The translations under genes and the position numbers were made by a program. Positions 1-64,000 of a stretch of 64,000 nucleotides of DNA are shown here, piece after piece. Under the pieces are notes generated by a model. The model ran no database searches, was not told where the DNA came from, and saw only the letters and a list, made by a program, of their open reading frames with translations. The DNA is taken from NCBI RefSeq assembly GCF_012689525.1, contig NZ_CP051514.1, forward strand, positions 2,232,001 to 2,296,000, read 5' to 3'. The stretch's first letter is position 1. Each line of letters starts with the position of its first letter. Source of the DNA: Paraburkholderia aromaticivorans. Lineage in GTDB: Bacteria; Pseudomonadota; Gammaproteobacteria; Burkholderiales; Burkholderiaceae.

Positions 1-68
1 AGCCGATGCACGTGCAATTTCACGCGCTGCTTTGGCTTCGACTTGTAATACCGTTCGCATGTCCCGGG

Positions 69-1880
69 CTACGGAGTGTCCACTACCGGCAACGTGAAAT
101 AAAACGTCGCGCCTCGACCCGTGTTGTTTTCGCCCCAAAGGCTGCCAGCGTGTGTCTCGACAATCCTGCGGCTGATCGACAGCCCGAGACCCAGGCCGTT
201 CGGCTTCGAGGTAACAAATGGGTTGAAGATCACTGCGAGCTGGTCGCCGGAAAGGCCGGACCCGCTATCGCGTACAGCGACGCGCACTGTCTGCGGTCCC
301 TCATGCGTCACGAGTACTGTCACGAGGCGGTCGCTGGACATGCCGCCGTCCATTGCATCGAACGCGTTAAGCAGGAGATTGAGCATGACCTGCTGCAACT
401 GGACCTTGTCGCCATACACCATGACCGGGGCGCCGCGGAAGTCTGCTGACACACGTATGCCGCGCTGGATGGCATCGCTATGTAGCAGCCGCACGGCATC
501 GCGGATCACAACGGCGGGGTCGAGCGACGCAAATTCCGGGACGCCTTTCTTGACGAGAGCGCGAATTCCCCGGATTACTTCGCTCGCGCGAGCGTTGTCC
601 TGAACGATGTCCTTCAGTATCTCGCGCACTTCGTCGAGATCAACCGGATCGGCTTCCATAAGCTGCTGGGCTGCCTCGGTGTTGCTCAGGATGGCCGTAA
701 GCGGCTGATTCAACTCATGGGCAAACGAAGCCGCCAGTCCGCCCATCGTCGAGATTCGCCAAAGGTGGGCCAGTTCCTGCCGGTGCCGATGCAGTTCAAT
801 CCGATCGGTCCTGTCCACGATGGTCGCGAGCACAAACCCTTCCTCTTCGGATCGAACCATATTGAGTTTGACCTCGACCGGGAACTCGGTCCCGTCCGCG
901 CGCCGCGCGAGCAGATCGCGGGTTTCTCCCACCGTTAAAGCCTCTGGTAGGGGGCTGGAGCTGCTACTGGTCATCAGTTGCCGGACGAGCATCGTCGCGT
1001 GCTGTCCGATCAGTTCGTGGCGTCGATAGCCAAAGAGCCTTTCGGTTTGCTCATTGGCCAGCACGATCCGGCCTTGTTGATCGAGCATAAGAATTGCAAC
1101 GGGCAGAAATTCGAGAGCACCCCGAAATTTTTCTTCAGCTTGTCTGAGATCCGTGATGTCGACGCAGGAACCGACAAAGCCGAGAAACGTGCCGACCGCG
1201 TCCACCTGGGGCACGCCGGTATCGAGGAGCCAGCGATACGCCCCATCCCGCCTGCGCAGACGGTATTCCATAATGAAATTCTTGCGCGCTTCAAACGATG
1301 AGACATATACATTCAGGCACCGATCGAAGTCGTCCGGGTGCACGCCCTCCGACCACCCGTTGCCCATTTCCTGCTCGAGCGTACGCCCCGTAAAATCCAG
1401 CCACGGTCTGTTGAAAAACGTGCAAAGGCGAGTCGTGTCTGACATCCAGATCATCACCGGAGCCGCGTCCAGCATCGCCCGGAAGCGCGTTTCGCTCCCG
1501 GGTAGAGACTTCTCCACTCGCTGCTGCCCGACAGAGTCTCTCGATGTGTCTGGCGTCCCGGGCGCGCGCACTTGGGCGTGATCTTCCAGCTCAGTCGTCA
1601 AAACGCGGTCGTCGGCAGGATTTGCACGAGAGCCTTCGGCGCGGCACGGTATCACCTTAGCGATGTGCGAACGAAACATTCTGGCGTCTTTCGATTGCGC
1701 AGTGCCGCCGATACTTACCTCGCTCTTTACCCGCCCGTGCCCGGCATCTTGCCGCCGTGACTGACGGATGAGCAGCAGTACGATGATGAAGGCTCCAAAC
1801 CCTACAGCAAAGGCGTCGATAACCATAGGCATGGAGGATACATCCTCGCGAGGTTGGCCAGTAGAGTCAGGGATGAACAA
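69..1880 (-). CDS. PAS-domain sensor histidine kinase (FixL-like architecture)
   Basis: This 603-residue protein is an inner-membrane two-component sensor kinase. A hydrophobic segment at about residues 19-40 is followed by a charged linker. A PAS/PAC domain with the bulky aromatic pattern of PAS_3 folds lies at about 130-245, and a second PAS at about 250-360. The HisKA dimerisation helix carries the phospho-acceptor His in SFAHELNQPLTAI near residue 390. A HATPase domain follows with N box NLLLNAFDAM, G1 GSGLSG and G2 GLGLGLS, ending VDTP. The domain order matches the FixL/TodS-like group. I see no haem-ligand evidence, so the signal is unknown. No response regulator lies in the window; it could lie beyond the left edge. 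Kinase assignment is firm, ligand is not. Confidence 0.92.
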   Translation of the reverse strand: MFIPDSTGQPREDVSSMPMVIDAFAVGFGAFIIVLLLIRQSRRQDAGHGRVKSEVSIGGTAQSKDARMFRSHIAKVIPCRAEGSRANPADDRVLTTELEDHAQVRAPGTPDTSRDSVGQQRVEKSLPGSETRFRAMLDAAPVMIWMSDTTRLCTFFNRPWLDFTGRTLEQEMGNGWSEGVHPDDFDRCLNVYVSSFEARKNFIMEYRLRRRDGAYRWLLDTGVPQVDAVGTFLGFVGSCVDITDLRQAEEKFRGALEFLPVAILMLDQQGRIVLANEQTERLFGYRRHELIGQHATMLVRQLMTSSSSSPLPEALTVGETRDLLARRADGTEFPVEVKLNMVRSEEEGFVLATIVDRTDRIELHRHRQELAHLWRISTMGGLAASFAHELNQPLTAILSNTEAAQQLMEADPVDLDEVREILKDIVQDNARASEVIRGIRALVKKGVPEFASLDPAVVIRDAVRLLHSDAIQRGIRVSADFRGAPVMVYGDKVQLQQVMLNLLLNAFDAMDGGMSSDRLVTVLVTHEGPQTVRVAVRDSGSGLSGDQLAVIFNPFVTSKPNGLGLGLSISRRIVETHAGSLWGENNTGRGATFYFTLPVVDTP

Positions 1881-2431
1881 GATCCGATCCGGCGACGTGC
1901 CGCGGGCACAAGGCGGGATAAGAGATATTACCCCACGCGGTTTTAGACGGAGGGTAAATGTGTGATGCGTTTACCGCAACCCACCCCAATTGGACCAACG
2001 CCAATTGGACTTGAAGGAGGGGCAGCCTGAATTCGCAGCGGTGCGTGAAAGGCGAACAGCGGTCGTTCACATTTGGTTGAAGGCTGTCACTTTGTGTCTA
2101 CCCGGCCCGGCGCAGACCTTGGAACGATCGCGGACTGGAGCGGGTATGCGAAAGGCACAAACCGACCCACCTCGACCCATCGGGCAAGCGAGACCTTGAT
2201 GGCCGCTCCAGGCGGTTCCGGACAGGCGTGCCCCGTGAAGATTAGGACGTTTGGAGCTTCAGTTGACAACGGATTCCGTTTCAGTTCTCCCAGTCTCTGG
2301 ATCGCGTTTGCTCCGACGGCAAAGCAACCTGCTAAATGGGCGGTGACTCGCCATCGTCAACGCCTTTTCGTTGCCCGCCTAGTTGGCCCGCTTGGACGCA
2401 GTACAGTCGACGCCAGCGGAACCGGTATTCT
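1881..2431. other. 550-bp stretch with no supported gene
   Basis: This interval lies upstream of the sensor kinase and should contain its promoter. The open frames here are shadow-like, without recognisable motifs or good ribosome binding sites. I see no transposon end or strong hairpin. Confidence 0.5.
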
Positions 2432-2860
2432 TCAGCGTAAGCATAAGCCTGCTTCCTTTGGTTGCCGTGATGATCTGTCCGTAGCGGCAGCGGCGAGGTC
2501 GAACAGGCCGTTGGAGATGGGGCGGGTCCAGGGAAAGAGCGCAAGTAAGTAATGCAAGTATGCATACGCTGACACAATGATGGTCGCGACGCCAATCGCA
2601 AGCATCAGGCCATGAAATGCCTTCCAGATAGTCTCGGAACGGAGGATCTCGAAAGACTGGATCCCGACTGCGTGCACACGACTCTTCAGAAGTCGGGAGA
2701 GCGCTTTGTCCAACCACCGGTCGAGCACGAGCAGAGAACTGCGATCCCCAGCGCTAGCAGGGTCGTCGCTCCGGCGCCATACATCCCAGCCTTGAGCAGG
2801 GCGTCGCTTCTACGGGACTGGAGGTATTCGTCGATGGCCCGGCGGATTCGCATCAGATGC
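2432..2860 (-). pseudogene. MscS-type mechanosensitive channel fragment, frameshifted
   Basis: Two minus-strand frames together read like the membrane part of a large MscS-family channel. One frame, near 2700-2850, gives RRAIDEYLQSRRSDALLKAG followed by a hydrophobic helix. The next frame, from 2728 down, starts MLDRWLDKALSRLLKSR and continues with a second helix and the family-typical phrase LFPWTRP. The change of frame near 2720 is a frameshift. The conserved beta and C-terminal domains of MscS are absent, because reading stops at 2432. The N-terminal side abuts the pyruvate carboxylase remnant on the other strand. This is a non-functional remnant. Identity rests on hydrophobicity and the LFPWTRP region. 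Confidence 0.5.
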
Positions 2861-3330
2861 AATGTGGCGAGATGGTCGCGGCTCGTGTGTTCGAACTGGG
2901 CATCCGCCAGGAGGAAGTGGCGATCGACATTGCGCCAGGAAAAACGTTGCTCGTCGCGTTGCAAGGGAAGCACGTCGACACCGAGTCCGGCATGATCAAG
3001 GTTCAGTTCAAGTTGAACGGACAGTCGCGTACGGCCTTGATCGAGCAACGCACGACCGTCCTTACGGGACCGGCGCGTCATAGCCGCCCGGTAGCCGATC
3101 CATCGAATCCGCTGCATGTCGCAGCGCCTATGCCCGGTTCGATCGTGACCGTGGCGGTACAGCCGGGGCAGCGGGTCGCAGCCGGTACGACGCTGGTCGC
3201 ATTGGAAGCGATGAAAATGGAAACCCACATTGCGGCGGAGCGCGACTGTGAGATTGCCGCCGTGCATATCCAGGCGGGTGACCGCGTGGCCGCGAAGGAT
3301 CTCCTGATCGAGTTGAAGGGCGAGCGCTGA
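2857..3330 (+). pseudogene. Pyruvate carboxylase C-terminal fragment (biotinyl domain)
   Basis: The 157-residue frame carries the last part of a pyruvate carboxylase, an enzyme of about 1150 residues. A piece of the PYC_OADA region comes first (EEVAIDIAPGKTLLVALQG, then KVQFKLNGQSR). A Pro/Ala hinge and a complete biotinyl lipoyl-type domain follow, with the biotin-acceptor Lys in EAMKMET at about residue 120. The biotin carboxylase domain and most of the carboxyltransferase domain are missing. The apparent start at 2857 lies in the junction with the MscS fragment, so it is unlikely to be a native start. Probably a deletion or rearrangement scar. A free biotin-acceptor domain could in principle be made, but nothing shows that it is. 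Confidence 0.7.
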
Positions 3331-3453
3331 TCGGCGAGGCGCGACAGGTGCGCGCCGCATTCAAGCGGTGCGCACCTGAAAGAACGCCTGGCTGCAGTCT
3401 TGCCGGTCACATAACGTGAGTTGTGTGACCGGCAGCCTCACAAAGGTGCGGCT

Positions 3454-3765
3454 TCAGGCCTTCTTCACGTACGCGCTGCACCACCCCTTCGCCGAGACCT
3501 GCTTACCGGCGAAGATCGGGCACGGACCTGATGCATCGCCAGCCTTGCCCTGATAGAGCTGACAGGTGGCGCATGCCTGGCCTGGCTGATACTTCGAATA
3601 TTTAACCTTGTCGACCTGTGTCGCGTCCGCCCTATAGCCAAGCGACTGTGCGGTCGGATCGCGTTCGGATACCGCAGGCGTCTCGGCCGACGCCTTGCCC
3701 GAGAGTGCGATGGATGAGGCCAGCGAAGCGGCCAGTATCATGAAGTGACGACGTGGTGATTGCAT
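3454..3765 (-). CDS. High-potential iron-sulfur protein (HiPIP)
   Basis: This 103-residue periplasmic electron carrier holds one [4Fe-4S] cluster. A twin-arginine signal is visible (SPRRHFMILAAS, ending around GKASA), as expected for a cofactor-bearing exported protein. The four cluster cysteines are in ACATC, then GPCP, then KGWC. The overall length and the conserved aromatics (YSKYQPGQ, KGWCSAY) fit the HiPIP family. It lies 85 bp downstream of the cytochrome c gene and on the same strand as the sulfite oxidase. It may therefore accept electrons from the SorAB-like pair. The cluster ligands make the assignment strong; its exact redox partner is inferred from position. Confidence 0.93.
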   Translation of the reverse strand: MQSPRRHFMILAASLASSIALSGKASAETPAVSERDPTAQSLGYRADATQVDKVKYSKYQPGQACATCQLYQGKAGDASGPCPIFAGKQVSAKGWCSAYVKKA

Positions 3766-3850
3766 GTAGGGTCCTTTCTTTTTGATGGTGGGGGCTGGCC
3801 TTCGACGTGCCAGCCGACGCGGAACTTCGTGTCGCCGTGTAGCGGCAGTT

Positions 3851-4201
3851 CTACTGTTTGCCCTTGATAGCGGTCAGATACGTAGCAAGTTCTTCTACCT
3901 GCTCCGCGGGCATGGGTGCGCCGTATACGGTGCGCATCTTGTTGATCTCCGCCTTCCACTCTCCGAAGCGCAATGGCGGCTGGCGCGTGACCATGCCAGC
4001 CGAATGGCAGATCATGCACTGCGAGTTGGCGATCTCAGCACCGGCGCCTGGCGGGAAAACCTGCTTACTGTCGGGGAGGGTGACACTGACGGTGCGATTC
4101 AAGGCTGCGGCCGACGGCGCTTTCTCTGCGGGTTCGGCGAAGGCGGCGGAGATGCCGACGGTAGCGAGCAGAATCAATATCAACACGTTTGGACTTTTCA
4201 T
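3851..4201 (-). CDS. Monohaem cytochrome c, probable SorB-like subunit of sulfite dehydrogenase
   Basis: A 116-residue periplasmic cytochrome with a cleavable signal peptide (hydrophobic core ILILLATVGISAAFA). It has one CxxCH haem site, CMICH, and a likely distal Met in YGAPMPAEQ. The size and the sequence around the haem fit the small c-type partner of molybdenum sulfite oxidoreductases. It begins 10 bp after the sulfite oxidase stop codon, so the two are almost certainly co-transcribed. It would pass electrons from sulfite oxidation to the HiPIP encoded next or to the respiratory chain. The haem site is certain; the SorB label rests on gene order. Confidence 0.85.
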   Translation of the reverse strand: MKSPNVLILILLATVGISAAFAEPAEKAPSAAALNRTVSVTLPDSKQVFPPGAGAEIANSQCMICHSAGMVTRQPPLRFGEWKAEINKMRTVYGAPMPAEQVEELATYLTAIKGKQ

Positions 4202-4211
4202 GTTCCGCTCC

Positions 4212-5450
4212 TCAGGAAGCCATTAGCGTGATGGACTCGACAACATTGCGCATGAAGCCCGAAGCGTTCCAGTTTGCGGCATCTGGTTGCACGACCCCCG
4301 CTGTGTTCGTCGCCCTGATTTTCAATTCCATGGGACCGGCCTTGGGTATCAGGTGCGTTTCCCATTGCCTGAAGCTGTATTTGCCATGATCGTGGCCGAG
4401 ACGCGTGGACGCCCAGCTTGCGCCGCCGTCCGACGACACGCTGACGTCGCGCACGCCGGTGTCTCCGCCGAAGGCGATGCCACGCGCGGTGAGGGGTTTG
4501 CCGGCAGCAACATTCTGGCCATTCGTGAGATTGGTGACGAACGAGCGTGGGACCATCCGGTTGATCGGCACCATCTTGACGCCGGTCTGGCCAGGCGTGA
4601 TGCTGGCATGGGGGGTATCCGGTATCAGGTATGCCTTTGACATCCAGAAGTTGTCGTCCGGGTGATCCAGCACTTCGATATCGTTGAGCATTTTCACCCA
4701 GTAGGTCGAGTACCAGCCGGGCACAACCAGGCGCAGCGGAAAGCCGTTCAGCAGCGGCAACGGCTGACCGTTCATCGCATAGGCGATCATCACTTCACCG
4801 TCGCGCGCATGGTCGATGTCGAGCGACTTGATAAAGTCGGGCGTGGCCGGGAGGACCCCAGCGTCGAGCCCATTAAAGCGAGCCTGCACGGCGCCGCCCT
4901 TAATACCCGCGCGATCCAGGATATCGCGCAGACGGACACCGGTCCATAGCGCATTGCCCATCGCGCCATTGGCCCATTGAGCCCCCGCCACGCGCGAATC
5001 GTAGAATCCCCGCGAGTTGCCGGAGCACTGGTTCACCGCTGCCAGTTCAACCGGTTCGAACTCGTTCCGCAGTTCAGTCAGGCTCAGGCTTAGCGCTCGT
5101 TCAACCTGTCCGTGAACGTTTAGGCGAAATGCGGCGCCGTCGACCTTGGTGGGAATATCGGCTAGATGCCAGCGCACGAAAAACTGGTCATTTGGCGTGA
5201 AGACACCTCGATCGAAGACATGAAACGGCGTCTCCAATAGCGGCGGACGGGTGCGCACCAGCAGCATCTCGCCTTTCTGCGGGAACGCGCTCGTCCGGTC
5301 GCGCTCGCCGCCAGCGAATGGCAGGTTGAATGTTTCTGCCGGCCACGCGCCGCGGTTCCAGCCGGCCATGGTGCCGGCGACACCGCCGGCGGCAAGACCG
5401 AGAAGCATCTTGCGCCGGCGCGCGTCCACGCCGTGGGAATCATCTTTCAT
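4212..5450 (-). CDS. Molybdopterin-dependent sulfite oxidase/dehydrogenase (SorA/SoxC-like)
   Basis: The protein (412 residues from the chosen start) belongs to the sulfite oxidase molybdopterin family, which oxidises sulfite to sulfate in the periplasm. A Tat-type signal is present (DARRRKMLLGLAAGG). The Mo-coordinating Cys is in AVNQCSGNSRG, followed by a Moco-domain core with VPGWYSTYWVK. The C-terminal Mo-co dimerisation domain runs from about residue 300 (VRDVSVSSDGGASW). An in-frame upstream Met at 5504 is possible. I chose 5450 because GGAG sits about 8 nt upstream and the Tat signal then lies at the N terminus. It is the first gene of a minus-strand operon with the cytochrome c and HiPIP genes. 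The nearby YeiH-like exporter and LysR gene fit a sulfite-handling role. Confidence 0.9.
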   Translation of the reverse strand: MKDDSHGVDARRRKMLLGLAAGGVAGTMAGWNRGAWPAETFNLPFAGGERDRTSAFPQKGEMLLVRTRPPLLETPFHVFDRGVFTPNDQFFVRWHLADIPTKVDGAAFRLNVHGQVERALSLSLTELRNEFEPVELAAVNQCSGNSRGFYDSRVAGAQWANGAMGNALWTGVRLRDILDRAGIKGGAVQARFNGLDAGVLPATPDFIKSLDIDHARDGEVMIAYAMNGQPLPLLNGFPLRLVVPGWYSTYWVKMLNDIEVLDHPDDNFWMSKAYLIPDTPHASITPGQTGVKMVPINRMVPRSFVTNLTNGQNVAAGKPLTARGIAFGGDTGVRDVSVSSDGGASWASTRLGHDHGKYSFRQWETHLIPKAGPMELKIRATNTAGVVQPDAANWNASGFMRNVVESITLMAS

Positions 5451-5737
5451 GAGGGGCTCCTTCAGGTTCGTTCTATCGTTTGACCATACGGTCGCCACGC
5501 ACACGCGAAAGGCTGGTGTGGCATTTTTTTAAATCGGTCGATCTCCGCCGGAGGCTGCCTTCGGACAGATCACTCACCGGTTGGCTGGATTATTCGGATT
5601 GCAGAAGGTAGCGCGCACTTCGCCGTCTGGCAGATGTGCGCGGATACCGAAGTGGCATGCGTACATTGACCACGTCGTCGTACTTAGTGAGGTTTTCGTC
5701 TTGCGTGAGAACGCGGTGTTCGATTTTCAAGGCTGTC
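5451..5737. other. Intergenic region upstream of the sulfite oxidase operon
   Basis: These 287 bp separate the LysR stop from the sulfite oxidase start, both on the minus strand. The operon promoter must lie here or further upstream. A T-rich run near 5524-5531 is present but no clear hairpin. I could not pick out a convincing LysR-type T-N11-A operator by eye. Confidence 0.4.
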
Positions 5738-6622
5738 TTATTCCGACGCCATCTGAAAGAACACGCGCATCGCCTCCGTCACATAACGCTGCTGGTGACG
5801 CAGCATCAGGAAATCGCGCGACGGCAGCGGCCAACGGAGTGCTATCAGCGTCCCGGCACTGAGTGAGGAAGCTGCGACCAGACGGGACATCACCGTTGCG
5901 CCAGCGCCAGCCTCAACCGCGGAGCGTACCGCTTCGTTCGACGGAAGCTCCAGCGCGATCTCGAAGCCGGAGGGATCGCCCCCCAAGTTTCGCACCATCT
6001 TTTCGAAGATCCCGCGCGTACCCGACTCCTGTTCACGCAGAACCCAGGCGCTATCGCGCAAGTCAACAATATTGTCAGCCGTCGAATCGTGACTGGCCCA
6101 AAGGTGGCTCGGGGCGACCACTAACACCAGTTCGTCCTGGGCAACCGCGCGCACCTCAAGACCATCGGTATCCACCTGGTCTTCCACGAAGCCCAGATCG
6201 ACGGCGCCCTCGGCAACCTGCCGAACGACTTGTCCGGTATTCGTGATTGAGAGCTTGAGCGAGACGCCGGGGTGGACCGCGTGGAACCGTTGCATCACCT
6301 TCGGTATCCAGTAATTTGCCACCGTTTGACTCGCCGCAAGCGATAACGCACCGCGCCGCAATCCGGCTAGATCGGCTAGCATGTTTCCGGCCGAAGAGGC
6401 GCTGGCGAGCACCGCGCGTGCTTCGCAGAGAAACTGCTGGCCGGCGTCAGTAAGCACAATATTTCGGCGAATCCGGTGGAATAGCTTTACGTCATACTGC
6501 GCTTCGAGGGCGGCGATTGAACTGCTCACCGCCGATTGCGAAAGCGCCAGTACGTTGGCCGCACGCGTCACATGTTGCTGCTCCGCAACCGCAACAAAGA
6601 TACGAAGTTGATCGAGCGTCAT
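5738..6622 (-). CDS. LysR-family transcriptional regulator (YeiE/CysB-like)
   Basis: The 294-residue protein has the LysR plan: an N-terminal winged HTH at residues 1-60 (LDQLRIFVAVAEQQHVTRAA, then ALSQSAVSSSIAALE) followed by a periplasmic-binding-like effector domain (LSLAASQTVANYWIPKVMQ onward). It starts 24 bp after the YeiH-like exporter gene on the same strand, so the two are probably co-transcribed. In enterobacteria a LysR gene (yeiE) sits beside yeiH, though divergently. The likely effector is a sulfur compound such as sulfite, inferred from the exporter and the sulfite oxidase operon downstream. It may control both. The family assignment is firm; ligand and targets are inference. 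Confidence 0.9.
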   Translation of the reverse strand: MTLDQLRIFVAVAEQQHVTRAANVLALSQSAVSSSIAALEAQYDVKLFHRIRRNIVLTDAGQQFLCEARAVLASASSAGNMLADLAGLRRGALSLAASQTVANYWIPKVMQRFHAVHPGVSLKLSITNTGQVVRQVAEGAVDLGFVEDQVDTDGLEVRAVAQDELVLVVAPSHLWASHDSTADNIVDLRDSAWVLREQESGTRGIFEKMVRNLGGDPSGFEIALELPSNEAVRSAVEAGAGATVMSRLVAASSLSAGTLIALRWPLPSRDFLMLRHQQRYVTEAMRVFFQMASE

Positions 6623-6646
6623 GTTTTTCAGCGGACCCCAAACCTT

Positions 6647-7735
6647 TTAGGCCATGCCCAGCAAGCGAATCAGCACGAGGCTGATGAGCGCGAGCGCGAC
6701 GATCGACAGCACCACAGCGAGTATCACACGGGGGCCAGCTTTGGCGACCATTCGCACATCGACGCCCAGACCGAGAGCTGCCATCGAAATTATTGTCAAC
6801 AAATTAGCCATAGTGCTGATCGGCGGTAACGCTTCCGTCGGAATGAGGCTAGCCGAACGGAGGACGACCAGTGCCAGGAAGCCAATGATGAACCAGGGCA
6901 CGACTTGGTGCCAGGCGAGGCGCGCTTTTTTCGATGCACCCGGCAATGCAGTAGTTGCACCACGACGCGAGCCAATTGACAAGACAAGAATCACGGGGCC
7001 GAGCATCAGCACACGGACCAGTTTGACCAACGTACCGAGATGGGCACTGAGGGCCGACACGGGGACCGTTGCAGCGAGCACCTGCGGCACCGCGTAGACA
7101 GTCAGTCCGGCCAGTACGCCGTATTGCAGGTTGCTAAGGTGCAGCACAGGAATCAGCAGCGGCAGTCCGAGCACGACGATGACGCCAAGCACAGCGGTAA
7201 AGGCAATCGACGCGGCCACGTCATCGCTATGCGCCCGGATCACTGGAGCAACGGCGGCGATCGCCGAGTTTCCACAGATCGAGTTGCCGCATGCGACCAG
7301 CAAGGCCATCCGATGGTGCAAACCAAGGAGGCGCGCGGTACCGTAACTGACCACGATGGCCGCCGCGACGACCGCTACGATGCCTGCCAGCAGTCCCACC
7401 CCGGCCGCTTCAAGGGTCTGGGTGCTGAGCGAGGCGCCCAGCAAGACCACGGCAATTTCCAGCAATGTCCTGGCGCTGAAATTGATGCCGGCGTTCCAGT
7501 GAGCGGCCGGCTTCCAGACACTCCGCACCGCCGTGCCGATGAGAATGGCGAGGACCAATGCTTCCAGCCAGGCGCGCCCGAATATGCGCTGCTCAGCCAG
7601 TTGCAACGCGAAAGCGGCCAGCGTGACGGCAATGCATAGGGCCACGCCCGGCGCATGGGCTTGCACCCAAGCCAGAGGGCCGGATTCGGCCAGGCGCCTT
7701 GCGGCTAGAGCATGGGGTTCGAGTGGAGTCGACAT
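6647..7735 (-). CDS. yeiH: YeiH-family putative sulfate/sulfite exporter
   Basis: This 362-residue integral membrane protein has about ten hydrophobic helices and the conserved UPF0324 signature with GNSICGNSAIAAVAPVI and LGVDVR near the end. The family is annotated as putative sulfate exporters, and members are often linked to sulfur or taurine catabolism. Here it precedes a LysR regulator and lies 1.2 kb upstream of a sulfite oxidase operon on the same strand. The context supports export of sulfite or sulfate generated during organosulfur breakdown. The start follows a short leader rich in charged residues and fits the family length. Transport direction and substrate are not visible in the sequence. 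Confidence 0.88.
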   Translation of the reverse strand: MSTPLEPHALAARRLAESGPLAWVQAHAPGVALCIAVTLAAFALQLAEQRIFGRAWLEALVLAILIGTAVRSVWKPAAHWNAGINFSARTLLEIAVVLLGASLSTQTLEAAGVGLLAGIVAVVAAAIVVSYGTARLLGLHHRMALLVACGNSICGNSAIAAVAPVIRAHSDDVAASIAFTAVLGVIVVLGLPLLIPVLHLSNLQYGVLAGLTVYAVPQVLAATVPVSALSAHLGTLVKLVRVLMLGPVILVLSIGSRRGATTALPGASKKARLAWHQVVPWFIIGFLALVVLRSASLIPTEALPPISTMANLLTIISMAALGLGVDVRMVAKAGPRVILAVVLSIVALALISLVLIRLLGMA

Positions 7736-7750
7736 CGCGTTCTCGCTATT

Positions 7751-8453
7751 TCAGTGACCAGAAACGGAGGGATTATCGCGACGACTGGTTCTATATTCCA
7801 ACGCGGAATATAGAACGAATTGATCGATTATATAGAACGATGCTCACACAGCACCGCCGTTGGGTGAAAAGGATCTGACCGACCAGATGGTGATTGTCGG
7901 ACGCAAGGTAGACGGCAAGCGAAGCGTACTCCGCCATCTTGCCAAACCGGAGCAGCGTGGTGGACATGGCGCATGTTCTCCAGTCATCGCCAGCTTTCCG
8001 TCTCTTCAATTGGGACGCGCATGGGACTGATGTGGCGCTTGGGTTCAGGGCCGCCCTTGAACTGCTTAAGTGTCCAGAACTTCACCGCAGCCAGGCCGAG
8101 TGGCGAACCATCCGCCGCGACGACACGACTCGAATGCATCGGATTTCATGGGCGCTCGCGTGGGGCGCTCTGGACCAATCCGGCGGTCGTCAAGGGCGAC
8201 GGTCAATTCCTGAAGGCGAGACTGCTGGCAGCGGAAACACTGATTACATCCTATTTGTAGATGGCCCCGCCAGCTCGTGTCGACTGAGTGGCCGACCGAA
8301 ACCGAATATGGCTGAAATGTCACGTAAAGTAGATGATGGCGCAACTTAATTAATTGAATGCTGGCTCAGGTGCGACGGCCGGTCGCGCAGGCATCTGCGT
8401 TAAATCGATAAAATTACAGACAGTAAGAGGTGAGTCAGACGACGGAGGTCGAT
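7751..8453. other. 700-bp stretch with no supported gene
   Basis: This holds the exporter promoter region (with a repeated TATAGAACGA-like sequence near 7790-7840) and several overlapping short frames without motifs. Near 7790-7806 the sequence TATTCCAACGCGGAATA forms a short inverted repeat (TATTCC/GGAATA) just upstream of the exporter gene; it could be an operator. Confidence 0.35.
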
Positions 8454-8855
8454 ATGGTCGAAGCGGTGGTGAAGGAGTGTGGCTTGGATCCGCTACTCGT
8501 CATCGCCAGCGAGGAACTCGAAATTGGGTCCTTCGAAGAGACGGGTAAAGTTGCAACAGACATCCTGCTCGTCCGAATTTCAAGCATCGAGCGCGCGCTT
8601 GAGCGGGCTTACGATTTTGGCCTGTTGATGGGGCACACCGTCAGTCAGGCCGAATACCCGAATGCGCGGCGGTCCAAGCGGACATGTCGCACGGATCACG
8701 ATTGGGTGCGTGCTGCGGCGACGGACATTCTCAGCACATATTGCAGAGGGTTTTTTGATTGGCGATCGCGGCCCCTGACGCGTGAGCAGGCCGGTCGGGG
8801 CCAGTCCGCGATCGGTAATCAAAAAACCCTCTGCATTATGGAAAACTTCGCATAA
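8454..8855 (+). CDS. Hypothetical protein with a 3' end altered by a palindromic element
   Basis: I do not recognise this 133-residue protein. The start was chosen at 8454 because GGAGG precedes the ATG by 5 nt, a very good ribosome binding site. The N-terminal ~90 residues are acidic and look like a compact soluble domain (EAVVKECGLDPLLVIASEEL). From about residue 95 the frame runs into a 104-bp near-perfect palindrome, so the last ~37 residues are encoded by the repeat and not by the ancestral gene. The gene is therefore probably a truncated or altered version. No neighbours suggest a function. Confidence 0.45.
   Translation: MVEAVVKECGLDPLLVIASEELEIGSFEETGKVATDILLVRISSIERALERAYDFGLLMGHTVSQAEYPNARRSKRTCRTDHDWVRAAATDILSTYCRGFFDWRSRPLTREQAGRGQSAIGNQKTLCIMENFA
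8737..8840. repeat. 104-bp near-perfect palindromic element (MITE-like)
   Basis: The outer arms TGCAGAGGGTTTTTTGATT (8742-8760) and its exact reverse complement (8817-8835) form a 19-bp perfect stem. After one mismatch four more bases pair at the base (8737-8740 with 8837-8840). Inside, CGATCGCGG (8763-8771) pairs with 8806-8814, and GGCCCC/GGGGCC runs follow. The T6/A6 tracts lie in the stem, so it could also act as a bidirectional terminator. It lies within the coding frame of a small gene, which fits insertion of a non-autonomous element. Confidence 0.75.
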
Positions 8856-9241
8856 GGCCGAATTCCCGTCTTCCAATACGACTAAACGACCGTCCGTTGT
8901 ACCTGGAAAGCTGCCATATATGTCGCGCTGGGTCGACCGCCCGCAGCGCGTCGACTATGGAAGTTCGTCGTAGCGCGCCTCTCGCGGCCAGAAGCGGCCG
9001 AGGCCGCGTCAAAACACTTGATCTCGAGGTTTCGAGGGGTCGTTTCACCCTTGGCGCTACACGCCGAAGCCGGTGCAGGCCGTTCTCGCAAGCCGATTTT
9101 GGGAATGTTCGTTTTGACACGGCCTAGCCTTTGCACGCCGTCTTCTGGAACGGCAACAGTTCGGCGGGCGCGTTATACCTCGCCGTTCAGCCTTGGAGCC
9201 GAGACGAGCGAGCCAGCATGGGGCCTGTCTACCATCGGCGA
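8856..9241. other. Intergenic stretch without supported gene
   Basis: Short overlapping frames only. I see no motif, repeat or terminator that I can defend between the palindromic element and the end of the GH13 gene. Confidence 0.4.
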
Positions 9242-10819
9242 TCAGGCGACCCTGATGATTAGTGCTTCGCCGGCGGCGAGACGATTTGCGCCGTCCTTGA
9301 TCGACTCGCCGTCGCGGCCGGGTAAAGTCGATAACAGCACCGTGCCTGATGGCAACGGGGCGGTGGCTTCGGCGGCGCCCATGTTTAGCGCCATTAAAAG
9401 CCGCTGATCGCCAGAACGCCGCTTGTAAGTGAGCACGTCGCCGTGCGCGGTAAGGTATTCAATCGCGCCTTCCATGAGCGCTGCGTTGCTCCGCCGAATC
9501 GACAACAGCCGGCGATACAGCGACAACATGCTCGGCGCCTCGCCGTCCTGGCTGCAAACGCTGGTAGCCGCGCTGACCGGCAACCATGGCTGGCCGCTTG
9601 TAAAACCGGCATGGGGCAGGGATGAGTCCCATTGCATCGGCGTGCGCTCAGGATCGCGGCCCTGACCGATACCCGGCTGCCGAAGCTCGGCCGGGTCATG
9701 AACCTGGTCGGGCGGAATCTCGCCGTCGATCATGCCAATTTCATCGCCGTAATAGAGCGTCGGTGTCCCGCGCAGTGTCAAGAGCAGCACTGCTGCCACG
9801 CGCGCTTGCGCCGCCCCCAGTCGCGACGCCACGCGCGGGTTGTCGTGATTGCCTAGCACCCAGTTTGGCCAGGCGTGCTTCGGCAATGCGCGATTGTAAT
9901 CCGACACCATCCTTCCGATATCTGCCGCATGCCACGCTGCGTTCAGGAGCTGGAAATTGAACGGCATGTTGGCACCGTCGCCGTTCGTGCCGTAGTACGT
10001 CATCAGTTGCGGCACGGGCAGATAGATTTCACCGATCAACACACGCTCGCCGTATTCATCCAGCGTGGCACGCATCGACCGCACGATCTCATGCACCTCC
10101 GGCTGATCCTCAGTGTAAGTCTGCAACAGCCGGTGATGATCCGGCTCGCCCGGCCGGAACGCGGGGTTGGGCGGGTTATCACGGAACCGGGCGTCCTTGA
10201 TCAGCAACCACAGCACGTCGACGCGGAACCCGTCCACGCCGCGATCCAGCCAGAAGCGCAGGACATCGTCCATCGCGCGGCGCACCTCGCGATTGCGCCA
10301 GTTCAAGTCGGGCTGTTCGCGCAAGAACGCGTGATAGTAATACTGGCCAGTGTGCGCATCCCATTGCCACGCGGAGCCTCCCATCCGGCTCAGCCAGTTG
10401 TTCGGTGGCGCGCCACCGGGCGCGGGATCGCGCCACAAATACCAGTCGCGCTTCGGGTTGTCGCGCGAGGACCGGCTTTCTTCGAACCACGCATGCCGGT
10501 CCGACGAATGATTCGGCACGAAGTCGAGCAGCACTTTCAACCCGAGTTCGTGAGCGCGGTCCACAAGTTGCTTGAAGTCGTCGAGCGTGCCGAACATCGG
10601 GTCGATATTGCAGTAGTCGGCGACGTCGTAGCCGAAATCCGCCATGGGTGACGGGTAGACTGGGGAGATCCAGACGGCATCGATGCCAAGCAGCGCGAGA
10701 TACGGCAGACGCGCGCGGATGCCCGCCAGGTCGCCGATGCCGTCGCCATTGGTGTCCTGAAACGAGCGCGGGTAGATCTGATAGATGACGCCACGTTGCC
10801 ACCACGCCAGTTCGGGCAT
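9242..10819 (-). CDS. GH13 alpha-glucosidase / oligo-1,6-glucosidase
   Basis: This 525-residue cytoplasmic glycoside hydrolase of family GH13 cleaves terminal alpha-glucosidic bonds of maltose-type or isomaltose-type sugars. The four GH13 regions are readable: region I DFVPNHSSD, region II GFRVDVLW with the nucleophile Asp, region III LIGEIYLP with the acid/base Glu, and region IV LGNHDNPR with the third Asp. The N terminus WWQRGVIYQIYPRSFQDTNGDG is typical of the oligo-1,6-glucosidase/sucrose-hydrolase subgroup. There is no signal peptide. It is transcribed away from a TreS-like gene whose start codon is only 48 bp away, so both promoters must overlap in that gap. Substrate specificity cannot be read from sequence alone. 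Confidence 0.93.
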   Translation of the reverse strand: MPELAWWQRGVIYQIYPRSFQDTNGDGIGDLAGIRARLPYLALLGIDAVWISPVYPSPMADFGYDVADYCNIDPMFGTLDDFKQLVDRAHELGLKVLLDFVPNHSSDRHAWFEESRSSRDNPKRDWYLWRDPAPGGAPPNNWLSRMGGSAWQWDAHTGQYYYHAFLREQPDLNWRNREVRRAMDDVLRFWLDRGVDGFRVDVLWLLIKDARFRDNPPNPAFRPGEPDHHRLLQTYTEDQPEVHEIVRSMRATLDEYGERVLIGEIYLPVPQLMTYYGTNGDGANMPFNFQLLNAAWHAADIGRMVSDYNRALPKHAWPNWVLGNHDNPRVASRLGAAQARVAAVLLLTLRGTPTLYYGDEIGMIDGEIPPDQVHDPAELRQPGIGQGRDPERTPMQWDSSLPHAGFTSGQPWLPVSAATSVCSQDGEAPSMLSLYRRLLSIRRSNAALMEGAIEYLTAHGDVLTYKRRSGDQRLLMALNMGAAEATAPLPSGTVLLSTLPGRDGESIKDGANRLAAGEALIIRVA

Positions 10820-10867
10820 TGCTGTTCCTCACACAGATCGATTGTTTTGGAGCCACGCGGGTACCGT

Positions 10868-12532
10868 ATGCTAAATGACCTCTGGTACAAGAATGCAATC
10901 GTCTACTGCCTCTCCGTCGGCACGTACATGGACGCGAATGGCGATGGCGTCGGCGATTTCCAAGGCCTGATCCGCCGGCTGGACTATCTTCAGGGGCTCG
11001 GCGCCACGACCGTCTGGCTCATGCCTTTTCAGCCGTCACCGGGCCGCGACAACGGCTACGACATCTCGGATTACTACAATGTCGACCCGAAATACGGCAC
11101 CTTGGGAGACTTCGCCGAGTTCTCGCATGCGTGCCGCGAGCGCGGCTTGCGCGTGATGATCGACCTCGTGGTCAACCACACGTCCGATCAGCACGCGTGG
11201 TTCAAGGAAGCAAGCAGCGATCCTGGCTCGAAGTATCGCGACTGGTACGTATGGGCCGACAAGCAACCGCCGAACGCTAAGGACGGGGTGGTATTTCCCG
11301 GCGTTCAGAAATCGACCTGGACCTACGATAAGCAGGCCAAACGTTGGTTTTTCCATCGCTTCTATGACTTCCAGCCGGACCTGAACACCGCGAACCCACA
11401 TGTGCAGGCCGAGTTGCTCAAGGTGATGGGCTTCTGGATCCAGCTCGGCGTGTCGGGATTCCGGATGGACGCCGTGCCGTTCGTGATTGCCACCAAGGGC
11501 CCGAAAGTCCGCAAGCCCGTCGAGCAATACGACATGTTGCGGACCTTCCGCGAGTTTCTGCAATGGCGCAAGGGCGACGCGATCATCCTCGCCGAAGCGA
11601 ATGTTTTGCCCGACACCGACCTCGATTATTTCGGCGACGACGGCGAGCGCCTGCAGATGATGTTTAATTTCCAGGTCAACCAGAACACGTTTTACACCCT
11701 CGCGACCGGCGATACGGGTCCTTTGAAGAAAGCGCTGACAGCGACGAAGCCACGTCCCGCGACCGCTCAATGGGGTGTATTCCTGCGCAATCACGACGAA
11801 CTGGATCTGGGCCGTCTGACGCCCGAGCAGCGCGCCGCCGTGTTCGCCGCGTTCGGCCCGGACCCCGACATGCAGCTATACGGGCGCGGCGTTCGCCGCA
11901 GGCTTGCGCCGATGCTCTCTGGCGACAGACGCCGCCTCGAACTCGCTTACAGCCTGATGCTGACCTCGCCAGGTACGCCCGTATTTCGCTATGGCGATGA
12001 AATCGGCATGGGCGACGACCTGCGCCTGCCGGAGCGCGAATGTACGCGCACGCCCATGCAATGGTCGACCGAACCCCATGGCGGCTTCACGACGCACCCG
12101 AAGCCGCCATGCCGGGTCATATCGGGTGGCGCGTACGGTTTCGAGCGAGTGAACGTTGCCAGCCAGCGGCGGGACCCGAATTCGTTCCTGAACTGGACCG
12201 AGCGCGTGATCCGCATGCGCCGGGAAGTGCCGGAAATAAGCTGGGGCGATTTCGCGGTCCTGCGTACATCGCGCAACGAGGTTCTCGCGATGCGCTACGA
12301 CTGGCGGAACAACTCGGTGATCTGCGTGCATAACTTCGGACCCGAGGCCTGCACGGTGAAGTTCCGCTCGGGCTGCAGCGGGCAGGGCGAAAACCGCCTC
12401 ATCAACCTTCTCTCCGACGACCACAGTGTGGAAGCCGATGGCGGGCGGCATACTGTAGTGCTCGAGCCGTACGGGTATCGATGGTATCGGGTCGGCGGCC
12501 TCGATTACCTGCTAAAGCGAAGTGAGGTCTAG
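10868..12532 (+). CDS. GH13 trehalose synthase-like (maltose alpha-D-glucosyltransferase)
   Basis: This 554-residue protein resembles the catalytic part of trehalose synthase, which interconverts maltose and trehalose. Visible signatures are LWYKNAIVYCLSVGTYMDANGDG at the N terminus (shown in parts by the family), DLVVNHTSD, GFRMDAVPF with the nucleophile, ILAEANVLP with the acid/base Glu, and RNHDELDL. No C-terminal maltokinase domain is present; TreS of ~1100 residues have one. I chose the ATG at 10868 and not an in-frame ATG at 10796, because the latter would extend into the oppositely oriented GH13 gene. Together the two GH13 genes suggest a maltose/trehalose interconversion module for compatible-solute metabolism. 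Confidence 0.85.
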   Translation: MLNDLWYKNAIVYCLSVGTYMDANGDGVGDFQGLIRRLDYLQGLGATTVWLMPFQPSPGRDNGYDISDYYNVDPKYGTLGDFAEFSHACRERGLRVMIDLVVNHTSDQHAWFKEASSDPGSKYRDWYVWADKQPPNAKDGVVFPGVQKSTWTYDKQAKRWFFHRFYDFQPDLNTANPHVQAELLKVMGFWIQLGVSGFRMDAVPFVIATKGPKVRKPVEQYDMLRTFREFLQWRKGDAIILAEANVLPDTDLDYFGDDGERLQMMFNFQVNQNTFYTLATGDTGPLKKALTATKPRPATAQWGVFLRNHDELDLGRLTPEQRAAVFAAFGPDPDMQLYGRGVRRRLAPMLSGDRRRLELAYSLMLTSPGTPVFRYGDEIGMGDDLRLPERECTRTPMQWSTEPHGGFTTHPKPPCRVISGGAYGFERVNVASQRRDPNSFLNWTERVIRMRREVPEISWGDFAVLRTSRNEVLAMRYDWRNNSVICVHNFGPEACTVKFRSGCSGQGENRLINLLSDDHSVEADGGRHTVVLEPYGYRWYRVGGLDYLLKRSEV

Positions 12533-12649
12533 GTGTGTGACAGTCCGGCAGTCGAGCGGATGGCTAACGGAGGTAGAGGTCTGCTTGTTGCCGGCGGGCC
12601 GGGACCGGCCGAGGCTGTGTGGAAACGCGTTTTTCGGGGGGGTGTAGTG

Positions 12650-13157
12650 ACTGCACGTTGACGCGACAGGGTAGCGCAATCCGTACTCACCCGCTCAAGC
12701 GAGCGAGTAAGGAAGTGAGTTGAGCCCATCCAGTGCTTCAGCGTACCGAATACGTGCTCGACCGTGCGTCGTCGAACTGTCATCGCGTCGGGCCACCGGT
12801 CGAGGCGACGTTGCATGGCTTCCAGTACTTCTTCTTGCTCCCATCGACGAATGCGACGATACGGGCTTGGCGAACATTGTTCTTTCAGAGCGCAACGGGG
12901 GCAGGCACTGGTCCAGTACACCCGTAGATTCAATCCTTGGTGGACCGTCGGGAATCGATAGATCGCGCGCTCACCCGCCGGACATTTGTATTCGTCGTCT
13001 TCCGCGATGTAGACGAAGTCTGATTTGGTGAAGAGCTCTTTTTTACGCGATGCGGAGGTAAGCGGTTTGGGCACATAAGCCGCGATGCCAGCTGTATCAC
13101 AGGCGAAAATTTCAAGGCCACTGAAGTAGCCACGATCGGCCAGCACCTTTAGCTTAG
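12650..13157 (-). pseudogene. IS1182 transposase, C-terminal half
   Basis: Reading from 13157 downward gives KLKVLADRGYFSGLEIFACD, then the Cys-rich insert of IS1182 transposases (EYKCPAG, SACPRCALKEQC). The DDE Glu region follows (RRTVEHVFGTLKHWMGSTHF). The frame then loses family similarity after RVSTD and runs past the element end, so the extreme C terminus is damaged too. It is the continuation of the frame that ends at 16661, from which it is separated by the 3.5-kb nested insertion. Confidence 0.85.
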
Positions 13158-14543
13158 TACTACAGCCGTAGATAAAACAAAGCAGGAGGTACGCAGCCGC
13201 GGCGCCGGTAGTGACACTGCTGGGCGCGGTACTGGTGCCTGCGCCGCCATGCCGACCAGGCCAGGACGTACTCGATGGAGTGAGCTCCGCGCCATAGGAG
13301 GCGGCACAGTAGCCGGCGGATCTCCTGCACACTGAGCGGCACCGAATCTTCAGGTGTTTTTTTGGCGCGCACCCGCAGGGTGACGAGCGCGGCATGGGCC
13401 AGCAGCGCCAGCGTGATGTGACGGTACCAGCCCTGCCATTGGCGTACCTCGTATTGATCGAGCCCGCATTCGCCTTTGGTTGCCTCGAAGCCGGTTTCGA
13501 TTTCCCACCTGCGGCCCGCGACGTTGACCAGGGTTTGCCGTGTGGCTTTGCTGCGCGGGGCGTATACGACGTAATACGCATGCTCGCGTTGCTCGTCCAG
13601 GCTGCGCCGCACCAGCAGGTAATGCCCGAAGCGGCGCTCTTCTGTGGTGATCTGCAGACGCCACAGCGGAGTCAACGCCCAGTCATACAGGCGCTCGCCT
13701 TTGGCGCCGGCACCTGCTGACAGGCGTCGCCATGCCCGTGCCGGCAAGGCTTCGGCGATCCGGTCGGACCGTACGTAGTCGGGACCCTGCCACCACAGGG
13801 GTTCGTTCTTCGCGACGGCCAGTACGAAAGACTGGCCGCGCGACTCGAGCCACAGCCGCAGGTGACGGTCGCCGCCGTAGACTTCATCACCCGTGACCCA
13901 GCCGCACGGCACACCTGCGTCCAGCGCCCGCTCAAGCATGCTGCGCGCGAGCTGCGGCTTCGTTGCAAACTCCACCGCCTTGGGAATGCCCGCTGCCTCG
14001 CAGCGCACACGGTCATCGGTCCACGCCTTGGGCACATACAGTTCGCGGTCGATAAACGCGCTGCCGCCGCGACCGGCATAGCAGAGGAACACGCCGATCT
14101 GGCTGTTCTCGATACGGCCTGCGGTGCCACTGTACTGGCGTTGCACACCGGCCGAGTGCTGCCCCTTCTTGACGAAGCCGGTCTCGTCCACAACCAGCAC
14201 CGCGTCGCGCTCGCCCAGTTGTTCAACGACGTACTCCCGGAGCACATCGCGCGCGCCATCCGCATCCCATTGCGCCCGCTCGAGCAGGTGCTGCACGCCA
14301 TCAGGCGTTTCTTCGCCGATCCATTCGGCGAGTTGCCAGCCGTTCTTGCGCTCGACTGTGCCCAGCAGGCCCTTCAGGTAAGCGAGAGACCGATGTCGGG
14401 GCTCGGGTCGCCTGAACAGTTCTCCGAGCCGCTGATGTAGCGCCTCCAGTTCACGCTCCCACGCTATTGCCGTCGAATGCATCGCTTTCTCATGTAGTAT
14501 TACTAAATATTGTTAGTATAGTAAAAAATCTACGGCTGTAGTA
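13158..14543 (-). mobile_element. IS701-family insertion sequence
   Basis: The ends are a 16-bp perfect inverted repeat TACTACAGCCGTAGAT (13158-13173 and complement at 14528-14543). TTAG is duplicated on both sides (13154-13157 and 14544-14547), the 4-bp target typical of IS701-type elements. The element is 1386 bp with one intact transposase. It was inserted into the IS1182 transposase region. Confidence 0.9.
13160..14482 (-). CDS. IS701-family transposase
   Basis: The 440-residue DDE transposase is intact and fills its element. The N-terminal part (ELFRRPEPRHRSLAYLKGLLG) and the catalytic core are typical of the IS701/DUF4338-like DDE_5 group: AVLVVDETGFVKKGQHS contains the first Asp, WVTGDEVYGGD the second, and the Glu lies in GRRWEIETGFEATKGECGLDQYEVR. 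The stop codon lies inside the left terminal repeat, so coding sequence and end overlap. It is probably the autonomous part of a recently active insertion, since its target duplication is perfect. Confidence 0.92.
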   Translation of the reverse strand: MHSTAIAWERELEALHQRLGELFRRPEPRHRSLAYLKGLLGTVERKNGWQLAEWIGEETPDGVQHLLERAQWDADGARDVLREYVVEQLGERDAVLVVDETGFVKKGQHSAGVQRQYSGTAGRIENSQIGVFLCYAGRGGSAFIDRELYVPKAWTDDRVRCEAAGIPKAVEFATKPQLARSMLERALDAGVPCGWVTGDEVYGGDRHLRLWLESRGQSFVLAVAKNEPLWWQGPDYVRSDRIAEALPARAWRRLSAGAGAKGERLYDWALTPLWRLQITTEERRFGHYLLVRRSLDEQREHAYYVVYAPRSKATRQTLVNVAGRRWEIETGFEATKGECGLDQYEVRQWQGWYRHITLALLAHAALVTLRVRAKKTPEDSVPLSVQEIRRLLCRLLWRGAHSIEYVLAWSAWRRRHQYRAQQCHYRRRGCVPPALFYLRL

Positions 14544-14601
14544 TTAGAAGCTGTTGCGAAATTAAGTTTTGGGGCTGTTAACTTCTCCGACTTGGTGTTA
14601 A

Positions 14602-15785
14602 GGAATGTCTGCAAAAGTCCTGGCATTGCGCCGTTGCCAAGCTATCCTGGAAACAGAGCGAATTAGGTGAGGAGCGACGTGATGACGCAGCTTGGTCTTG
14701 GTCTGGATCTGTCAACGAAGCGGACGCGCAAGCGGGAATTTCTCGATGAGATGCGACGTGTTGTGCCTTGGTTGAAACTGATTGCGCTGATCGAGCCGCA
14801 CTATCCCTCGGGCAAAACTGGTCGGCCGCCGTTCCCGATTGCAACGATGCTGCAGATTCATTTCATGCAGCAATGGTTCGGTCTTTCGGACCCTGCTATG
14901 GAAGAGGCACTCTATGACGTGCCGCTTTATCGCGAGTTCGCGGGTCTCGACGGCGGGATGGTTCGCTTGCCCGATGAAAGCACGATTCTTCGGTTCCGCC
15001 ATCTGCTGGAGACGCACGGACTGGCGGTGCAAATGCTGGCGCTGGTCAATGAAATCCTGACGGAGAAAGGCCTGATGCTTAAGGCTGGTTCAGCAGTCGA
15101 CGCCACCTTGATTGCTGCGCCCAGTTCGACAAAGAATGGCTCCGGCACGCGCGATCCAGAAATGCAATCCACGCAGAAAGGTGGCAACTGGTACTTCGGG
15201 ATGAAAATGCATGTCGGCGTGGATGCCGACTCGGGCCTCGTCCATACAGTCATTGGAACGGCGGCCAATGTTCACGACATCACCGTCGCCCAGGCGTTGC
15301 TGCATGGCGAAGAAACGGATGTGTACGCGGACGCCGGTTACCAGGGTATCGAAAAGCGTTGTGAGACTGACGCGGTTCGGTGGCATGTTGCAATGCGACC
15401 AGCAAAGCGCAGGAAATTGGATCTGAGTGATTCGTTGGACGCGATCTACGATCAGATCGAACGCCTGAAGGCGGGTATTCGGGCCAAGGTCGAACACCCG
15501 TTTCGCATCCTCAAGCGGCAGTTTGGTTACATGAAGACCCGCTATCGTGGTTTGACAAAGAACACCGCCCAGATCACCACCCTGTTTGCTTTGGGCAATC
15601 TATGGATGGCGCGTAGAGCTTTCCGCAAAGCTTGAAACACCGGGCCGATGAAGGCCACATGTCTGGTCGGAGCGCTTGGGCGCGCAGAAAACCCCCTGAC
15701 ATCCACTCACCAACAAAGATTTGAACCCCGAGGCTGCGCTCGATAGGAAGAGTAATGCTTCAAAAGCGGGTTATGCAGACCTTCC
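14602..15785 (+). mobile_element. IS5-family insertion sequence inside the IS427-type element
   Basis: The ends read GGAATGTCTGCA and, in complement, GGAAGGTCTGCA. They are flanked by TTAA on both sides (14598-14601 and 15786-15789), a YTAR-like duplication. The 1184-bp element has one intact transposase. A degenerate second piece of the same type of transposase lies at 40545-40763. Confidence 0.88.
14682..15635 (+). CDS. IS5-family transposase
   Basis: This DDE transposase is 317 residues from the ATG at 14682, which is preceded by AGGAG at 8 nt; a GTG at 14667 is a weaker alternative. The DUF772-type N-terminal domain is clear (GKTGRPPFPIATMLQIHFMQ, WFGLSDPAMEEALYD). The catalytic residues are in GSAVDATLIAAPSSTKN, in DVYADAGYQGIEKR, and in the Glu-containing stretch AKVEHPFRILKRQFGYMKTRYRG. 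The gene appears intact. Its identity to family members in other Burkholderiaceae would need a database check. Confidence 0.93.
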   Translation: MTQLGLGLDLSTKRTRKREFLDEMRRVVPWLKLIALIEPHYPSGKTGRPPFPIATMLQIHFMQQWFGLSDPAMEEALYDVPLYREFAGLDGGMVRLPDESTILRFRHLLETHGLAVQMLALVNEILTEKGLMLKAGSAVDATLIAAPSSTKNGSGTRDPEMQSTQKGGNWYFGMKMHVGVDADSGLVHTVIGTAANVHDITVAQALLHGEETDVYADAGYQGIEKRCETDAVRWHVAMRPAKRRKLDLSDSLDAIYDQIERLKAGIRAKVEHPFRILKRQFGYMKTRYRGLTKNTAQITTLFALGNLWMARRAFRKA

Positions 15786-15820
15786 TTAACTTTCTGTCTT
15801 GTTTTGCCTGACAGGAAGCG

Positions 15821-16632
15821 ATGCCGAAAGAACTGATAGACGACGAATTGTGGTCACTCATCGAACCGCTGCTGCCTGCGCGAGCACCGCGCAATCGCCA
15901 ATATGCCGGTCGAAAACCGACACCGGACCGAGCCGTTCTAACCGGCATCGTATTCGTGTTGCGCTCGGGCATTGCGTGGAACCTGCTACCGCAAGAGATG
16001 GGATGCGGTTCGGGCACCGCCTGCTGGCGACGGCTCGTGGCATGGCAAGAAGCAGGAGTCTGGCAACGCATCCACGAAGCGTTGCTGGCCGAACTGCGTC
16101 GTCGTGGCGAAATCGACCTGTCACGAGTGCTTGTGGACAGCTCGTCGATTCGTGCGATGCTGGCGGGAAAAAAACCGGCCCGAATCCAACGGACCGGCGC
16201 AAGCTCGGCAGCAAACACCACCTCATCGTCGACGCGAAAGGCCTCCCGCTCGCGGTCATCCTGACCGGGGCGAACCGTCACGACGTCACCCAGCTTGATG
16301 CACTCGTCGATGCCATTCCACACATTCGCGGCAAGCGGGGACGTCCACTGCATAAACCGCAAATCGTTCAGGGCGACCGGGGCTACAGCTCGGAACCGCA
16401 CCGGCAGCGTTTGAGAGAACGCGGCATCACGCCGGTACTCGCAAAGATTGGCTCGCCCCATGGCAGTGGCCTGGGTAAAACGCGTTGGCCAGTCGAGCGC
16501 TCGATTGCCTGGCTTCACTCGTTCCGACGCCTGAAGATTCGCTACGAACGCTATGCCCATGTCCATGAAGCCTTCCTGTCTCTGGCTTGTGCCTTGATTT
16601 GCTGGACGCGACTCAAGCCAATGTTTAACTAA
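15821..16632 (+). CDS. IS427-group transposase made by -1 frameshifting (two overlapping frames)
   Basis: Frame A starts at 15821 (MPKELIDDELWSLIEPLLP) and holds the DUF4096 N-terminal domain and the first catalytic Asp (VLVDSSSIRA). Frame B supplies the rest: KLGSKHHLIVDAKGLPLAV, VQGDRGYSS with the second Asp, and PVERSIAWLHSFRRLKIRYER with the Glu. The two join at an A7 run at 16168-16174, a classic slippery site, where a -1 shift changes GKKP to GKKTG. The fused protein has about 270 residues, the usual size. The frameshift is therefore programmed or due to transcript slippage, and not a mutation. The downstream half lies between the A7 run and the right terminal repeat. Confidence 0.9.
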
Positions 16633-16660
16633 TTTCGCAACAGCTTCTTAGTCTAGTCCA

Positions 16661-17542
16661 TTACAGCTTAGGCTTACCCATTGCGGAACTTGTGGCCAAC
16701 GCCATCCTGCTGAGTTGCCCGTGATCGTTGCCAACATTAGTCACCTCGTGCTCAACGATCAAATGATGTTTCGCGTCAACGGCTGCCTGGACGTTGTAGC
16801 GAACCGTGCCTGTACCCTTACCATTGCTGGTCATCGAACGCGAGTCCGGGTCCGTCAGCGACAGTTGCGTGTCAGTCTGCTGCTTCAGTTGTTCCTTGAC
16901 CTCGTGAAGCTCTCGCATCTGCTGCCGCAATCTCGCGATCTTCTCTTTCAGACGTGTGGTCTTTGCTTCAAGTCCAGGAGTATGCGTTCGGTCGGCGGTC
17001 TCTATCGCATCAAGGTAGCGCTGGATGCTTTCCTCGATCTGCTGGCGACGTCCCTCGATCTTGCCAGCCGTGAAGTTTCCGTCCCGGCTGTTCACTGCCT
17101 TGAATTTGCTTCCATCGATCGCCACTAGTGCTTGCGAGAACAGCTTGAGTTCGCGGCAGATCTCCACGAAGCGTCTGCACACGTTGCGGATGGCCGGACC
17201 GTTGTCGCGACGGAAGTCGGCAATTGTTTTAAAGTCTGGCGCCAGGCGGCCAGTCAACCACATCAACTCCACGTTGCGCTGACATTCGTGTTCAAGGCGT
17301 CGGCTGGACTGGATCCGGTTGAGATACCCGTAGATATAGATCTTGAGCATCACGCCGGGATGGTATGAGGGGCGGCCTGTGATCGCTGGCGTGACGCCTT
17401 TGAAACCGAGAGCCGGAAGGTCCAATTCGTCGACGAAGGCATCCACCACTCTGACCGTGTTGTCCTGTCCAATGTAGTCGTCAACGCATTCTGGAAGCAG
17501 CGCAACCTGCTTACGGTCATCACCCTCAACAAATCGCTTCAT
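16661..17542 (-). pseudogene. IS1182 transposase, N-terminal half
   Basis: The 293-residue frame starts MKRFVEGDDRKQVALLPECV and has the DUF772 domain (ITGRPSYHPGVMLKIYIYGY, QSSRRLEHECQRNVELMWL). The first DDE Asp is in ALVAIDGSKFKAVNS, and a coiled-coil linker and DPDSRSM follow. It stops after MGKPKL because a short scar and then the nested elements intervene. The natural continuation (KVLADRGYFSG) resumes at 13157. The C-terminal catalytic half is thus physically separated. Confidence 0.88.
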
Positions 17543-17609
17543 GAGTCACCTGGCCTGAACGCGTTGATTCAGTTTAGGCGATCAATGCGTTTCCACACAG
17601 CCTCGGCCA

Positions 17610-18181
17610 TGGAGCGACGTTCATCGAGACCGTCACATGGACATTCGTGCGACTGCTCGCTTTCTGTGCGGCCGTTTCGATCACAACGACGCGTGTCGCG
17701 TCAATGAACCTGGCTTCTAAAGAGCCACTCGCTCGGGCGGCGCCACCACCGACACGCTCCGAGCGCCGCACCGCAACGCGTGGTTCATAGATGTTTGAGC
17801 ACACTGCTCGCCAGCGTGCGCAGCTCGTCGAACTGCGTAACGAGTTCGAGGCACAGAATAAAGGCCAGCAACGCTGAAGGCCCCGGGCAGCGCTCGATCC
17901 ATCGCAGCGCCGGAGTCGCGTAGCGGACGCGGATCGCATCTCGCGTCATGACATAGGTAATTCCGATTCGATTTTACTCCTGCACTCTTAGCGCGACACA
18001 ACCCACTCGGCTCCCCTTGGGAGCCTCCCCAACTTTTGCATGCTCTCGTCTACGTCTGTACGCCGACCATCGCACGATGTCGCCGTTGGTTGATTAATGG
18101 ACGCTAAATGCAAGTGCGGGGAAGATCAGTATGGTCGTGTACCCGGAAGGAAAACTATAATGCGAGAGTTCGATTCAGGAA
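17610..18181. other. Region between IS1182 and the dehydrogenase gene
   Basis: On the minus strand an ATG at 17949 opens a 54-codon frame with a hydrophobic middle (LLAFILCLELVTQF). I cannot assign it. The rest has no supported gene. The stretch next to 18181 is downstream of the alcohol dehydrogenase, but no clear terminator hairpin is seen. Confidence 0.35.
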
Positions 18182-19309
18182 CTATTCAAACACTACGACC
18201 TGTCGAACCGCTTTTCCTTCGTGGAGCAGATCGAAGCCGTGATTGATCTCATCTAGCGCCAGACGGCCGGTAAGTAGCTTGTTGACCGGCAGCCTGCCCT
18301 GCATGTAAAGATCGATGTAATGGGGAATGTCGCGAGCCGGCACGCACGTGCCAATATAGCTGCCTTTCAGTGTGCGCTCTTCAGCGACCAGACTCACTGC
18401 CGGCAGTGGCCATAGCGCAGTAGACGGCGGCAGACCCGCGGTGACGGTCATCCCACCGCGACGGGTGATGCGATAGGCGAGGTCCAGCGCGCGAATGGCG
18501 CCTGCGAATTCGAAGGCAAACTCGACCCCACCTGAGCTCAATGCGCGGATCTGCTCGACGGCGTCATCGCGACCCGCGTTGACCGTGTGAGTGGCGCCCA
18601 AGGCGCGCGCCTGCTCCAGTTTCGCATCGGACAGGTCGACCGCGATGATCTGGCGAGCGCCAGCCGCTTGCGCGCCAATAAGGGCTGCCAGCCCCACTCC
18701 CCCCAGGCCAACCACGGCAACAGAAGAGCCAACTCGGACTTGCGCCGTATTCACCACCGCGCCGACGCCTGTGAGCACGGCACATCCGAATAGCGCGGCT
18801 TCGTCGAGCGGCACACTGGCATCGATCCTGACGACCGAGCGCCGCGATACGGTCGCGTATTCGGCAAACACCGAACATCCAAGGTGGTGGTTCAATGTCT
18901 CGCCATCACGCGTAAGTCGACGCCCGCCGGAGAGCAGGGTGCCGGCCCCGTTCGCCGCCGCGCCCGGCTCGCACAAGGCAGGCCGGCCTTCGGCGCATGG
19001 CGCGCAATGGCCGCAACTCGGCACGAACACCACCACCACATGATCGCCAATCCGTAGATCGGTAACGCCTGTCCCTAGCTCCGCCACGACGCCAGCGGCC
19101 TCGTGTCCGAGCGCCATCGGCATGGGGCGCGGCCGATCGCCGTTGATCACGGACAGGTCGGAGTGACACAACCCCGCAGCGGCGATTTTGATAAGCACTT
19201 CATCAGGCCCTGGCGGCGCAAGGTTAACCTCGTCGATACGTAACGGACGGGAAACGGCATACGGATACGCTGCGCCCATTGCTTCCAGAACTGCTGCCTT
19301 GATCTTCAT
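18182..19309 (-). CDS. Zinc-dependent MDR-family alcohol dehydrogenase
   Basis: This 375-residue medium-chain dehydrogenase oxidises or reduces an alcohol/aldehyde pair with NAD(P). The catalytic zinc ligands are in AAGLCHSDLS and LGHEAAG. The structural zinc is bound by the four Cys of SCGHCAPCAEGRPALC. The Rossmann motif is VVGLGGVGLAAL. The pattern is close to class III-type and aryl-alcohol dehydrogenases. It is the last gene of a five-gene minus-strand operon and overlaps the stop of the thiamine-diphosphate enzyme by 4 bp, so translation is coupled. It may reduce the aldehyde or ketone formed by the enzyme before it. Substrate is unknown. Confidence 0.93.
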   Translation of the reverse strand: MKIKAAVLEAMGAAYPYAVSRPLRIDEVNLAPPGPDEVLIKIAAAGLCHSDLSVINGDRPRPMPMALGHEAAGVVAELGTGVTDLRIGDHVVVVFVPSCGHCAPCAEGRPALCEPGAAANGAGTLLSGGRRLTRDGETLNHHLGCSVFAEYATVSRRSVVRIDASVPLDEAALFGCAVLTGVGAVVNTAQVRVGSSVAVVGLGGVGLAALIGAQAAGARQIIAVDLSDAKLEQARALGATHTVNAGRDDAVEQIRALSSGGVEFAFEFAGAIRALDLAYRITRRGGMTVTAGLPPSTALWPLPAVSLVAEERTLKGSYIGTCVPARDIPHYIDLYMQGRLPVNKLLTGRLALDEINHGFDLLHEGKAVRQVVVFE

Positions 19310-20970
19310 TGCCCGACCTCCATGACCCGATTGCCCAGTTCCTCGACAAAAACGCGGACGTTTTCCGAGTAGTCAACCGGGACGATGACCAGTTGTACCC
19401 CGCCTTCGCCGAATGCGCTCTCCAATGCCGGAGCCAAAGCCTCCGCCGTCTCAATGCGCCTGCCCTTTGCGCCGTACGCATCCGCATATTTGACGAAATC
19501 AGGGTTACCGAACGTCAGTCCCCAGTCAGCGAAGTTATCGACGGCCTGCTTCCAGCGAATCATTCCGTAGGCATCGTCCTGAATGATCAGCACGACGAGA
19601 TTGAGCTTCAGTCTCACCGCCGTCTCGAGTTCCTGCGAGTTCATCATGAAGCCGCCGTCGCCGCAAACGGCCATGACACGACGGTCCGGATAAAGAATCG
19701 CGGCCATCATCGCCGATGGCAAGCCCGCTCCCATGGTTGCCAGCGCATTGTCGAGCAAGAGCGTATTCGCGCTACGGGTTCTGTAGCATCGCGCGAACCA
19801 GAGCTTGTACATGCCATTGTCGAGCGCAACGATGCCGTCGGCTGGCATGATCTTCCTCACGTCGTGGACGATGCGTTGCGGAGTCAATGGAAAGCGCGAT
19901 TCCTCCGCCCGTCCCAGCGTGCGTCTCAGGATATCTTCGCGCAGCGGCGCCAACGCCGCCGCGTGCGGCAGTTTTCCCTCCAGCAGATCAGCCAGACGGC
20001 CAAGACTCAAACCGAGGTCTCCGACCACCTCCGCGTGCGGGAAGAACACCTGTTCGACATTGGCCGGCGTATATCCGACGTGAATAACCATCGGGCCACC
20101 GGGGCCCATGATGAACGGCGGCTTCTCTACCGTGTCGTGGCCGATGGCGAGGATCAGATCGGCGCGATCGATCGCCTCGTGCAGGTAATCGCGTTCGCTC
20201 AGCGCCGCCGTTCCCATCCAGAGTTCAGCCGCTTCTTCGCGACCGATTGCGGACACGGTCCCCTTACCCATTTGCGTGTTGAAGTACGGCATGCCCGTGC
20301 GCCGGATGAAGTCGGTCAACTGCCCGGCAAGACGGGGCCGGTTGCTGGCCGCGCCGAACATGACCAGCGGACGCCTGGCGCACTTCAGCAAGGCCGCAGC
20401 CTGCTCGATTGCTGCCTGCCCGGCGACGGGCTGGTCGACCGCATGCAATGGAATCAACGGGATGTCGCCACCTACCTCCGAGCCGGCCACGTCTTCCGGC
20501 AACTCGAGATGCACCGGACCAGGCCGCTCTTCCGCAGCCACCCGGAATGCCTCGCGCACCATGGTCGGAATGCTGGCGCCATTGACAATCTGCCGGGACG
20601 CCTTGGTGAGCGGTTTCATCGTCGCCACGATGTCGACAATCTGAAAGCGAGCCTGACGCGCTGTCATGATGGCCTTCTGACCGGTGATCAGTATCACCGG
20701 CATCGCACCCAGATGAGCGTAAGCCGCGCCTGTCACGAGATTCAACGCGCCAGGGCCGAGCGTCGCCATACAAACGCCAGGCTTTCCGGTCAGGCGCCCA
20801 TGAGTGGCCGCCATGAACGCCGCCGATTGTTCATGGCGAGTCACGATGAGTTCGATACCCGAGCGCCGCAACGAATCCAGGACATCGAGGTTTTCCTCGC
20901 CCGGCACGGCGAAGATGCGTTCGACACCTTCATTCTCCAGGGCCTTGACGAACAGGTCGGATGCTTTCAC
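19306..20970 (-). CDS. Acetolactate synthase-like thiamine-diphosphate enzyme
   Basis: The 554-residue protein has the three-domain plan of acetohydroxyacid synthases. The N-terminal PYR domain carries the catalytic Glu in FAVPGEENLDVLD. A central nucleotide-binding-like domain follows. The C-terminal PP domain has the thiamine-diphosphate motif VCGDGGFMMNSQELET, ending near IIQDDAYG. Enzymes of this size and style are annotated as acetolactate synthase large subunit, but stand-alone catabolic copies may serve acetoin formation. No small regulatory subunit is nearby, which favours a non-biosynthetic role. It sits 39 bp after the CoA-transferase and overlaps the dehydrogenase gene by 4 bp. Confidence 0.88.
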   Translation of the reverse strand: MKASDLFVKALENEGVERIFAVPGEENLDVLDSLRRSGIELIVTRHEQSAAFMAATHGRLTGKPGVCMATLGPGALNLVTGAAYAHLGAMPVILITGQKAIMTARQARFQIVDIVATMKPLTKASRQIVNGASIPTMVREAFRVAAEERPGPVHLELPEDVAGSEVGGDIPLIPLHAVDQPVAGQAAIEQAAALLKCARRPLVMFGAASNRPRLAGQLTDFIRRTGMPYFNTQMGKGTVSAIGREEAAELWMGTAALSERDYLHEAIDRADLILAIGHDTVEKPPFIMGPGGPMVIHVGYTPANVEQVFFPHAEVVGDLGLSLGRLADLLEGKLPHAAALAPLREDILRRTLGRAEESRFPLTPQRIVHDVRKIMPADGIVALDNGMYKLWFARCYRTRSANTLLLDNALATMGAGLPSAMMAAILYPDRRVMAVCGDGGFMMNSQELETAVRLKLNLVVLIIQDDAYGMIRWKQAVDNFADWGLTFGNPDFVKYADAYGAKGRRIETAEALAPALESAFGEGGVQLVIVPVDYSENVRVFVEELGNRVMEVGQ

Positions 20971-21009
20971 AAATAGACTCCTTGTTTCTTCAATATGCGG
21001 CCAGGCGCT

Positions 21010-22995
21010 TCAGAACGGCTGGTGGCGACGGCGTGGGAACTGGAGCACGCCGTCGCCACCAGCTTCGTGTTGCTCCGTCGCAAACGCCATGGCGTCGGCA
21101 TGCGTTTCACAGACATGGGATGCAGAATTCGCGTCGCAGAAAGCCGCGCGCAGCTTTGCGCGCATGAACGCGCAGCTAGTGAAGCGGCTCACCGACTGGT
21201 AGTACTGCGATTGCAGCCGCGCTGCCATTTCAAAGTACTGATCGGCTACTGCGTGGTCCAGTCTGAATCCGTCATAGTTGACGATTAGCGCGACTTTCTG
21301 CCCGATGGGTTTGCAGAATGCCTCGAACACGCGGCGCACGCTTTCAATGTCGCTACCGGAGCGAACCGCCATCCCTTCGAAATTTGCAAACAGGGTGTTT
21401 TGCTCTGCTTCGTAGCTGAGTCTCTGAGCGAATTGCGAATCAAGCAACACGGTTGCCAGATTCATCAGTTGCGGCAGGAAGATTCGTGAATTCATGGGTC
21501 GTGGACTTAGCACAATCGGGGCGAAGTCCATGTGCGGAAGAATGTCCCGATCAACGTCCATACCCGGTGCGACTTCCGTCAACTCGAGCCCTTCTGACGT
21601 TAGCCGGAACACACAACGTTCCGTCACATAGAGCACTGGCTGGCCGCGTTCGGCAGCGAGCTGTCCGTTGAATGTGATCTGCTCGACTGACTCGACAAGT
21701 TTCCTTTGTGAGCCTTCCGTGACGATACGAAGGCGCCCCGCCTCCACCACAACTTCAAGGCCACCCGCCGTGAAAGTTCCAGCAAATACCACCCGCGAAG
21801 CATTCTGACTGATATTGATGAAGCCGCCGGCACCAGCTAGTCGCGGACCAAAACGGCTTACGTTGACGTTTCCACTTCGGTCGATCTGCGCCATACCGAG
21901 GCACGCGAGGTCGAGGCCGCCGCCATCGTAGAAATCGAACTGCTGGTTCTGGTGAAGCAGCGCATCCATGTTCACGGCTGCGCCAAAGTCCAGGCCGCCC
22001 TGCGGCACGCCGCCGATGATCCCAGGCTCGGCTGTCAAGGTCAGATGGCTCAGCAGACGCTCCTCCGCGGCGACCGCGCCAACGACCTCAGGAACGCCGA
22101 TACCCAGGTTGATCACGCCATCAAGCGGAAGTTCGAACGCGCAACGACGCGCCATTATTTTCCGCTCGTCGAGTAGTGGGCATTCGTTTGCTCCGGTCGG
22201 AATCCTGATCTCGCTGGAAAACGCCGGGTTGTAGGCCGTCCCGTAAGTCTGCGGCTGCGCATCGGGCGTTGCGACTACAACACGGTCGACGAAGATGCCC
22301 GGAACCACGACGGCGCGCGGGTCGAGTGTTCCGCTCGCCACTATCCTCTCGACCTGCGCGATCACAAAACCGTTTGAATTGTGAACTGCCATCGCTACCG
22401 CCTGCGCGTCGAGTACCAGCGCCTCACGTTCCATCGTGATATTGCCTTCCGGATCGGCCGTTGTGCCACGAATCAACGCGACGTTGAGCGGGAAAACCTT
22501 GTATAAAAGCCAGGTCTTGCCGTCGAGATCGATAGTGCTAACCAGATCCTCGGTTGTCCTCGCGTTAATCTTCCCGCCCGCCTGACGCGGATCGACGAAG
22601 GTGCCCAATCCCACTTGAGTAAGCGTGCCTGCCCTGTGGGCCGCAATGTCACGATACAGATGCGACATCGTTCCAAGCGGCAGGTTGTAGGCTTCGATCA
22701 GATTGTCGGTCGCCATTCGAGCGAGTTTTGGCACTAACGACCAATGCCCGCCAATGGCGCGTTTGACCAACCCATGTAGCGCGACACGATTGAGTCCGCG
22801 GTCCTTGCCATCGCCCGGCGCGGCTGCGAACACCAGCGTCAGATCGCGTGGGAAGCCGGATGCCGTGAACCGTCGGGCCAAAGCCGTGATTAACTCGTCC
22901 GGCGTACCAATGCCGACAAAACCCGAACAGCAGACCGCGTCGCCATCGCGGATCAATCCGATGGCGTCGTCAGCGGTGACAATCTTGTCTTGCAT
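21010..22995 (-). CDS. Large acyl-CoA:acetate/3-ketoacid CoA-transferase
   Basis: This 661-residue fused CoA-transferase (alpha and beta parts in one chain) moves CoA between acyl-CoA and a free acid. The alpha part starts DKIVTADDAIGLIRDGDAV with the glycine-rich GFVGIGTPDELI; the beta part has LPLDGVINLGIGVPEVV, and the catalytic Glu probably lies in LTAEPGIIGGVPQGG. A longer frame to 23229 exists. I chose the ATG at 22995 because it begins the family consensus. The last ~20 codons contain an 18-bp perfect hairpin, and the C terminus EAGGDGVLQFPRRRHQPF looks atypical. It lies in the phasin operon, pointing to polyhydroxybutyrate or short-chain acid metabolism. Confidence 0.9.
   Translation of the reverse strand: MQDKIVTADDAIGLIRDGDAVCCSGFVGIGTPDELITALARRFTASGFPRDLTLVFAAAPGDGKDRGLNRVALHGLVKRAIGGHWSLVPKLARMATDNLIEAYNLPLGTMSHLYRDIAAHRAGTLTQVGLGTFVDPRQAGGKINARTTEDLVSTIDLDGKTWLLYKVFPLNVALIRGTTADPEGNITMEREALVLDAQAVAMAVHNSNGFVIAQVERIVASGTLDPRAVVVPGIFVDRVVVATPDAQPQTYGTAYNPAFSSEIRIPTGANECPLLDERKIMARRCAFELPLDGVINLGIGVPEVVGAVAAEERLLSHLTLTAEPGIIGGVPQGGLDFGAAVNMDALLHQNQQFDFYDGGGLDLACLGMAQIDRSGNVNVSRFGPRLAGAGGFINISQNASRVVFAGTFTAGGLEVVVEAGRLRIVTEGSQRKLVESVEQITFNGQLAAERGQPVLYVTERCVFRLTSEGLELTEVAPGMDVDRDILPHMDFAPIVLSPRPMNSRIFLPQLMNLATVLLDSQFAQRLSYEAEQNTLFANFEGMAVRSGSDIESVRRVFEAFCKPIGQKVALIVNYDGFRLDHAVADQYFEMAARLQSQYYQSVSRFTSCAFMRAKLRAAFCDANSASHVCETHADAMAFATEQHEAGGDGVLQFPRRRHQPF
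21018..21063. repeat. Perfect 18-bp inverted repeat at the 3' end of the CoA-transferase gene
   Basis: GCTGGTGGCGACGGCGTG (21018-21035) and its exact complement (21046-21063) flank a 10-nt loop. It lies inside the coding region, immediately before the stop codon at 21010-21012. There is no U-run afterwards, so it is not a textbook terminator. It could stabilise or process the operon transcript, or be an inserted small palindrome that changed the C terminus. Confidence 0.75.
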
Positions 22996-23099
22996 ATTGC
23001 TCGCCTGAAAGATGTGAGTTCGCGGCGCGCGTGGCCCTGGCCTCACTAAGGAAACGGACGCACAGTCCGTTCCTGCGACGCTTGCGACATCGATGCCCA

Positions 23100-24005
23100 T
23101 CATCCTGCGCGTCCGGATAGTCGACGGTCCTTCAACTCCACATGCACCAGGAACGGCAAATGACTCTTCGCGAGCGGATGAAAGCGGCAAAGGTCTGCCG
23201 CCAGCCTTGGCCAGCCACGTGGCGCGCAATACTCGAACGTGCGCAGCACTGCGATATCCGACGACCAGCCATGCATAAGCGTCTCTATCTCATCGCCGTT
23301 GATGCCCCATGGCATCGGCGGCAAACGGTAACGCGGCGTTGTCATGACACCCCAGTGGGTGAGCCCGGAAAACCAGCGCGGAATCGCGTCAAATGCAATC
23401 TCGGCGCCCGGAAAGCGCTCGGCGATCCGGATAAACAGGCGTCTCACCGCATCTGGCTGGAGATACATGAACAGCCCCTGCGCAACGACAAAAACATCCG
23501 CGCTGGCTTTGATCCCATTTGCCCAGTCTGGCTCGAAAACACTCGAAGCGATGCAGCGAAAGCGCCTCGAAGATGGCAGGAATCGCTCGCGTAATTCAAT
23601 CGCCGGCGGCAAGTCGACCGTGAGCCAGGTCATGTGGCCGTTGTCTACACGATGAGCCTGTGTTTCGAGCCCTTCACCGAGCGATATGACCAGTCCTTTC
23701 GGATGCCGGTCGAGCCAGTCTTTCAGGATCCGATCGATTTCCGCGGCCCGCGCAGAGAAGGAACCAACGGGATGGCCGAAGTGGCCCGCGAAATCGTAGT
23801 CAATGGCGTCGCAGATGCGCACGCTGTCCGGATCGACAAGAATGGCGTCGGCGCGACGCGATTCGCAGGCCCGGTCGTAGAGCGTCCACAGCATCGTTTC
23901 CGATACACCCTCCAGTCTCGAGGGGATCCGGGCTATTTCTCGATTGCTTCGTTTGCGCGACGCAGGGCGAGCTCGCGCGCGCGGCCGCTCTATGGCGGCG
24001 GTCAT
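23100..24005 (-). CDS. Class I SAM methyltransferase of the leucine carboxyl methyltransferase (LCM/TcmP) group
   Basis: The 301-residue protein has the LCM fold. The SAM-binding region reads GLVISLGEGLETQAHRVD, followed by the family marks WLTVDLPPAIELRERFLP and FVVAQGLFMYLQPDAVRRL. Such enzymes O-methylate small molecules or carboxylates; this type is common in polyketide and Burkholderia accessory clusters. Its ATG overlaps the phasin stop by 4 bp, so the two are translationally coupled. A 104-bp gap separates it from the CoA-transferase downstream. What a carboxyl methyltransferase does in a phasin operon is not clear. The family call is good; the substrate is unknown. Confidence 0.85.
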   Translation of the reverse strand: MTAAIERPRARARPASRKRSNREIARIPSRLEGVSETMLWTLYDRACESRRADAILVDPDSVRICDAIDYDFAGHFGHPVGSFSARAAEIDRILKDWLDRHPKGLVISLGEGLETQAHRVDNGHMTWLTVDLPPAIELRERFLPSSRRFRCIASSVFEPDWANGIKASADVFVVAQGLFMYLQPDAVRRLFIRIAERFPGAEIAFDAIPRWFSGLTHWGVMTTPRYRLPPMPWGINGDEIETLMHGWSSDIAVLRTFEYCAPRGWPRLAADLCRFHPLAKSHLPFLVHVELKDRRLSGRAG

Positions 24006-24505
24006 CCCGCGCCCAGGCGTCTTGCATTCGCGGTGGCACGACCATGAATCGGTGCGAGCATTTTCCGGACCAGAGAGGTCATTGAACTTGCCAGGTACAA
24101 GGGGTTCGAGGGAGTCTGAATGACGGCCGTCAAAAAGCCTGGCTGATGTTCATGCCCTTGCGTGACGGGGCGTCCTGAGGCGAATCCGGTAGGCGCCATT
24201 GACATGGCACAGATCAGATTGCAGGTATCGCTAGTGAACTCGACGGCTAGCTTGATAACCCCGGAGTTCATCGCCTCTATCGATTCCGATGCGGCCTCAC
24301 GTTTCTCGGTACCCATGATGCTGAACTCAGCCCGGTCACGCGGACTGGGCACTGGACCCGCCAATGCCATGCGCAGAGTGCGCAGGCGCACCACTTGCGT
24401 CGTTGCATTGAGCAGTTCACAAACCTCGGCAAAGAGACGGAACCAGTTGCAGGAGACGTCGAAGACGGGTCCATGGCGTGACGAACCAGGTGTTATGTTT
24501 TCCAT
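24002..24505 (-). CDS. Phasin-family polyhydroxyalkanoate granule protein
   Basis: The 167-residue protein begins MENITPGSSRHGPVFDVSCNW and has the alpha-helical, Ala/Glu-rich layout of Burkholderia phasins, which coat polyhydroxyalkanoate granules. Recognisable stretches are FAEVCELLNATTQVVRLRTL and FSIMGTEKREAASESIEAM. A longer frame to 24673 is possible, but the ATG at 24505 has GGAT about 8 nt upstream. A small inverted repeat ATCCAT/ATGGAT (24512-24528) overlaps that ribosome binding site. It is the first gene of the operon and overlaps the methyltransferase start by 4 bp. Confidence 0.75.
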   Translation of the reverse strand: MENITPGSSRHGPVFDVSCNWFRLFAEVCELLNATTQVVRLRTLRMALAGPVPSPRDRAEFSIMGTEKREAASESIEAMNSGVIKLAVEFTSDTCNLICAMSMAPTGFASGRPVTQGHEHQPGFLTAVIQTPSNPLYLASSMTSLVRKMLAPIHGRATANARRLGAG

Positions 24506-25190
24506 ATGAAGATCCATTTGATATGGATGCCTAAAAATATTGAATTTTTGCACAGGCGAGAAAATTGCCAGCACAGCGTTTTGTTTATTAAAAGCGGCAA
24601 AAGTCCACGCGACCGTCCCGGTCTCGAGGCCCACAGTCCAGCGCGGCAATGTCGGAGATATGAAGGGACTCAACGCTCAAGAGCACGCCGACGAAGGGTT
24701 CGCGTTGCTCCAGAAGTCCAACGATGACCCCAGCATAAGCGGATAAATGGTGCACTGCAACACTTCTTTCAGCACCGGCTAGTAAGCAGCTTTGTGTGAC
24801 GGATCAGGTATAGGTGTTGCTCCGACCTCGGGCCAGTGCCCCATCATCGGTAATTGCGTCCGAACTCATCGAATTGAGCCTGCCTTTGTCGATTGAACCG
24901 GACGTTGTCAAAACCAGGTTTCTGAGGACATAGCCCTGTGCGGAAAAAAGTAATTCACTCGCGACGGTAGCCTCAACCTCAATCAGATCTACTCATTTAC
25001 CCCCGGCGATGCGACGTCCGCACCTAATTGGGACCGCTGCTGCTAATCCGTGGCGCCGACCTCGACACAACTGAAGAAAACGAAACTCAATCCTCGCCTC
25101 CGGCATTCGGAAATTGGCAGTCCGACAGCGCTGCTGGGTGCCGAGCCTTTGCAGGGCGTTGTCACGTTGATTAGAGGGTCAAGTAAGAGC
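24506..25190. other. 680-bp stretch, no gene supported; promoter region of the phasin operon
   Basis: The phasin operon promoter must lie in this region. TTGAT at 24518-24522 is followed by ATGGATG, one good half of an FNR/ANR-type box (TTGAT-N4-ATCAA), but the second half is poor. The remaining sequence up to 25190 has only short frames without motifs. Confidence 0.35.
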
Positions 25191-25194
25191 GCGT

Positions 25195-25350
25195 GTTGAA
25201 GAATGCAAAATCGCTTTACCGCGCTAAGGCAGCAGCCAAGCGGTTTTTAAAGCGCATGCATGCCTTTTGCGCTCGATCGAGCACCGCGCAAGATCGTGAC
25301 CGACCAGCTGCGCGGCTATCCAGCGGCGAAAGCCGAGACTCAACGTGACA
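25195..25350 (+). pseudogene. IS6/IS240-type transposase remnant
   Basis: About 50 codons split over two frames resemble the DDE core of IS240-type transposases: NAKSLYRAKAAAKRFLKRM in one frame, then APRKIVTDQLRGYPAAKAET in another. The Asp in VTDQL would be the second catalytic residue. The remnant has lost both ends and contains a frameshift. Confidence 0.6.
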
Positions 25351-25358
25351 GCTCCCTC

Positions 25359-25859
25359 TCAATGCATGCGCCCGCGTGGCACTCGCTCAGCGAAAAATGC
25401 TGTTGATTCGGGTGCGGTCACAATTTCCCTGCGGGCAGCATACGTGGGCAGACTTGGCCTAACCGGCTCTGACGTGGCACGCTCCTTTTCCGCTGGCTGA
25501 GCGCCAATCAACGCTCTCATTGTCGTCACGAAACTCTGAACATTCACCAGCATCACAGTAGCGAAGAAATCGCCACTTTCTGCAGCGATCTCTTCGATGT
25601 GCCGGCAATAAGTGAATGTTTTTATCAGCGTGGCGTGCAGCTGGTTCGACTGGAGGGCAATCGCTTCACGAACGGACTGCGCATAAAGCGACGCCTCAGC
25701 AGAAAATCTTTGTTCGTGCGGCGAGGTCCTAACGGTAAGTGAATTCAAACTTGCCACTTTCTCAAGCTCAGCAGCGGCACCGAGCATCCAGTCGTAGACT
25801 TTCAGCGTTCCGGCGCTGCCGGGGCGGAGCGGACGATATTTCAGAGTAGTTGCATTCAT
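25359..25859 (-). CDS. Second phasin-like protein
   Basis: The chosen product has 166 residues, starting MNATTLKYRPLRPGSAGTLK; AGGAG lies about 7 nt upstream of the ATG at 25859. A longer frame to 26756 has no family support. The protein is helical, with KVYDWMLGAAAELEKVASLN and the repeated pattern of hydrophobic and Gln/Glu residues seen in phasin-2 proteins. The C-terminal ~40 residues are basic and Pro-rich, as in DNA- or granule-associated phasins. It lies 850 bp upstream of the phasin operon on the same strand, separated by an insertion-sequence remnant. Assignment is by composition and pattern. Confidence 0.6.
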   Translation of the reverse strand: MNATTLKYRPLRPGSAGTLKVYDWMLGAAAELEKVASLNSLTVRTSPHEQRFSAEASLYAQSVREAIALQSNQLHATLIKTFTYCRHIEEIAAESGDFFATVMLVNVQSFVTTMRALIGAQPAEKERATSEPVRPSLPTYAARREIVTAPESTAFFAERVPRGRMH

Positions 25860-26459
25860 GGAACGCTCCTGGAAGGAGAAAGCAGACGCCCGCCCGCGTG
25901 AAGATACCATCGGCCCGCCGCTGGCTGGAAGTAGAACAAATCGGAGCGCGCGGCTTATCGCGTGAAGTCGCCTTGCCGGCGCTCTCCAAAGCAGTTGACG
26001 CAACGGGCGTTCCCGATGCGCCATCGATATCGCGTGAATGCAAATGCCGACCACCGGAAAGGCATCGGCCATCGCGTTTCGTGCCAATCGGGGCTCTGTG
26101 AGGCGCTTCTTACGCTGGTCCGAATGGGCGGGTGAGAGGCGGCAAAAGCCGGCTATTGTTCGGCTCAGTCGTCCTGACGGCGTGGAGTGACCGCTCCGAA
26201 AGGTAATCGACGCACGCTCACTTGGGGCCACGATCCGCGTTGGGTCGGCGAAAGGCGTTCGTCCTATTGAAGGCCATATCTGCGTCTCCTGTCGCAGCGT
26301 GGCAAACGCGCCCAAAGGCCGCGCCTGTTCAGCGGTTTCAGTAATCGCGAGCATACGTCGAGCGGGGTTTTTTACGGCCCAGCCGGAAACGCGTGAGTCA
26401 CGGCCAGATATATCCATGCGTTGCCCTTTTTGAATCGATGAACTGTATCGGAGGTCATC

Positions 26460-26744
26460 ATGAACTGCGGATACCGTGGGTGGATCATTGACGCGGCCCC
26501 GAATTTTTCTTTTGGGAAATTCTTTGCGCATGCGCGGCTTGTACGCGCTAGCGACGCTGACATGGATAGTGAAATGTACATTGAGCGTAATCTTTCCTGG
26601 TTCGATACGGAGGAAGAGGCCATCGAGGTCTCCCAACAATGGGCATTTGCATGGATTTGCAATCGGGAGAGCACGTTGGACGGGAGCCAGGCCGAGACAC
26701 ATACGATCCGTAACGACATTTCGTCTCAAATCCCGGCCAGATAA
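26460..26744 (+). CDS. Small conserved hypothetical protein, paralogue of the one at 28207-28455
   Basis: I do not recognise a function for this 94-residue protein. The start is supported by GGAGG 5 nt before the ATG. The central pattern PNFSFGKFFAHARLV, then EMYIERNLSWFDTEEEAIEVSQQWAFAWI, closely parallels the protein encoded at 28207-28455. The EEEAIEVSQQWA region is helical; the whole looks like a compact alpha/beta domain of under 100 residues without a signal peptide. Both copies lie either side of a triple-winged-helix gene and near phasins. Confidence 0.7.
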   Translation: MNCGYRGWIIDAAPNFSFGKFFAHARLVRASDADMDSEMYIERNLSWFDTEEEAIEVSQQWAFAWICNRESTLDGSQAETHTIRNDISSQIPAR

Positions 26745-27039
26745 AATGCGCGGCAAGCCATATCATGGGGTTAATCGCATAGCCAACTCTCGGTTCCCGG
26801 GGCTGTGTGGACAGTGTTTGCCTGGCTAGGCGACGTTGACCGGTTTTCCCTTAGCCTCCTTGAGGGATTGTTGTTGCGCCAAACGGAATGACCGCTGCTT
26901 TACTCCTTACGCCCCCGTCGGCGGTGGCTCAAAGGCGGGGCGTTAGCTTGATCAGGCGACGACTCTCAGCAATTCCGTGGCTGTTTGCGCATGCGGCAGC
27001 TATCGTCGCACCAAGGCATCCGTATGGGCCCCAGGAGAT

Positions 27040-28098
27040 TCAGTCCTGTCGCCTTGTAACCATGTCGGCCACGCCGGCATGGATGGCAATCTCGCGGATA
27101 TATCCTCGAGAAAATTCGACCCCCAGACGCTGTTGAACGACTGCGCGTAAGCGCGCGTTATTCCAATGGTCACCCTCGATCCCGTGCTCTCTGGGTGACT
27201 GCTTCACGGTCATGGCTACCCACCCAAGCACCTCGTCGTTGATCGTGACACGCTTTTTCTCGGTGCGCCGTTTCGGCGGGTGCATGCGATCGGCGAGTCC
27301 CAACTTCGTGACCAGTTGACGAACGTAGCCGTTGGAATGGTAAATGCCGAATCTGTGCTGGATTAGCGCCTGCACATCGCGATTGCGCCACAAGTCAGAT
27401 TCAAAACCGTGAACGCGTGGCCCTTTTTCCAGTGCGACCTTCAGCCTTTCAAGCGCCTTCGAATCGAGAGTCGAACGATGGTCGCGGGTTGCCAGCTGAT
27501 CCAGCGCAACAAGCCCCTCGCGTCCCACCATCGATTCATATGTCTTGACGGTTCGCAAGCCGATGTTCAGTGCTTCCGAAACCTGCTCCGCGCTCTGGCC
27601 TGCCACAAGCATTTCCGCGGCAGCTTTTCTTCGGACTGCATCTCTGTCGCTAACAGGCCTTTGTCGTCGCTGGGCATGCGCGTCGGCCGCCGTAAAAGTG
27701 AGACGATAGGCCAGGCCGTGTTCCCGAATGATATGCGCGACGTGTGAAGCCGAGTAGTCGACTCCGAAGCGTTGAAGAATAAGATTGCGTACCTGCTCTA
27801 CAGTCCAGCAGGTCGCTGCAATACCATGGAGATTCGGTGAATGTTTAATAGCGCTGACAAGCCAGCTCAAAGCCTCCTCGTCCAGCCGTGATCTCGATCC
27901 ACGCTTGCTTAACCGGGCAAGCGAAGCCGGGCCGCCGCTGTCCAGCAGTGCCTTGTATTTGCGTAAGGTAGGGAAGCTCAAGCCAGTCTTACGGGAGATG
28001 TCCGTGGGACGCTCTCCTTTCAAAAGCAGTTCTGCGGCAAGCGCTTTGCGGCGCGCAAGCGGTATCCGTTCCATACAGTCAGAGTTTTTGTGCGGCAC
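27040..28098 (-). CDS. Protein with three tandem winged helix-turn-helix modules
   Basis: The 352-residue protein is built of three similar ~110-residue units, each like the N-terminal DNA-binding domain of IS630-type transposases but with no DDE catalytic domain. Unit 1 has RKTGLSFPTLRKYKALLDSGG and ILQRFGVDYSASHVAHIIREHGL; unit 2 has EALNIGLRTVKTYESMVGREG and LIQHRFGIYHSNGYVRQLVTKLGL; unit 3 has VAMTVKQSPREHGIEGDHWN and VVQQRLGVEFSRGYIREIAIHAGV. This suggests a DNA-binding regulator or a domesticated transposase part. An in-frame Met at 28074 (MERIPLARRKA) is an alternative start. It has no close operon partner; two paralogous small genes flank it. Confidence 0.8.
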   Translation of the reverse strand: MPHKNSDCMERIPLARRKALAAELLLKGERPTDISRKTGLSFPTLRKYKALLDSGGPASLARLSKRGSRSRLDEEALSWLVSAIKHSPNLHGIAATCWTVEQVRNLILQRFGVDYSASHVAHIIREHGLAYRLTFTAADAHAQRRQRPVSDRDAVRRKAAAEMLVAGQSAEQVSEALNIGLRTVKTYESMVGREGLVALDQLATRDHRSTLDSKALERLKVALEKGPRVHGFESDLWRNRDVQALIQHRFGIYHSNGYVRQLVTKLGLADRMHPPKRRTEKKRVTINDEVLGWVAMTVKQSPREHGIEGDHWNNARLRAVVQQRLGVEFSRGYIREIAIHAGVADMVTRRQD

Positions 28099-28206
28099 AG
28101 AAAAAGTCAGCTTGGCGATTTCAGCGAGCTGCTGAATCGACCGGCTGAATCCGCAGTTGAACAGGGACGTTCCAAGATCGGGGCTCTCCGGATCTGCTGC
28201 GTTTCG

Positions 28207-28455
28207 CTAGGCGTATGCGCCCTTCGTGGCAGTGAGTTCGAGAAAATTCTCATGGATCCACGCGACCGCCCATTTGTTCGAGAACGCGATGGCTTCAGCT
28301 TCAGTGGCGAAATCTGGAAGGTTGATCGCCGCGTAGATCTCGATCTGTTCATGGGTGGCGGGGTGGCTCTGAGAAATCCGCGCTTGCGCAAAGAAGCGGC
28401 CGACGGAGAACGTGGGAACGCTATCGACGCAGAAGCTACTGTTGGGAAGTCGCAT
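28207..28455 (-). CDS. Small conserved hypothetical protein, paralogue of 26460-26744
   Basis: The 82-residue product starts MRLPNSSFCVDSVPTFSVGR; GGAG lies 8 nt before the ATG at 28455. A longer frame to 28548 exists but is not supported by a binding site. It shares the layout FSVGRFFAQARI, EIYAAINLPDFATEAEAIAFSNKWAVAWI with the 94-residue protein at 26460. No function is known to me. Its placement on the other side of the triple-HTH gene, in opposite orientation, suggests an old duplication. Confidence 0.7.
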   Translation of the reverse strand: MRLPNSSFCVDSVPTFSVGRFFAQARISQSHPATHEQIEIYAAINLPDFATEAEAIAFSNKWAVAWIHENFLELTATKGAYA

Positions 28456-28578
28456 CGTTGATCTCCAATGGATACGTGGCCGCAGCTCCGTTTCTCTCCC
28501 ACCAGCAATATTTCGGAGTGCTATACCCGGGTCAACCGCAGCAGTCATAGAGGCCTGTCGGAGGCACGCCGGCCACGC

Positions 28579-28914
28579 TCACGAACTGACGAATCTGAAG
28601 GCAAGCACTGCTGTGGCTGCATCCCCTTTGCCTCGCCGGTGCAGATCGTCTGCAAGCAGTTTCTGAAAGAGTGTTTCTTCCCGTTTGCCGTACAGTTCGC
28701 GAAATTCGCCGAGAGCTTCCTCGATAGCCCTGTTCCGAGTGGCCGGACTCAACGTGCTGCTGACGTGTGAACGACCGCGTGCCAGTTCAAGCATGTAGAG
28801 TGCGCGAGCATTTGCCATGGCGGCGCCGACTGTTTGTCCCCGTGGCATCAGATCTCTCAATTTTTTATGTACGCGCACATCTACTGCCAAGCCTACAGCT
28901 GGCCCAAGTTGCAA
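28579..28914 (-). CDS. Hypothetical helical protein
   Basis: This 111-residue frame is Ala/Arg/Glu-rich and predicted helical (RNRAIEEALGEFRELYGKREETLFQKLL). I see no known domain or signal. It lies 125 bp upstream of the small gene at 28207-28455 on the same strand and could be co-transcribed. It may start further in, at MPRGQTVGAAMANARALYML. Coding character seems real, because the frame has third-position GC bias and balanced composition, but no family was recognised. Confidence 0.45.
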   Translation of the reverse strand: MQLGPAVGLAVDVRVHKKLRDLMPRGQTVGAAMANARALYMLELARGRSHVSSTLSPATRNRAIEEALGEFRELYGKREETLFQKLLADDLHRRGKGDAATAVLAFRFVSS

Positions 28915-29530
28915 TCAGCCGCGCCTGACAGTGTGGACCTAATTTACTGCAGGATACTGAAGGAAAGCTTAAGAAGGATTACCTCGTGACGTGAGACACG
29001 TAGTCAATGCGTGTTCCCTGTTGGAAAAGCCGGCACGAAGCCGGCTTGAAAAGGTTTAGGTTCCGAGAGACAGCCAGGACCTGAGATAGGGTGCAGCTTA
29101 GGCTACACCGGCGATCCGTAGAGTCAAGATCGGTCAGTTGAGATCAGTCGGATCGCCGTCATCGTTCAACGATGAACGCCCGAGGCGTGGAGGGAGTTCT
29201 GGAATCACTCGACATCCGGGTGCCGCTGCACACATACATCGCCTCCGCGTAGCCATTCCGTCAGAATGTCTTTCACCTGTTCTCGGGGATGCCAGGAAAC
29301 CGATCAGATTGCGTGTGCCGCGCGAAGAAGCTTGTGACTTTACCGACGACCTGACTGCATGGGCAAGCGACGTCGGCGTCGACCCGAACCTTACAGTTGC
29401 CGGCGAGACGGGGGTGCCCACAACCATAAGGTCGGCGGTCTATCAAGATTACGGGAGCAACAGCCTATTCGAACAGTCGCTGGAGTGGCGGGCAGTAATT
29501 CCGGGTGTCGAGCCTTTACTTTACTCTTAC
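28915..29530. other. 600-bp stretch with a hairpin and one doubtful frame
   Basis: A stem AAGCCGGC/GCCGGCTT (29027-29034 with 29040-29047) is followed on the minus strand by TTTT and could terminate minus-strand transcription. A plus-strand frame at 29138-29536 has an acidic C-terminal half (EEACDFTDDLTAWASDVGVD) but no binding site or motif, and I do not call it. Confidence 0.35.
29025..29047 (-). terminator. Possible rho-independent terminator
   Basis: An 8-bp GC-rich stem with a 5-nt loop is followed on the minus strand by a T4 run. The nearest minus-strand gene stop is about 480 bp upstream at 29531, so the link to a gene is weak. Confidence 0.35.
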
Positions 29531-29791
29531 CTATAGCTCATCCAAGGGATCGGGATCGCCCAGCGCATCGTCTATAGCGCGTTTCACCCGTTGCATTGCT
29601 TCCCCGGCTGCCGCGGGACCGGTAAGCAACAAATGGTAGTGTTCCGGTTCGGGAATCGGCGCGCCACCGCGGACGTCATCCCCGTTCGCACATATCTGTT
29701 CGATGAGCAACGTGACATGCGAGCCGCCCGCCGCGTCATTGCGCGTGCTGACGGTGATCGAGAAGCCCCGATGCGCCTGTCTGTCGTACAT
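29531..29791 (-). CDS. Small hypothetical protein
   Basis: This 86-residue acidic protein has the flow of a real small domain: FSITVSTRNDAAGGSHVTLLIEQI and EPEHYHLLLTGPAAAGEAMQRVKRAIDDALGD. The alternating beta-strand and final helix pattern suggests a small alpha/beta fold. No motif or operon partner helps to assign it. It ends at a stop just downstream of DPLDEL. Confidence 0.45.
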   Translation of the reverse strand: MYDRQAHRGFSITVSTRNDAAGGSHVTLLIEQICANGDDVRGGAPIPEPEHYHLLLTGPAAAGEAMQRVKRAIDDALGDPDPLDEL

Positions 29792-30680
29792 TTCGCCTCC
29801 CAGGAATGCCGAAATTTGGGGCGTTCAGTGTACTCGAATTGGGTATCGCGCATCCGCGAGGCTGCCGGGTCTGCGTGGCTAGCGATGACGCATCCGTAAT
29901 GCCCGTCGCGCAAGTATCTCGATCTGCTGACGGACCAGGTCACCTGCCTCGATCAACTCGGCGACTTCGCTAACGCCACCGCAGGCATGCACGCGTCGAT
30001 TGCGGTCGCTGGTCACTTGGGGCCATGAGCGTGGACGCCGCGAATCTGGAAAGTGCCCCCTTCCCGAGAAGCGCGACACGCTTGTCGTGGCACCGCTCAG
30101 CCGGATGCGGCCGCGCTCTTGCCAACATATCGCGGACATGCTCGTGCGCCGCATGGCGCGATTCGCAAGCGGGCACGCGAAGAACTGAAAGGTAGCCCAG
30201 CGTCGGTGGCGCAGGCAGGCGGAAGACGTTGCTTTGCTCCTTGACGGCGTGGTCGATATTTTCGTCGATCGGTCCCACGAGACGATCATCGCGAAATCGA
30301 TCCGTAGAATACTTTCGCTGAATGGCGACCTATAGCCGTTGCCCGGTATCCGTGCGGCAGGGCGTAGTCAGGAGTGGCAATCGTGGGCGGGCCGGCCGCC
30401 GGCGAGCGGGTTCGGCGGGCACGGGATCAGGGAGGATGGGCGGTGGCGCAGAGGGTCGAGCAGCAGATAGGCGCGCTCACGCACGCGGTAGGACGAACCT
30501 TCGGTCTGCACGATGCGCATGCCATCCAGACGGGCCCCCGTGCAGACCGAGCGGTGAGACCCGACCGTCCGTCGACGAGCACCACGTGGAGGCTTCCCGC
30601 CGTGGCGGCCGGTTGTCGCCTCACAACCCGGCTATGGGCCACCTGACGGCAGCTTATACATCCGATGAGCGTCCTTCGAC
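29792..30680. other. 890-bp stretch without supported gene
   Basis: Several overlapping frames on both strands are rich in Arg/Cys/His, as expected for shadows in GC-rich DNA. I see no motif, repeat or insertion-sequence end here. Confidence 0.4.
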
Positions 30681-31031
30681 ATGTCACACCCTGAGAAGCT
30701 TGATGATGAGGCACGCGCTGAGCTCCTCTGCTACCTGGTGATAGGGGAATTTGTCGCAATGGCGCGAACCGACAGCTGGGTACGCACAGATCACCTGGTC
30801 GAGTTTTCGCGTATCTGGCTGAAAGGGAACGGCACGACATGTCATTGGCAGGATCGGATTGCGCTGGCGGGCGCTGCCGCCGAACTGGCGCCGGTCCTCC
30901 TTCGAACTTTCCCGCTAACTACGGAACGATCGCTGGCACCGCTTTTCGCAGACGGATGGAGGCTCGACTACCTGTCGCCGATCGTTTGCGACATCCACCG
31001 GATCTGCGTCAGCTTCGTTGCACAAAAATAG
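30681..31031 (+). CDS. Hypothetical protein, possibly plasmid- or island-borne
   Basis: The 116-residue frame (MSHPEKLDDEARAELLCYLV) has a plausible protein composition with Trp-rich helices (LVEFSRIWLKGN, FADGWRLDYLSPIV). It has no recognised domain, no signal peptide and only a weak ribosome binding site. It stands alone between unassigned stretches. I keep it as a possible gene only. Confidence 0.35.
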   Translation: MSHPEKLDDEARAELLCYLVIGEFVAMARTDSWVRTDHLVEFSRIWLKGNGTTCHWQDRIALAGAAAELAPVLLRTFPLTTERSLAPLFADGWRLDYLSPIVCDIHRICVSFVAQK

Positions 31032-31433
31032 CGCACTGCGTCGAGCGAGTTGCGGTTTTACCCTGCAAGATGCGTTGCCCTGCGCCAGTCAACTCAGCGT
31101 CGGCAGCGGAAAGCCATTGCCGACCCGCCCGTGTGAGTCGAAAGTTTGCTCTCCAATTTCCGGGTGTGGCCACAACCTGCCGTTCGGTGAGCAGAGAGGC
31201 CTGTCGTTGCAACGCCTGCAGCCCTCGGAACCCGACGGACGAACTACGCGCACAATTCGGCCTTAGCCGACATTCGTGCGCCGGCGCTGAAAAGACCGCT
31301 CACTGCTAGGAAGCAGTCGTTCGCAAAGGCCATCGACGAACGACTGTTGCTGAGTTTAACGAAGGAGATTTCCGCTGTACGGCCGCGATGCTGACCCACA
31401 GACTCGCTGCCTTCCCACTCCCAAGCTGCGCTT
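31032..31433. other. 400-bp stretch downstream of two convergent genes
   Basis: The interval separates the small plus-strand gene from the sedolisin gene, which converge here. No clear terminator hairpin or gene was seen. Confidence 0.35.
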
Positions 31434-33836
31434 TCACCAACAGCGCGCCGCAACGTCGCCGGCAGCGACGTTGCGGCAGCGCGACGAGTCGGCTCGGCGC
31501 GTGCCGATCGTCACCACCAGATTTGCCTGCGAGCTGAGCCCCGCCGAATCGACCGCCGTCAGCGTCAGCGTGTAGGTTCCGGCGACCGGGTGCCGCCATT
31601 TGGCAACGAAGCCCGGCCCGCTCTCGACGAACACCATGCCAGACGGCGCGCCCTTGATGTCGACCTTCACGTTGTCCGCGCCAGGGTCCTCGATACCGAT
31701 CACGCCGCTGACCGCGCGGCCCTCAACACCGCTGATCGGCGCAGCCGCGATCGCGGGGCCCGTTGCCGCGGACGAGATCCGCACGCTCATCGTCGCCGAA
31801 CCGGACTGGCCGTTGCTGGTGTCGGTCGCCTTGACGCTGACGCTATACGTGCCCTTCGTAGGCGTTCTCAAGCTGATCACGCCGGCGCTGCTTATCGACA
31901 TGCCCGAAGGCGCGCGGCTGAGCGAGAACCTGAGCGGATCGGCCGCACTGACGTCGACCTGATAGCTGAGCGGCTGTTTCGCCTGGCCCACGATCGTCGC
32001 TGCCTGCACGACCGGCTTCGATGCCGCGACGATGGTCACGTTCGCACTCGCGCTGCTCGTCGAGCCGGTGACCGTATCCTTCGCGGTCACGGTCACCTTG
32101 TAAGTGCCGGCGACCGGCTGCGCCCATGTCACCTGACCGGAGCTATCTATACTCATGCCCTGCGGTGCATTCGCGAGCGACCAGCTGAGCGGGTCCGACG
32201 AGCTGGCCGCCACCGTGAACGACAGTGCGTTGCCCGCCGTGCCCTTGACCGTCGCGGCCGACACGACCGGCGGCGGCGCCTTGGACACGCCGAGCGTCGA
32301 CAGCAGGCTGCCGACCGCCGGTGTGCCGAGACCCGACGGCTGATCGTAGCCGGTATGGGCCGAGCAGCTCGAGCAGTAACCGTCGTTGCCCGAAGTGACG
32401 TCGTAGAACGCAGTCGCGTACAGACCCGCGTCGGTCGAGACGGTACCGTACAACTGCGTCTGCATGAGGCCGAGTGCGCCGAGACTGTCGCGCGCGCGCT
32501 GCGCATTGGCAATGGCGACGATGCCGGCCCATTGCGGGGTCGACAGACTGGTGCCGCCGACGCTGTACCAGCTCGGCGCGGCCGCGTCGGGCGTGATGAC
32601 CGCGACATACTGACCGCTGAACGGATCCGCGTTGAACGACACGTCGGCAACCGAGCGCGTCGTCAGCGTGCCGAGGCTAGGCACCGACGTGTTCTGATAC
32701 GCCGGTGCCGAGGTGTACTGACTAATTCCGCCGCCGGTACCTGACCACACCGTTTCGTTCCTGGTGGTGCCGTCGTAACTCAGATGGGTGCCGCCGACGG
32801 CCAGCACGTTCGGCGACACGGACGGCCATTCGACGCCGGTGCCGTTATCGCCGGTAGCGGCCACGTAGGTCATGTTCGCCTGCTTGAACGCCGAATCGAC
32901 GGAGCCGGTCCACGAGCCTTCGGGGGCGCCGAAGCTCATCGACACGACGCCAGGCCCCATCGCGTTTGCGAGGTTGACCGCCGCGATCAGGCTGCTGGTC
33001 GACGCATCCGGCGCCTGGATCAGCACGATGCGCGCGAGCGGCGCGGTAGCGTGGACCCACTGCACGTCGAGCGCGATTTCGGTGGCCCAGCCCGAGTCGT
33101 ACGACGGCGCGTTCGACGTCATCGCGCCGCTGGTCGTCGAGTGCACGACCGAGAACTGGCACGCGTTGCTGCTAGGGGCCGCGAGCGGCAGCGACGCGTT
33201 CGGCGCGATGGTGGTCGTCGTGCAGCCCGGCAAGCCGAATTTCTGGTTGAACGCCGCGAGTTCCTTGACGATGTTCGGATCACTCATTGCGTCGATCACG
33301 TAAATCGTCTGGCCGGCGCCCATTCGCGTGGACTCGCTCGTGCTCAGATTGCTCCACGACGACGGCAGCGGCGGTAGCTGATAGGCCGCGCGAATCTGCG
33401 CCGGCGTATACGTCGTCACCTGCGTTGAATTCGACGCCGCCCGCGCAGTCCTCGTGGCGTACCGTGCAATCGTTTGCGGCGTCAACTGCGCAAGCGACAC
33501 GGGCGCCATTGTCGACGTCCACGCTTGTGTGGCAGGAGGCCGATTGGCCGACGCGAAAGGCGCCGCGCTGTCGATGTCAGAAGGCGCGTTCAACACCACC
33601 GGGGCCGTGTAGAACGCCGGCCTCACCAGCGTGCTCGCCACCGTGCTCGACAGCGGCGACAACGACACCGAACTCGTGCCTGACGAGGTGTCGGCGAGCT
33701 TCGCGGAGCTCGTGCCGCTCGACGCCGTCGAGTCGTCACTGCTGCCGCCGCATCCCGCCAGCAGTAGCGGCGCGAGCGCTGCGGTCACAAAGGTGGCACG
33801 CGCGAGCGTGCAACGAACCGGTCGGATAGTTTTCAT
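31434..33836 (-). CDS. Sedolisin (S53) family serine-carboxyl protease lipoprotein with three Ig-like repeats
   Basis: The 800-residue protein is an exported, lipid-anchored protease of the sedolisin/kumamolisin family. A lipoprotein signal (APLLLAGCGG) places Cys27 or so at the mature N terminus. The start at 33836 has AAGGA 9 nt upstream. The catalytic Glu and Asp lie in WATEIALDVQW, the oxyanion Asp in AATGDNG, and the nucleophile Ser in GGTSLSTPQWAG. The usual long activation prodomain is reduced to about 140 Ser/Ala/Thr-rich residues. After residue ~490 come three related ~85-residue putative-Ig domains. They share GMSIDSSGQV and GTYKVTVTAKD-type ends. A role in cell-surface proteolysis is likely. 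Confidence 0.88.
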   Translation of the reverse strand: MKTIRPVRCTLARATFVTAALAPLLLAGCGGSSDDSTASSGTSSAKLADTSSGTSSVSLSPLSSTVASTLVRPAFYTAPVVLNAPSDIDSAAPFASANRPPATQAWTSTMAPVSLAQLTPQTIARYATRTARAASNSTQVTTYTPAQIRAAYQLPPLPSSWSNLSTSESTRMGAGQTIYVIDAMSDPNIVKELAAFNQKFGLPGCTTTTIAPNASLPLAAPSSNACQFSVVHSTTSGAMTSNAPSYDSGWATEIALDVQWVHATAPLARIVLIQAPDASTSSLIAAVNLANAMGPGVVSMSFGAPEGSWTGSVDSAFKQANMTYVAATGDNGTGVEWPSVSPNVLAVGGTHLSYDGTTRNETVWSGTGGGISQYTSAPAYQNTSVPSLGTLTTRSVADVSFNADPFSGQYVAVITPDAAAPSWYSVGGTSLSTPQWAGIVAIANAQRARDSLGALGLMQTQLYGTVSTDAGLYATAFYDVTSGNDGYCSSCSAHTGYDQPSGLGTPAVGSLLSTLGVSKAPPPVVSAATVKGTAGNALSFTVAASSSDPLSWSLANAPQGMSIDSSGQVTWAQPVAGTYKVTVTAKDTVTGSTSSASANVTIVAASKPVVQAATIVGQAKQPLSYQVDVSAADPLRFSLSRAPSGMSISSAGVISLRTPTKGTYSVSVKATDTSNGQSGSATMSVRISSAATGPAIAAAPISGVEGRAVSGVIGIEDPGADNVKVDIKGAPSGMVFVESGPGFVAKWRHPVAGTYTLTLTAVDSAGLSSQANLVVTIGTRRADSSRCRNVAAGDVAARCW

Positions 33837-34243
33837 TGGGATCGTCCTTCTGCCGGAGGCTGGACCGGAATTACCAGCACGGGTGGAGAAACCGCGGAGG
33901 CGGGCAGATCGGGCGCGCGTCGCTGCCAGCCGCTCGCACAGGTCTGTACGGACGGGTAATAGCCGGGCGGTTCGGCGCACCAGAGTTTGACGCTTGCAGG
34001 TGGCTGGGCAGACGGTGGAACGGGCGATGTCTGCACTTGCGAGCTGCATGCGCCTAATCCGGACACCAGCGCGCAAGCGGCCCAGATTGCCGTGACGATG
34101 CCACGTGAGCGATTCAAGCCTGCCCACGCGTTACGTTTACCTAATGAAATGGAACGGGCTGCCGGCCTCGCGAAATAATCAGAGAATTGGGCGTGCTCGT
34201 CGGTTTCGACAAGGCCGATAGCAATCCGATTGAGCTGGATCAT
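33833..34243 (-). CDS. Small Cys-containing lipoprotein or secreted protein upstream of the sedolisin
   Basis: The 136-residue frame has an internal hydrophobic stretch ending in a lipobox-like VSGLGACSS, then a Pro/Ser-rich mature part with SVKLWCAEPPGYYPSVQTCASGW, a short pattern seen in small secreted Burkholderia proteins. Its stop overlaps the sedolisin start (33833-33836), so the two genes look translationally coupled. The start is uncertain: the ATG at 34243 gives a long N-terminal cytoplasmic part before the lipobox, and a rarer start closer to the signal is possible. Function unknown; perhaps a partner of the protease. Confidence 0.5.
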   Translation of the reverse strand: MIQLNRIAIGLVETDEHAQFSDYFARPAARSISLGKRNAWAGLNRSRGIVTAIWAACALVSGLGACSSQVQTSPVPPSAQPPASVKLWCAEPPGYYPSVQTCASGWQRRAPDLPASAVSPPVLVIPVQPPAEGRSQ

Positions 34244-34578
34244 CGTTGTTCGCGTCACATTGGATACGGGGTTGGGGCGCACAAAGCGATGATTGGCCTG
34301 TCGGCACCGCGCGAGCAAGCTCGATGGCCATTCGCGGGTTAGTTGCCGGACAGACGGTGAGAGGACATTACCATTTTTTATCCGACGGGAACATCGCATG
34401 CAGCGCGCGGAAACGGGGCCACATTTTCAGCCTCTACGGCGCGCCGCTTCCACGTCTGGATAGTAGGGATTGTCCTTAAAAAGAAGGGCCGCGTGGCGCA
34501 TCGCTAAACACAATCGTTCGATCCGGCTTTGTCGCGGTAAGGATCAAGGGGCAAATGAAATCGATATGCGGAGCACTA
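34244..34578. other. 335-bp stretch between the lipoprotein gene and the IS6-type remnant
   Basis: It should hold the promoter of the lipoprotein/sedolisin pair and one end of the IS6-type element. I could not fix the terminal repeat of that element by eye. Confidence 0.35.
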
Positions 34579-36214
34579 CTTATATTGCGAGATCATAGAA
34601 TTGATCAGCGGCCGACGGATGGGTTCCGCGAGCACACTTTCTCTGTCCTTTCTCGATCATGTGCATAACCTCAATGCCGGCCAAAGGATCCTGGCACAGC
34701 GAAAAGTCTTGAACCCCAGCATGGGCCGCGTGCGTCGCTTGATCGCCCGATGGTCCTGCTCGACCAGATTATTGAGATATTTGGACTGGCGGATCTTGAT
34801 GGGCGCATCACAACTGGCATTGATTGCTTCGAGCGCGGCGAGATTGGCGCCGCTTTTGTCCATGGTCACGCTCTCAGGCGCGCCGTTTCGATCGATGGCC
34901 TTCTCGAAGTAGCGGCGCGCGGCAGCCTTGTCGCGATGCGCACACAACAGGAAATCGACCGTATTACCGGCCTTGTCCACTGCGCGATACAAATACTTCC
35001 ACTGGCAGCGCACCTTAACGTAGGTTTCATCCATCCTCTAGCTCTTGCCGACCGGACGTTTGTGCCGGCGAAAAGCTTTCTCGAACAGAGGTACGAGCTT
35101 GATGACCCAGCGATGCACGCTCGAGTGGTCAACCTCAATGCCGCGGTCGGCCATCATCTGCTCGAGGTGGCGCAGACTCAGCGGATACGCAACATACCAG
35201 CGCACGCAGAGAAGGATTAAGAGGGTAGCCACATTCCCTCTCGGAAACGCGGCCCCCGAAGAACGCAGCATGCGACTTTCACCGCACTGCGCTCGAGCAC
35301 AGCATTAAACGTCGCACTGACGCCGGTCTCGCCAACTGCACGAGCCCTTCGCAAGCATCACATTGTTGATTCGCCTCATCGCTGAGACGAAGGGCGCTGA
35401 ACCGTAACGATACCGGCCTCTCACAAGCTTCCCTTCAGTGAATCTCTAATGCGGACCTGCGACAACTGCACCACGCGGAAGTCTGCACCCTTTCGGGTCG
35501 GGGCAAATCCTGAACCCCTATGCGAGCTATTACCACCCGCCATTCGCTTTTTCCGCGTTCTCATCCCCACTTGTCCAACAGCTTCCCTCGCGGGTCACCT
35601 GCCATGGCCAAAGGTCTGGCATTGGCGGACAATTGGGCTTACCACGTTCCCGTCCCCGCCGACCCGACTGTTCAGACGGGCCTGTCCGTTTAGCGCCTGT
35701 CTTTCCCCCGGTAGCACTTGTGACGACGTGCTCCGTTAGATGATCGAAGCAACCGGCTACACACCTTTTTGGTTTGGGCCTGACAGCCGCTTTGGCCCAG
35801 CTATCCTCACGAGGTTTATCAACAGTTCACCTATGTTGCGCATGCGGAACTTGCCTTGCACCTCACACCGCACGGCGGCTGGCAGTGTCGATTCCTTCCC
35901 CGTCGCCGGGGTGAACCGTCAGTCAAGAGGTACGTTGTCTCCAGAGCTTCACACCCAACCGTTACCGGCTGCGCATGTCTGGATAGGCAACTGCTGGTCG
36001 TACAGCAGGTCGCAGCACTGCAATCGTTTCCGATCGCCGCGTACGACAAGACCAGGACGAGCTTTACCGTCAACTACCTGCCGCTTGACGCGCGGCTGAC
36101 GGCGACACGTGTCGCACCATCAAGCGGATAGTGCAGACGCTTGAGCACCTTCGCCACAGCTGGATTCAGGTTCTGCTTCATCGATCCGATCGTTCGTTCT
36201 CGGGACTTCAGCAT
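34579..36214 (-). pseudogene. IS6-family transposase gene, interrupted by a group II intron and carrying a nonsense codon and a frameshift
   Basis: The N terminus (MLKSRERTIGSMKQNLNPAV to LHYPLD) is encoded at 36214-36118. The frame resumes after the intron at 35219 as VILLCVRWYVAYPLSLRHLE once exon ends are joined. Further on, GKS-stop-RMDETYVKV shows the conserved Trp of GKSWRMDETY changed to TAG at 35038-35040. The DDE core continues (DETYVKV, VTMDKSG, EQDHRAIKRRTRPMLGFKTF). Near 34685 one base is missing, so the true C terminus (GIEVMHMIEKGQ to QFYDLAI) lies in another frame. Three independent lesions mean this copy is dead. Confidence 0.85.
35220..36117 (-). ncRNA. Group II intron without a reverse-transcriptase ORF
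   Basis: The intron starts GTGCGAC at 36117, directly after codon 32 (GAT G) of the IS6 transposase. Near the other end a 34-nt domain V is readable at 35261-35294 on the minus strand. It has the catalytic AGC (in GAGC), a GTGAAAGT loop and a fully paired stem. Domain VI follows, with the stem GGGGGCCGC/GTGGCTACCC and a bulged A at 35226, seven bases from the 3' end. Joining GATG to TAATCC restores D-V-I-L-L in frame. At 898 nt with no ORF longer than ~100 codons on its strand, it lacks the maturase and would need one in trans. Confidence 0.82.
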
Positions 36215-36321
36215 AGCAGGTCCCTTATTGCGCCAAACGGCTTTTCGGAATGGTGACCCTTGTGCTGCTACGACGACGGGTCTGTCTCATGTTTCCTTCC
36301 GTTAGACACGACGGGATCGTG

Positions 36322-36540
36322 TCACTCCTGAGTCGCGGTATAGCAACTCGGTGCCGTTTTTGCAGGTGGGGTGCCTTGCCAACAACGCTTCATTTCGCCC
36401 GTGTTTGTATCTAATCTCCACGCGTTGCCGCCGCCATCCACAGCCAGTTGGTAGTGGCCTGATGCCATGGGAGAAGCATCATGCGATGCCTGGCCGCAGC
36501 CAGTGAGGATCAGGAATAGCGCAATAGGGATGAGTTTCAT
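36322..36540 (-). CDS. Small lipoprotein
   Basis: The 72-residue protein has a lipoprotein signal (IPIALFLILTGCGQ), so Cys15 would be lipidated. The mature part ends with the pattern HYQLAVDGGGNAWRLDTNTGEM-type (a beta-rich stretch) followed by RCWQ and a second Cys. It resembles small outer-membrane or periplasmic proteins found on phages and islands. Function unknown. It lies just outside the IS6/intron pseudogene and 36 bp from the next gene on the same strand. Confidence 0.75.
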   Translation of the reverse strand: MKLIPIALFLILTGCGQASHDASPMASGHYQLAVDGGGNAWRLDTNTGEMKRCWQGTPPAKTAPSCYTATQE

Positions 36541-36575
36541 ATGGCTTTTTCCTCGGTATCTCAGGCCACAGCGGA

Positions 36576-37001
36576 TTATTCTGCGCCTGGCGCTTCCTTG
36601 TCCAGTTCGTTGTAGTCCTCGACGGGGTCATCGCCGACCACATCCTCAAATTCGAGCGACTCGGGGAAGACGTCGAGCGCTGCCTCAGTTAGCGCCTCGG
36701 CCAACGCGTTGATCGAATCGATCCATTCCTTCGTCGCGATTCCCTTGTCTCCGTTCTGCCAGTTCGCCGACCTATCATCGAATTCGTCTTCAAAGGCGCG
36801 ATGCACGTCATCGAGCATGCCCCGCGCCGCGTCGACCTTTTCGTTATATGTGTCCACGTCTGGTTGCAGCTTCGCACGTGCCGCTGCAACCGCCTCATTG
36901 AACGCACGCACAGACTCTTCCAACGTGCTCCGCTGTGCCGTCAGTTGTCCGAACGCTGCATCGATGCGCTTCTGATCGGCGGCCTTGATCTTGAATGTCA
37001 T
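36576..37001 (-). CDS. Hypothetical acidic coiled-coil protein
   Basis: This 141-residue protein starts at an ATG with GAGGA about 7 nt upstream. Residues 10-75 are a heptad-rich helix (AFGQLTAQRSTLEESVRAFN, YNEKVDAARGML). The C-terminal third is strongly acidic (FEDVVGDDPVEDYNELDKEA). I know no function. Proteins of this type are found in prophages and integrative elements. It is on the same strand as the lipoprotein and HigBA genes and may belong to the same island. Confidence 0.65.
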   Translation of the reverse strand: MTFKIKAADQKRIDAAFGQLTAQRSTLEESVRAFNEAVAAARAKLQPDVDTYNEKVDAARGMLDDVHRAFEDEFDDRSANWQNGDKGIATKEWIDSINALAEALTEAALDVFPESLEFEDVVGDDPVEDYNELDKEAPGAE

Positions 37002-37076
37002 GCTTGTCCTCTTTCGCGATACCCACGTCCTGCTACTGGGCGGCGAAACTTAACCAATGATCGCCAATGGCTTTGC

Positions 37077-37442
37077 CTAGGCAATGAGTACTTCAGCTGG
37101 AATCTTCAACTCGCGATTCAGACGGCGAATCATGGCAAGGCTTAGCCCGCGCTTCCGGTTGAGCACTTCGTAGACTCTGTTCAGGTTGCCAAGATACGGC
37201 TGCATGTCGCTGGCAGACAGCCCGGCCTGCTCCATGCGGAACTTGATAGCCTCAATGGGATCGGGAAGATCGAGCGGAAAGTGCTCAGCTTCATAGCGCT
37301 CCACCAGGGTGGCCAACACCTCCAAACGGTCTCCTTCCGGAGTGCCGGGAGCCGGATCGGCGTCGACCAGGCCAGATACTGTCTGCAAGGCTTCTTTGTA
37401 ATCGTGTTCGTTGTGAATTGGACGGATTTCCATCTTGGTCAC
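37077..37442 (-). CDS. higA: HigA-type antitoxin (XRE family)
   Basis: The 121-residue antitoxin of the COG5499 type has an N-terminal toxin-binding part (IRPIHNEHDYKEALQTVSGL) and a C-terminal Cro/CI helix-turn-helix (MEQAGLSASDMQPYLGNLNR, then RKRGLSLAMIRRLNREL). It overlaps the toxin gene by 4 bp at 37439-37442, with the toxin gene first, which is the gene order of HigBA systems. The pair would be autoregulated by HigA from an operator upstream of higB. It neutralises the mRNA-cleaving toxin. Confidence 0.88.
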   Translation of the reverse strand: MTKMEIRPIHNEHDYKEALQTVSGLVDADPAPGTPEGDRLEVLATLVERYEAEHFPLDLPDPIEAIKFRMEQAGLSASDMQPYLGNLNRVYEVLNRKRGLSLAMIRRLNRELKIPAEVLIA

Positions 37443-37744
37443 TCCAGTTCAACGGTTTCAGCATCAATCCTGTCGTATTCACCATGCGTTCCGACAAACT
37501 TGATGTAGACGACCCCGATGCGATATGCGACCGCAACAATCAGCCGGTAGTCGTTTCCCTTGATGTTAAATACCACACGGTTTCGGCCAACAAAGCTCGC
37601 GGTCGCATATCTGGCCTTTATGTCCTGCGGCGTCATCCAGACGGCCTTTACCGCTTCCTCATGCCATGCTAGCAGCGACTGCCGCGCGATCGGGTGCTTG
37701 TCGCAGAATGTCAGAAGGACTCTTTTCGCAATGATTCGCATCAA
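37439..37744 (-). CDS. higB: HigB-type mRNA interferase toxin
   Basis: The 101-residue toxin of the HigB family (RelE-like fold) cleaves mRNA at the ribosome. Family stretches are readable: LLAWHEEAVKAVWMTPQDIKARY, VGRNRVVFNIKGNDYRLIVAV and GVVYIKFVGTHGEYDRID. It precedes and overlaps the antitoxin gene by 4 bp. The locus sits among insertion-sequence debris, as plasmid- or island-stabilising modules often do. No inactivating change was seen. Confidence 0.9.
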   Translation of the reverse strand: MMRIIAKRVLLTFCDKHPIARQSLLAWHEEAVKAVWMTPQDIKARYATASFVGRNRVVFNIKGNDYRLIVAVAYRIGVVYIKFVGTHGEYDRIDAETVELE

Positions 37745-37750
37745 TGCATC

Positions 37751-38014
37751 TTAGTCCCATTTTGGGACTAAAGCAAGTGTCAAGCCTCGGTCACAGTCCT
37801 TGAACTCGGACACCCGTCGTTTCGCCCCTATTCCGAGAAGGTTTGCGAACATATGGCCGAAAATCGCTTCGCGCGCCATAGGAAGTCCGAGGAAAAATGC
37901 TTCTTTCGGAGGTGTGTGAAAGGGCGGGGCTCTTTCCTGACGGATTCGCCCGATGACGGTCACGTGTGAAGTGGGCTCACAAAATCGTAAACCGTTAGAC
38001 CCCGGCGAACTCAA
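37751..38014. other. Region upstream of higBA
   Basis: This should contain the higBA promoter. Just upstream of the higB start a short palindrome TCCCATTTTGGGA (37753-37765) could be the HigA operator. No gene is supported. Confidence 0.4.
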
Positions 38015-38559
38015 GCTGCTATTCGACGCTCATATTGTGCAGCAAGGTTACCGCTCTCGTGGCAGAGCCAGGCGCCGATATTCTCCGGCTTGATTGGGAT
38101 GATGCAGCGATCATGACCGCAGCGGCGATCTCCGGTGGCGGCTCATCGGTAATGGCCGCGAACGACAGAAGGTCCCGGCTCACCAGGGGGCTGCCAGTGT
38201 GACCAGAGGTAGGCGACGAGCATGTCCTGAGCGGGCTGCGGCCTGAACTCCAGGACCACGTTTTCCTTCTGTTCGCCTTCGACGAGCACGCGCCCTTCAA
38301 GGCGACGTCGTTTCACGTTTTCATAGAGGGTGCGTTCCGCGCCGGGAAGTCGCGCGCGCTATTTGAACAATTCCTGTTCCGGCCTGGTTGCCTGCTCGCC
38401 GTTGAACGGGTCGATCGCTTCCTTGATCCGCCGTTCCTCACCGGTCTGGGGAGCAGAGAGCGCCGCGTCCATCGCTTTCGGAATTTTCACGTTGCTGCCC
38501 TCGGCGCGCTCCCAGTACAGCTGCGCGAACTCCCGGATGCTCATGTACGCGCCAAACAT
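38015..38559 (-). pseudogene. SRAP-type (YedK/HMCES-like) SOS-response protein, internally deleted remnant
   Basis: Two pieces of a Burkholderia SRAP-like protein are joined. The frame from 38559 gives MFGAYMSIREFAQLYWERAE to EQELFK and then a stop. In the following bases it continues RARLPGAERT and jumps directly to LYENVKRRRLEGRVL and VVLEFRPQPAQDMLVAYLWS, ending with the C-terminal part (DEPPPEI-like, then DRCIIPIKPENIGAWL). The middle of the protein is therefore deleted, one premature stop is present and both ends are lost. Intact members bind DNA-protein crosslinks at abasic sites. Assignment is from remembered family phrases and not from a search. Confidence 0.5.
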
Positions 38560-38676
38560 CCTGACTTACTTTCGGTAGTCCGCCTGGATCTGAGCTGAAT
38601 AGCACCTGATGTCGCAACCCCGTCTGCGATCAGCGCCTTGTCGTTGCCCAGGACCACACAGCCGTGCGCGGGGTCA

Positions 38677-38937
38677 GGCATCGTTGATGAACTGCAGGAT
38701 GTGGCGTGTAAGGCACAGGTTATCGAGCTCCCAGAGTGCCTTTTTCGCCTGGTTCTGGCGCTTGTAGCTCGAGAGCTTGCGCACGATGGCGGCCTGCGAG
38801 ACCTGCTTCTGCCCGAGCGAGGCCATGATCCGCTGGACGGCGGGCCATTCACGGATGACCAGCTCGTCATTGGATTTGCGCGAGGGTTTGACGAGCCACT
38901 TACCGTAGTGCCCCGCTGCATGACGGCCAACGAGGCC
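38677..38937 (-). pseudogene. Tn3-family transposase C-terminal remnant
   Basis: The region encodes HYGKWLVKPSRKSNDELVIR, AVQRIMASLGQKQVSQAAIV and KALWELDNLCLTRHILQFIN, the C-terminal DDE-adjacent part of Tn3-type TnpA. The surrounding frame is unrelated, and the protein is cut on both sides. It marks the former presence of a Tn3-type transposon next to the SRAP remnant. Confidence 0.65.
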
Positions 38938-39011
38938 GGCAAGTTTGCTGTGGAAGAAGTGGCGATCGCGCGGCGCGAACTGCAGTCGCCTGGCGCAGCG
39001 GTGTACGCTAC

Positions 39012-40199
39012 CTATATGAACATCTTTGAACCCGCGACCTGGAACATGACACGTACTGCCTCCCACAAGTGGGTCTTCGTTGCGCGCTTTCGCCGTGGCG
39101 CCTTTGGCTGGAAGTCCGCGTTGCCGATCCAGCGTCTGAAGGAAGCCCTGACGGAAATCCGGCAGATCGCCCGCGCCGATCCCGCGCTCGCAGCAGAGGG
39201 CGCGGTCGTGCTGCTCGAAAGGCTTTCGCCTGCGCTCGAACACGTCGACAGCTCGTCCGGCGCAATCGGCACTGCGGTCAATCGTGCAATCGACTGTGGA
39301 TCGAGCAGGGCGGTCACCGGCTCGGGAATGTCCGTGACTGAACGCGGAACGTCCAGCCAGGCGGTTGGCAGCCCAAGGCGTTCAGTGAAACGGTTGGTTT
39401 CAGCGTCATCCATGCGCTTCTGTCCATACAGACGATTGTCCAGGTTGGAGGCGCTGATACCCATCACCGCGCTGAGTCGCACTTTCGAGCCCTTGCGGGA
39501 GGTGAGTACGTGCAGGTTGGCGCGACGAATGCTCTGCAGAGCCGCCACGTCGTTCAGCGGCAGGGATTGCTGGGCGCCCGACTTCATGGATGCTTTGACT
39601 TTCGCTGATGCCGATTTCGACGAGGGAACCGTCGCAGTCTTTGCTGCAGCAGGTTTGCTCTGCGCGACAGCCTGTGGCGAGCCGCCGGCGGTTCTCTTTG
39701 ACATTTCTGATTCCCTGGGCAATCGGTCAGTGGGAGTAGGGTGGTGATTCGCAGGTATTGCGGGAGCCGGTTCCAATCCCTGCCCATCCACCGGTTCCGG
39801 TTCGGCATTCGCGTGGATAAAGTCGAGCGGCGCCCTCAAACGACTGAGGGTCCCGGACGTGAGAGCGGGGTTGGGCTGATCGAAAAATCCGTCGGGCAGA
39901 CCGAGCGTCGTTTCAATGTGGAAGGCCGTCTCGGGTGTGAATCTCTCGCCGTTGATCAACTCGTTCACGCGTGTTAGGTTCGAATCGAGTCCCAGTGCGA
40001 TATTCTCTGCGCCCACGGCATCAACCAGCCACTTGAACGAACGCGTTTTGAAAATGGACGCCGTCTGGGCCGGGTCTCGCGCGGGCGGCGTTTTTACGTA
40101 TGGCTTGTTCTGTCGGTGGGATGTCGTTTTCGAAGGTTGGCGCGATTGGCGCGGACCCTTGTCTCGAGGTCCCGAATATCGCCCATGTGGCTGACTCAT
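39012..40199 (-). CDS. Hypothetical protein with two Cro/CI-like DNA-binding modules
   Basis: I do not know this protein's function. Counting from the ATG at 40199 (an upstream ATG at 40235 is possible), residues ~45-105 form one module (SFKWLVDAVGAENIALGLDS, FTPETAFHIETTLGLPDGFF). Residues ~230-290 form a second of similar design (GSKVRLSAVMGISASNLDNR, AETNRFTERLGLPTAWLDVP). Both follow the pattern of repressor-type HTH proteins ending LGLPxxxxDxP. A Pro/Ser/Ala-rich linker joins them. After about residue 310 the composition changes to Arg/Ser/Ala, suggesting a frameshift near 39265 that replaced the true C terminus. Confidence 0.6.
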   Translation of the reverse strand: MSQPHGRYSGPRDKGPRQSRQPSKTTSHRQNKPYVKTPPARDPAQTASIFKTRSFKWLVDAVGAENIALGLDSNLTRVNELINGERFTPETAFHIETTLGLPDGFFDQPNPALTSGTLSRLRAPLDFIHANAEPEPVDGQGLEPAPAIPANHHPTPTDRLPRESEMSKRTAGGSPQAVAQSKPAAAKTATVPSSKSASAKVKASMKSGAQQSLPLNDVAALQSIRRANLHVLTSRKGSKVRLSAVMGISASNLDNRLYGQKRMDDAETNRFTERLGLPTAWLDVPRSVTDIPEPVTALLDPQSIARLTAVPIAPDELSTCSSAGESLSSSTTAPSAASAGSARAICRISVRASFRRWIGNADFQPKAPRRKRATKTHLWEAVRVMFQVAGSKMFI

Positions 40200-40456
40200 A
40201 TAGTGGGGCTCTCCGCCGGTGAAATCACTGTCCAATCGATAATTATAAGGGAGGAGATGCTGGCCTTGGACTTGTCAACCGCTGCTGCCCCGGATGCTGG
40301 CTGCTTTGTTGCCGGCGGCCTCTATGGCGAGACGGGGGCGGCATGCGGTACGGACCCAACTAAAACGAGCTTGTGGATGCGCACGTCGCCGAGGAGACCG
40401 GAGTGCAGCGGTCACCGCGCACCGTCGATCAAAGGCAAGTCATCGGCCTTAGTCAA

Positions 40457-40541
40457 CATTGGGGCCAGCCGAGTTCTACGTCAGGACTGCGGTTGATCAC
40501 TGACGGTGGCGGCATCGATTGGCCGGACGGCAGCTTTTTTA
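40457..40541 (+). repeat. Dispersed ~85-bp repeat, copy 1
   Basis: The stretch beginning CATTGGGGCC, with GTTCTACGTCAG, CTGACGGTGGCGGCATCGA and CCGGACGGCAG, recurs about 1.06 kb away at 41521-41607 with roughly three-quarters of bases the same. It abuts the IS5-type transposase remnant. Confidence 0.6.
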
Positions 40542-40544
40542 GCG

Positions 40545-40763
40545 TTAGAGTGGCCGCCTTTCTGCGTCGATTGTATTTCTGGATCCCGGGTACTGGAACC
40601 GTTCTTTGTAAAACTGGGCGCGGCAGTCAGCGTGGCGTCGACTGCGGAGCCAGCCTATAGCATCAAGCCTTTCTCCGTCAGGATCTGGTTGGCCGGCGCG
40701 AGTATTTGCCCCGCCAGACCATGCGTTTCGAGCAGATGGCGAAACTGGAGAATCGTGCTAACA
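40545..40763 (-). pseudogene. IS5-family transposase remnant
   Basis: The minus strand matches the IS5 transposase gene of this window at 14976-15190 over ~215 bp with scattered substitutions, including the part encoding GSAVDATL and the residues after it. Both ends and the catalytic C-terminal half are missing. Confidence 0.8.
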
Positions 40764-40827
40764 ACCCGTCGAGCTGAAGCGGAACGGTCGGTATCGGGGC
40801 AGCGCAGATAAAGTCACCGGAAGCGAA

Positions 40828-40856
40828 TGCAAAGAGGCCCCTCGTTGGAGGGGGCC
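40828..40856 (-). terminator. Rho-independent terminator of the Gly-Gly leader peptide gene
   Basis: On the minus strand a GC-rich stem AGGCCCCCTC/GAGGGGCCT with a 4-nt loop is followed by CTTTGC. It lies 27 bp after the stop codon of the small peptide gene at 40884-41069. Confidence 0.7.
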
Positions 40857-40883
40857 TTGAGCTACGAAATCACCGTGTTTCGG

Positions 40884-41069
40884 TTAGTACGTCACAGAAG
40901 CCCCACTGCCACTAAAACTGTGCTGGGTAGGAGAGTCGTTTGCATAGTCGGAAACGGCCTGGATGATGTTCACGATCTGCTGCGGCAACCTGCCGCCGCT
41001 GACGGCGGTCATTGCAGTGCGATCCATCTCGACGGCTACGGGGAGGTCTTTGATTACCAGCGTGTTCAT
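40884..41069 (-). CDS. Small peptide with a Gly-Gly leader, candidate bacteriocin/RiPP precursor
   Basis: The 61-residue peptide starts MNTLVIKDLPVAVEMDRTAM and continues TAVSGGR. Residues 1-25 have the hallmarks of a double-glycine leader: Leu/Val-rich amphipathic helix with Glu and Met at the conserved hydrophobic positions before Gly-Gly. Processing by a C39-peptidase ABC exporter would release a 36-residue core rich in Gln, Ser and Asn (LPQQIVNIIQAVSDYANDSP, HSFSGSGASVTY). There is no Cys, so it is not a lasso/lanthipeptide of the Cys type. GGAG lies about 8 nt before the ATG, and a terminator follows. No exporter lies in the window. Confidence 0.7.
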   Translation of the reverse strand: MNTLVIKDLPVAVEMDRTAMTAVSGGRLPQQIVNIIQAVSDYANDSPTQHSFSGSGASVTY

Positions 41070-41792
41070 TTCGATTCTCCAAGGGAAATCAGTCAGTTAG
41101 GAATGTCGGGGCTTGTTTTGAGGGTGTCGCCACTCCTCGATGGGGATTAAGGCAAAGTGCGTGCCAAACGGGGGCACCGCGGTAAGCGAACGCACAACTA
41201 GTTGAAAATAGTGACCAGTGCGAATTCGTAGACAGACGCGCGCGCTGCGGCTGGTGGGTTGGATCCAACTCTTCGTCTGGCGCTGTGGGTTAGATCACGA
41301 CACATGCGGTCCGCCTGCGTATCCCGTGTCCGTACGATGTCCTCGAGGCTTGGAATCCGATCGAAGCCTCCTGACGTCACGTTCGAGCACACGGCGTTGG
41401 TGGATCCGGTTTGGAGCGGCGACGACACCCCGCTGTCGCCGCGCGGCGACAGTGGCATCACGCGGGGTAGCTCGCGCAGCGCGACCAATTCCTTGGTGTC
41501 CGCAAGTCGGCCTGAGCCGTCATTGGGGCGGGCTGGGTTCTACGTCAGCAATGCGGCGGCGGATTGCTGACGGTGACGGCATCGAGCAGCCGGACGGCAG
41601 TTTCCTGCATCGGCGAACTCACACTCCCGACCCGCCTCTGCCGTTGAACGTTACACCGGATGAACGGCAGCTTTCGATGTCCAAGCGTCATCCGTGAGTT
41701 CGCGGCCGTCCCCAGTCCCGCTCCTGAGGCATATCATGGCTGAAACGCCCCCGATCGACAGGTCGACGGCGCGACCAGCAGGAGAAGCAGCG
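41070..41792. other. 720-bp stretch with the second copy of the ~85-bp repeat
   Basis: It contains the promoter of the leader-peptide gene, the repeat copy at 41521-41607 and the upstream region of the FAD oxidoreductase. CTGTCGCCGCGCGGCGACAG (about 41431-41450) forms a strong 9-bp hairpin with a tiny loop. No gene is supported. Confidence 0.4.
41521..41607 (+). repeat. Dispersed ~85-bp repeat, copy 2
   Basis: See the copy at 40457-40541. Shared words are CATTGGGGC, GTTCTACGTCAG, GCTGACGGTG, GGCATCGA and CCGGACGGCAG in the same order and spacing. Confidence 0.6.
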
Positions 41793-43010
41793 ATGGCCGA
41801 ATCCGCGGATGTGATCGTGATTGGCTCCGGTGGACTTGGAGCGGCTACAGCGTATTACCTGGCTAAACGGGGCACCCATCGCGTCGCACTTCTCGAGCGG
41901 CACGAAATCGGCTCACAGACCTCTCCGCGAGCGGCTGGCATGGTCAGTTGCCTGCGCAAGAATGACTTGATGATCAACTTGATAACGTTGGCGGCAAGCA
42001 AGATCAGGCGATTCTCTGCGGACACCGGCCAGCCGCTGGATTGGGTGCAGTCGGGTAGCCTCAAGGTTGCGCGCCGCCCGCAAGATGCCGAGGTCATTCA
42101 GGAAGACATCCTGCGCGGCCGGCGCCACGACCTAGACGTGGAGGAGCTTTCCCTGAACGCGGCCCACCGGCTCAACCCGTTTCTCGAAACGATGGGAGTA
42201 GCGGCGGTGATGCGCATCGGCGACGACATGTATTTCAATCCCACCCAACTGGCTGTCGGCTTCGCTCGTGCGGCGCAGGCGCACGGTGTGGAGGTACTGC
42301 CGAAGACTCCGGTCACGCGCGTCCTGATTGAGGATGGCGAGGTCACAGGTGTCGACACCACGTGCGGTCGCATGCGCGCCCCGGTTGTCGTCGATGCGGC
42401 TGGCGCCTGGACGCGACAAGTGGCCGAAGCCAGCGGAATTCGTATTCCCCTTATCCCGACAGCGCAGCAATTGTTCGTCACCGAGCCGGTACCCGGTTCC
42501 CGACCAGAATTGCCGATGGTCCGGATCATGGACGCTGCCGTCTATATGCGGCCCTGTGACGGCGGTTTTCTCTGGGGGGTCTACGAGGACAATCCGACGT
42601 TCTTCGACATGAACGACTTCGACACCAACTTCGACGTCAAGGATCTGTCGCTTGATGCCGAGGTGCTCTGGCGCTACGGTCGGGACGTCGAGGCTCAGCT
42701 TCCCGTCCTTCTCAAGACAGCGGTGCGTGAGCATCGCGGTGCGCTGCCAACGATGACTGCAGATGGACAGCACATTGTCGGGCCAGTTGCGGCAATTCGT
42801 GGATTCTACTTCGCGAGCGGCTGTAATGTCGCGGGCCTGTCCATTGCCCCGGCACTGGGCGAAGCGCTTGCCGCGTGGATCATCGACGGCGCACCTCCAA
42901 TTGACCTGACGCCTCTTTCTGCCAGCAGATTTGGCACCGGGCCATGGCCAGACGATGAGTTGAAGAAGCAGGCATCGTGGCAGTACCGTCATTTTTACGG
43001 CGCAAGATAA
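41793..43010 (+). CDS. FAD-dependent oxidoreductase of the DAO (sarcosine/dimethylglycine oxidase) family
   Basis: This 405-residue flavoenzyme oxidises a secondary or D-amino-acid-type amine. The N-terminal FAD motif is VIVIGSGGLGAATAYYLAKR, and further family marks are SQTSPRAAGM, VVDAAGAWTRQVA and the C-terminal GFYFASGCNVAGLSIAPALGE. I chose ATG 41793 because AGGAG lies 8 nt upstream; in-frame ATGs at 41694 and 41736 are weaker. Members act in glycine-betaine, sarcosine or opine catabolism. No adjacent operon partner was found, so the substrate remains open. Confidence 0.88.
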   Translation: MAESADVIVIGSGGLGAATAYYLAKRGTHRVALLERHEIGSQTSPRAAGMVSCLRKNDLMINLITLAASKIRRFSADTGQPLDWVQSGSLKVARRPQDAEVIQEDILRGRRHDLDVEELSLNAAHRLNPFLETMGVAAVMRIGDDMYFNPTQLAVGFARAAQAHGVEVLPKTPVTRVLIEDGEVTGVDTTCGRMRAPVVVDAAGAWTRQVAEASGIRIPLIPTAQQLFVTEPVPGSRPELPMVRIMDAAVYMRPCDGGFLWGVYEDNPTFFDMNDFDTNFDVKDLSLDAEVLWRYGRDVEAQLPVLLKTAVREHRGALPTMTADGQHIVGPVAAIRGFYFASGCNVAGLSIAPALGEALAAWIIDGAPPIDLTPLSASRFGTGPWPDDELKKQASWQYRHFYGAR

Positions 43011-43314
43011 CCCCGTCGTCGACGTATTCCCCGTGGTCGTTTCGGAGGCGAGCGAGTGTCTTGGGTCGAGCAGAATGGCCACTCCTGGCGACGACGAGAC
43101 TGACATGATTCGCGCACGAAGGTCCGCGATCTGGGCGGAGCCGACGTTCGAACGTCCGGGAGAAAGCGTGGGCCAAAGTCCGTAACTGGCCGACTACAGC
43201 CCGACGCGGTCGGCTGACGTCCGCGCGTGACAGACTTTCAGCGTTTCAGATAACGACAGCCCCGTAGCCGATTTGCAGGGGTTACTCGCCGCCGATATGA
43301 CCTGCACGTCAGTG
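43011..43314. other. 304-bp convergent intergenic region
   Basis: The interval lies between the ends of two convergent genes. I saw no clear terminator or gene. Confidence 0.35.
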
Positions 43315-43953
43315 CTACGGCTTTCCCGCCGCGTGCATCGCTGCTTTCATGCTCAGTTCTATGTCGTGAAGTTTCGCGCCGAGCTCCACAAAGCTGCTGC
43401 GCCCCTCGCCAAATACCTCGCCGTTCATGTAGATCGTCGGCACAACGCTAATATCACGCGCCGACACCTCACTTTGAAACATTCCTCCGTCGATCGTAAT
43501 GTTGTGAATCCGTGGATTGATCACCGTCATCATGTTCAGCCCTTGCACAACGTCCACACAGCTTTTGCAAGATAGCGAAATATAGGTCTCGAAATAGTAG
43601 TCACGTTCTAGCGTTCGAATCTGTTCAATGGTCGTACGGTCTGCTATTACGGGATGTCCTCCAACCTGGAGTATTGCAAGGACAAGGGACGAAAATTCAG
43701 GCCCTGTCGGAGTGGCGGCAAACTGGATGCCGGGGTTTCCTCCCGCCTGCCTGATTGAAAATGACGGCTTGCGTTGGTTGCCCCGCTGCTCCTCGATTAC
43801 CGTCACCAGATCTGTCAACGACGCGATTTCGTTCAGCATCGTCAGCATCTCGTGCGATTTTTGACTACTGCCCTGCGACACGATCAATTCGACAGGTCTG
43901 CGAATGTTTCGCAGATACGTCTGCAGTTGTGACCTGAGGCTGACGTTTAACAT
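43315..43953 (-). CDS. Stand-alone AhpF-type N-terminal thioredoxin-like domain
   Basis: The 212-residue protein equals the first ~210 residues of AhpF (about 520 residues), the reductase of the peroxiredoxin AhpC. The first thioredoxin-like half is MLNVSLRSQLQTYLRNIRRP to GIQFAATPTGPEFSSLVLAI, and the second half carries the redox pair CKSC (AhpF usually CHNC) in YISLSCKSCVDVVQGLNMMT. The cis-Pro stretch is SVVPTIYMNGE. The FAD and NADH domains are absent: the frame ends MHAAGKP. It could be a truncated remnant or a free domain using another reductase. No ahpC is near. Confidence 0.8.
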   Translation of the reverse strand: MLNVSLRSQLQTYLRNIRRPVELIVSQGSSQKSHEMLTMLNEIASLTDLVTVIEEQRGNQRKPSFSIRQAGGNPGIQFAATPTGPEFSSLVLAILQVGGHPVIADRTTIEQIRTLERDYYFETYISLSCKSCVDVVQGLNMMTVINPRIHNITIDGGMFQSEVSARDISVVPTIYMNGEVFGEGRSSFVELGAKLHDIELSMKAAMHAAGKP

Positions 43954-44571
43954 GTTTCGATCCCTAACGACTTCACAAGTTTATGTCAAGAAGTGCCAGG
44001 AGCTGAAAGAAATCTGAACTGAAGGTGCAGCGCCGATCTGCCATCGGAAGCACGAGGGTGCCAGGCAATGCTCCCTCGAACACCGGTCCGTTTTGGTGCT
44101 CTATCGCACACGTTCAAAGTGTTCGAGAATCGTCTGATATGGGTGCACTCGTACCTGCTCCGGCGAATACTTCTATAGCACCCGAGCAAGCTCGTGAACA
44201 CTCTGGGGCAGCCCATAATGAACGTCCGTTCCTGGCTTTTCGTCGGGACGTCGGAGGCGAGCGTGCTACCGGGCTCCGAAGACGCCAATCGCAAGTTCGT
44301 GTCGAACGTCATGATTCACAAGATCGGCCATATGGTCCTGACCGTGCTGACTGGCCACGCCACGCTGCAGCGCAACGGGATCACGCGACGCTCTCCGTCA
44401 TGCGCGCAAGCCTCTCGACCTCGAACTCTGAGCTGAAGTATTCCGGCGCGGTCAAGGAAAAGGTCTCTCGCGGAAAAAGCGGCAGGCACGCGCAAACACC
44501 GGCGATGATGCAGTTCCACTGGCCGATCTTCGCGCCAAAGTTATAGCAAATTGGACGGGAGGGACTGTAGT
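43954..44571. other. 620-bp stretch with doubtful frames
   Basis: Frames on both strands overlap without motifs. The minus-strand frame at 44381-44620 (79 residues, FGAKIGQWNCIIAGVCACLP) has a partly hydrophobic composition and is cut by the IS21-type element end. I do not call it a gene. Confidence 0.35.
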
Positions 44572-44791
44572 TGTCATTGGCGTTCTGAAAGTCGTTTAAA
44601 TCTGTCGGTCTGAAATCCACCTCTTCGCTGGTTTTCTTCGGGTTCGTCTATTTATCAAGGACGTGACTCTTCTTGCGCATTTTCTTCGTTCATCCTAGGC
44701 GTTTTCTTCCTTTATTGGTCCCGTTTGTCGGGATCAACCGGTTAAGGTTGCTCGCGGGTGGTGGCGCATGATCGGCGCAAGGGGGCCGATC

Positions 44792-45292
44792 ATGAAACGC
44801 CAACGACAACGGCAGTGTTCCGGTTGCGGAGCGTTGTTCCGCCCGGACCCGCGCAACGTCAGACACCAGCGGTATTGCAGCGCCCTCGCGTGCCGTCAGG
44901 CGAGCAAGGCGGCCAGTCAGCGCCAGTGGCTTTCCCAATCTGAGAATCAGGACTACTTCCGCGGCCCGCAAAACGTCGCGCGGGTGCAGCGCTGGCGCGA
45001 ACAGCATCCAGGATACTGGCGGCGTTCAGGTGTGCGGGAGGGCGGTGCGTTACAAGATGACTCCTGCGTGCAAGCCATTGAAACAAAAGAGGAATCGCCA
45101 TTCTTAACGGGCGATGCGTTACAAGATGTCCTGTCGGCGCAACCCGCCGTGCTGATTGGGTTGATCGCCCATCTGACTGACAGTGCGTTACAAGAAGACA
45201 TCGCGCTGAGCACCCGGCGCCTGCTACAACTGGGACAGGACATTCTGAGCGGGAGACGCGAGCATGGTGATCAAGCGGGTCATCTGCCCTGA
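44792..45292 (+). CDS. IS21 accessory ORF 1, Cys-rich N-terminal (zinc-ribbon-like) protein
   Basis: The 166-residue protein starts MKRQRQRQCSGCGALFRPDP. GGGGG precedes the ATG. The N-terminal ~30 residues have CSGC and, ~17 residues later, YCSALAC, which could bind one zinc ion. It looks like a small nucleic-acid-binding domain. Further on, ALQDDS, ALQDVL and ALQEDI are repeated at exactly 23-codon intervals. The reading frame overlaps the next ORF by 29 bp. It is known to me as a recurring companion of some IS21-type elements, but its role in transposition is not established. Confidence 0.75.
   Translation: MKRQRQRQCSGCGALFRPDPRNVRHQRYCSALACRQASKAASQRQWLSQSENQDYFRGPQNVARVQRWREQHPGYWRRSGVREGGALQDDSCVQAIETKEESPFLTGDALQDVLSAQPAVLIGLIAHLTDSALQEDIALSTRRLLQLGQDILSGRREHGDQAGHLP
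45046..45195 (+). repeat. Three 12-bp direct repeats spaced 69 bp apart
   Basis: TGCGTTACAAGA occurs at 45046-45057, 45115-45126 and 45184-45195. The spacing is exactly 69 bp in both cases, so the repeats are in the same codon phase and encode ALQD/E. The bases between are not similar. Such arrays in IS21 ends are typically binding sites for the IstA transposase, but here they lie within an ORF. Confidence 0.85.
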
Positions 45293-45662
45293 GCGGATCC
45301 GGCAGGTTCCGGCGCAGTTCAGCTGGATCGATCACCGGCTGGTGCGCGAGCGGTATATCGAGCGCTGTGACGCCTGTGCTGCCGCGCTGTACCTGTTTCT
45401 GGTCACCGTTGCTGATGCCCAGGGCCTGAGCTACTACGCGGACACGTCGCTTGCGCAGCGGCTGTCGATGGCCCCGGCGCGCCTGTCGATGGCGCGCAGC
45501 GATCTGGTGCGTATCGGCCTGATCGCCTGGCAAAGGCCGCTGTATCAGGTGCTGGCGCTCGATACACCGCCGCCGGAGTCGGCGCCGCCCGCGCCTGCTC
45601 AAGCCGACGTGGCGACCCATCTGGAGCGGCTGCACGCGGCGCTGGGCAAACGCCATGCTTGA
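45264..45662 (+). CDS. IS21 accessory ORF 2, winged-helix-like protein
   Basis: The 132-residue protein (VIKRVICPERIRQVPAQFSW) has the flow of a winged-helix domain with a recognition helix near residues 60-85 (YADTSLAQRLSMAPARLSMA, RSDLVRIGLIAW). It overlaps ORF 1 by 29 bp and istA by 8 bp, so it is likely translationally coupled. A role in regulation or target recognition is possible. Function is not known. Confidence 0.7.
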   Translation: MVIKRVICPERIRQVPAQFSWIDHRLVRERYIERCDACAAALYLFLVTVADAQGLSYYADTSLAQRLSMAPARLSMARSDLVRIGLIAWQRPLYQVLALDTPPPESAPPAPAQADVATHLERLHAALGKRHA

Positions 45663-47133
45663 TTACGAGACGTACTGCAGGATCCGCGACTGCCATGACC
45701 GGCAGCATCTGACGATCACGCAGACGGCGCGCGCGCTCGGGCTGCATGCGCAAACGGTGGCGAAATGGATCAGGGCGGGCGCGTATCAGCCGCGCCGCTC
45801 GCCACGGCGCGCGAGCCGGCTCGATCCGTTCAAGGCGCAGGTGGTTCGCTGGCTCGATGCGCATCCGTATAGCGTTCAGCAGGTCTTCCAGCGCCTGCGC
45901 GAAGCGGGCTTCGAAGGCGGCTACACGATTGTGCGCGACTATGTGAGCGCAATCCGCCCACCGCGACACGAGGCGTTCCTGAAACTTGCCTTCACTCCCG
46001 GGGAGTGTGCCCAGATTGATTGGGGCGAATACGGCACGATTGATGTGGGCTCGACGCGCCGGCGACTGTCGTTCTTCGTCATGGTGCTGTGCTATAGCCG
46101 CCTGATGTATGTCGAATTCACCGTGTCGCAGACGATGGAGCACTTCCTCGCATGCCATGAGCACGCGTTCGCAGCCTTCCATGGTTGCCCGGCCAGGGTG
46201 ATGGTGGACAATCTGAAGTCAGCGGTACTGCAGCGCCTGGTGGGCGAGGCGCCGGTGTTCAATCCGCGCTATCTGGATGCGGCGCGTCACTGGGGATTCG
46301 ACATCGTGGCCTGCAATGTAGGAAAAGGCAACGAAAAAGGACGGGTCGAAAATGGTGTAGGTTACGTCAAGAAAAATCTCCTCAACGGGCTTGAGCTCGC
46401 CGGGTTCAGCGCGATCAACCCCGCGGCCCAGCTCTGGCTCGAGACCATCGCCAATGTGCGTATACACGGTGAGACGCACCAGCGCCCCGTCGATCTGTTT
46501 GCAGCCGAGCAGGCGCATCTGAAACCGCTGAATCCATCAGCCTACGATGTCGCACGCATTGTGACGGTGCGTGCCAGCAAGCAGTTTCGCGTGGCGCTGG
46601 ACACCAACCATTATTCCGTGCCGGCCCGGTATGCGAGTGCGCGTGTGACGCTCAAGGCATATCCCGAGCGGGTCTGCATCTACCACGACAACCAGCTGAT
46701 CGCCCGACATGTGCGAAGCTACGATCGCCATCAGGATATTGAGGATCCCGAACATCCCAAGGCACTGCTCGCACAACGCCGCAATGCCCGGGAACAGCGG
46801 CTGATGATGCAGTTCCTGAAACTGGGCCCGCATGCCCAGGCCTATTACGACGGACTCGATCAACGACGTACCAATGCGCGACAGCACGTGCGAAAGATCA
46901 TCGCATTAAGCGAGATCTACGGCGTCGAGGCGGTCGGGCGTGCCATGCGTGATGGGCTTGCGTTTCACGCCTTCAGTTGCGAGTACATCGCCAACATTCT
47001 GGAGATGAAAGCCCGGCAGATTCCCGAAGTCGGCGCGCTGCACCTGGTCCGCCATCAGGATCTGCTGGACATCGAACTCGCGCAACCGGATCTCTCGCAC
47101 TACGGACCGGAGGAGCCCCATGACGAAAGCTGA
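45655..47133 (+). CDS. istA: IS21-family transposase IstA
   Basis: The 492-residue DDE transposase has an N-terminal HTH (LTITQTARALGLHAQTVAKWI) and the integrase core with the first Asp in CAQIDWGEYG, the second in VMVDNLKSAV and the Glu in NEKGRVENGVGYVKKN. The C-terminal Mu-like domain follows (FRVALDTNHYSVPARYASAR). It is full length and starts with an 8-bp overlap with ORF 2. It would work with IstB, which follows with a 14-bp overlap. It appears intact. Confidence 0.93.
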   Translation: MLDYETYCRIRDCHDRQHLTITQTARALGLHAQTVAKWIRAGAYQPRRSPRRASRLDPFKAQVVRWLDAHPYSVQQVFQRLREAGFEGGYTIVRDYVSAIRPPRHEAFLKLAFTPGECAQIDWGEYGTIDVGSTRRRLSFFVMVLCYSRLMYVEFTVSQTMEHFLACHEHAFAAFHGCPARVMVDNLKSAVLQRLVGEAPVFNPRYLDAARHWGFDIVACNVGKGNEKGRVENGVGYVKKNLLNGLELAGFSAINPAAQLWLETIANVRIHGETHQRPVDLFAAEQAHLKPLNPSAYDVARIVTVRASKQFRVALDTNHYSVPARYASARVTLKAYPERVCIYHDNQLIARHVRSYDRHQDIEDPEHPKALLAQRRNAREQRLMMQFLKLGPHAQAYYDGLDQRRTNARQHVRKIIALSEIYGVEAVGRAMRDGLAFHAFSCEYIANILEMKARQIPEVGALHLVRHQDLLDIELAQPDLSHYGPEEPHDES

Positions 47134-47911
47134 ACACACCACCATGCACCAGCGCAAACCCGCCATCGATACGTTGCCTGCACAACTCACGGAACTACAC
47201 CTGAGCTACGTGCTGCAACATTACGAGGCACTGGCTGGCGACGCGGGCGCGCAGCACTGGTCGCATGTCGACTATCTGGCCCACCTGATCGAGGGCGAAG
47301 CGCATCGTCGCGAGGATCGTAGTATCGCCCGGCGCATCGCCCTGGCCCGTTTCCCGATACTCAAGACGCTCGACCAGTTCGAATGGAGCTGGCCCACCCA
47401 CATCAACCGGCTGCAGATCCAGAACCTGTTCCGGCTGAACTTCATCGAAGAGTCGGCTAACGTGATCTTCCTCGGCGGCGTCGGGCTCGGCAAGAGTCAC
47501 CTGAGTATTGCGCTCGGACATACCGCGTGCCTGCGCGGCTACCCGGTGCTCTTCGCTAACGCGGTGGATATCATTAACTCGGTGAACGCCGCCTATGCGC
47601 ATGGCGGCCTCAAACGCGAATTGCGCCGCTACGTCAAACCGCGCCTGCTTATTGTCGATGAACTGGGATATTTACCCATCGATAAACAGGGTGCCGACGC
47701 GCTGTTCCAGATCATCAGTCAACGATATGAAAAGAGCGCAACCATCATCAACTCCAATCGTGCCTTTAAACACTGGGCTGAGATCTTCAACCACGACACC
47801 ACGCTCACCTCCGCGTTGCTCGATCGCATCCTTCATCACGCCGAGACTGTCGTCATCGAAGGCAAAAGCTATCGGATGAAAGACCAGATCGACCCTGATC
47901 CTGCCGCTTGA
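47120..47911 (+). CDS. istB: IS21-family helper ATPase IstB
   Basis: The 263-residue AAA+ ATPase loads IstA on target DNA. Walker A is VIFLGGVGLGKSH (residues ~116-128), Walker B is LLIVDELGYLPID, and sensor residues lie in INSNRAFKHW. The N-terminal domain (LPAQLTELHLSYVLQHYEAL) is typical. It overlaps istA by 14 bp. Length matches the family. Confidence 0.94.
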   Translation: MTKAEHTTMHQRKPAIDTLPAQLTELHLSYVLQHYEALAGDAGAQHWSHVDYLAHLIEGEAHRREDRSIARRIALARFPILKTLDQFEWSWPTHINRLQIQNLFRLNFIEESANVIFLGGVGLGKSHLSIALGHTACLRGYPVLFANAVDIINSVNAAYAHGGLKRELRRYVKPRLLIVDELGYLPIDKQGADALFQIISQRYEKSATIINSNRAFKHWAEIFNHDTTLTSALLDRILHHAETVVIEGKSYRMKDQIDPDPAA

Positions 47912-48120
47912 CCGTCTTCAGCATAGTGAGTTTCAAACCGTCCGTTTTGCGTGACATTCGCGCCGCTCCTGACAGTAGTCGACCCGTTCCGGCCTCTGAG
48001 GTCCTTTCGGCGAGCGTGACTACCGCGCTCTACAGCGGCCTTCCGCCCCACGCCGCCGGGCCTGACGTAACCGAAGTTCCCCGCTTCCCGGTCGCGTCGG
48101 CGTCTACTGCCGACGACTAT

Positions 48121-48933
48121 TCAGGGCTTTCTCGCAAACGCAAGTACGCACGGCATCGGGACTTGCACCTCACCGTTCTCTGTATACTCTGCCGCATCAT
48201 CGGACACAGCTTTCTGGATCGAAGCCAGCGCCTCGGGTGATTGCGCCTTCAAGATCGCCGCGACACGTACACCGCCGCGCATCAGGACGTCGAAAGGCGT
48301 TTCGGGCGCGCGGATACGCAACGTTTGACTGACTTCCGTAGTGCGGGGCTCAACGAAGCCCGCGTCAAGCAGCGCACGCTCCGATTCGTACGAGTCGCTG
48401 AAGCGAAAGAAGGGAGGTCCAGGAGGCAGTTGGACATCCATGCGACCGTGCTTCTCAATGGCCTTGAGCACCATCCCGAATCCAACGGTCTGGTCCGGCG
48501 GCGCCCAAACGGTAAACGCGATTCTGCCGCCCGGGCGCGGCACCCGAAACGCTTCGTCAAGTGCGGCCTCGGGACGAGCGAAATGCAGCATTCCGAAGCT
48601 GATACCAACGGCGTCAAAACTCATATCCGGAAAAGGCAGATCTTCGGCGCTCCCGGGACGGAATGCGAGGTCGGGAAAAATGCGTCTCGCTTGCTGAACC
48701 ATCGCGTCCGCGAAATCGACACCGACTGCATCGGCGCCACGACGCGCCGCTGCTGCCGCGAGATACCCGGGTCCTGACGCGACATCAAGGAACTGGACGC
48801 CGGCACGTACCTCAAGTGCATCGAGCAACGCAGCATTGGACTGCGTCGTCAGTTCGCCAAAATACGAGTGATACGGCTGTGCGACTGTTTCCCAGCCCTG
48901 ACGCTCAAAGGCGCTGAATTCATCTTGTTCCAC
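48121..48933 (-). CDS. Class I SAM-dependent methyltransferase (UbiE/Methyltransf_11 type)
   Basis: The 270-residue cytoplasmic enzyme has SAM-binding motif I FLDVASGPGYLAAAAARRGA, motif post-I GVDFADAMVQQAR and motif II DMSFDAVGISFGMLHFARPE with the helix after VPRPGGRIAFTVW. It has the look of UbiE-like C- or O-methyltransferases, but lacks details that would name the substrate. It stands alone, between the IS21-type element and the IS110 remnant, and is complete with a C-terminal ALAFARKP. Function beyond methyl transfer is unknown. Confidence 0.85.
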   Translation of the reverse strand: MEQDEFSAFERQGWETVAQPYHSYFGELTTQSNAALLDALEVRAGVQFLDVASGPGYLAAAAARRGADAVGVDFADAMVQQARRIFPDLAFRPGSAEDLPFPDMSFDAVGISFGMLHFARPEAALDEAFRVPRPGGRIAFTVWAPPDQTVGFGMVLKAIEKHGRMDVQLPPGPPFFRFSDSYESERALLDAGFVEPRTTEVSQTLRIRAPETPFDVLMRGGVRVAAILKAQSPEALASIQKAVSDDAAEYTENGEVQVPMPCVLAFARKP

Positions 48934-49215
48934 ATCACACCTCCATCCGGGCTCACCCTATCGCACGCCGACATCGGACTGACGCGATACAAGCCGACGC
49001 ATGCTGGTCCGGGTAGTGCCGCTGGGCCACTTGCACAAGACTGCATGGAAGTCCCAGAATTGATCTTCTCACGCCACCACCATCGACCAAAATACAGTGA
49101 ACCGTGTCGTATATGATGTCGTGACGGGACAGGCGATTGCGTCCGCGATGCGCGTCCCTTGTCCCCTTGTATCTTGAAGTTGGGTTTGATGTTCGCGATT
49201 TTTAATCATCGTAGG

Positions 49216-49324
49216 AGGGTGTGGAGCTTGTGGGCGAAGGTGAGCGCGGTGGGCAACGCGCAGCGTTGTCCACGGTAAGCTTACCGGTGCGCCGTAGGCG
49301 CATCGTCCACAAGCTCCACACCCT
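49216..49324 (+). ncRNA. Structured leader of a truncated IS110 element, candidate bridge RNA region
   Basis: An 18-bp perfect stem, AGGGTGTGGAGCTTGTGG with its complement at 49307-49324, closes a 73-nt interior. Three smaller hairpins lie inside: GGGCAACGC/GCGTTGTCC, the palindrome GGTAAGCTTACC and GCGCC/GGCGC. It ends 160 bp before the IS110 recombinase start. IS110-type elements encode a non-coding bridge RNA in this 5' position. The position and folding support the idea, but loop pairing to element ends and target was not checked. Confidence 0.5.
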
Positions 49325-49351
49325 GCCGTTGATTTTTGTTGTTGATGTTGA

Positions 49352-49837
<486 letters not shown>

Positions 49838-49855
49838 TAGATTTGCAGTTGAGTT

Positions 49856-50821
49856 TTACAGCGGAACGTGTCCTCCGTTCGGTGTTGCGTGGCGGGTTGT
49901 CCACGGACGGGCGGCGGGTCGGATATCACGACCACGACGCTGCCCGGCGGTGGGCAACCCGCGCCGCGATGGATTTTGTGTTTTTTCGTATTCCTGCTCG
50001 AATTCCATCGGCGAGCAGTAGCCCAGGCTGCTGTGCAGGCGACGGATGTTGTACCACCCCTCGATGAAGCGGAAGATCGCACGCCGGGCCTGGTCTCGCG
50101 TATCAAAGCACTCGCGCATCAGCAACTCTGCTTCCAGCGTGCCGAAGAACGACTCGCACATCGCGTTGTCATAGGCATCGCCGGCCGTGCCCATCGACGG
50201 TTGTACACCGGCTTCCCGGCAGCGACGTCCAAAGGCAATGGACGTGTATTGACAGCCTTGATCGGAATGTAGAATGACACCGTCATGGCGTCGTTGCTGC
50301 AGCGCCATGTCCAGCGCGCGCAACATCAGTTCCGTGTACAGGTGGCTCGACATGGCCCAGCCGACGATGCGCCGGCTGAACACATCGAGTACCACGGCCA
50401 GATACAGGAACCCTTCACTGGTCGGCACGTAGGTGGCGTCCGCCACCCACAATACGTTGCTGGCTTCGGCGCTGAAGTGCCGGCGCACCAGATCGGGCGC
50501 GCGCCGCGCTCCCGCGCGTTGGCGCGTGGTGAGCTTCCAGTGCCGCCGGCTTGCGCCACACAGACCGGCCATGCGCATCAGACGCGCCACGCGTTTGCGT
50601 CCCACATGTACCCCCTCGCGCGCGAGCTGCACATGAATGCGCGGCGCCCCGTAGGTGCCATGCGAACCCGCGTGCAGGGTACGGATGCGCGCGAGCAGTT
50701 GCGCATCACTGCAAGCCTGCTTCGACGCTTCACGCACCCGCCACGCGTAGTAGCCGCTGGTGGAGACCCGCAGCAGCCGCGCCATCGTGGCAATGGGCCA
50801 GCGAGCCTGGTTCGCCTTCAT
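49856..50821 (-). CDS. IS3-family transposase OrfB (integrase core)
   Basis: The 321-residue protein has the HTH_21 region (MKANQARWPIATMARLLRVS, GTYGAPRIHVQLAREG) and the rve DDE core. The first Asp is in VLWVADATYVPTSEGFLYLA, the second in ILHSDQGCQYTS and the Glu in NAMCESFFGTLEAELL. It overlaps orfA by 4 bp, so a -1 shift would normally fuse them. It is longer than usual at the C terminus (RRGLPTAGQRRGRD onward), reading toward the left terminal repeat. Confidence 0.92.
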   Translation of the reverse strand: MKANQARWPIATMARLLRVSTSGYYAWRVREASKQACSDAQLLARIRTLHAGSHGTYGAPRIHVQLAREGVHVGRKRVARLMRMAGLCGASRRHWKLTTRQRAGARRAPDLVRRHFSAEASNVLWVADATYVPTSEGFLYLAVVLDVFSRRIVGWAMSSHLYTELMLRALDMALQQRRHDGVILHSDQGCQYTSIAFGRRCREAGVQPSMGTAGDAYDNAMCESFFGTLEAELLMRECFDTRDQARRAIFRFIEGWYNIRRLHSSLGYCSPMEFEQEYEKTQNPSRRGLPTAGQRRGRDIRPAARPWTTRHATPNGGHVPL

Positions 50822-51130
50822 GAATCCGTACCCTTCGGCGGTACGGCTCCGGTCTCGCGGGCGAACCAGGCGGCCGCCTGGGAGAGGATGTCTCTTTCCA
50901 TCTTCAGTTGCCGGTTCTCACGACGCAGCCGCGAAAGCTCCTGCCGCTCGGCTGTCGTCAGCCCGTCATGGCGCACGCCCTCGTCGCGACCGGCCTGTGC
51001 CACCCAGTTAGATGGTCTGCGCGGTCGGCTCGAACTCCTTTTCCAGTTCCTCCGGCGTACGCCCGGCCTTCACCAGCTCGACCATCTGTGCCCGGAATTC
51101 CGCCGGGTACGGGGTACGATGTTTGCCCAT
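50818..51130 (-). pseudogene. IS3-family OrfA, disrupted by a 2-nt deletion
   Basis: The frame starts MGKHRTPYPAEFRAQMVELV at 51130 and shows the HTH region through EKEFEPTAQTI, then reaches TAA at 51008-51010. The expected continuation (SNWVAQAGRDEGVRHDGLTT, then the leucine-zipper-like LSRLRRENRQLKMERDILSQ) is found in another frame, from 51003 to 50818. Two bases are missing at the joint near 51010. Thus OrfA, and so the OrfAB transposase, would not be made. This copy is probably immobile without help. Confidence 0.82.
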
Positions 51131-51180
51131 TTCGGCACCTCCTCATCAAAAGGATAGGTATCCGTTTTGGCGGGTCAACT

Positions 51181-51640
51181 TCAATCCCGAGTGAACGGTG
51201 AGGACTCGTTTCGTGGGTTAGCGCGAGCTTGGGCATGAAGATCCGCTGTTAGCCTGATCGAGCTTGATCTACTTCGCGTCGAGATAGCGAAAGCTATCGC
51301 CGTGGCCTCGTTCATGAGGCGGGGGAACGCCGCACGCTTCTCGAAGAAGTCGCTGTAGGGATCGTCGGGGTCTTTGAGCCCCTCTTGCAGTGGGTGGATG
51401 GGCGCATCCCTGAGCCATGGCTTCCTCGTGTCGGCGCTGTTGCGCGCCGCGGTGAGGAGTCGGCCATCTCTACCCAGCTCAGGCACATCCCGCCCATAGC
51501 GTGCGGCTCCATCTGCAGCGCCAGCTAGGCCTTTGTTGTAGACGAACCGACGCGAATCCGCAAAGCGGCGCATGCTGCGCCCTTGGTCAAGCCGCTGCCG
51601 ATAAATTGACGCTTGTCCCCGTCCCGGGTCCGGGCACGGT
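51181..51640 (-). pseudogene. TnpB N-terminal remnant
   Basis: Degenerate frames carry the N-terminal signature of IS605-type TnpB: SMRRFADSRRFVYNKGLAGA, then LQEGLKDPDDPYSDFFEKRA and FPR. In a second frame GDSFRYLDAK-stop-IKLDQANS follows. Frameshifts, a stop and truncation by the IS3 end at 51177 show it is dead. It is distinct from the intact tnpB at 53622-54674. Confidence 0.7.
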
Positions 51641-52018
51641 TTGGTACGGCTCCCGGCACTCTCCGGAAGGGCCGAAGACACACTAGCACTTTCGTTACCC
51701 TTTCAAGTCAAGTCGGCGACAGGGCGGGTCGTACATCTAGGTGTACGACCATCGGCGAAAAGCTCGTAAGTTGATGCCGCCATTCGGCGAGTGAAGTTAC
51801 AAAAGAAACCAATAAGAAAGCTTTAAAATATTGCAAAGACAGGTAGATGAAGGGAAATAGTTAGAAAGAGGAAGATACGGGCCGCGTCGTATCGCCGCGC
51901 GTCAGATGTGCATCGCAATCTGGCCCCTTGGAAAGAGAGTGATTTTCAGCGATCTTTCGGGGGATCCCTCCCGCTTCGCAGAACGTTTAATGGACGAGTC
52001 TAAAACAGGCCCGTTCAG
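51641..52018. other. Presumed promoter region of the VirB8-pilus operon
   Basis: About 380 bp with an AT-rich part at 51795-51870 and the inverted repeat listed separately. No further gene is supported. Confidence 0.45.
51727..51750. promoter_or_regulatory. Inverted repeat, candidate operator
   Basis: GGTCGTACA and TGTACGACC (9 bp, perfect) flank a 6-bp centre TCTAGG. The site lies 270 bp upstream of the virB8-like start, ahead of an AT-rich stretch. It could bind a dimeric regulator of the operon, or be a palindrome from a nearby mobile element. Confidence 0.4.
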
Positions 52019-52723
52019 ATGAACCTCTTTAAGCGTTCGAAGCAAGACATCGCGCTCGCGAAGGCCCCCGGCCACTACAGCGAAGATGATCCCGAGAAGA
52101 TCATTTTCGACGTGAAGACGCGTCTCTTCGTAGAAGCGAACCACTGGAAGATCTTTGCCGCCGTCATGGCGGTGGTCGCCCTCGTTGCCGTTTCCACGCG
52201 CAATCCGCCTCCCTCAGTCATCAAGGCCTACGGCGTCTCAGCCGACACTGCCGGTAGCCCTGTGTTGCGCGAGCTTACGACCTACCAGCCGAACGCACTG
52301 GCGATCCGCGTTGCCATCAAGGAAACGACCCAGCGCTGGTTCACGATCGAGCCGGTCCTGTCCGGCGACATCAAGCACTCGCGCATGGCCAGCAACATCC
52401 GGGCCGTCCAACTGCAGATGGAAGGGAAGGCACAGTCATCGTTCGTCGAATGGCTGAAGAACGATGCCCCGTTTGAGGCGATCGCCTCTGACCCGAAGCT
52501 GACCCGTCAGGTGACCGTCACCAATGTCGCCTTGCTCGAAGACTCGACCGTCGTCGTGAACTTCACGACATCGACTTCACAAGGCGAAGCGGATCAACCC
52601 GTTGTCCAGAGATTCTCCCTGACGCTTCGGTACGAGGTCCAACCCCCAGCTTCGGACGCTGCACTGGGCTCCAATCCCTTCGGGATTTTTATCCCGTTCT
52701 ATACGATCGAGAAATCCGCATGA
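52019..52723 (+). CDS. VirB8/TrbF-like inner-membrane assembly protein
   Basis: This 234-residue type IV secretion component has a short cytoplasmic N terminus (MNLFKRSKQDIALAKAPGHY), one membrane helix at ~45-62 (IFAAVMAVVALVAVSTR) and a periplasmic VirB8 domain. The domain shows PSVIKAYGVSADTAG and ends with VQRFSLTLRYEV and NPFGIFIPFYTIEKS. Such proteins scaffold the inner-membrane complex. It is the first gene of the operon and overlaps the virB9-like gene by ATGA. Its upstream region holds the candidate operator. The ribosome binding site is weak. Confidence 0.88.
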   Translation: MNLFKRSKQDIALAKAPGHYSEDDPEKIIFDVKTRLFVEANHWKIFAAVMAVVALVAVSTRNPPPSVIKAYGVSADTAGSPVLRELTTYQPNALAIRVAIKETTQRWFTIEPVLSGDIKHSRMASNIRAVQLQMEGKAQSSFVEWLKNDAPFEAIASDPKLTRQVTVTNVALLEDSTVVVNFTTSTSQGEADQPVVQRFSLTLRYEVQPPASDAALGSNPFGIFIPFYTIEKSA

Positions 52724-53589
52724 TCTCCTTGACTCGCATTGCGGCGCCCATCGTCGCAGCGCTTGGTATGTCGCTGATTTTTGCAACCATGAGCGCGAAT
52801 GCAGCCGTGACCGAAAAGCATGGCGACATCGATCCGGTCGCTGCGAGCGACGGCGCGTCGGTCAATCCCGCGGGTCAGTTCAACGGCGGCGTCGATCCGG
52901 TAACGATGCCGAACGACGCACGTATGGCGGTTTTCACCTACTCGCGCGATCAGATTTTTCGCGTGATGACTGCGCCGCTCAAGACGACAACGATCGAATT
53001 TGCGGGTACTGAGAAACTGATCGCGGATCCAGCGATGGGCGACACGATCAGGTGGACGATCGACACGGACGGCGCCAACCACGTGTTCGTGAAACCGAAT
53101 CAGCCGGGCCTCATCAACACGCTTCACCTGTCTACGAATCTGCGCGAGTACGACATCACGCTCGTCTCGTCGCCTCTCGGCGGGCTCTTCTACCAGACCG
53201 TCCGTTTCAACTATCCGGAGTCCCTGATGGCGAAGGTGCGCGAGCACCAGCAAGCCAGTTCGCAAACCGATGCCTCCGCCGATGCAACAAATTCTGGCGC
53301 CCTGAACGTCTCGCCGGACAAGTTGAACTTCAACTGGGACGTCCACGGCGACGCCGCGTTCCGACCAGAAACAGTATTTGATGACGGCAAGTTCATCTGG
53401 ATGCGTATGCCTGCCAACGCACCGTACGCCGTTCCGATCATCAAGGATCACGGCGACAACGTTAGCCCGAACTTCAGCCGCCGCGGTCCGTACCTGGTCG
53501 TACAACAGATGGCCGACGAAATCGTGCTCCGCGCGAATCACGACGAGGTGAAGGTTAACCGTCGCCATAACGGCTTGTTCGGTCTCTGA
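52720..53589 (+). CDS. VirB9/TrbG-like outer-membrane core-complex protein
   Basis: The 289-residue periplasmic protein has a cleavable signal (IVAALGMSLIFATMSANA), an N-terminal CagX/VirB9 beta domain (ARMAVFTYSRDQIFRVMTAP, HLSTNLREYDITL) and the C-terminal VirB9 domain FRPETVFDDGKFIWMRMPAN, with GPYLVVQQMADEIVLR at the end. It overlaps virB8 by 4 bp. Normally virB10 would follow at once; instead a TnpB element begins 13 bp after the stop. The element is in the opposite orientation and may affect downstream expression. Confidence 0.92.
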   Translation: MISLTRIAAPIVAALGMSLIFATMSANAAVTEKHGDIDPVAASDGASVNPAGQFNGGVDPVTMPNDARMAVFTYSRDQIFRVMTAPLKTTTIEFAGTEKLIADPAMGDTIRWTIDTDGANHVFVKPNQPGLINTLHLSTNLREYDITLVSSPLGGLFYQTVRFNYPESLMAKVREHQQASSQTDASADATNSGALNVSPDKLNFNWDVHGDAAFRPETVFDDGKFIWMRMPANAPYAVPIIKDHGDNVSPNFSRRGPYLVVQQMADEIVLRANHDEVKVNRRHNGLFGL

Positions 53590-53602
53590 ACCGGAGTCAC
53601 AT

Positions 53603-53720
53603 TGACGTCCATCTCCCCGACCTAAAGGACGGGGATTCCCACTACCGGCGCTCGACGTCCCGAGCGGAGAATGTTCAAGGCAGCATTGGTATCGCGATCA
53701 TGCACAACACCACAGCTACA
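53603..53720 (-). ncRNA. Presumed omega RNA (reRNA) region at the tnpB 3' end
   Basis: In TnpB elements the guide RNA scaffold overlaps the 3' end of tnpB and the right end, and its guide is taken from the adjoining flank. Here that flank, on the minus strand, is ATGTGACTCCGG, the end of virB9. The scaffold hairpin at 53615-53634 is readable. The RNA itself is inferred from the family and not seen directly. Confidence 0.4.
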
Positions 53721-54674
53721 GCAAGTCCACTCCCTTATTCGCAAACCTGCGATACCTTTCGGCCGCGTCGCGCTGCCTTTCGACCCGCACGCCGAGCAGG
53801 TCTGGGAAGAACCTCTTTCGCTCACCTCTTCGAATGTGGCACCGTGCGCAATCGCTTTGTAGCGGAGCTTGTCTCGGAAGGACGACCAGGACGCGTCATA
53901 GACGCTCTTTGCCATCCTGGTTCTGGCGAGTCTGACGGCCGACACGTTGCCGACAGCAATGTAATCAAACCGGCGCACGATATCGAGTGCGAGCTTGTGC
54001 TGAAAATCGGCCCGAGCATTCGCAACCTTGGCGTGGCGCTTCGCGATGTGCCGTTTGTGCTTGCGGGCGCGCTGCACCTTCGCAAGCTTTCCGGCTGCAC
54101 GGCGACCAAACCGGTCATTGGGAGTTTTCTCGCCGTTGGACAGGGCGGCGAAGTCATGCAGCCCAAGGTCGATGCCCACACCGCTATCGATCTGGCGTGG
54201 GGGGACATCGGTGAGCTCCACCGCGATATTGAGGAACCAGTTGCCGCGCGCGTCCTGCGCGAAGCAGGTTCCGTCCTTGATCTTGCCATCGGGCAAAGGG
54301 CGGCTGCTGAACACGCGAAATGTATTGCCCGCAAACCGGAAAGCCTCGCCCTCGCGCTTAAGGTCGCGTCCCTTAAGTGGTACCCACCCGAGGGTTTTGC
54401 GGCCGCGATAGCGCAGGTACGGCCGCCTATGCTGGCTGCGCGACTTCGCATACTGCTCGCACGTCGCGTTGACCGTGCCCGAGTGGATGCCGAGTTCCTT
54501 GCTACTGCCGGTCGTCAGCACGTTGAGGTCGAAGCCTGTTGGCCACTTCCTGCCCCACTTGAGCGCGTGTTTCTGCGTGTCGTTGCAGAAATTCCAGACG
54601 TAATTCACCGCGCGGCTTTGCTGGGTCAGCAAGCCGTTCAGCGATTTCACCCGGTAGCGGTAAACACGAATCAT
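53622..54674 (-). CDS. tnpB: TnpB RNA-guided nuclease
   Basis: The 350-residue protein begins MIRVYRYRVKSLNGLLTQQS at 54674. An upstream in-frame Met at 54758 lies in the left end and is less likely. RuvC-I is GVGIDLGLHDFAALSNGE with its Asp. The usual RuvC-II Glu site reads FDYIAVGNVSAVRL, with Gly where Glu is common. A Glu is present in VSERGSSQTCSACG, the place of the rearranged Glu of some TnpB/Fanzor-related proteins. The zinc-ribbon is CSAC/CCSC, and RuvC-III HDRDTNAALNIL has the last Asp. No stop or frameshift was found. Confidence 0.9.
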   Translation of the reverse strand: MIRVYRYRVKSLNGLLTQQSRAVNYVWNFCNDTQKHALKWGRKWPTGFDLNVLTTGSSKELGIHSGTVNATCEQYAKSRSQHRRPYLRYRGRKTLGWVPLKGRDLKREGEAFRFAGNTFRVFSSRPLPDGKIKDGTCFAQDARGNWFLNIAVELTDVPPRQIDSGVGIDLGLHDFAALSNGEKTPNDRFGRRAAGKLAKVQRARKHKRHIAKRHAKVANARADFQHKLALDIVRRFDYIAVGNVSAVRLARTRMAKSVYDASWSSFRDKLRYKAIAHGATFEEVSERGSSQTCSACGSKGSATRPKGIAGLRIREWTCCSCGVVHDRDTNAALNILRSGRRAPVVGIPVL

Positions 54675-54763
54675 GCCGTCTATTTTAACGTCAGAATGCC
54701 GCCTGCCGGCGGCGCCCCGTTCACTCCCCGTCCTGAAGGGCGGGATTTCTCGGAGCAAATCTG

Positions 54764-56053
54764 ATGAGCACGCCCAACGATCAGAAAGGCTCGTTCTTCA
54801 AAGGGAAGACCCCGCGCAACGCGATCCTGGGGGTTGGCTTGATCGCGGCCGTCGTGACAGGCGGTCTCGCCATTTACTACGAGGCCAGACAGGACGCGGA
54901 AGCACAAGCCGATGCAGCGGCCAGGAAAACGAAGCAGGAACAGTTCAGCCGCAAACAGGACAACGGCAATCAGGATTTCAATTCCATTATCAATCAGCAG
55001 CAGTCGGCCGCTGATCTGAAGGCACAGAATGCGCAACGCGCTCGCCCAGCAAACACCAATACGCCGAGCGCAGACAGTTTCGTCGATCCGGCAAATGGCA
55101 GTCGCGGTAACAGAACCGTGAGCCCGGGTGGCGATCAGGACGGCATCTATTCGGCCGGCGTGTTCAAGGGCGGTGGTCATCAGATCCAGGGCAAGCTCGG
55201 CACCAACGGCGCTGCCGGTCTCGCTGGCAATCTTCCGGCGCTCGGCGGGGGAGGGGGCGTGCCGACGCCACAGGACATGATGGCAGCGCGGGCGACGGCA
55301 GGCCGCAGTGCCCAGGAGGCGATAGCAGCGGTGCAGAGCCAGCTACAGGGGGCCCGGGACCAGGCAGGCGCTGGCAGTTCAGCTGCTTCGCAGCAAAGCG
55401 ATCTGGGATTCCTGCGCACAGCAAAAACGAGTTCGCAGAGCGGCGCGGGCTTCTCAACGGCAACCTTCGTCGGTCAGGAAAGAAGCTGCTCGCTCGCACC
55501 TCCGAATCACATTCCAGTCCTGACGATGGAGAAGCTGAATTCCGACCGTCCCGGCACCGCGTCGCTGCTCGTCACCGAAGACGTGTACGACAGCGTGGCC
55601 GGAACGTGCCTGATGATTCCCAAGGGCTCAAAAATCGTAGCGCCTTACTCGTCGGATATTCGTGTCGGTGCGGAGAGCATCATGATCGCGGGCACCGAAT
55701 TGCGCCTGCCCAACGGGAAGGAAGTGCCGTTGAACGGGGCCGCCGGTGCGGATCAGGACGGCGAAGCCGGGCTCTCTGGAGACGTCAACAACCATTTCTT
55801 CAAGATTTTCGGCGCATCATTCCTGACCGCCATTCTGCTGGGCGCCTTTGACAAGAGCTCGACCGTCTCATCGACAGCGACTCCCTACGGTGTCACGCAG
55901 GTCGGCGATACGGCGGGGCAGGTTGCGGCGCAAACATCGCAGTCGATTCTCTCGCGCTACCAGAGCATTCCGCCGACGATCACCGTCGAGCCGGGCACGC
56001 GCTTCATGATCAAGGTGAACCAGAACATTCACCTGGAGCCGTACCATGGCTAG
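54764..56053 (+). CDS. VirB10/TrbI-like core-complex protein
   Basis: The 429-residue protein spans the envelope: cytoplasmic N terminus, a membrane helix at ~19-39 (ILGVGLIAAVVTGGLAIYY), a Gln/Ala-rich periplasmic linker and the C-terminal TrbI/VirB10 beta-barrel domain. The last shows SLLVTEDVYDSVAGTCLMIP, KGSKIVAPYSSDIRVG, GTELRLPNGKEVPL and a terminal VEPGTRFMIKVNQN. GGAG lies 9 nt before the ATG, just at the border of the TnpB element. So it can be translated separately. Its stop overlaps the next gene by 8 bp. Confidence 0.92.
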   Translation: MSTPNDQKGSFFKGKTPRNAILGVGLIAAVVTGGLAIYYEARQDAEAQADAAARKTKQEQFSRKQDNGNQDFNSIINQQQSAADLKAQNAQRARPANTNTPSADSFVDPANGSRGNRTVSPGGDQDGIYSAGVFKGGGHQIQGKLGTNGAAGLAGNLPALGGGGGVPTPQDMMAARATAGRSAQEAIAAVQSQLQGARDQAGAGSSAASQQSDLGFLRTAKTSSQSGAGFSTATFVGQERSCSLAPPNHIPVLTMEKLNSDRPGTASLLVTEDVYDSVAGTCLMIPKGSKIVAPYSSDIRVGAESIMIAGTELRLPNGKEVPLNGAAGADQDGEAGLSGDVNNHFFKIFGASFLTAILLGAFDKSSTVSSTATPYGVTQVGDTAGQVAAQTSQSILSRYQSIPPTITVEPGTRFMIKVNQNIHLEPYHG

Positions 56054-56867
56054 GCTCGCCGCACTAACCCTCGCGTTGGCGGGCATTGGGGCGACTGCCG
56101 CAGCGTCGGCAGGAACCGGACCGGTGATCCAGGACATCATCAGCCCCGACTCTATCGTCCTCGTCAAGGACGGGACCAGGGCGATCACGCCGCTCACCGG
56201 CAAGCCCGTGTACTTCTGCGGGATGCGTAGCTTTAAGGACTGGGCACGGCCTCTTCTCGGGCAGGCGGTCTACGCCGACAAGTCCGGCAAGCTGACCGTG
56301 GTGATCGACTCGAGGCCAGTCGAGCTCGAGAAGCTGCTCGTCAGCGCCGGCTGGCTCCTGCCGGGCACTCTGGGCGACGACGCGCAGGCCGCGATCACCG
56401 AACATCGCGGCGGCTGGAACTGTGCGGGCAATCAGGCCGCTTTCGATCTTTTGCACGGCACGGTCGACCCGAAGGTGCTCGCCGGAATCGCGATGAACGA
56501 GTCGAACTACGCCGGTCGCCCCTGGCCATGGACGCTCAACGTTGCAGGTCGCAGCTATTTCTTCAAGTCGCGCGAAGGGGCATATCGCGCGATCACTTAC
56601 CTGCTGTCGCAGGATCGTTGTGATTTCGATGTTGGGCTTATGCAGGTGAACTGGTGTTACCACCACCAGCGGTTCGTCTCGCCCTGGGATGCGCTGAAGC
56701 CGAGCTCAAACATTCAGGTTGCCGAATCGATTCTCAACGAGTACTACCGCAAGACCCATTCTGTCGCGCAGGCGGTGGCTTATTACCACAGCGCCAACCC
56801 TGAACCTGGCCGTGAATACCTTGCCCGGTTCGTTCAACACCTTGATCAACTGGAGGCTGGCTCGTGA
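56046..56867 (+). CDS. Lytic transglycosylase with an N-terminal SNase-like domain
   Basis: The 273-residue exported protein has a signal peptide (LAALTLALAGIGATAAASAG). Residues ~30-115 (PDSIVLVKDGTRAITPLTGK, VVIDSRPVELEKLLVSAGWL) resemble a degenerate staphylococcal-nuclease-like OB fold with no catalytic Arg/Glu set visible. The C-terminal half is a SLT lysozyme domain: catalytic Glu in GIAMNESNYAG and DVGLMQVNW. It would open peptidoglycan for machine assembly. It overlaps virB10 by 8 bp. The N-terminal domain's role is unclear; it may bind nucleic acid, wall or another subunit. Confidence 0.75.
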   Translation: MARLAALTLALAGIGATAAASAGTGPVIQDIISPDSIVLVKDGTRAITPLTGKPVYFCGMRSFKDWARPLLGQAVYADKSGKLTVVIDSRPVELEKLLVSAGWLLPGTLGDDAQAAITEHRGGWNCAGNQAAFDLLHGTVDPKVLAGIAMNESNYAGRPWPWTLNVAGRSYFFKSREGAYRAITYLLSQDRCDFDVGLMQVNWCYHHQRFVSPWDALKPSSNIQVAESILNEYYRKTHSVAQAVAYYHSANPEPGREYLARFVQHLDQLEAGS

Positions 56868-58108
56868 TGCGAATTGCCAGAAACGTCGCCATCGCTTGCG
56901 CGTGCATGGCGGGTGCGTTATGCCACGCGGCCAATACCGATCCATTCGACTTCGATTACTCGATTATTGGCTCGAACGCAGACCGTCCGGAATCGGTCTT
57001 TAACGACGGCTCGCAAACCTTCATCCAGCCCCGAAGCGACCAGAGCATTACCACTGACGGCGGTCACGTCGAAGGCCCTTACGTCGTGATCGACGGCACG
57101 CCCGATACGATCGAGTTCAGGGTCAATAACCGGCCAGCGAGCGCCCACTGGAAGAGCGCGAACTCGTTCATCGGTGGGCCGTCGTCGCCGTCGCAATTCC
57201 GCGGCGATCAATCGGCCGGTTTCGCTGGCTTTAGTGATCATCTCGTCATTGTCGGGCAGGTCTCCGCGATCGAACCGGTGCGCGGTATCAGCAGCACCAT
57301 GACCATTAGCAGTCTTGTCAGGGCACTGGTGCCGCAAGGCTGGAGCGGTTCGGCCGAGAAGGATATCGACCTGACGAACCAGGTGGCCTTCACGACGCAG
57401 GACGGCGAAAGCTGGATGCAGGCGCTGGATCGCCTCATGAACCGGGACGGGCTTTTCGCGTCAGTCGATTTTTCGAGCCACCATGTGCGCCTCGAACGAT
57501 CGGCGCCCAAGTCGATCGCGGTTGCCTATGCGCCGAACACCTCGGAATCCGGGCCGGTCGCGTCGAGCCATTCGCCCGCTCCCCGGGAAGAGGTCAAAGG
57601 TTCGGCTAACTATCAGTCGCAACTGGTGAGCGTGTTTGGTGCTCAGGCGATCCGCGACGCGGACGACTCGCACATCCAGATCCGTTTCGCAACGAAGCCG
57701 ACGGGCGACGTGACTTTCCGGAATCTTGCCGGGGATTCCCTCCACCCCCACTGGGATCGCGACAGCAACGTCGTCACGATCGACCGGGCTCGCGTTCTCG
57801 TTGTCTCGGACGGAAAGAACAAGGTCGAGATCGGACGGCAGACCGGCGAGGTATTCGACTTTGAATCCAGTAACGGGGCGCATCTCCAGGCGGCGTTCGA
57901 GGCGGATGGTGCGACCTACTTCCGGTTCGCGCCCACGGTTATTCAGGCGTCGGTCACCGATGCAGGAGGGCAGGGCAAGGGCGAGCAAAGAGGCGCGCTG
58001 TACAGGTTCGACGGCACGGGCGACCACTTCGTTGCGACTGGGGACGGCGGGACCACGACGGTTACGCGTCACGCGGCAACCCACTTTTACGAAAGGACAC
58101 CGTCATGA
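56867..58108 (+). CDS. Hybrid envelope protein with VirB9-like and TcpQ-like modules
   Basis: The 413-residue periplasmic protein begins MRIARNVAIACACMAGALCH (ATG at 56867; GTG at 56864 also possible). Residues ~35-95 (RPESVFNDGSQTFIQPRSDQ, GPYVVIDGTPDTIEFRVNN) resemble the VirB9 C-terminal domain. Residues ~145-215 (LVRALVPQGWSGSAEKDIDL, SWMQALDRLMNRDGLFASVD) read like a TcpQ/PilL-type domain. Residues ~330-400 (FEADGATYFRFAPTV, GALYRFDGTGDHFVATGDGG) again resemble VirB9. Such a layout could tie a VirB9/10 core to a pilus secretin. It lies between two transglycosylase genes with 4-bp overlaps. The module calls come from pattern reading. Confidence 0.6.
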   Translation: MRIARNVAIACACMAGALCHAANTDPFDFDYSIIGSNADRPESVFNDGSQTFIQPRSDQSITTDGGHVEGPYVVIDGTPDTIEFRVNNRPASAHWKSANSFIGGPSSPSQFRGDQSAGFAGFSDHLVIVGQVSAIEPVRGISSTMTISSLVRALVPQGWSGSAEKDIDLTNQVAFTTQDGESWMQALDRLMNRDGLFASVDFSSHHVRLERSAPKSIAVAYAPNTSESGPVASSHSPAPREEVKGSANYQSQLVSVFGAQAIRDADDSHIQIRFATKPTGDVTFRNLAGDSLHPHWDRDSNVVTIDRARVLVVSDGKNKVEIGRQTGEVFDFESSNGAHLQAAFEADGATYFRFAPTVIQASVTDAGGQGKGEQRGALYRFDGTGDHFVATGDGGTTTVTRHAATHFYERTPS

Positions 58109-58572
58109 AGCGGATGTCGACTATCACGTTGTTTGTCGTTATAAGTACTACTTACGGAATACCGAGCGTTGCGCATGCCGACTGCCTTGATGAGGCAGCG
58201 GTCTACTTCGACCTTGATCCGGTGCTGCTGCACGCGATCGCCAGGCACGAATCGAACATGCGTCCTGACGCGGTGAACCGGAATCGCAACGGCAGCTTCG
58301 ACATCGGCCTCATGCAGATCAATTCGGTGTGGTTGCCCACACTGCAGGAAAAGGGCATTACGGCCGAATCGCTCAGGAATCCCTGCGTGAACGGTTATGT
58401 CGGCGCATGGATTCTCCGCTCGAACGTGGAACGTTTCGGGCAAACGTGGCAGGCAGTTGGCGCTTACAACGCGAGCTCTTCCGACAAGCAGTTGAAGTAC
58501 GCCAATTGCGTCTACAGCATCTGGACACGACTTCGAAACAGGGCTTTCGAACAACGAGCGAGCGAGCAATGA
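58105..58572 (+). CDS. VirB1/PilT-like lytic transglycosylase
   Basis: The 155-residue protein has a signal peptide (ending near SVAHA), then a SLT domain with catalytic Glu in IARHESNM, followed by SFDIGLMQINS and a later VGAYNASSSD. The type is found with VirB systems (VirB1) and as PilT in R64-like type IVb pilus loci. ATGA overlap with both neighbours shows tight coupling. It is the second muramidase of the operon. Confidence 0.9.
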   Translation: MKRMSTITLFVVISTTYGIPSVAHADCLDEAAVYFDLDPVLLHAIARHESNMRPDAVNRNRNGSFDIGLMQINSVWLPTLQEKGITAESLRNPCVNGYVGAWILRSNVERFGQTWQAVGAYNASSSDKQLKYANCVYSIWTRLRNRAFEQRASEQ

Positions 58573-59360
58573 AACATCACATCCGAACCACAATCTGCCA
58601 CGCTGCCTTCGGAGTCGCGGCGGTCATGGCCATCAGCGCACTCCCGGCGGCAAGCGCATACGCCGGCAATTCGGGCGTCTTCCAGCCGAATGACGATCAG
58701 TTCGGTGCAGGCTGGCAAGTGCTTCAGGCACCCACTGGTCCCGCACCGACTGCACCCGTTGCCGTTGCACCGATCGCTGCGCCCGCGGCGGTAGCAGCGC
58801 CGGTCGCCGACGAGCCCCCAAGGTACACGGCACAGGTCGAGCCGGGTAAGCCCGTCGGCGTGCCGAGCGCCTCGCAGCCCTCGAAGGGATCGACTCCGCT
58901 TGCCGCCGTGCCTGTCGCGCTTGTCGGGACGCCGAAGCCGCCCCAACCTGCGCCGGTTTCCCTTGTCGCAGCACTCGCGCCGGCTGTGATTCCCGCGGCT
59001 GACAAGTTGCCGACCGCGAACAGCCTGTCGAGCGGGGAAACGGTGATGGCTGTGGCGACCTCTGACGCAACGCCAGCCGCGTTGCCAGCCGCGGCGCCAG
59101 TCGGCCATACGTTCGACCTGCAGGCCGGAATTTCCCTCGAACAGCAGTTGCAGGCGTGGGCACACGACGCGGGCTGGACGCTGACGTGGAATCTGCCCGA
59201 CGACTGGATTGTCCCAGGCAACAAATCGTATGGCATTGACTTCGCTCTGGCCACAGAGCACGTGATCGAGCAGGCGGCAAACAACGGCGCGGATATCCGC
59301 GGTGACCTTTATCCCGACAACCGCTCGCTGGTTGTCCATCAGGCGGGCGCGTTCCGATGA
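58569..59360 (+). CDS. PilL/TcpQ-like periplasmic pilus-assembly protein
   Basis: The 263-residue product starts MKHHIRTTICHAAFGVAAVM with a signal peptide. A long Pro/Ala-rich linker (residues ~50-175) is followed by a C-terminal TcpQ domain: LQAGISLEQQLQAWAHDAGW, TLTWNLPDDWIVPGNKSYGI and NRSLVVHQAG. TcpQ-like proteins stabilise and localise the secretin in type IVb pili. It overlaps the secretin gene by 4 bp, as expected for such a partner. The upstream frame extension is not used. Confidence 0.8.
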   Translation: MKHHIRTTICHAAFGVAAVMAISALPAASAYAGNSGVFQPNDDQFGAGWQVLQAPTGPAPTAPVAVAPIAAPAAVAAPVADEPPRYTAQVEPGKPVGVPSASQPSKGSTPLAAVPVALVGTPKPPQPAPVSLVAALAPAVIPAADKLPTANSLSSGETVMAVATSDATPAALPAAAPVGHTFDLQAGISLEQQLQAWAHDAGWTLTWNLPDDWIVPGNKSYGIDFALATEHVIEQAANNGADIRGDLYPDNRSLVVHQAGAFR

Positions 59361-61078
59361 TTCATAGAAAGCAGATTTTCACGCCGACGCTTCGCGCGGG
59401 CGCATGTCTTCTGGCGATGGCCATGAACTTCGCCGGCTGCGCTGTTCCGACCATCCACCAGGAACAGACTGACATCGGCAAGGCGGCGGGTTCCGCGGCT
59501 GATACGGCGGCCCCGGTCGGTCCAGTGTTCCAGGTTCACGACGGTTCGTGGCTACTCGGCGAGAAGATCCAGGCCAGCAAGCCCCAGCCGGAGATTTACA
59601 ACCGGATCGTGGATTTCAATTCGGGTAGCTCATCGCCGACACTCTCAGACATCGTCTCGTACCTGTCGGAAGTCGTCCACGTTCGCGCCGAAGTCGATTC
59701 GTCGGCAACCAGTATGGCTGCGGCTACGCCGGGGCCACTCCCGGCCGCGCCGATGGCGATCAATCTGACTCAGCGGTCGGCGGGGCACATACCGGACCTC
59801 CCAGCAGGCCTTGCTACCAGTTTCGCCGGTGGCACAGGTTTGGCCGCCGGCGGGCCGTCGGGCGGCCCAATCCGCTATCACGGCCAGCTGCGCGGTTTCC
59901 TCAACGTGGTGGATGGCCGCTTCGGTGTGTGGTCGCACTACGTCGATGGAACGGTGAGCTTTTACAGGACCGAGACGCGTACCTTCACGATCGGCAGTCT
60001 GCCCGACCAGTCCTCGATGTCAGGCTCTATCTCGACGAGTGATTCGAGCAGTGGATCGGGTTCTGAGTCTTTGGGTAGTTCAGGCTCCATCACGCCGGCC
60101 GCGTCACCGGGCGGCATCGGCGGCGGCTCGGGTGGTAGCTCGGGCGGAAGCAGCGGACAGCAGATGAGCCTCGCCGTCGGTGTGAGCCCGTGGGCAAGCC
60201 TGAAGGATACGGCACAGTCCATCGCGGGTCAGGGCGCTCAGGTCACGGTGGATCCGAACCTTGGCACGCTAACAGTCACCGGATCGCCCCCGCAATGCGA
60301 TCGCGTCGAAGCGCTGACGAACAACCTCGCTGCCATGTTCGGCAAGCAGGTGGCCATCGATGTCCACGTGTACGAAGTCCGCACCACGGGCGAGGAAAAT
60401 TACGGTATTGACCTCGCGCTCGCGCTGAAGACGAAATCCGGTCACACAAGCGCGGGCTCGTCGACCGTCTCCATCCCGACGGTATCGAGTTCAGCGACGC
60501 CGATGACATTCGGCGCCACGATCCTGCAAGGTCCTTTCGCTGGCACCGGCGCGACGATCCAGGCACTGTCCACGATGGGCGCTGTCTCGGAAGTCGTGTC
60601 GCGCTCGGGCATCACGCAGAACGGCAAGGTGCTGGCCCTGCAATCGGCGCAGTCCGTTGGCTACGTTTCTTCGTCTACGACGACCCAAACCGCCTCGGTT
60701 GGTAGTTCAACCGCGATCTCAACGAGCACGCTGGTGCCTGGCTTCACGAGTTCGTTCCTGCCGAAGGTGGTCAACGGTCGCATCCTGATGGCGTTCGACA
60801 TGACGCTCTCGGACCTGCTGAGCCTGCAAACCTTCACATCGGGCACTGGAACGGGGCAGTCCAGCGTGGAGCTGCCGACGATGCAGATGGCTCGCTTCGA
60901 ACAGTCCGTGACGCTGAAACCGGGCGAAACGCTGGTGTTGACGGGCATGCGTCAACAGTCGGCTTCTTCTACCAACAACGGTGTCGGTGTTCCTCAGAAC
61001 TTTCTGCTCGGCGGTGGTCTGGATGCGTCGCACCAGCAGACCATCCTCGCCGTAGTCATCACCGCGCGCATTCTTTAA
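59357..61078 (+). CDS. pilN: PilN-type secretin lipoprotein (type IVb pilus outer-membrane channel)
   Basis: The 573-residue outer-membrane secretin has a lipobox MAMNFAGCAVP. A Gly/Ser-rich insertion (SSGSGSESLGSSGS, GGSGGSSGGSSG) lies at about 225-270. An N1-like domain follows (VDPNLGTLTVTGSPPQCDRV) and then the C-terminal secretin domain: VAIDVHVYEVRTTGEENYGI, TLKPGETLVLTGMRQQ and GLDASHQQTILAVVITARI. This fits R64 PilN/BfpB, which form the pilus pore. It overlaps the pilL-like gene and is followed after 13 bp by pilP. Confidence 0.92.
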   Translation: MIHRKQIFTPTLRAGACLLAMAMNFAGCAVPTIHQEQTDIGKAAGSAADTAAPVGPVFQVHDGSWLLGEKIQASKPQPEIYNRIVDFNSGSSSPTLSDIVSYLSEVVHVRAEVDSSATSMAAATPGPLPAAPMAINLTQRSAGHIPDLPAGLATSFAGGTGLAAGGPSGGPIRYHGQLRGFLNVVDGRFGVWSHYVDGTVSFYRTETRTFTIGSLPDQSSMSGSISTSDSSSGSGSESLGSSGSITPAASPGGIGGGSGGSSGGSSGQQMSLAVGVSPWASLKDTAQSIAGQGAQVTVDPNLGTLTVTGSPPQCDRVEALTNNLAAMFGKQVAIDVHVYEVRTTGEENYGIDLALALKTKSGHTSAGSSTVSIPTVSSSATPMTFGATILQGPFAGTGATIQALSTMGAVSEVVSRSGITQNGKVLALQSAQSVGYVSSSTTTQTASVGSSTAISTSTLVPGFTSSFLPKVVNGRILMAFDMTLSDLLSLQTFTSGTGTGQSSVELPTMQMARFEQSVTLKPGETLVLTGMRQQSASSTNNGVGVPQNFLLGGGLDASHQQTILAVVITARIL

Positions 61079-61091
61079 GGGGAACAGCGTC

Positions 61092-61583
61092 ATGAACACT
61101 TACCAAAGAACAATCGCGATCGCGCTTGCGACGCTTGTCTCTGGAGGGGCGCTGGCGGCTTCCCCCAGCGCGACACCGGGCTCGATGTCGACGGCACCCG
61201 TGCCTGTGTCTGAAATTCCGGAACTCCTGGCCAATGAGCAGGCGCAGACGCCACTACTGATTGCGAAAGCGACGAACGCAAAGCTTCGCGCCGATATCAA
61301 GCAGCTGGAACAAGGTCCGAATGCAGCGGGTGGGACGGCGCCGGCCGCCGGCCTGACGAGCCTGATCCAGCCACTCGCGAAGTCGCGCAAGGACCCAGGG
61401 GACGTTGCCCTCGTATCAGTTGGCGGTGCTGACGGTTCGTACCGTGCGTACCTTAGCGTGGACGGCCGTACCGTCATCGCCGAAGTTGGTGACACGATTG
61501 ACAACGGCTGGAAAGTCCTGGCGATCGGCAGCTCCAGCGTCCGGCTTTCGAACGGCAAGCAACAGCGTACGCTGAGGATTTGA
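61092..61583 (+). CDS. pilP: PilP-like type IVb pilus biogenesis protein
   Basis: The 163-residue protein has a signal peptide (IALATLVSGGALAASPS), a helical linker and a C-terminal beta domain, GSYRAYLSVDGRTVIAEVGD then GWKVLAIGSSSVRLSNGKQQ, which matches the PilP/PilP-type type IV pilus inner-membrane-complex module. It would link the secretin to PilO. It follows the secretin by 13 bp and precedes pilO by 3 bp. Confidence 0.85.
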   Translation: MNTYQRTIAIALATLVSGGALAASPSATPGSMSTAPVPVSEIPELLANEQAQTPLLIAKATNAKLRADIKQLEQGPNAAGGTAPAAGLTSLIQPLAKSRKDPGDVALVSVGGADGSYRAYLSVDGRTVIAEVGDTIDNGWKVLAIGSSSVRLSNGKQQRTLRI

Positions 61584-61586
61584 TCA

Positions 61587-63305
61587 ATGGCTCATGTCCT
61601 GACACTCCCTGGCGTCAAAGGTCTGTTCGCAGTCGGCATGTCCTGGCGCCATGAAGAAACCGTGCCCAGGGCAAAGGCCTTGCGTGAACTCGCAGCCAGT
61701 ATGGGCAAGTGGGGCACGGTCTATACGGCGAGCGGCGGTGGGGTGCAGGTCGGCTTCTGTGACCCGATCGAGGGGCTGAAGAACCCGGGCAAGGCGCGCT
61801 CGCTGGCGGCGGCTGTCGCGGAGGAATTTACCCAGCCGTGGCGCGGTATCTTCGAACTGGGCCACGGTCTCTACTGGTATGTCGCGGTTCGGGACGGCCA
61901 GGAAATTCTGAACGATGGCGATGTCGTCGGTACCGAGGATGACATGGCTCGCGTTTGGGCAGAGCATGACCGATTGCCCGAGTGGAAGACCGAGATCACG
62001 GACAAGCCGATCGACATCATCGCAGATGCGGTCAGGTCCAAGAGCAAGGTGCCACGCCTGCGAGATCTCAGTTATGACCCGGCGATGCTCTATATCGTAG
62101 CGGGCGCGGCCGGTCTGCTGGGGCTGGCTGTTGCGGGCGTGGGGATGTACATCCACCACAGACATCAGGAAGAGATCATGCAGCAGCAGTCGCTTGCCGC
62201 GCGCGCTGCAGCGCTATCGGCCAAAGCTGCGGCCGATGCAAAGTTGGCGATCATGCCCTGGGCGTCTTTGCCGCTGACGAACGACGTGTTCAGCGCGTGT
62301 CAGACCCAGTGGGCTCAGCAGGCCCTGTCGATCAAAGGCTGGGTGCTTAACACCTGGACGTGTCGTGCTGACGCCGCTGGCATCACGATCGCGACGAAGT
62401 GGACGCGCAACGGAGGTGTCGCCAGTGACGCGCCGGGCAGGCTGGACGATGGCGGCGAGTTCTCTACACACGAGACCGTGATGGCGCAGACGTTTGGCGG
62501 CCTTAACCAGGACGCCCTGACGGGCGAGGCAGCACCGCGGGCAATGTACACGCTGGTGCAGACGTATGGCATCAAGATGCAGCTGGTAAAGCCAGTGGAG
62601 ATGGTTGCGAAGGAAACCCCGGATGTGCCGAACGCGGCTCCGCCCCCGCCCTGGCTGTCGTACCCGATGACGATGGAGCTTCATGCACCCCCGTGGGTCG
62701 AGATCGGGGCCGCGCAGTTCGATCATGTGACCGGCCTGCGTATCTCGAGTATCGGATACGACAGCGACAAGCGGGTGTGGACCACGATGGGCACGTTGTA
62801 CGGTATTCGCGATACGACGGTTGCGTTAGGGGCTGCGACTGCGGCTGCAGCTGCGGTTGCGGCTTCCGGCGCGGTTCCGACGATGATCGCATCGCCCGGG
62901 CCGGCTGCAACGCCGGTTCTGGCGTCGGCTCCAGTCGCGGTTCCTGCGGCGGTTCCTCCGGTGCCTTCATCGTCGGTCGTCAGCGGGCCGGTTACCCCGG
63001 CAAGTACGCCTGCCGTCGCGGTAACCCGGCCAGCAGCAGGTCAGCCGAAGGCGACCGACACGAGCCTGACGATGGTTGGGCCGGCGCCAAAACCGGCGGC
63101 GGTCGCACCGCTGACGTCGGCAGCCTCGCCGGCTGCTGCCCCGTCCACCACCGCCGGTAACGCGCAGGGTGGCATGGGAGCGCTTGCGCTTGTACAGGCG
63201 CATCACAACGCGAACCAGGGCCCGGGCGCGGCTGTCGCGGGTTCACCATCGACGCAGGCGGTGAGACCGAGCCTGTCGGCTATCCCGCCTGGTGTCGGGA
63301 ATTGA
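61587..63305 (+). CDS. pilO: PilO-like (PilO2) inner-membrane pilus protein
   Basis: The 572-residue protein starts MAHVLTLPGVKGLFAVGMSW, with a cytoplasmic domain (GTVYTASGGGVQVGFCDPIE, LGHGLYWYVAVRDGQEILND) typical of PilO2 of R64-type pili. A membrane helix lies at ~170-190 (LYIVAGAAGLLGLAVAGVGMY), followed by a periplasmic part with a very Ala/Pro-rich C terminus (VAASGAVPTMIASPGPAATP onward). It belongs to the inner-membrane platform. Gene order secretin, pilP, pilO, ATPase is close to R64 (N, O, P, Q), with O and P exchanged. Confidence 0.85.
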   Translation: MAHVLTLPGVKGLFAVGMSWRHEETVPRAKALRELAASMGKWGTVYTASGGGVQVGFCDPIEGLKNPGKARSLAAAVAEEFTQPWRGIFELGHGLYWYVAVRDGQEILNDGDVVGTEDDMARVWAEHDRLPEWKTEITDKPIDIIADAVRSKSKVPRLRDLSYDPAMLYIVAGAAGLLGLAVAGVGMYIHHRHQEEIMQQQSLAARAAALSAKAAADAKLAIMPWASLPLTNDVFSACQTQWAQQALSIKGWVLNTWTCRADAAGITIATKWTRNGGVASDAPGRLDDGGEFSTHETVMAQTFGGLNQDALTGEAAPRAMYTLVQTYGIKMQLVKPVEMVAKETPDVPNAAPPPPWLSYPMTMELHAPPWVEIGAAQFDHVTGLRISSIGYDSDKRVWTTMGTLYGIRDTTVALGAATAAAAAVAASGAVPTMIASPGPAATPVLASAPVAVPAAVPPVPSSSVVSGPVTPASTPAVAVTRPAAGQPKATDTSLTMVGPAPKPAAVAPLTSAASPAAAPSTTAGNAQGGMGALALVQAHHNANQGPGAAVAGSPSTQAVRPSLSAIPPGVGN

Positions 63306-63313
63306 AGTCCGTT

Positions 63314-64000
63314 ATGGGCATTCTTGAGAGCCTCACGGTCAAAAAACTGGTGCCGACGCGCGAGGGCGGCGCTGCGGTGCCAGCTCGCGAGGCGTCACCA
63401 GCGTCCACCACCGATGGCGCCGAACGCCCGGTCCTGCAAAGTGGCGTAATTCCGCCTAGACAGGGCGGGACGGTACCCGCGCGTCAGGTGGAGGTCGAGA
63501 AGGTTCACAGGATTCCTCTGGCGCCGGCATTGCTGCAGGAACACGTCATTTATCCCGAGACGACGGGCGCACCCTTTGCTGACGTCGCCGTGACGATCGG
63601 CGTGCTGACGCCCGAGCGGGCGAGCGAGTTGCAGCGCCTGCAAGTTGCCACGGGCATGACGTCAACGATGATTGCCCGCGAGATGATGAGCATCGCTCAG
63701 GAAGAGATTGATGCGGTGCTGCAGTTTCGGGCTTGCACGATCTACGTCGATGCGCGTCACGTCGGACAGAGCGCCTACCAGACCTGGCGGGACGATATTC
63801 GCCGGCTCGACCATAGCGTGCGTTTCGAGGAAGTCGATGCCCGTGTGATTGAGGAAATGCGGGCGACGAAGACCTCGATGCAGGTCGCGGAAGCGTCGAA
63901 AGGACAGGGCAACCTCAACAACGTAAAGCAGATTCTCTCGTATTGCGCGACGATCGGCGGCAGTGACCTGCATGTGCTCCAGCGGGAAGACCATACGGAG
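63314..64000 (+). CDS. pilQ: PilQ-type pilus-assembly ATPase (partial, runs off the window)
   Basis: The frame from the ATG at 63314 stays open to the right edge (229 codons visible) and starts MGILESLTVKKLVPTREGGA. Residues ~85-130 (VTIGVLTPERASELQRLQVA, IAREMMSIAQEEIDAVLQF) read like a N-terminal type II/IV secretion ATPase domain. Near the edge SYCATIGGSDLHVLQREDH matches the SDLH motif that opens the GspE/PilT-type ATPase core. The Walker motifs would lie beyond the window. It would power pilus extrusion, next to pilO by 8 bp. Confidence 0.8.
   Translation, partial: MGILESLTVKKLVPTREGGAAVPAREASPASTTDGAERPVLQSGVIPPRQGGTVPARQVEVEKVHRIPLAPALLQEHVIYPETTGAPFADVAVTIGVLTPERASELQRLQVATGMTSTMIAREMMSIAQEEIDAVLQFRACTIYVDARHVGQSAYQTWRDDIRRLDHSVRFEEVDARVIEEMRATKTSMQVAEASKGQGNLNNVKQILSYCATIGGSDLHVLQREDHTE

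Follow-up and report, generated by a model that had tools for sequence, protein, structure and literature searches.

Gene Content and Order of the Locus

The locus occupies the right-hand end of the window, by which we mean the whole stretch of Paraburkholderia aromaticivorans DNA that was analysed (64 kb). Its genes all lie on the + strand and encode, in order, VirB8, VirB9, VirB10, a lytic transglycosylase, a 414-aa protein, a second transglycosylase, a TcpQ-domain protein, PilN, PilP, PilO2 and PilQ; the 414-aa protein between the two transglycosylases is named CHIM here. Domain calls were made by Pfam and NCBIfam profile searches and judged by the cut-off of each profile. The MPF_T core genes are all present with Pfam matches over cut-off, namely virB8 (52019..52723; 234 aa; PF04335, 84.3 bits; dN/dS of 0.05 against P. 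polaris), virB9 (52720..53589; 289 aa, intact; CagX PF03524, 148.8 bits; TIGR02781 VirB9, 121.6 bits, under cut-off) and virB10 (54764..56053; 429 aa; TrbI PF03743, 163.8 bits). A DotH/TraN-type outer core protein of the MPF_I kind was not found, the VirB9 of the window matching CagX only and the TraN of R64 matching DotH (PF12293). Next come the transglycosylase SLT1, a VirB1 candidate (56046..56867; 273 aa; PF01464, 24.6 bits, over cut-off), CHIM (56864..58108), the transglycosylase SLT2 (58105..58572; 155 aa; PF01464, 73 bits) and the TcpQ-domain protein (58569..59360; 263 aa with this start; PF10671, 73.2 bits).

The pilus genes proper begin with the secretin gene pilN (59357..61078; 573 aa; TIGR02520, 248 bits, under the cut-off of 288), followed by pilP (61092..61583; 163 aa; TIGR03021, 54.4 bits, over cut-off), pilO2 (61587..63305; 572 aa; PF06864, 136.8 bits) and the assembly ATPase gene pilQ, which is cut by the window end (63302..64000; 640 aa in all, to L004:2224; T2SSE PF00437, 157.3 bits for the full reading frame). 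Past the window end, the series extends to PilR, a candidate pilin and PilV. The spacings from virB8 to pilQ are -4, +1174, -8, -4, -4, -4, -4, +13, +3 and -4 nt, and the genes are probably co-transcribed. Thus, the single + strand operon of the preliminary description, with its overlaps of mostly 4-8 bp, is borne out by profiles for the VirB8, CagX, TrbI, TcpQ, secretin, PilP and PilO families and by spacings that depart from short overlaps at three places (+1174, +13 and +3). The largest of these holds an insertion of about 1.17 kb (53590..54763), recognised from the virB9-virB10 gap, which is 1174 nt here vs about 15 nt in P. polaris (L007). Within it, on the - strand, lies a TnpB gene (IS605 OrfB-like; 53622..54758; PF07282 and PF01385 over cut-off). 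To the left of virB8 there are IS21- and IS3-type genes; the relatives carry par/rep genes at the same place.

A BLASTP comparison with 16 R64 proteins identified PilN (E 7e-32), PilO2 (6e-6), PilP (5e-4), PilQ (4e-38), PilR (2e-25), PilV (7e-25) and, in SLT2, the counterpart of PilT (31% identity, 2e-24). PilL is not a single lipoprotein here, its N-domain being found within CHIM and its C-terminal half corresponding to the separate TcpQ gene. The major pilin candidate (L004:3544-4056) is proposed by position and has neither a Pfam match nor a match to R64 PilS. PilV carries a Shufflon_N domain; a shufflon search near pilV gave six inverted pairs, all of them weak, in a stretch of 3.5 kb. The genome encodes three A24 peptidases, all away from the locus, and no prepilin peptidase (PilU) was found in its neighbourhood.

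CHIM Combines VirB9 and PilL Domains

CHIM resembles a core protein fused to a pilus protein, and its gene stands between the core genes and the pilus genes. Four regions can be read from it: a VirB9-CTD-like region (about residues 22-100), a PilL-N/N0 domain (126-214), a beta domain (253-327) and a VirB9-CTD fold (328-405). CHIM aligns with VirB9 in hhalign, the CagX profile itself giving 20.4 bits, under cut-off, and its N0-fold domain shares homology with the N-half of PilL from R64. This PilL-N domain rules out CHIM as a plain second VirB9. Since a sequence search of the PDB returned no relative of CHIM (best E 0.12), the folds of the middle and last domains rest on an AlphaFold model, for which Foldseek gave R388 VirB9 as its best match (4e-3) and nothing at E 0.001 or better. 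The chains matched by fold (TrwF, VirB9, DotD and the TcpQ-family lipoprotein 9u5s_R) were verified by sequence. In the last domain, sequence support for a VirB9-CTD is weak (best E 0.04), and the middle domain aligns with TcpQ of the same loci at an hhalign probability of only 3%. The several TcpQ-like proteins described earlier are therefore reduced to one, the 414-aa protein being a VirB9/PilL-type chimera.

The PilL-type domain is not universal among CHIM relatives. The CHIM of pTY921B has no match to it, and the CHIM of Azonexus carries a DotD domain in its place. Fusion of an N0 domain with VirB9-CTD is thus seen in two lineages or more, with a PilL-type N0 in Burkholderiaceae and a DotD-type N0 in Azonexus. 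In the literature searched, the combination of a VirB9 C-terminal domain, a homologue of the PilL N-half and a second VirB9-CTD fold was not found.

A Second Half on the Same Contig

The 64-kb window has no VirB4, VirB6 or relaxase gene, as was observed at the outset, and the suggestion that the locus depends on genes to the right is supported. Candidates for VirB11-2-3-4-5-6 lie on the same contig, right of the window, together with an SXT-type TraD and a MOBH-type relaxase. The distance from virB8 to the start of virB11 is 98 kb, of which about 80 kb lie beyond the end of the pilus operon, and PRTRC genes sit between the two halves. The assignments differ in strength. VirB4 (PF03135, in an open reading frame), VirB6 (PF04610) and the VirB2 pilin (PF04956, 39.6 bits) exceed their cut-offs, VirB11 reaches 231 bits against the TIGR02788 cut-off of 250, and the VirB3 candidate falls under both PF05101 (20.5 bits vs 23.9) and TrbD NF010395 (29 vs 60). 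The VirB5/TrbJ position is held by a gene with a DUF4141 match only. The relaxase passes PF07514 and gives 64 bits, under the cut-off of 200, for MobH NF041494, and the coupling protein TraD scores 695 bits with TIGR03743.

Relatives of the Locus on Plasmids

Annotated plasmids from four genera (Burkholderia, Cupriavidus, Paraburkholderia and Robbsia) show the same gene order, and this repetition means that the mixed order is not due to chance. A CHIM relative occurs in 66 of 72,556 plasmid records (in 55 of these over at least 80% of CHIM length). The two halves are collinear, divergent or 47-101 kb apart in these relatives. They run in the same direction in B. contaminans, pTY921B and Azonexus; in pHG1 and pMOL28, virB8-10 diverge from the rest of the VirB/MOBH set. 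Because plasmid relatives carry both halves in all these layouts, the locus is one module of the conjugation system of Burkholderiaceae megaplasmids such as pHG1, pMOL28 and pBVIE02. An unrelated T4SS split by recombination is ruled out by the recurrence of the same two halves in three layouts. The view that VirB8-10 are foreign to a conjugative gene set finds no support here; in the relatives they supply the core of a VirB/MOBH set that is complete, and one refuting outcome named in the preliminary description, VirB8-10 as ordinary conjugation genes, thereby holds in part.

The census covered 60 of the 66 CHIM plasmid records, and 15 of the 60 listed have no close VirB4. Of the 60 VirB4 rows listed, 47 were used; the other 13, at 26-33% identity, were dropped (Azonexus, Thioalkalivibrio, Rhodoferax, 2 Polaromonas, 3 Hydrogenophaga, 1 Paraburkholderia and 4 B. 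glumae). The count includes duplicates, with pHG1 present twice and pMOL28-sized CH34-type plasmids three times among the records with both genes. Two of the 15 are B. glumae records, whose VirB4 may merely be unlisted, and another five come from B. cepacia plasmids that hardly differ in length, three labelled ATCC 25416; the one of these five that was viewed had a locus truncated after pilN. At the genus level, a cognate VirB4 accompanies CHIM in 30 of 37 genomes, the query genome included, and no close VirB4 was found in the other 7 (Fisher p-value 5e-22, which ignores relatedness). Five of 42 CHIM genomes were dropped as partial or broken (G124, G107, G099, G034, G029) and four of 36 VirB4 genomes as distant, at 28-32% (G066, G007, G047, G107). 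In three of the 15 plasmids (L053, L055, L056), virB8-10, CHIM and the pilus genes are unbroken annotated CDS and a VirB4/MOBH profile search was negative, a result that is not absolute, as PF03135 missed a VirB4-like gene of pTY921B found by tblastn. The VirB4 losses of pBN3 and B. multivorans look recent, with short branches to VirB4-bearing relatives.

Trees of 16 taxa, of which five are represented by stop-to-stop frames, indicate that pilus cassettes were swapped between lineages while core and CHIM stayed together. The cassette of pMOL28 is only 20% identical to that of the window over PilN-PilQ. By identity, SLT2 groups with neither core nor cassette, with 57-60% to most (Para)Burkholderia and 56-66% to Cupriavidus/Ralstonia.

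Comparison with Known Systems

The locus is already in print, as the 'pil locus' of pMOL28 and as T4SS-II of B. terrae. The CH34 genome paper, which names the former, raises the question of a sui generis conjugative system in the passage concerned (PMC2864759). The Cupriavidus backbone of pMOL28, pHG1 and pRALTA has VirB8-9-10, SLT, CHIM, SLT, TcpQ and the genes from secretin to pilin, and pMOL28 and pHG1 add VirB11-2-3-4-5-6-TraI-TraD; their halves are divergent and adjacent, whereas those of the present contig are split, and pMOL28 carries a different pilus cassette. In Burkholderia terrae BS001, T4SS-II comprises virB8-9-10, two lytic transglycosylases, pilL, TcpQ and pulD/E/F, and T4SS-III comprises virB4, traG, relaxase, virB6 and trbJ/D/C/B without virB10. 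These are treated in the relevant part of that paper as two separate systems (PMC4122924), but would be two halves of one in our reading. Passages of PMC4465626, PMC3826726, PMC13046425 and PMC8628078 contain nothing on the present locus.

R64 (IncI1), with its thin pilus and Dot-type T4SS, is likewise a conjugative plasmid bearing both kinds of machine, and shares homologues of PilN, PilO2, PilP, PilQ, PilR, PilT and PilV. However, its core genes are DotI/H/G-type and lie in a separate tra region, while a VirB-type core stands within the pilus operon here; its PilL is undivided, while ours is divided over CHIM and TcpQ; and it has PilM, PilU and a site-specific integrase beside pilV. In PAPI-1 of Pseudomonas aeruginosa, conjugation is also tied to a type IVb pilus, but its clear T4SS homologues, in the account consulted, are VirB4 and VirD4 only (PMC12857230); the window has VirB8-10 and the contig more VirB homologues. 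In Xanthomonas citri, an N0 domain is joined to VirB7, which belongs to the outer-membrane core of a VirB T4SS, and by the passage concerned no pilus genes are involved (PMC3093366); here N0 sits on a VirB9-type protein and is a PilL homologue.

A Probable Conjugation System with a Built-in Mating Pilus

We consider it likely, at a probability of about 0.8, that the locus supplies the core complex and the pilus for a conjugation system of MOBH/VirB type, which is carried on plasmids and brings its own type IVb mating pilus. VirB8-9-10, together with the candidate VirB11-2-3-4-5-6, the MOBH-type relaxase and TraD from farther right, would form the DNA-export machine, and the co-oriented PilN-PilP-PilO2-PilQ-PilR-pilin-PilV would build a type IVb pilus that finds recipients and pulls them in, as the R64 thin pilus does. 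CHIM, by joining VirB9 domains to the PilL N0, probably belongs to the outer-membrane core complex, and may contact both the core and the secretin complex of the pilus. The earlier idea of one envelope machine is thereby kept in part: both kinds of part belong to one system, probably for mating, with the CHIM fusion as its basis in sequence, and DNA uptake or protein secretion finds no support here. Against this explanation stand the plasmids and genomes without a close VirB4 (15/60 and 7/37), among them the three plasmids whose mixed locus is otherwise unbroken, the CHIM of pTY921B without a PilL-type match and that of Azonexus with DotD instead, the swapped pilus cassettes, the distance of any prepilin peptidase and the weak VirB9-CTD match of the last CHIM domain, for which Foldseek too gave nothing at E 0.001 or better; the co-occurrence of the halves may partly be mere co-residence on one plasmid.

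How closely the two machines are joined allows two readings. CHIM could be a physical adaptor, its VirB9-type domains in the VirB outer-membrane ring and its PilL-derived N0 docking the PilN/TcpQ secretin complex, a reading we hold only tentatively, and doubt more than believe. A very specific fit between CHIM and pilus is made less likely by the exchange of pilus cassettes on a core that keeps its CHIM. Alternatively, and with about even odds, one operon would encode two separate machines, a VirB T4SS and, as an accessory for adhesion, a type IVb pilus. They would be regulated together for mating but have no physical contact, as in R64, and CHIM would be only a core component, its PilL domain taken over to form an additional ring. 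N0 domains as extra core rings have precedents in the Xanthomonas VirB7 and in DotD of Dot/Icm, and the former lowers the weight of the adaptor and raises that of the core-only role. The swapped cassettes agree with separate machines, and so do the CHIM proteins of pTY921B and Azonexus, by which an N0 can serve the core alone; however, in the clade of the window N0 derives by homology from the pilus protein PilL, the other half of which was left as the TcpQ gene.

It is quite improbable that VirB8-9-10 work for the pilus, or for secretion, and that the conjugation genes are an independent set. Such a role would suit the plasmids with a complete mixed locus but no VirB4/MOBH profile match, the low dN/dS between B. 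multivorans L056, without VirB4, and pBVIE02 (0.03-0.12, 8 genes) and the 'secretion' left open in the CH34 genome paper passage (PMC2864759), but the cognate VirB4 of most CHIM genomes, the three relatives in which virB8-10 lie downstream of virB6 in the same direction and the recent look of the VirB4 losses speak against it. That the locus is decaying in this strain, as the relic of an integrated plasmid disrupted by insertion sequences, is somewhat less improbable, though still unlikely. The TnpB insertion interrupts the operon, IS21- and IS3-type genes stand where the relatives have par/rep genes, and about 96 kb separate CHIM from VirB4, a distance of 47-67 kb in 22 of the 25 relatives with split halves (upper match coordinates, accurate to about 2 kb); yet the 12 compared genes are intact and show purifying selection in the comparison with P. 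polaris (dN/dS), and VirB4 is open.

Implications for Pilus-Assisted Conjugation

Recognising the split halves as one conjugation system corrects annotation, for instance in P. acidisoli p1 and Robbsia p3, which PLSDB types as non-mobilizable despite the presence of both halves (the Robbsia relaxase profile being under cut-off). The locus bears on how pili cooperate with conjugative T4SSs, as in R64 and PAPI-1; a December 2025 T4SS review presents, in the passage concerned, the PAPI-1 pilus-T4SS link as a model still to test (PMC12857230). Were the adaptor reading true, the type IVb pilus and the DNA-export channel would occupy a common site in the envelope, and the retracting pilus would draw the recipient up to the channel. 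The VirB9 x PilL fusion, at a conserved core-pilus junction, offers a single gene for testing such a physical link.

The VirB-pil operon and its continuation

The source genome amounts to 10.84 Mb in four contigs, with the window on contig C1 (2232001-2296000). From window position 52019, one plus-strand operon encodes VirB8, VirB9, VirB10, a lytic transglycosylase (SLT1), the 414-aa chimeric VirB9/PilL-type protein CHIM, a second transglycosylase (SLT2), TcpQ, PilN, PilP, PilO2 and PilQ. The joining of VirB8-10 to pil genes in one operon, as claimed in the preliminary description, is borne out by profile matches in gene order, and the grouping is real and goes beyond chance adjacency. Genes overlap by 4-8 nt or are separated by gaps of at most 18 nt, with two exceptions, being 275 nt ahead of the pilin and 1174 nt, containing tnpB, between virB9 and virB10, a gap of about 15 nt in P. 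polaris.

The suggestion that the locus may depend on genes to the right is also supported: the sequence beyond position 64,000 contains PilR, a candidate pilin and PilV, with VirB4 and a relaxase farther right on C1. In the right flank (L004, position 1 being window 63001), the operon continues with PilR (2228-3268), the candidate pilin (3544-4056) and, directly after it, a second PilT/PilB-family ATPase (4075-5187), a possible retraction motor. PilV (5678-6964), which has a Shufflon_N domain, comes next, with a 159-aa protein encoded before it and a 205-aa protein after it. Beyond these lies a CAP-domain protein on the opposite strand, and L004:9657-10853 (-) encodes an FlhC-family regulator (PF05280, 34 bits, over cut-off). 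pTY921B and Robbsia p3 also have an ATPase gene in a comparable position.

A second T4SS half on the same contig

A PF03135 profile search located VirB4 at two places in the source genome, on C4 and on C1 (2,384,081-2,386,588). The C1 gene is flanked by VirB11, a TrbC/VirB2 pilin, a VirB3/TrbD-like protein, a VirB5-position protein, two tandem VirB6/TrbL-like genes (L047:7394-8455 and 8528-9718), a relaxase with PF07514 (MOBH) and an SXT-type TraD. The virB11 start lies 98 kb past virB8 and about 80 kb past the pilus operon end. Genes for PRTRC D, PRTRC ParB and PRTRC ThiF occupy the stretch between; PRTRC genes likewise lie between the halves in P. acidisoli p1, and ParB with a ThiF-type gene in pBVIE02. 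Because the genome has two VirB10 genes, one each on C1 and C4, the window VirB8-10 is likely the core for the C1 VirB set. The C4 VirB4 is part of a separate VirB set (C4:64001-84000, contig of 143 kb).

Linkage of the two halves

The best CHIM match, at 99%, is labelled Paraburkholderia domus. A tblastn search of 72,556 plasmid records found CHIM relatives in 66: 30 from Burkholderia, 19 from Cupriavidus, 10 from Paraburkholderia, 4 from Caballeronia, 2 from Robbsia and 1 from Azonexus. When 60 CHIM and 47 VirB4 records were compared, 45 held both, in three layouts. The divergent layout (18/45) is Cupriavidus throughout, with about 7.0-8.4 kb between CHIM and VirB4 (the loci of pHG1 and pMOL28 were inspected), and the collinear layout (2/45; 7.6-9.0 kb) is confined to B. 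contaminans records. The split layout (25/45; Burkholderia, Paraburkholderia, Caballeronia, Robbsia) has VirB4 47-101 kb downstream of CHIM in the same orientation, and is that of the window, at about 96 kb.

In B. contaminans LMG 23361, the TraI, TraD, VirB and Pil genes are co-directional except for one hypothetical gene, and CHIM is apparently broken (two tblastn pieces, 231-aa CDS). Azonexus carries MobH, TraD, VirB11-2-3-4-6-8-9-10, a CHIM-like gene, TcpQ and Pil genes co-directionally; in pTY921B, MobH and TraD diverge from the VirB, CHIM and Pil genes, which are collinear there. Among 144 genomes of the window's genus, full-length CHIM occurs in 37 and cognate VirB4 in 32 (both in 30, CHIM alone in 7, VirB4 alone in 2). 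Some of this co-occurrence would follow simply from the halves residing on one plasmid. That the two halves would form one system is argued chiefly from their linkage, kept through three layouts.

One plasmid of B. cepacia ATCC 25416 has a pilus operon that ends after pilN and runs directly into PRTRC genes (L052:22176-25850), and profile searches of this plasmid gave no VirB4 or MOBH match. VirB4 of two relatives has one in-frame TGA each (G073:C84:39596-42103; G048:C17:68044-70503), which may mark a pseudogene or an error in sequencing.

State of the element

Against P. polaris, dN/dS is 0.05-0.32 in 12 of 12 operon genes (Nei-Gojobori; PilR over 284 codons only). The TnpB insertion between virB9 and virB10 disrupts no gene, and may alter transcription from virB10 onward. 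Three tnpB genes (Pfam OrfB_IS605, Cas12f1-like TNB) lie near T4SS halves, at window 53622-54758, L033:13397-14515 and L032:8120-9364. On the left side of virB8, plasmid relatives have par/rep genes; in the window, this stretch contains IS21 istA/istB (45655-47911), a transposase gene that we take to be IS3-type (49856-50821) and other genes.

Exchange of the pilus cassette

With the window as reference among 16 taxa, its core (VirB9-VirB10-SLT1-CHIM-SLT2) is 49-55% identical to nine (Para)Burkholderia/Robbsia loci and 40-43% to five Cupriavidus/Ralstonia-type loci. Its PilN-PilQ cassette is 21-24% identical to the same nine, 55% to pHG1 and C. laharis, and 48% to R. pickettii. P. polaris is near in both blocks (85% core, 92% PilN-PilQ), and pMOL28 and locus L012 combine a Cupriavidus-type core with another cassette (20-22% to the window). 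The core and cassette trees are discordant, matching this pattern. CHIM goes with the core (48-52% vs 32-38%), TcpQ and later genes go with the cassette, and SLT2 fits neither block distinctly. P. fungorum has a related cassette, with no virB gene annotated within the 31.7 kb inspected.

CHIM variants and proposed function

In the pTY921B form of CHIM, the first VirB9-type domain and the final two domains are retained, and a linker without a match of any kind occupies the PilL-domain position. In Azonexus, the gene after virB10 (L060:6745-8019, minus strand; annotated as a DotD/TraH family lipoprotein) encodes a VirB9-CTD followed by a C-terminal DotD domain (PF16816, 30.5 bits, over cut-off), and the PilL-N domain is located in the TcpQ protein. 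In five Paraburkholderia/Burkholderia VirB loci (L013, at 10558-10992, L014, L017, L018 and L021), this gene is a 144-160-aa VirB9-CTD-like protein only, and no PilN or PilO2 match was found in the available flanks. From these variants, the slot after virB10 repeatedly holds a spare VirB9-CTD, to which N0-type domains were fused at least twice. This speaks for CHIM as a structural part of the outer core, and also shows that an N0 domain does not have to imply pilus contact. The TcpQ alignment (window 58569-59360) weakly matches, at sequence level, Xanthomonas VirB7 N0 structures (6gyb_a, E 0.018; 3ov5_A, E 0.008), a hint that TcpQ and T4SS N0 domains may be related.

By family membership, the VirB proteins would form a conjugative channel, and by gene content, the PilN-to-PilV set would build a type IVb pilus. 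SetCD/AcaCD are transfer activators in other MOBH elements, and the FlhC-family protein may activate transfer in a similar manner; such a regulator is annotated by pilus genes in six further loci (L024, L029, L030, L053, L055, L057) and beside MobH in Azonexus. The pilus may aid mating, by analogy with R64, whose pilus augments liquid transfer, or PAPI-1, whose pilus is essential for transfer, according to a review (PMC12857230). Judging from its VirB9-type domains and its gene position downstream of virB10, CHIM would be a core-complex part, and its PilL-derived domain suggests that it may touch the pilus secretin complex; the exchange of cassettes, the form that CHIM takes in pTY921B and the precedents for N0 domains are counter-evidence to such contact.

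The mixed gene content is already published for the B. terrae BS001 T4SS-II, with T4SS-III treated as a separate system (PMC4122924), and for the "pil locus" of pMOL28, described with its function left open and a conjugation frequency mentioned for the plasmid (PMC2864759). Our literature search, mostly outside subscription papers, found no statement that a single machine comprises both clusters and no description of the VirB9 x PilL fusion, a silence that is no proof of novelty. CHIM as a physical adaptor is a testable idea.
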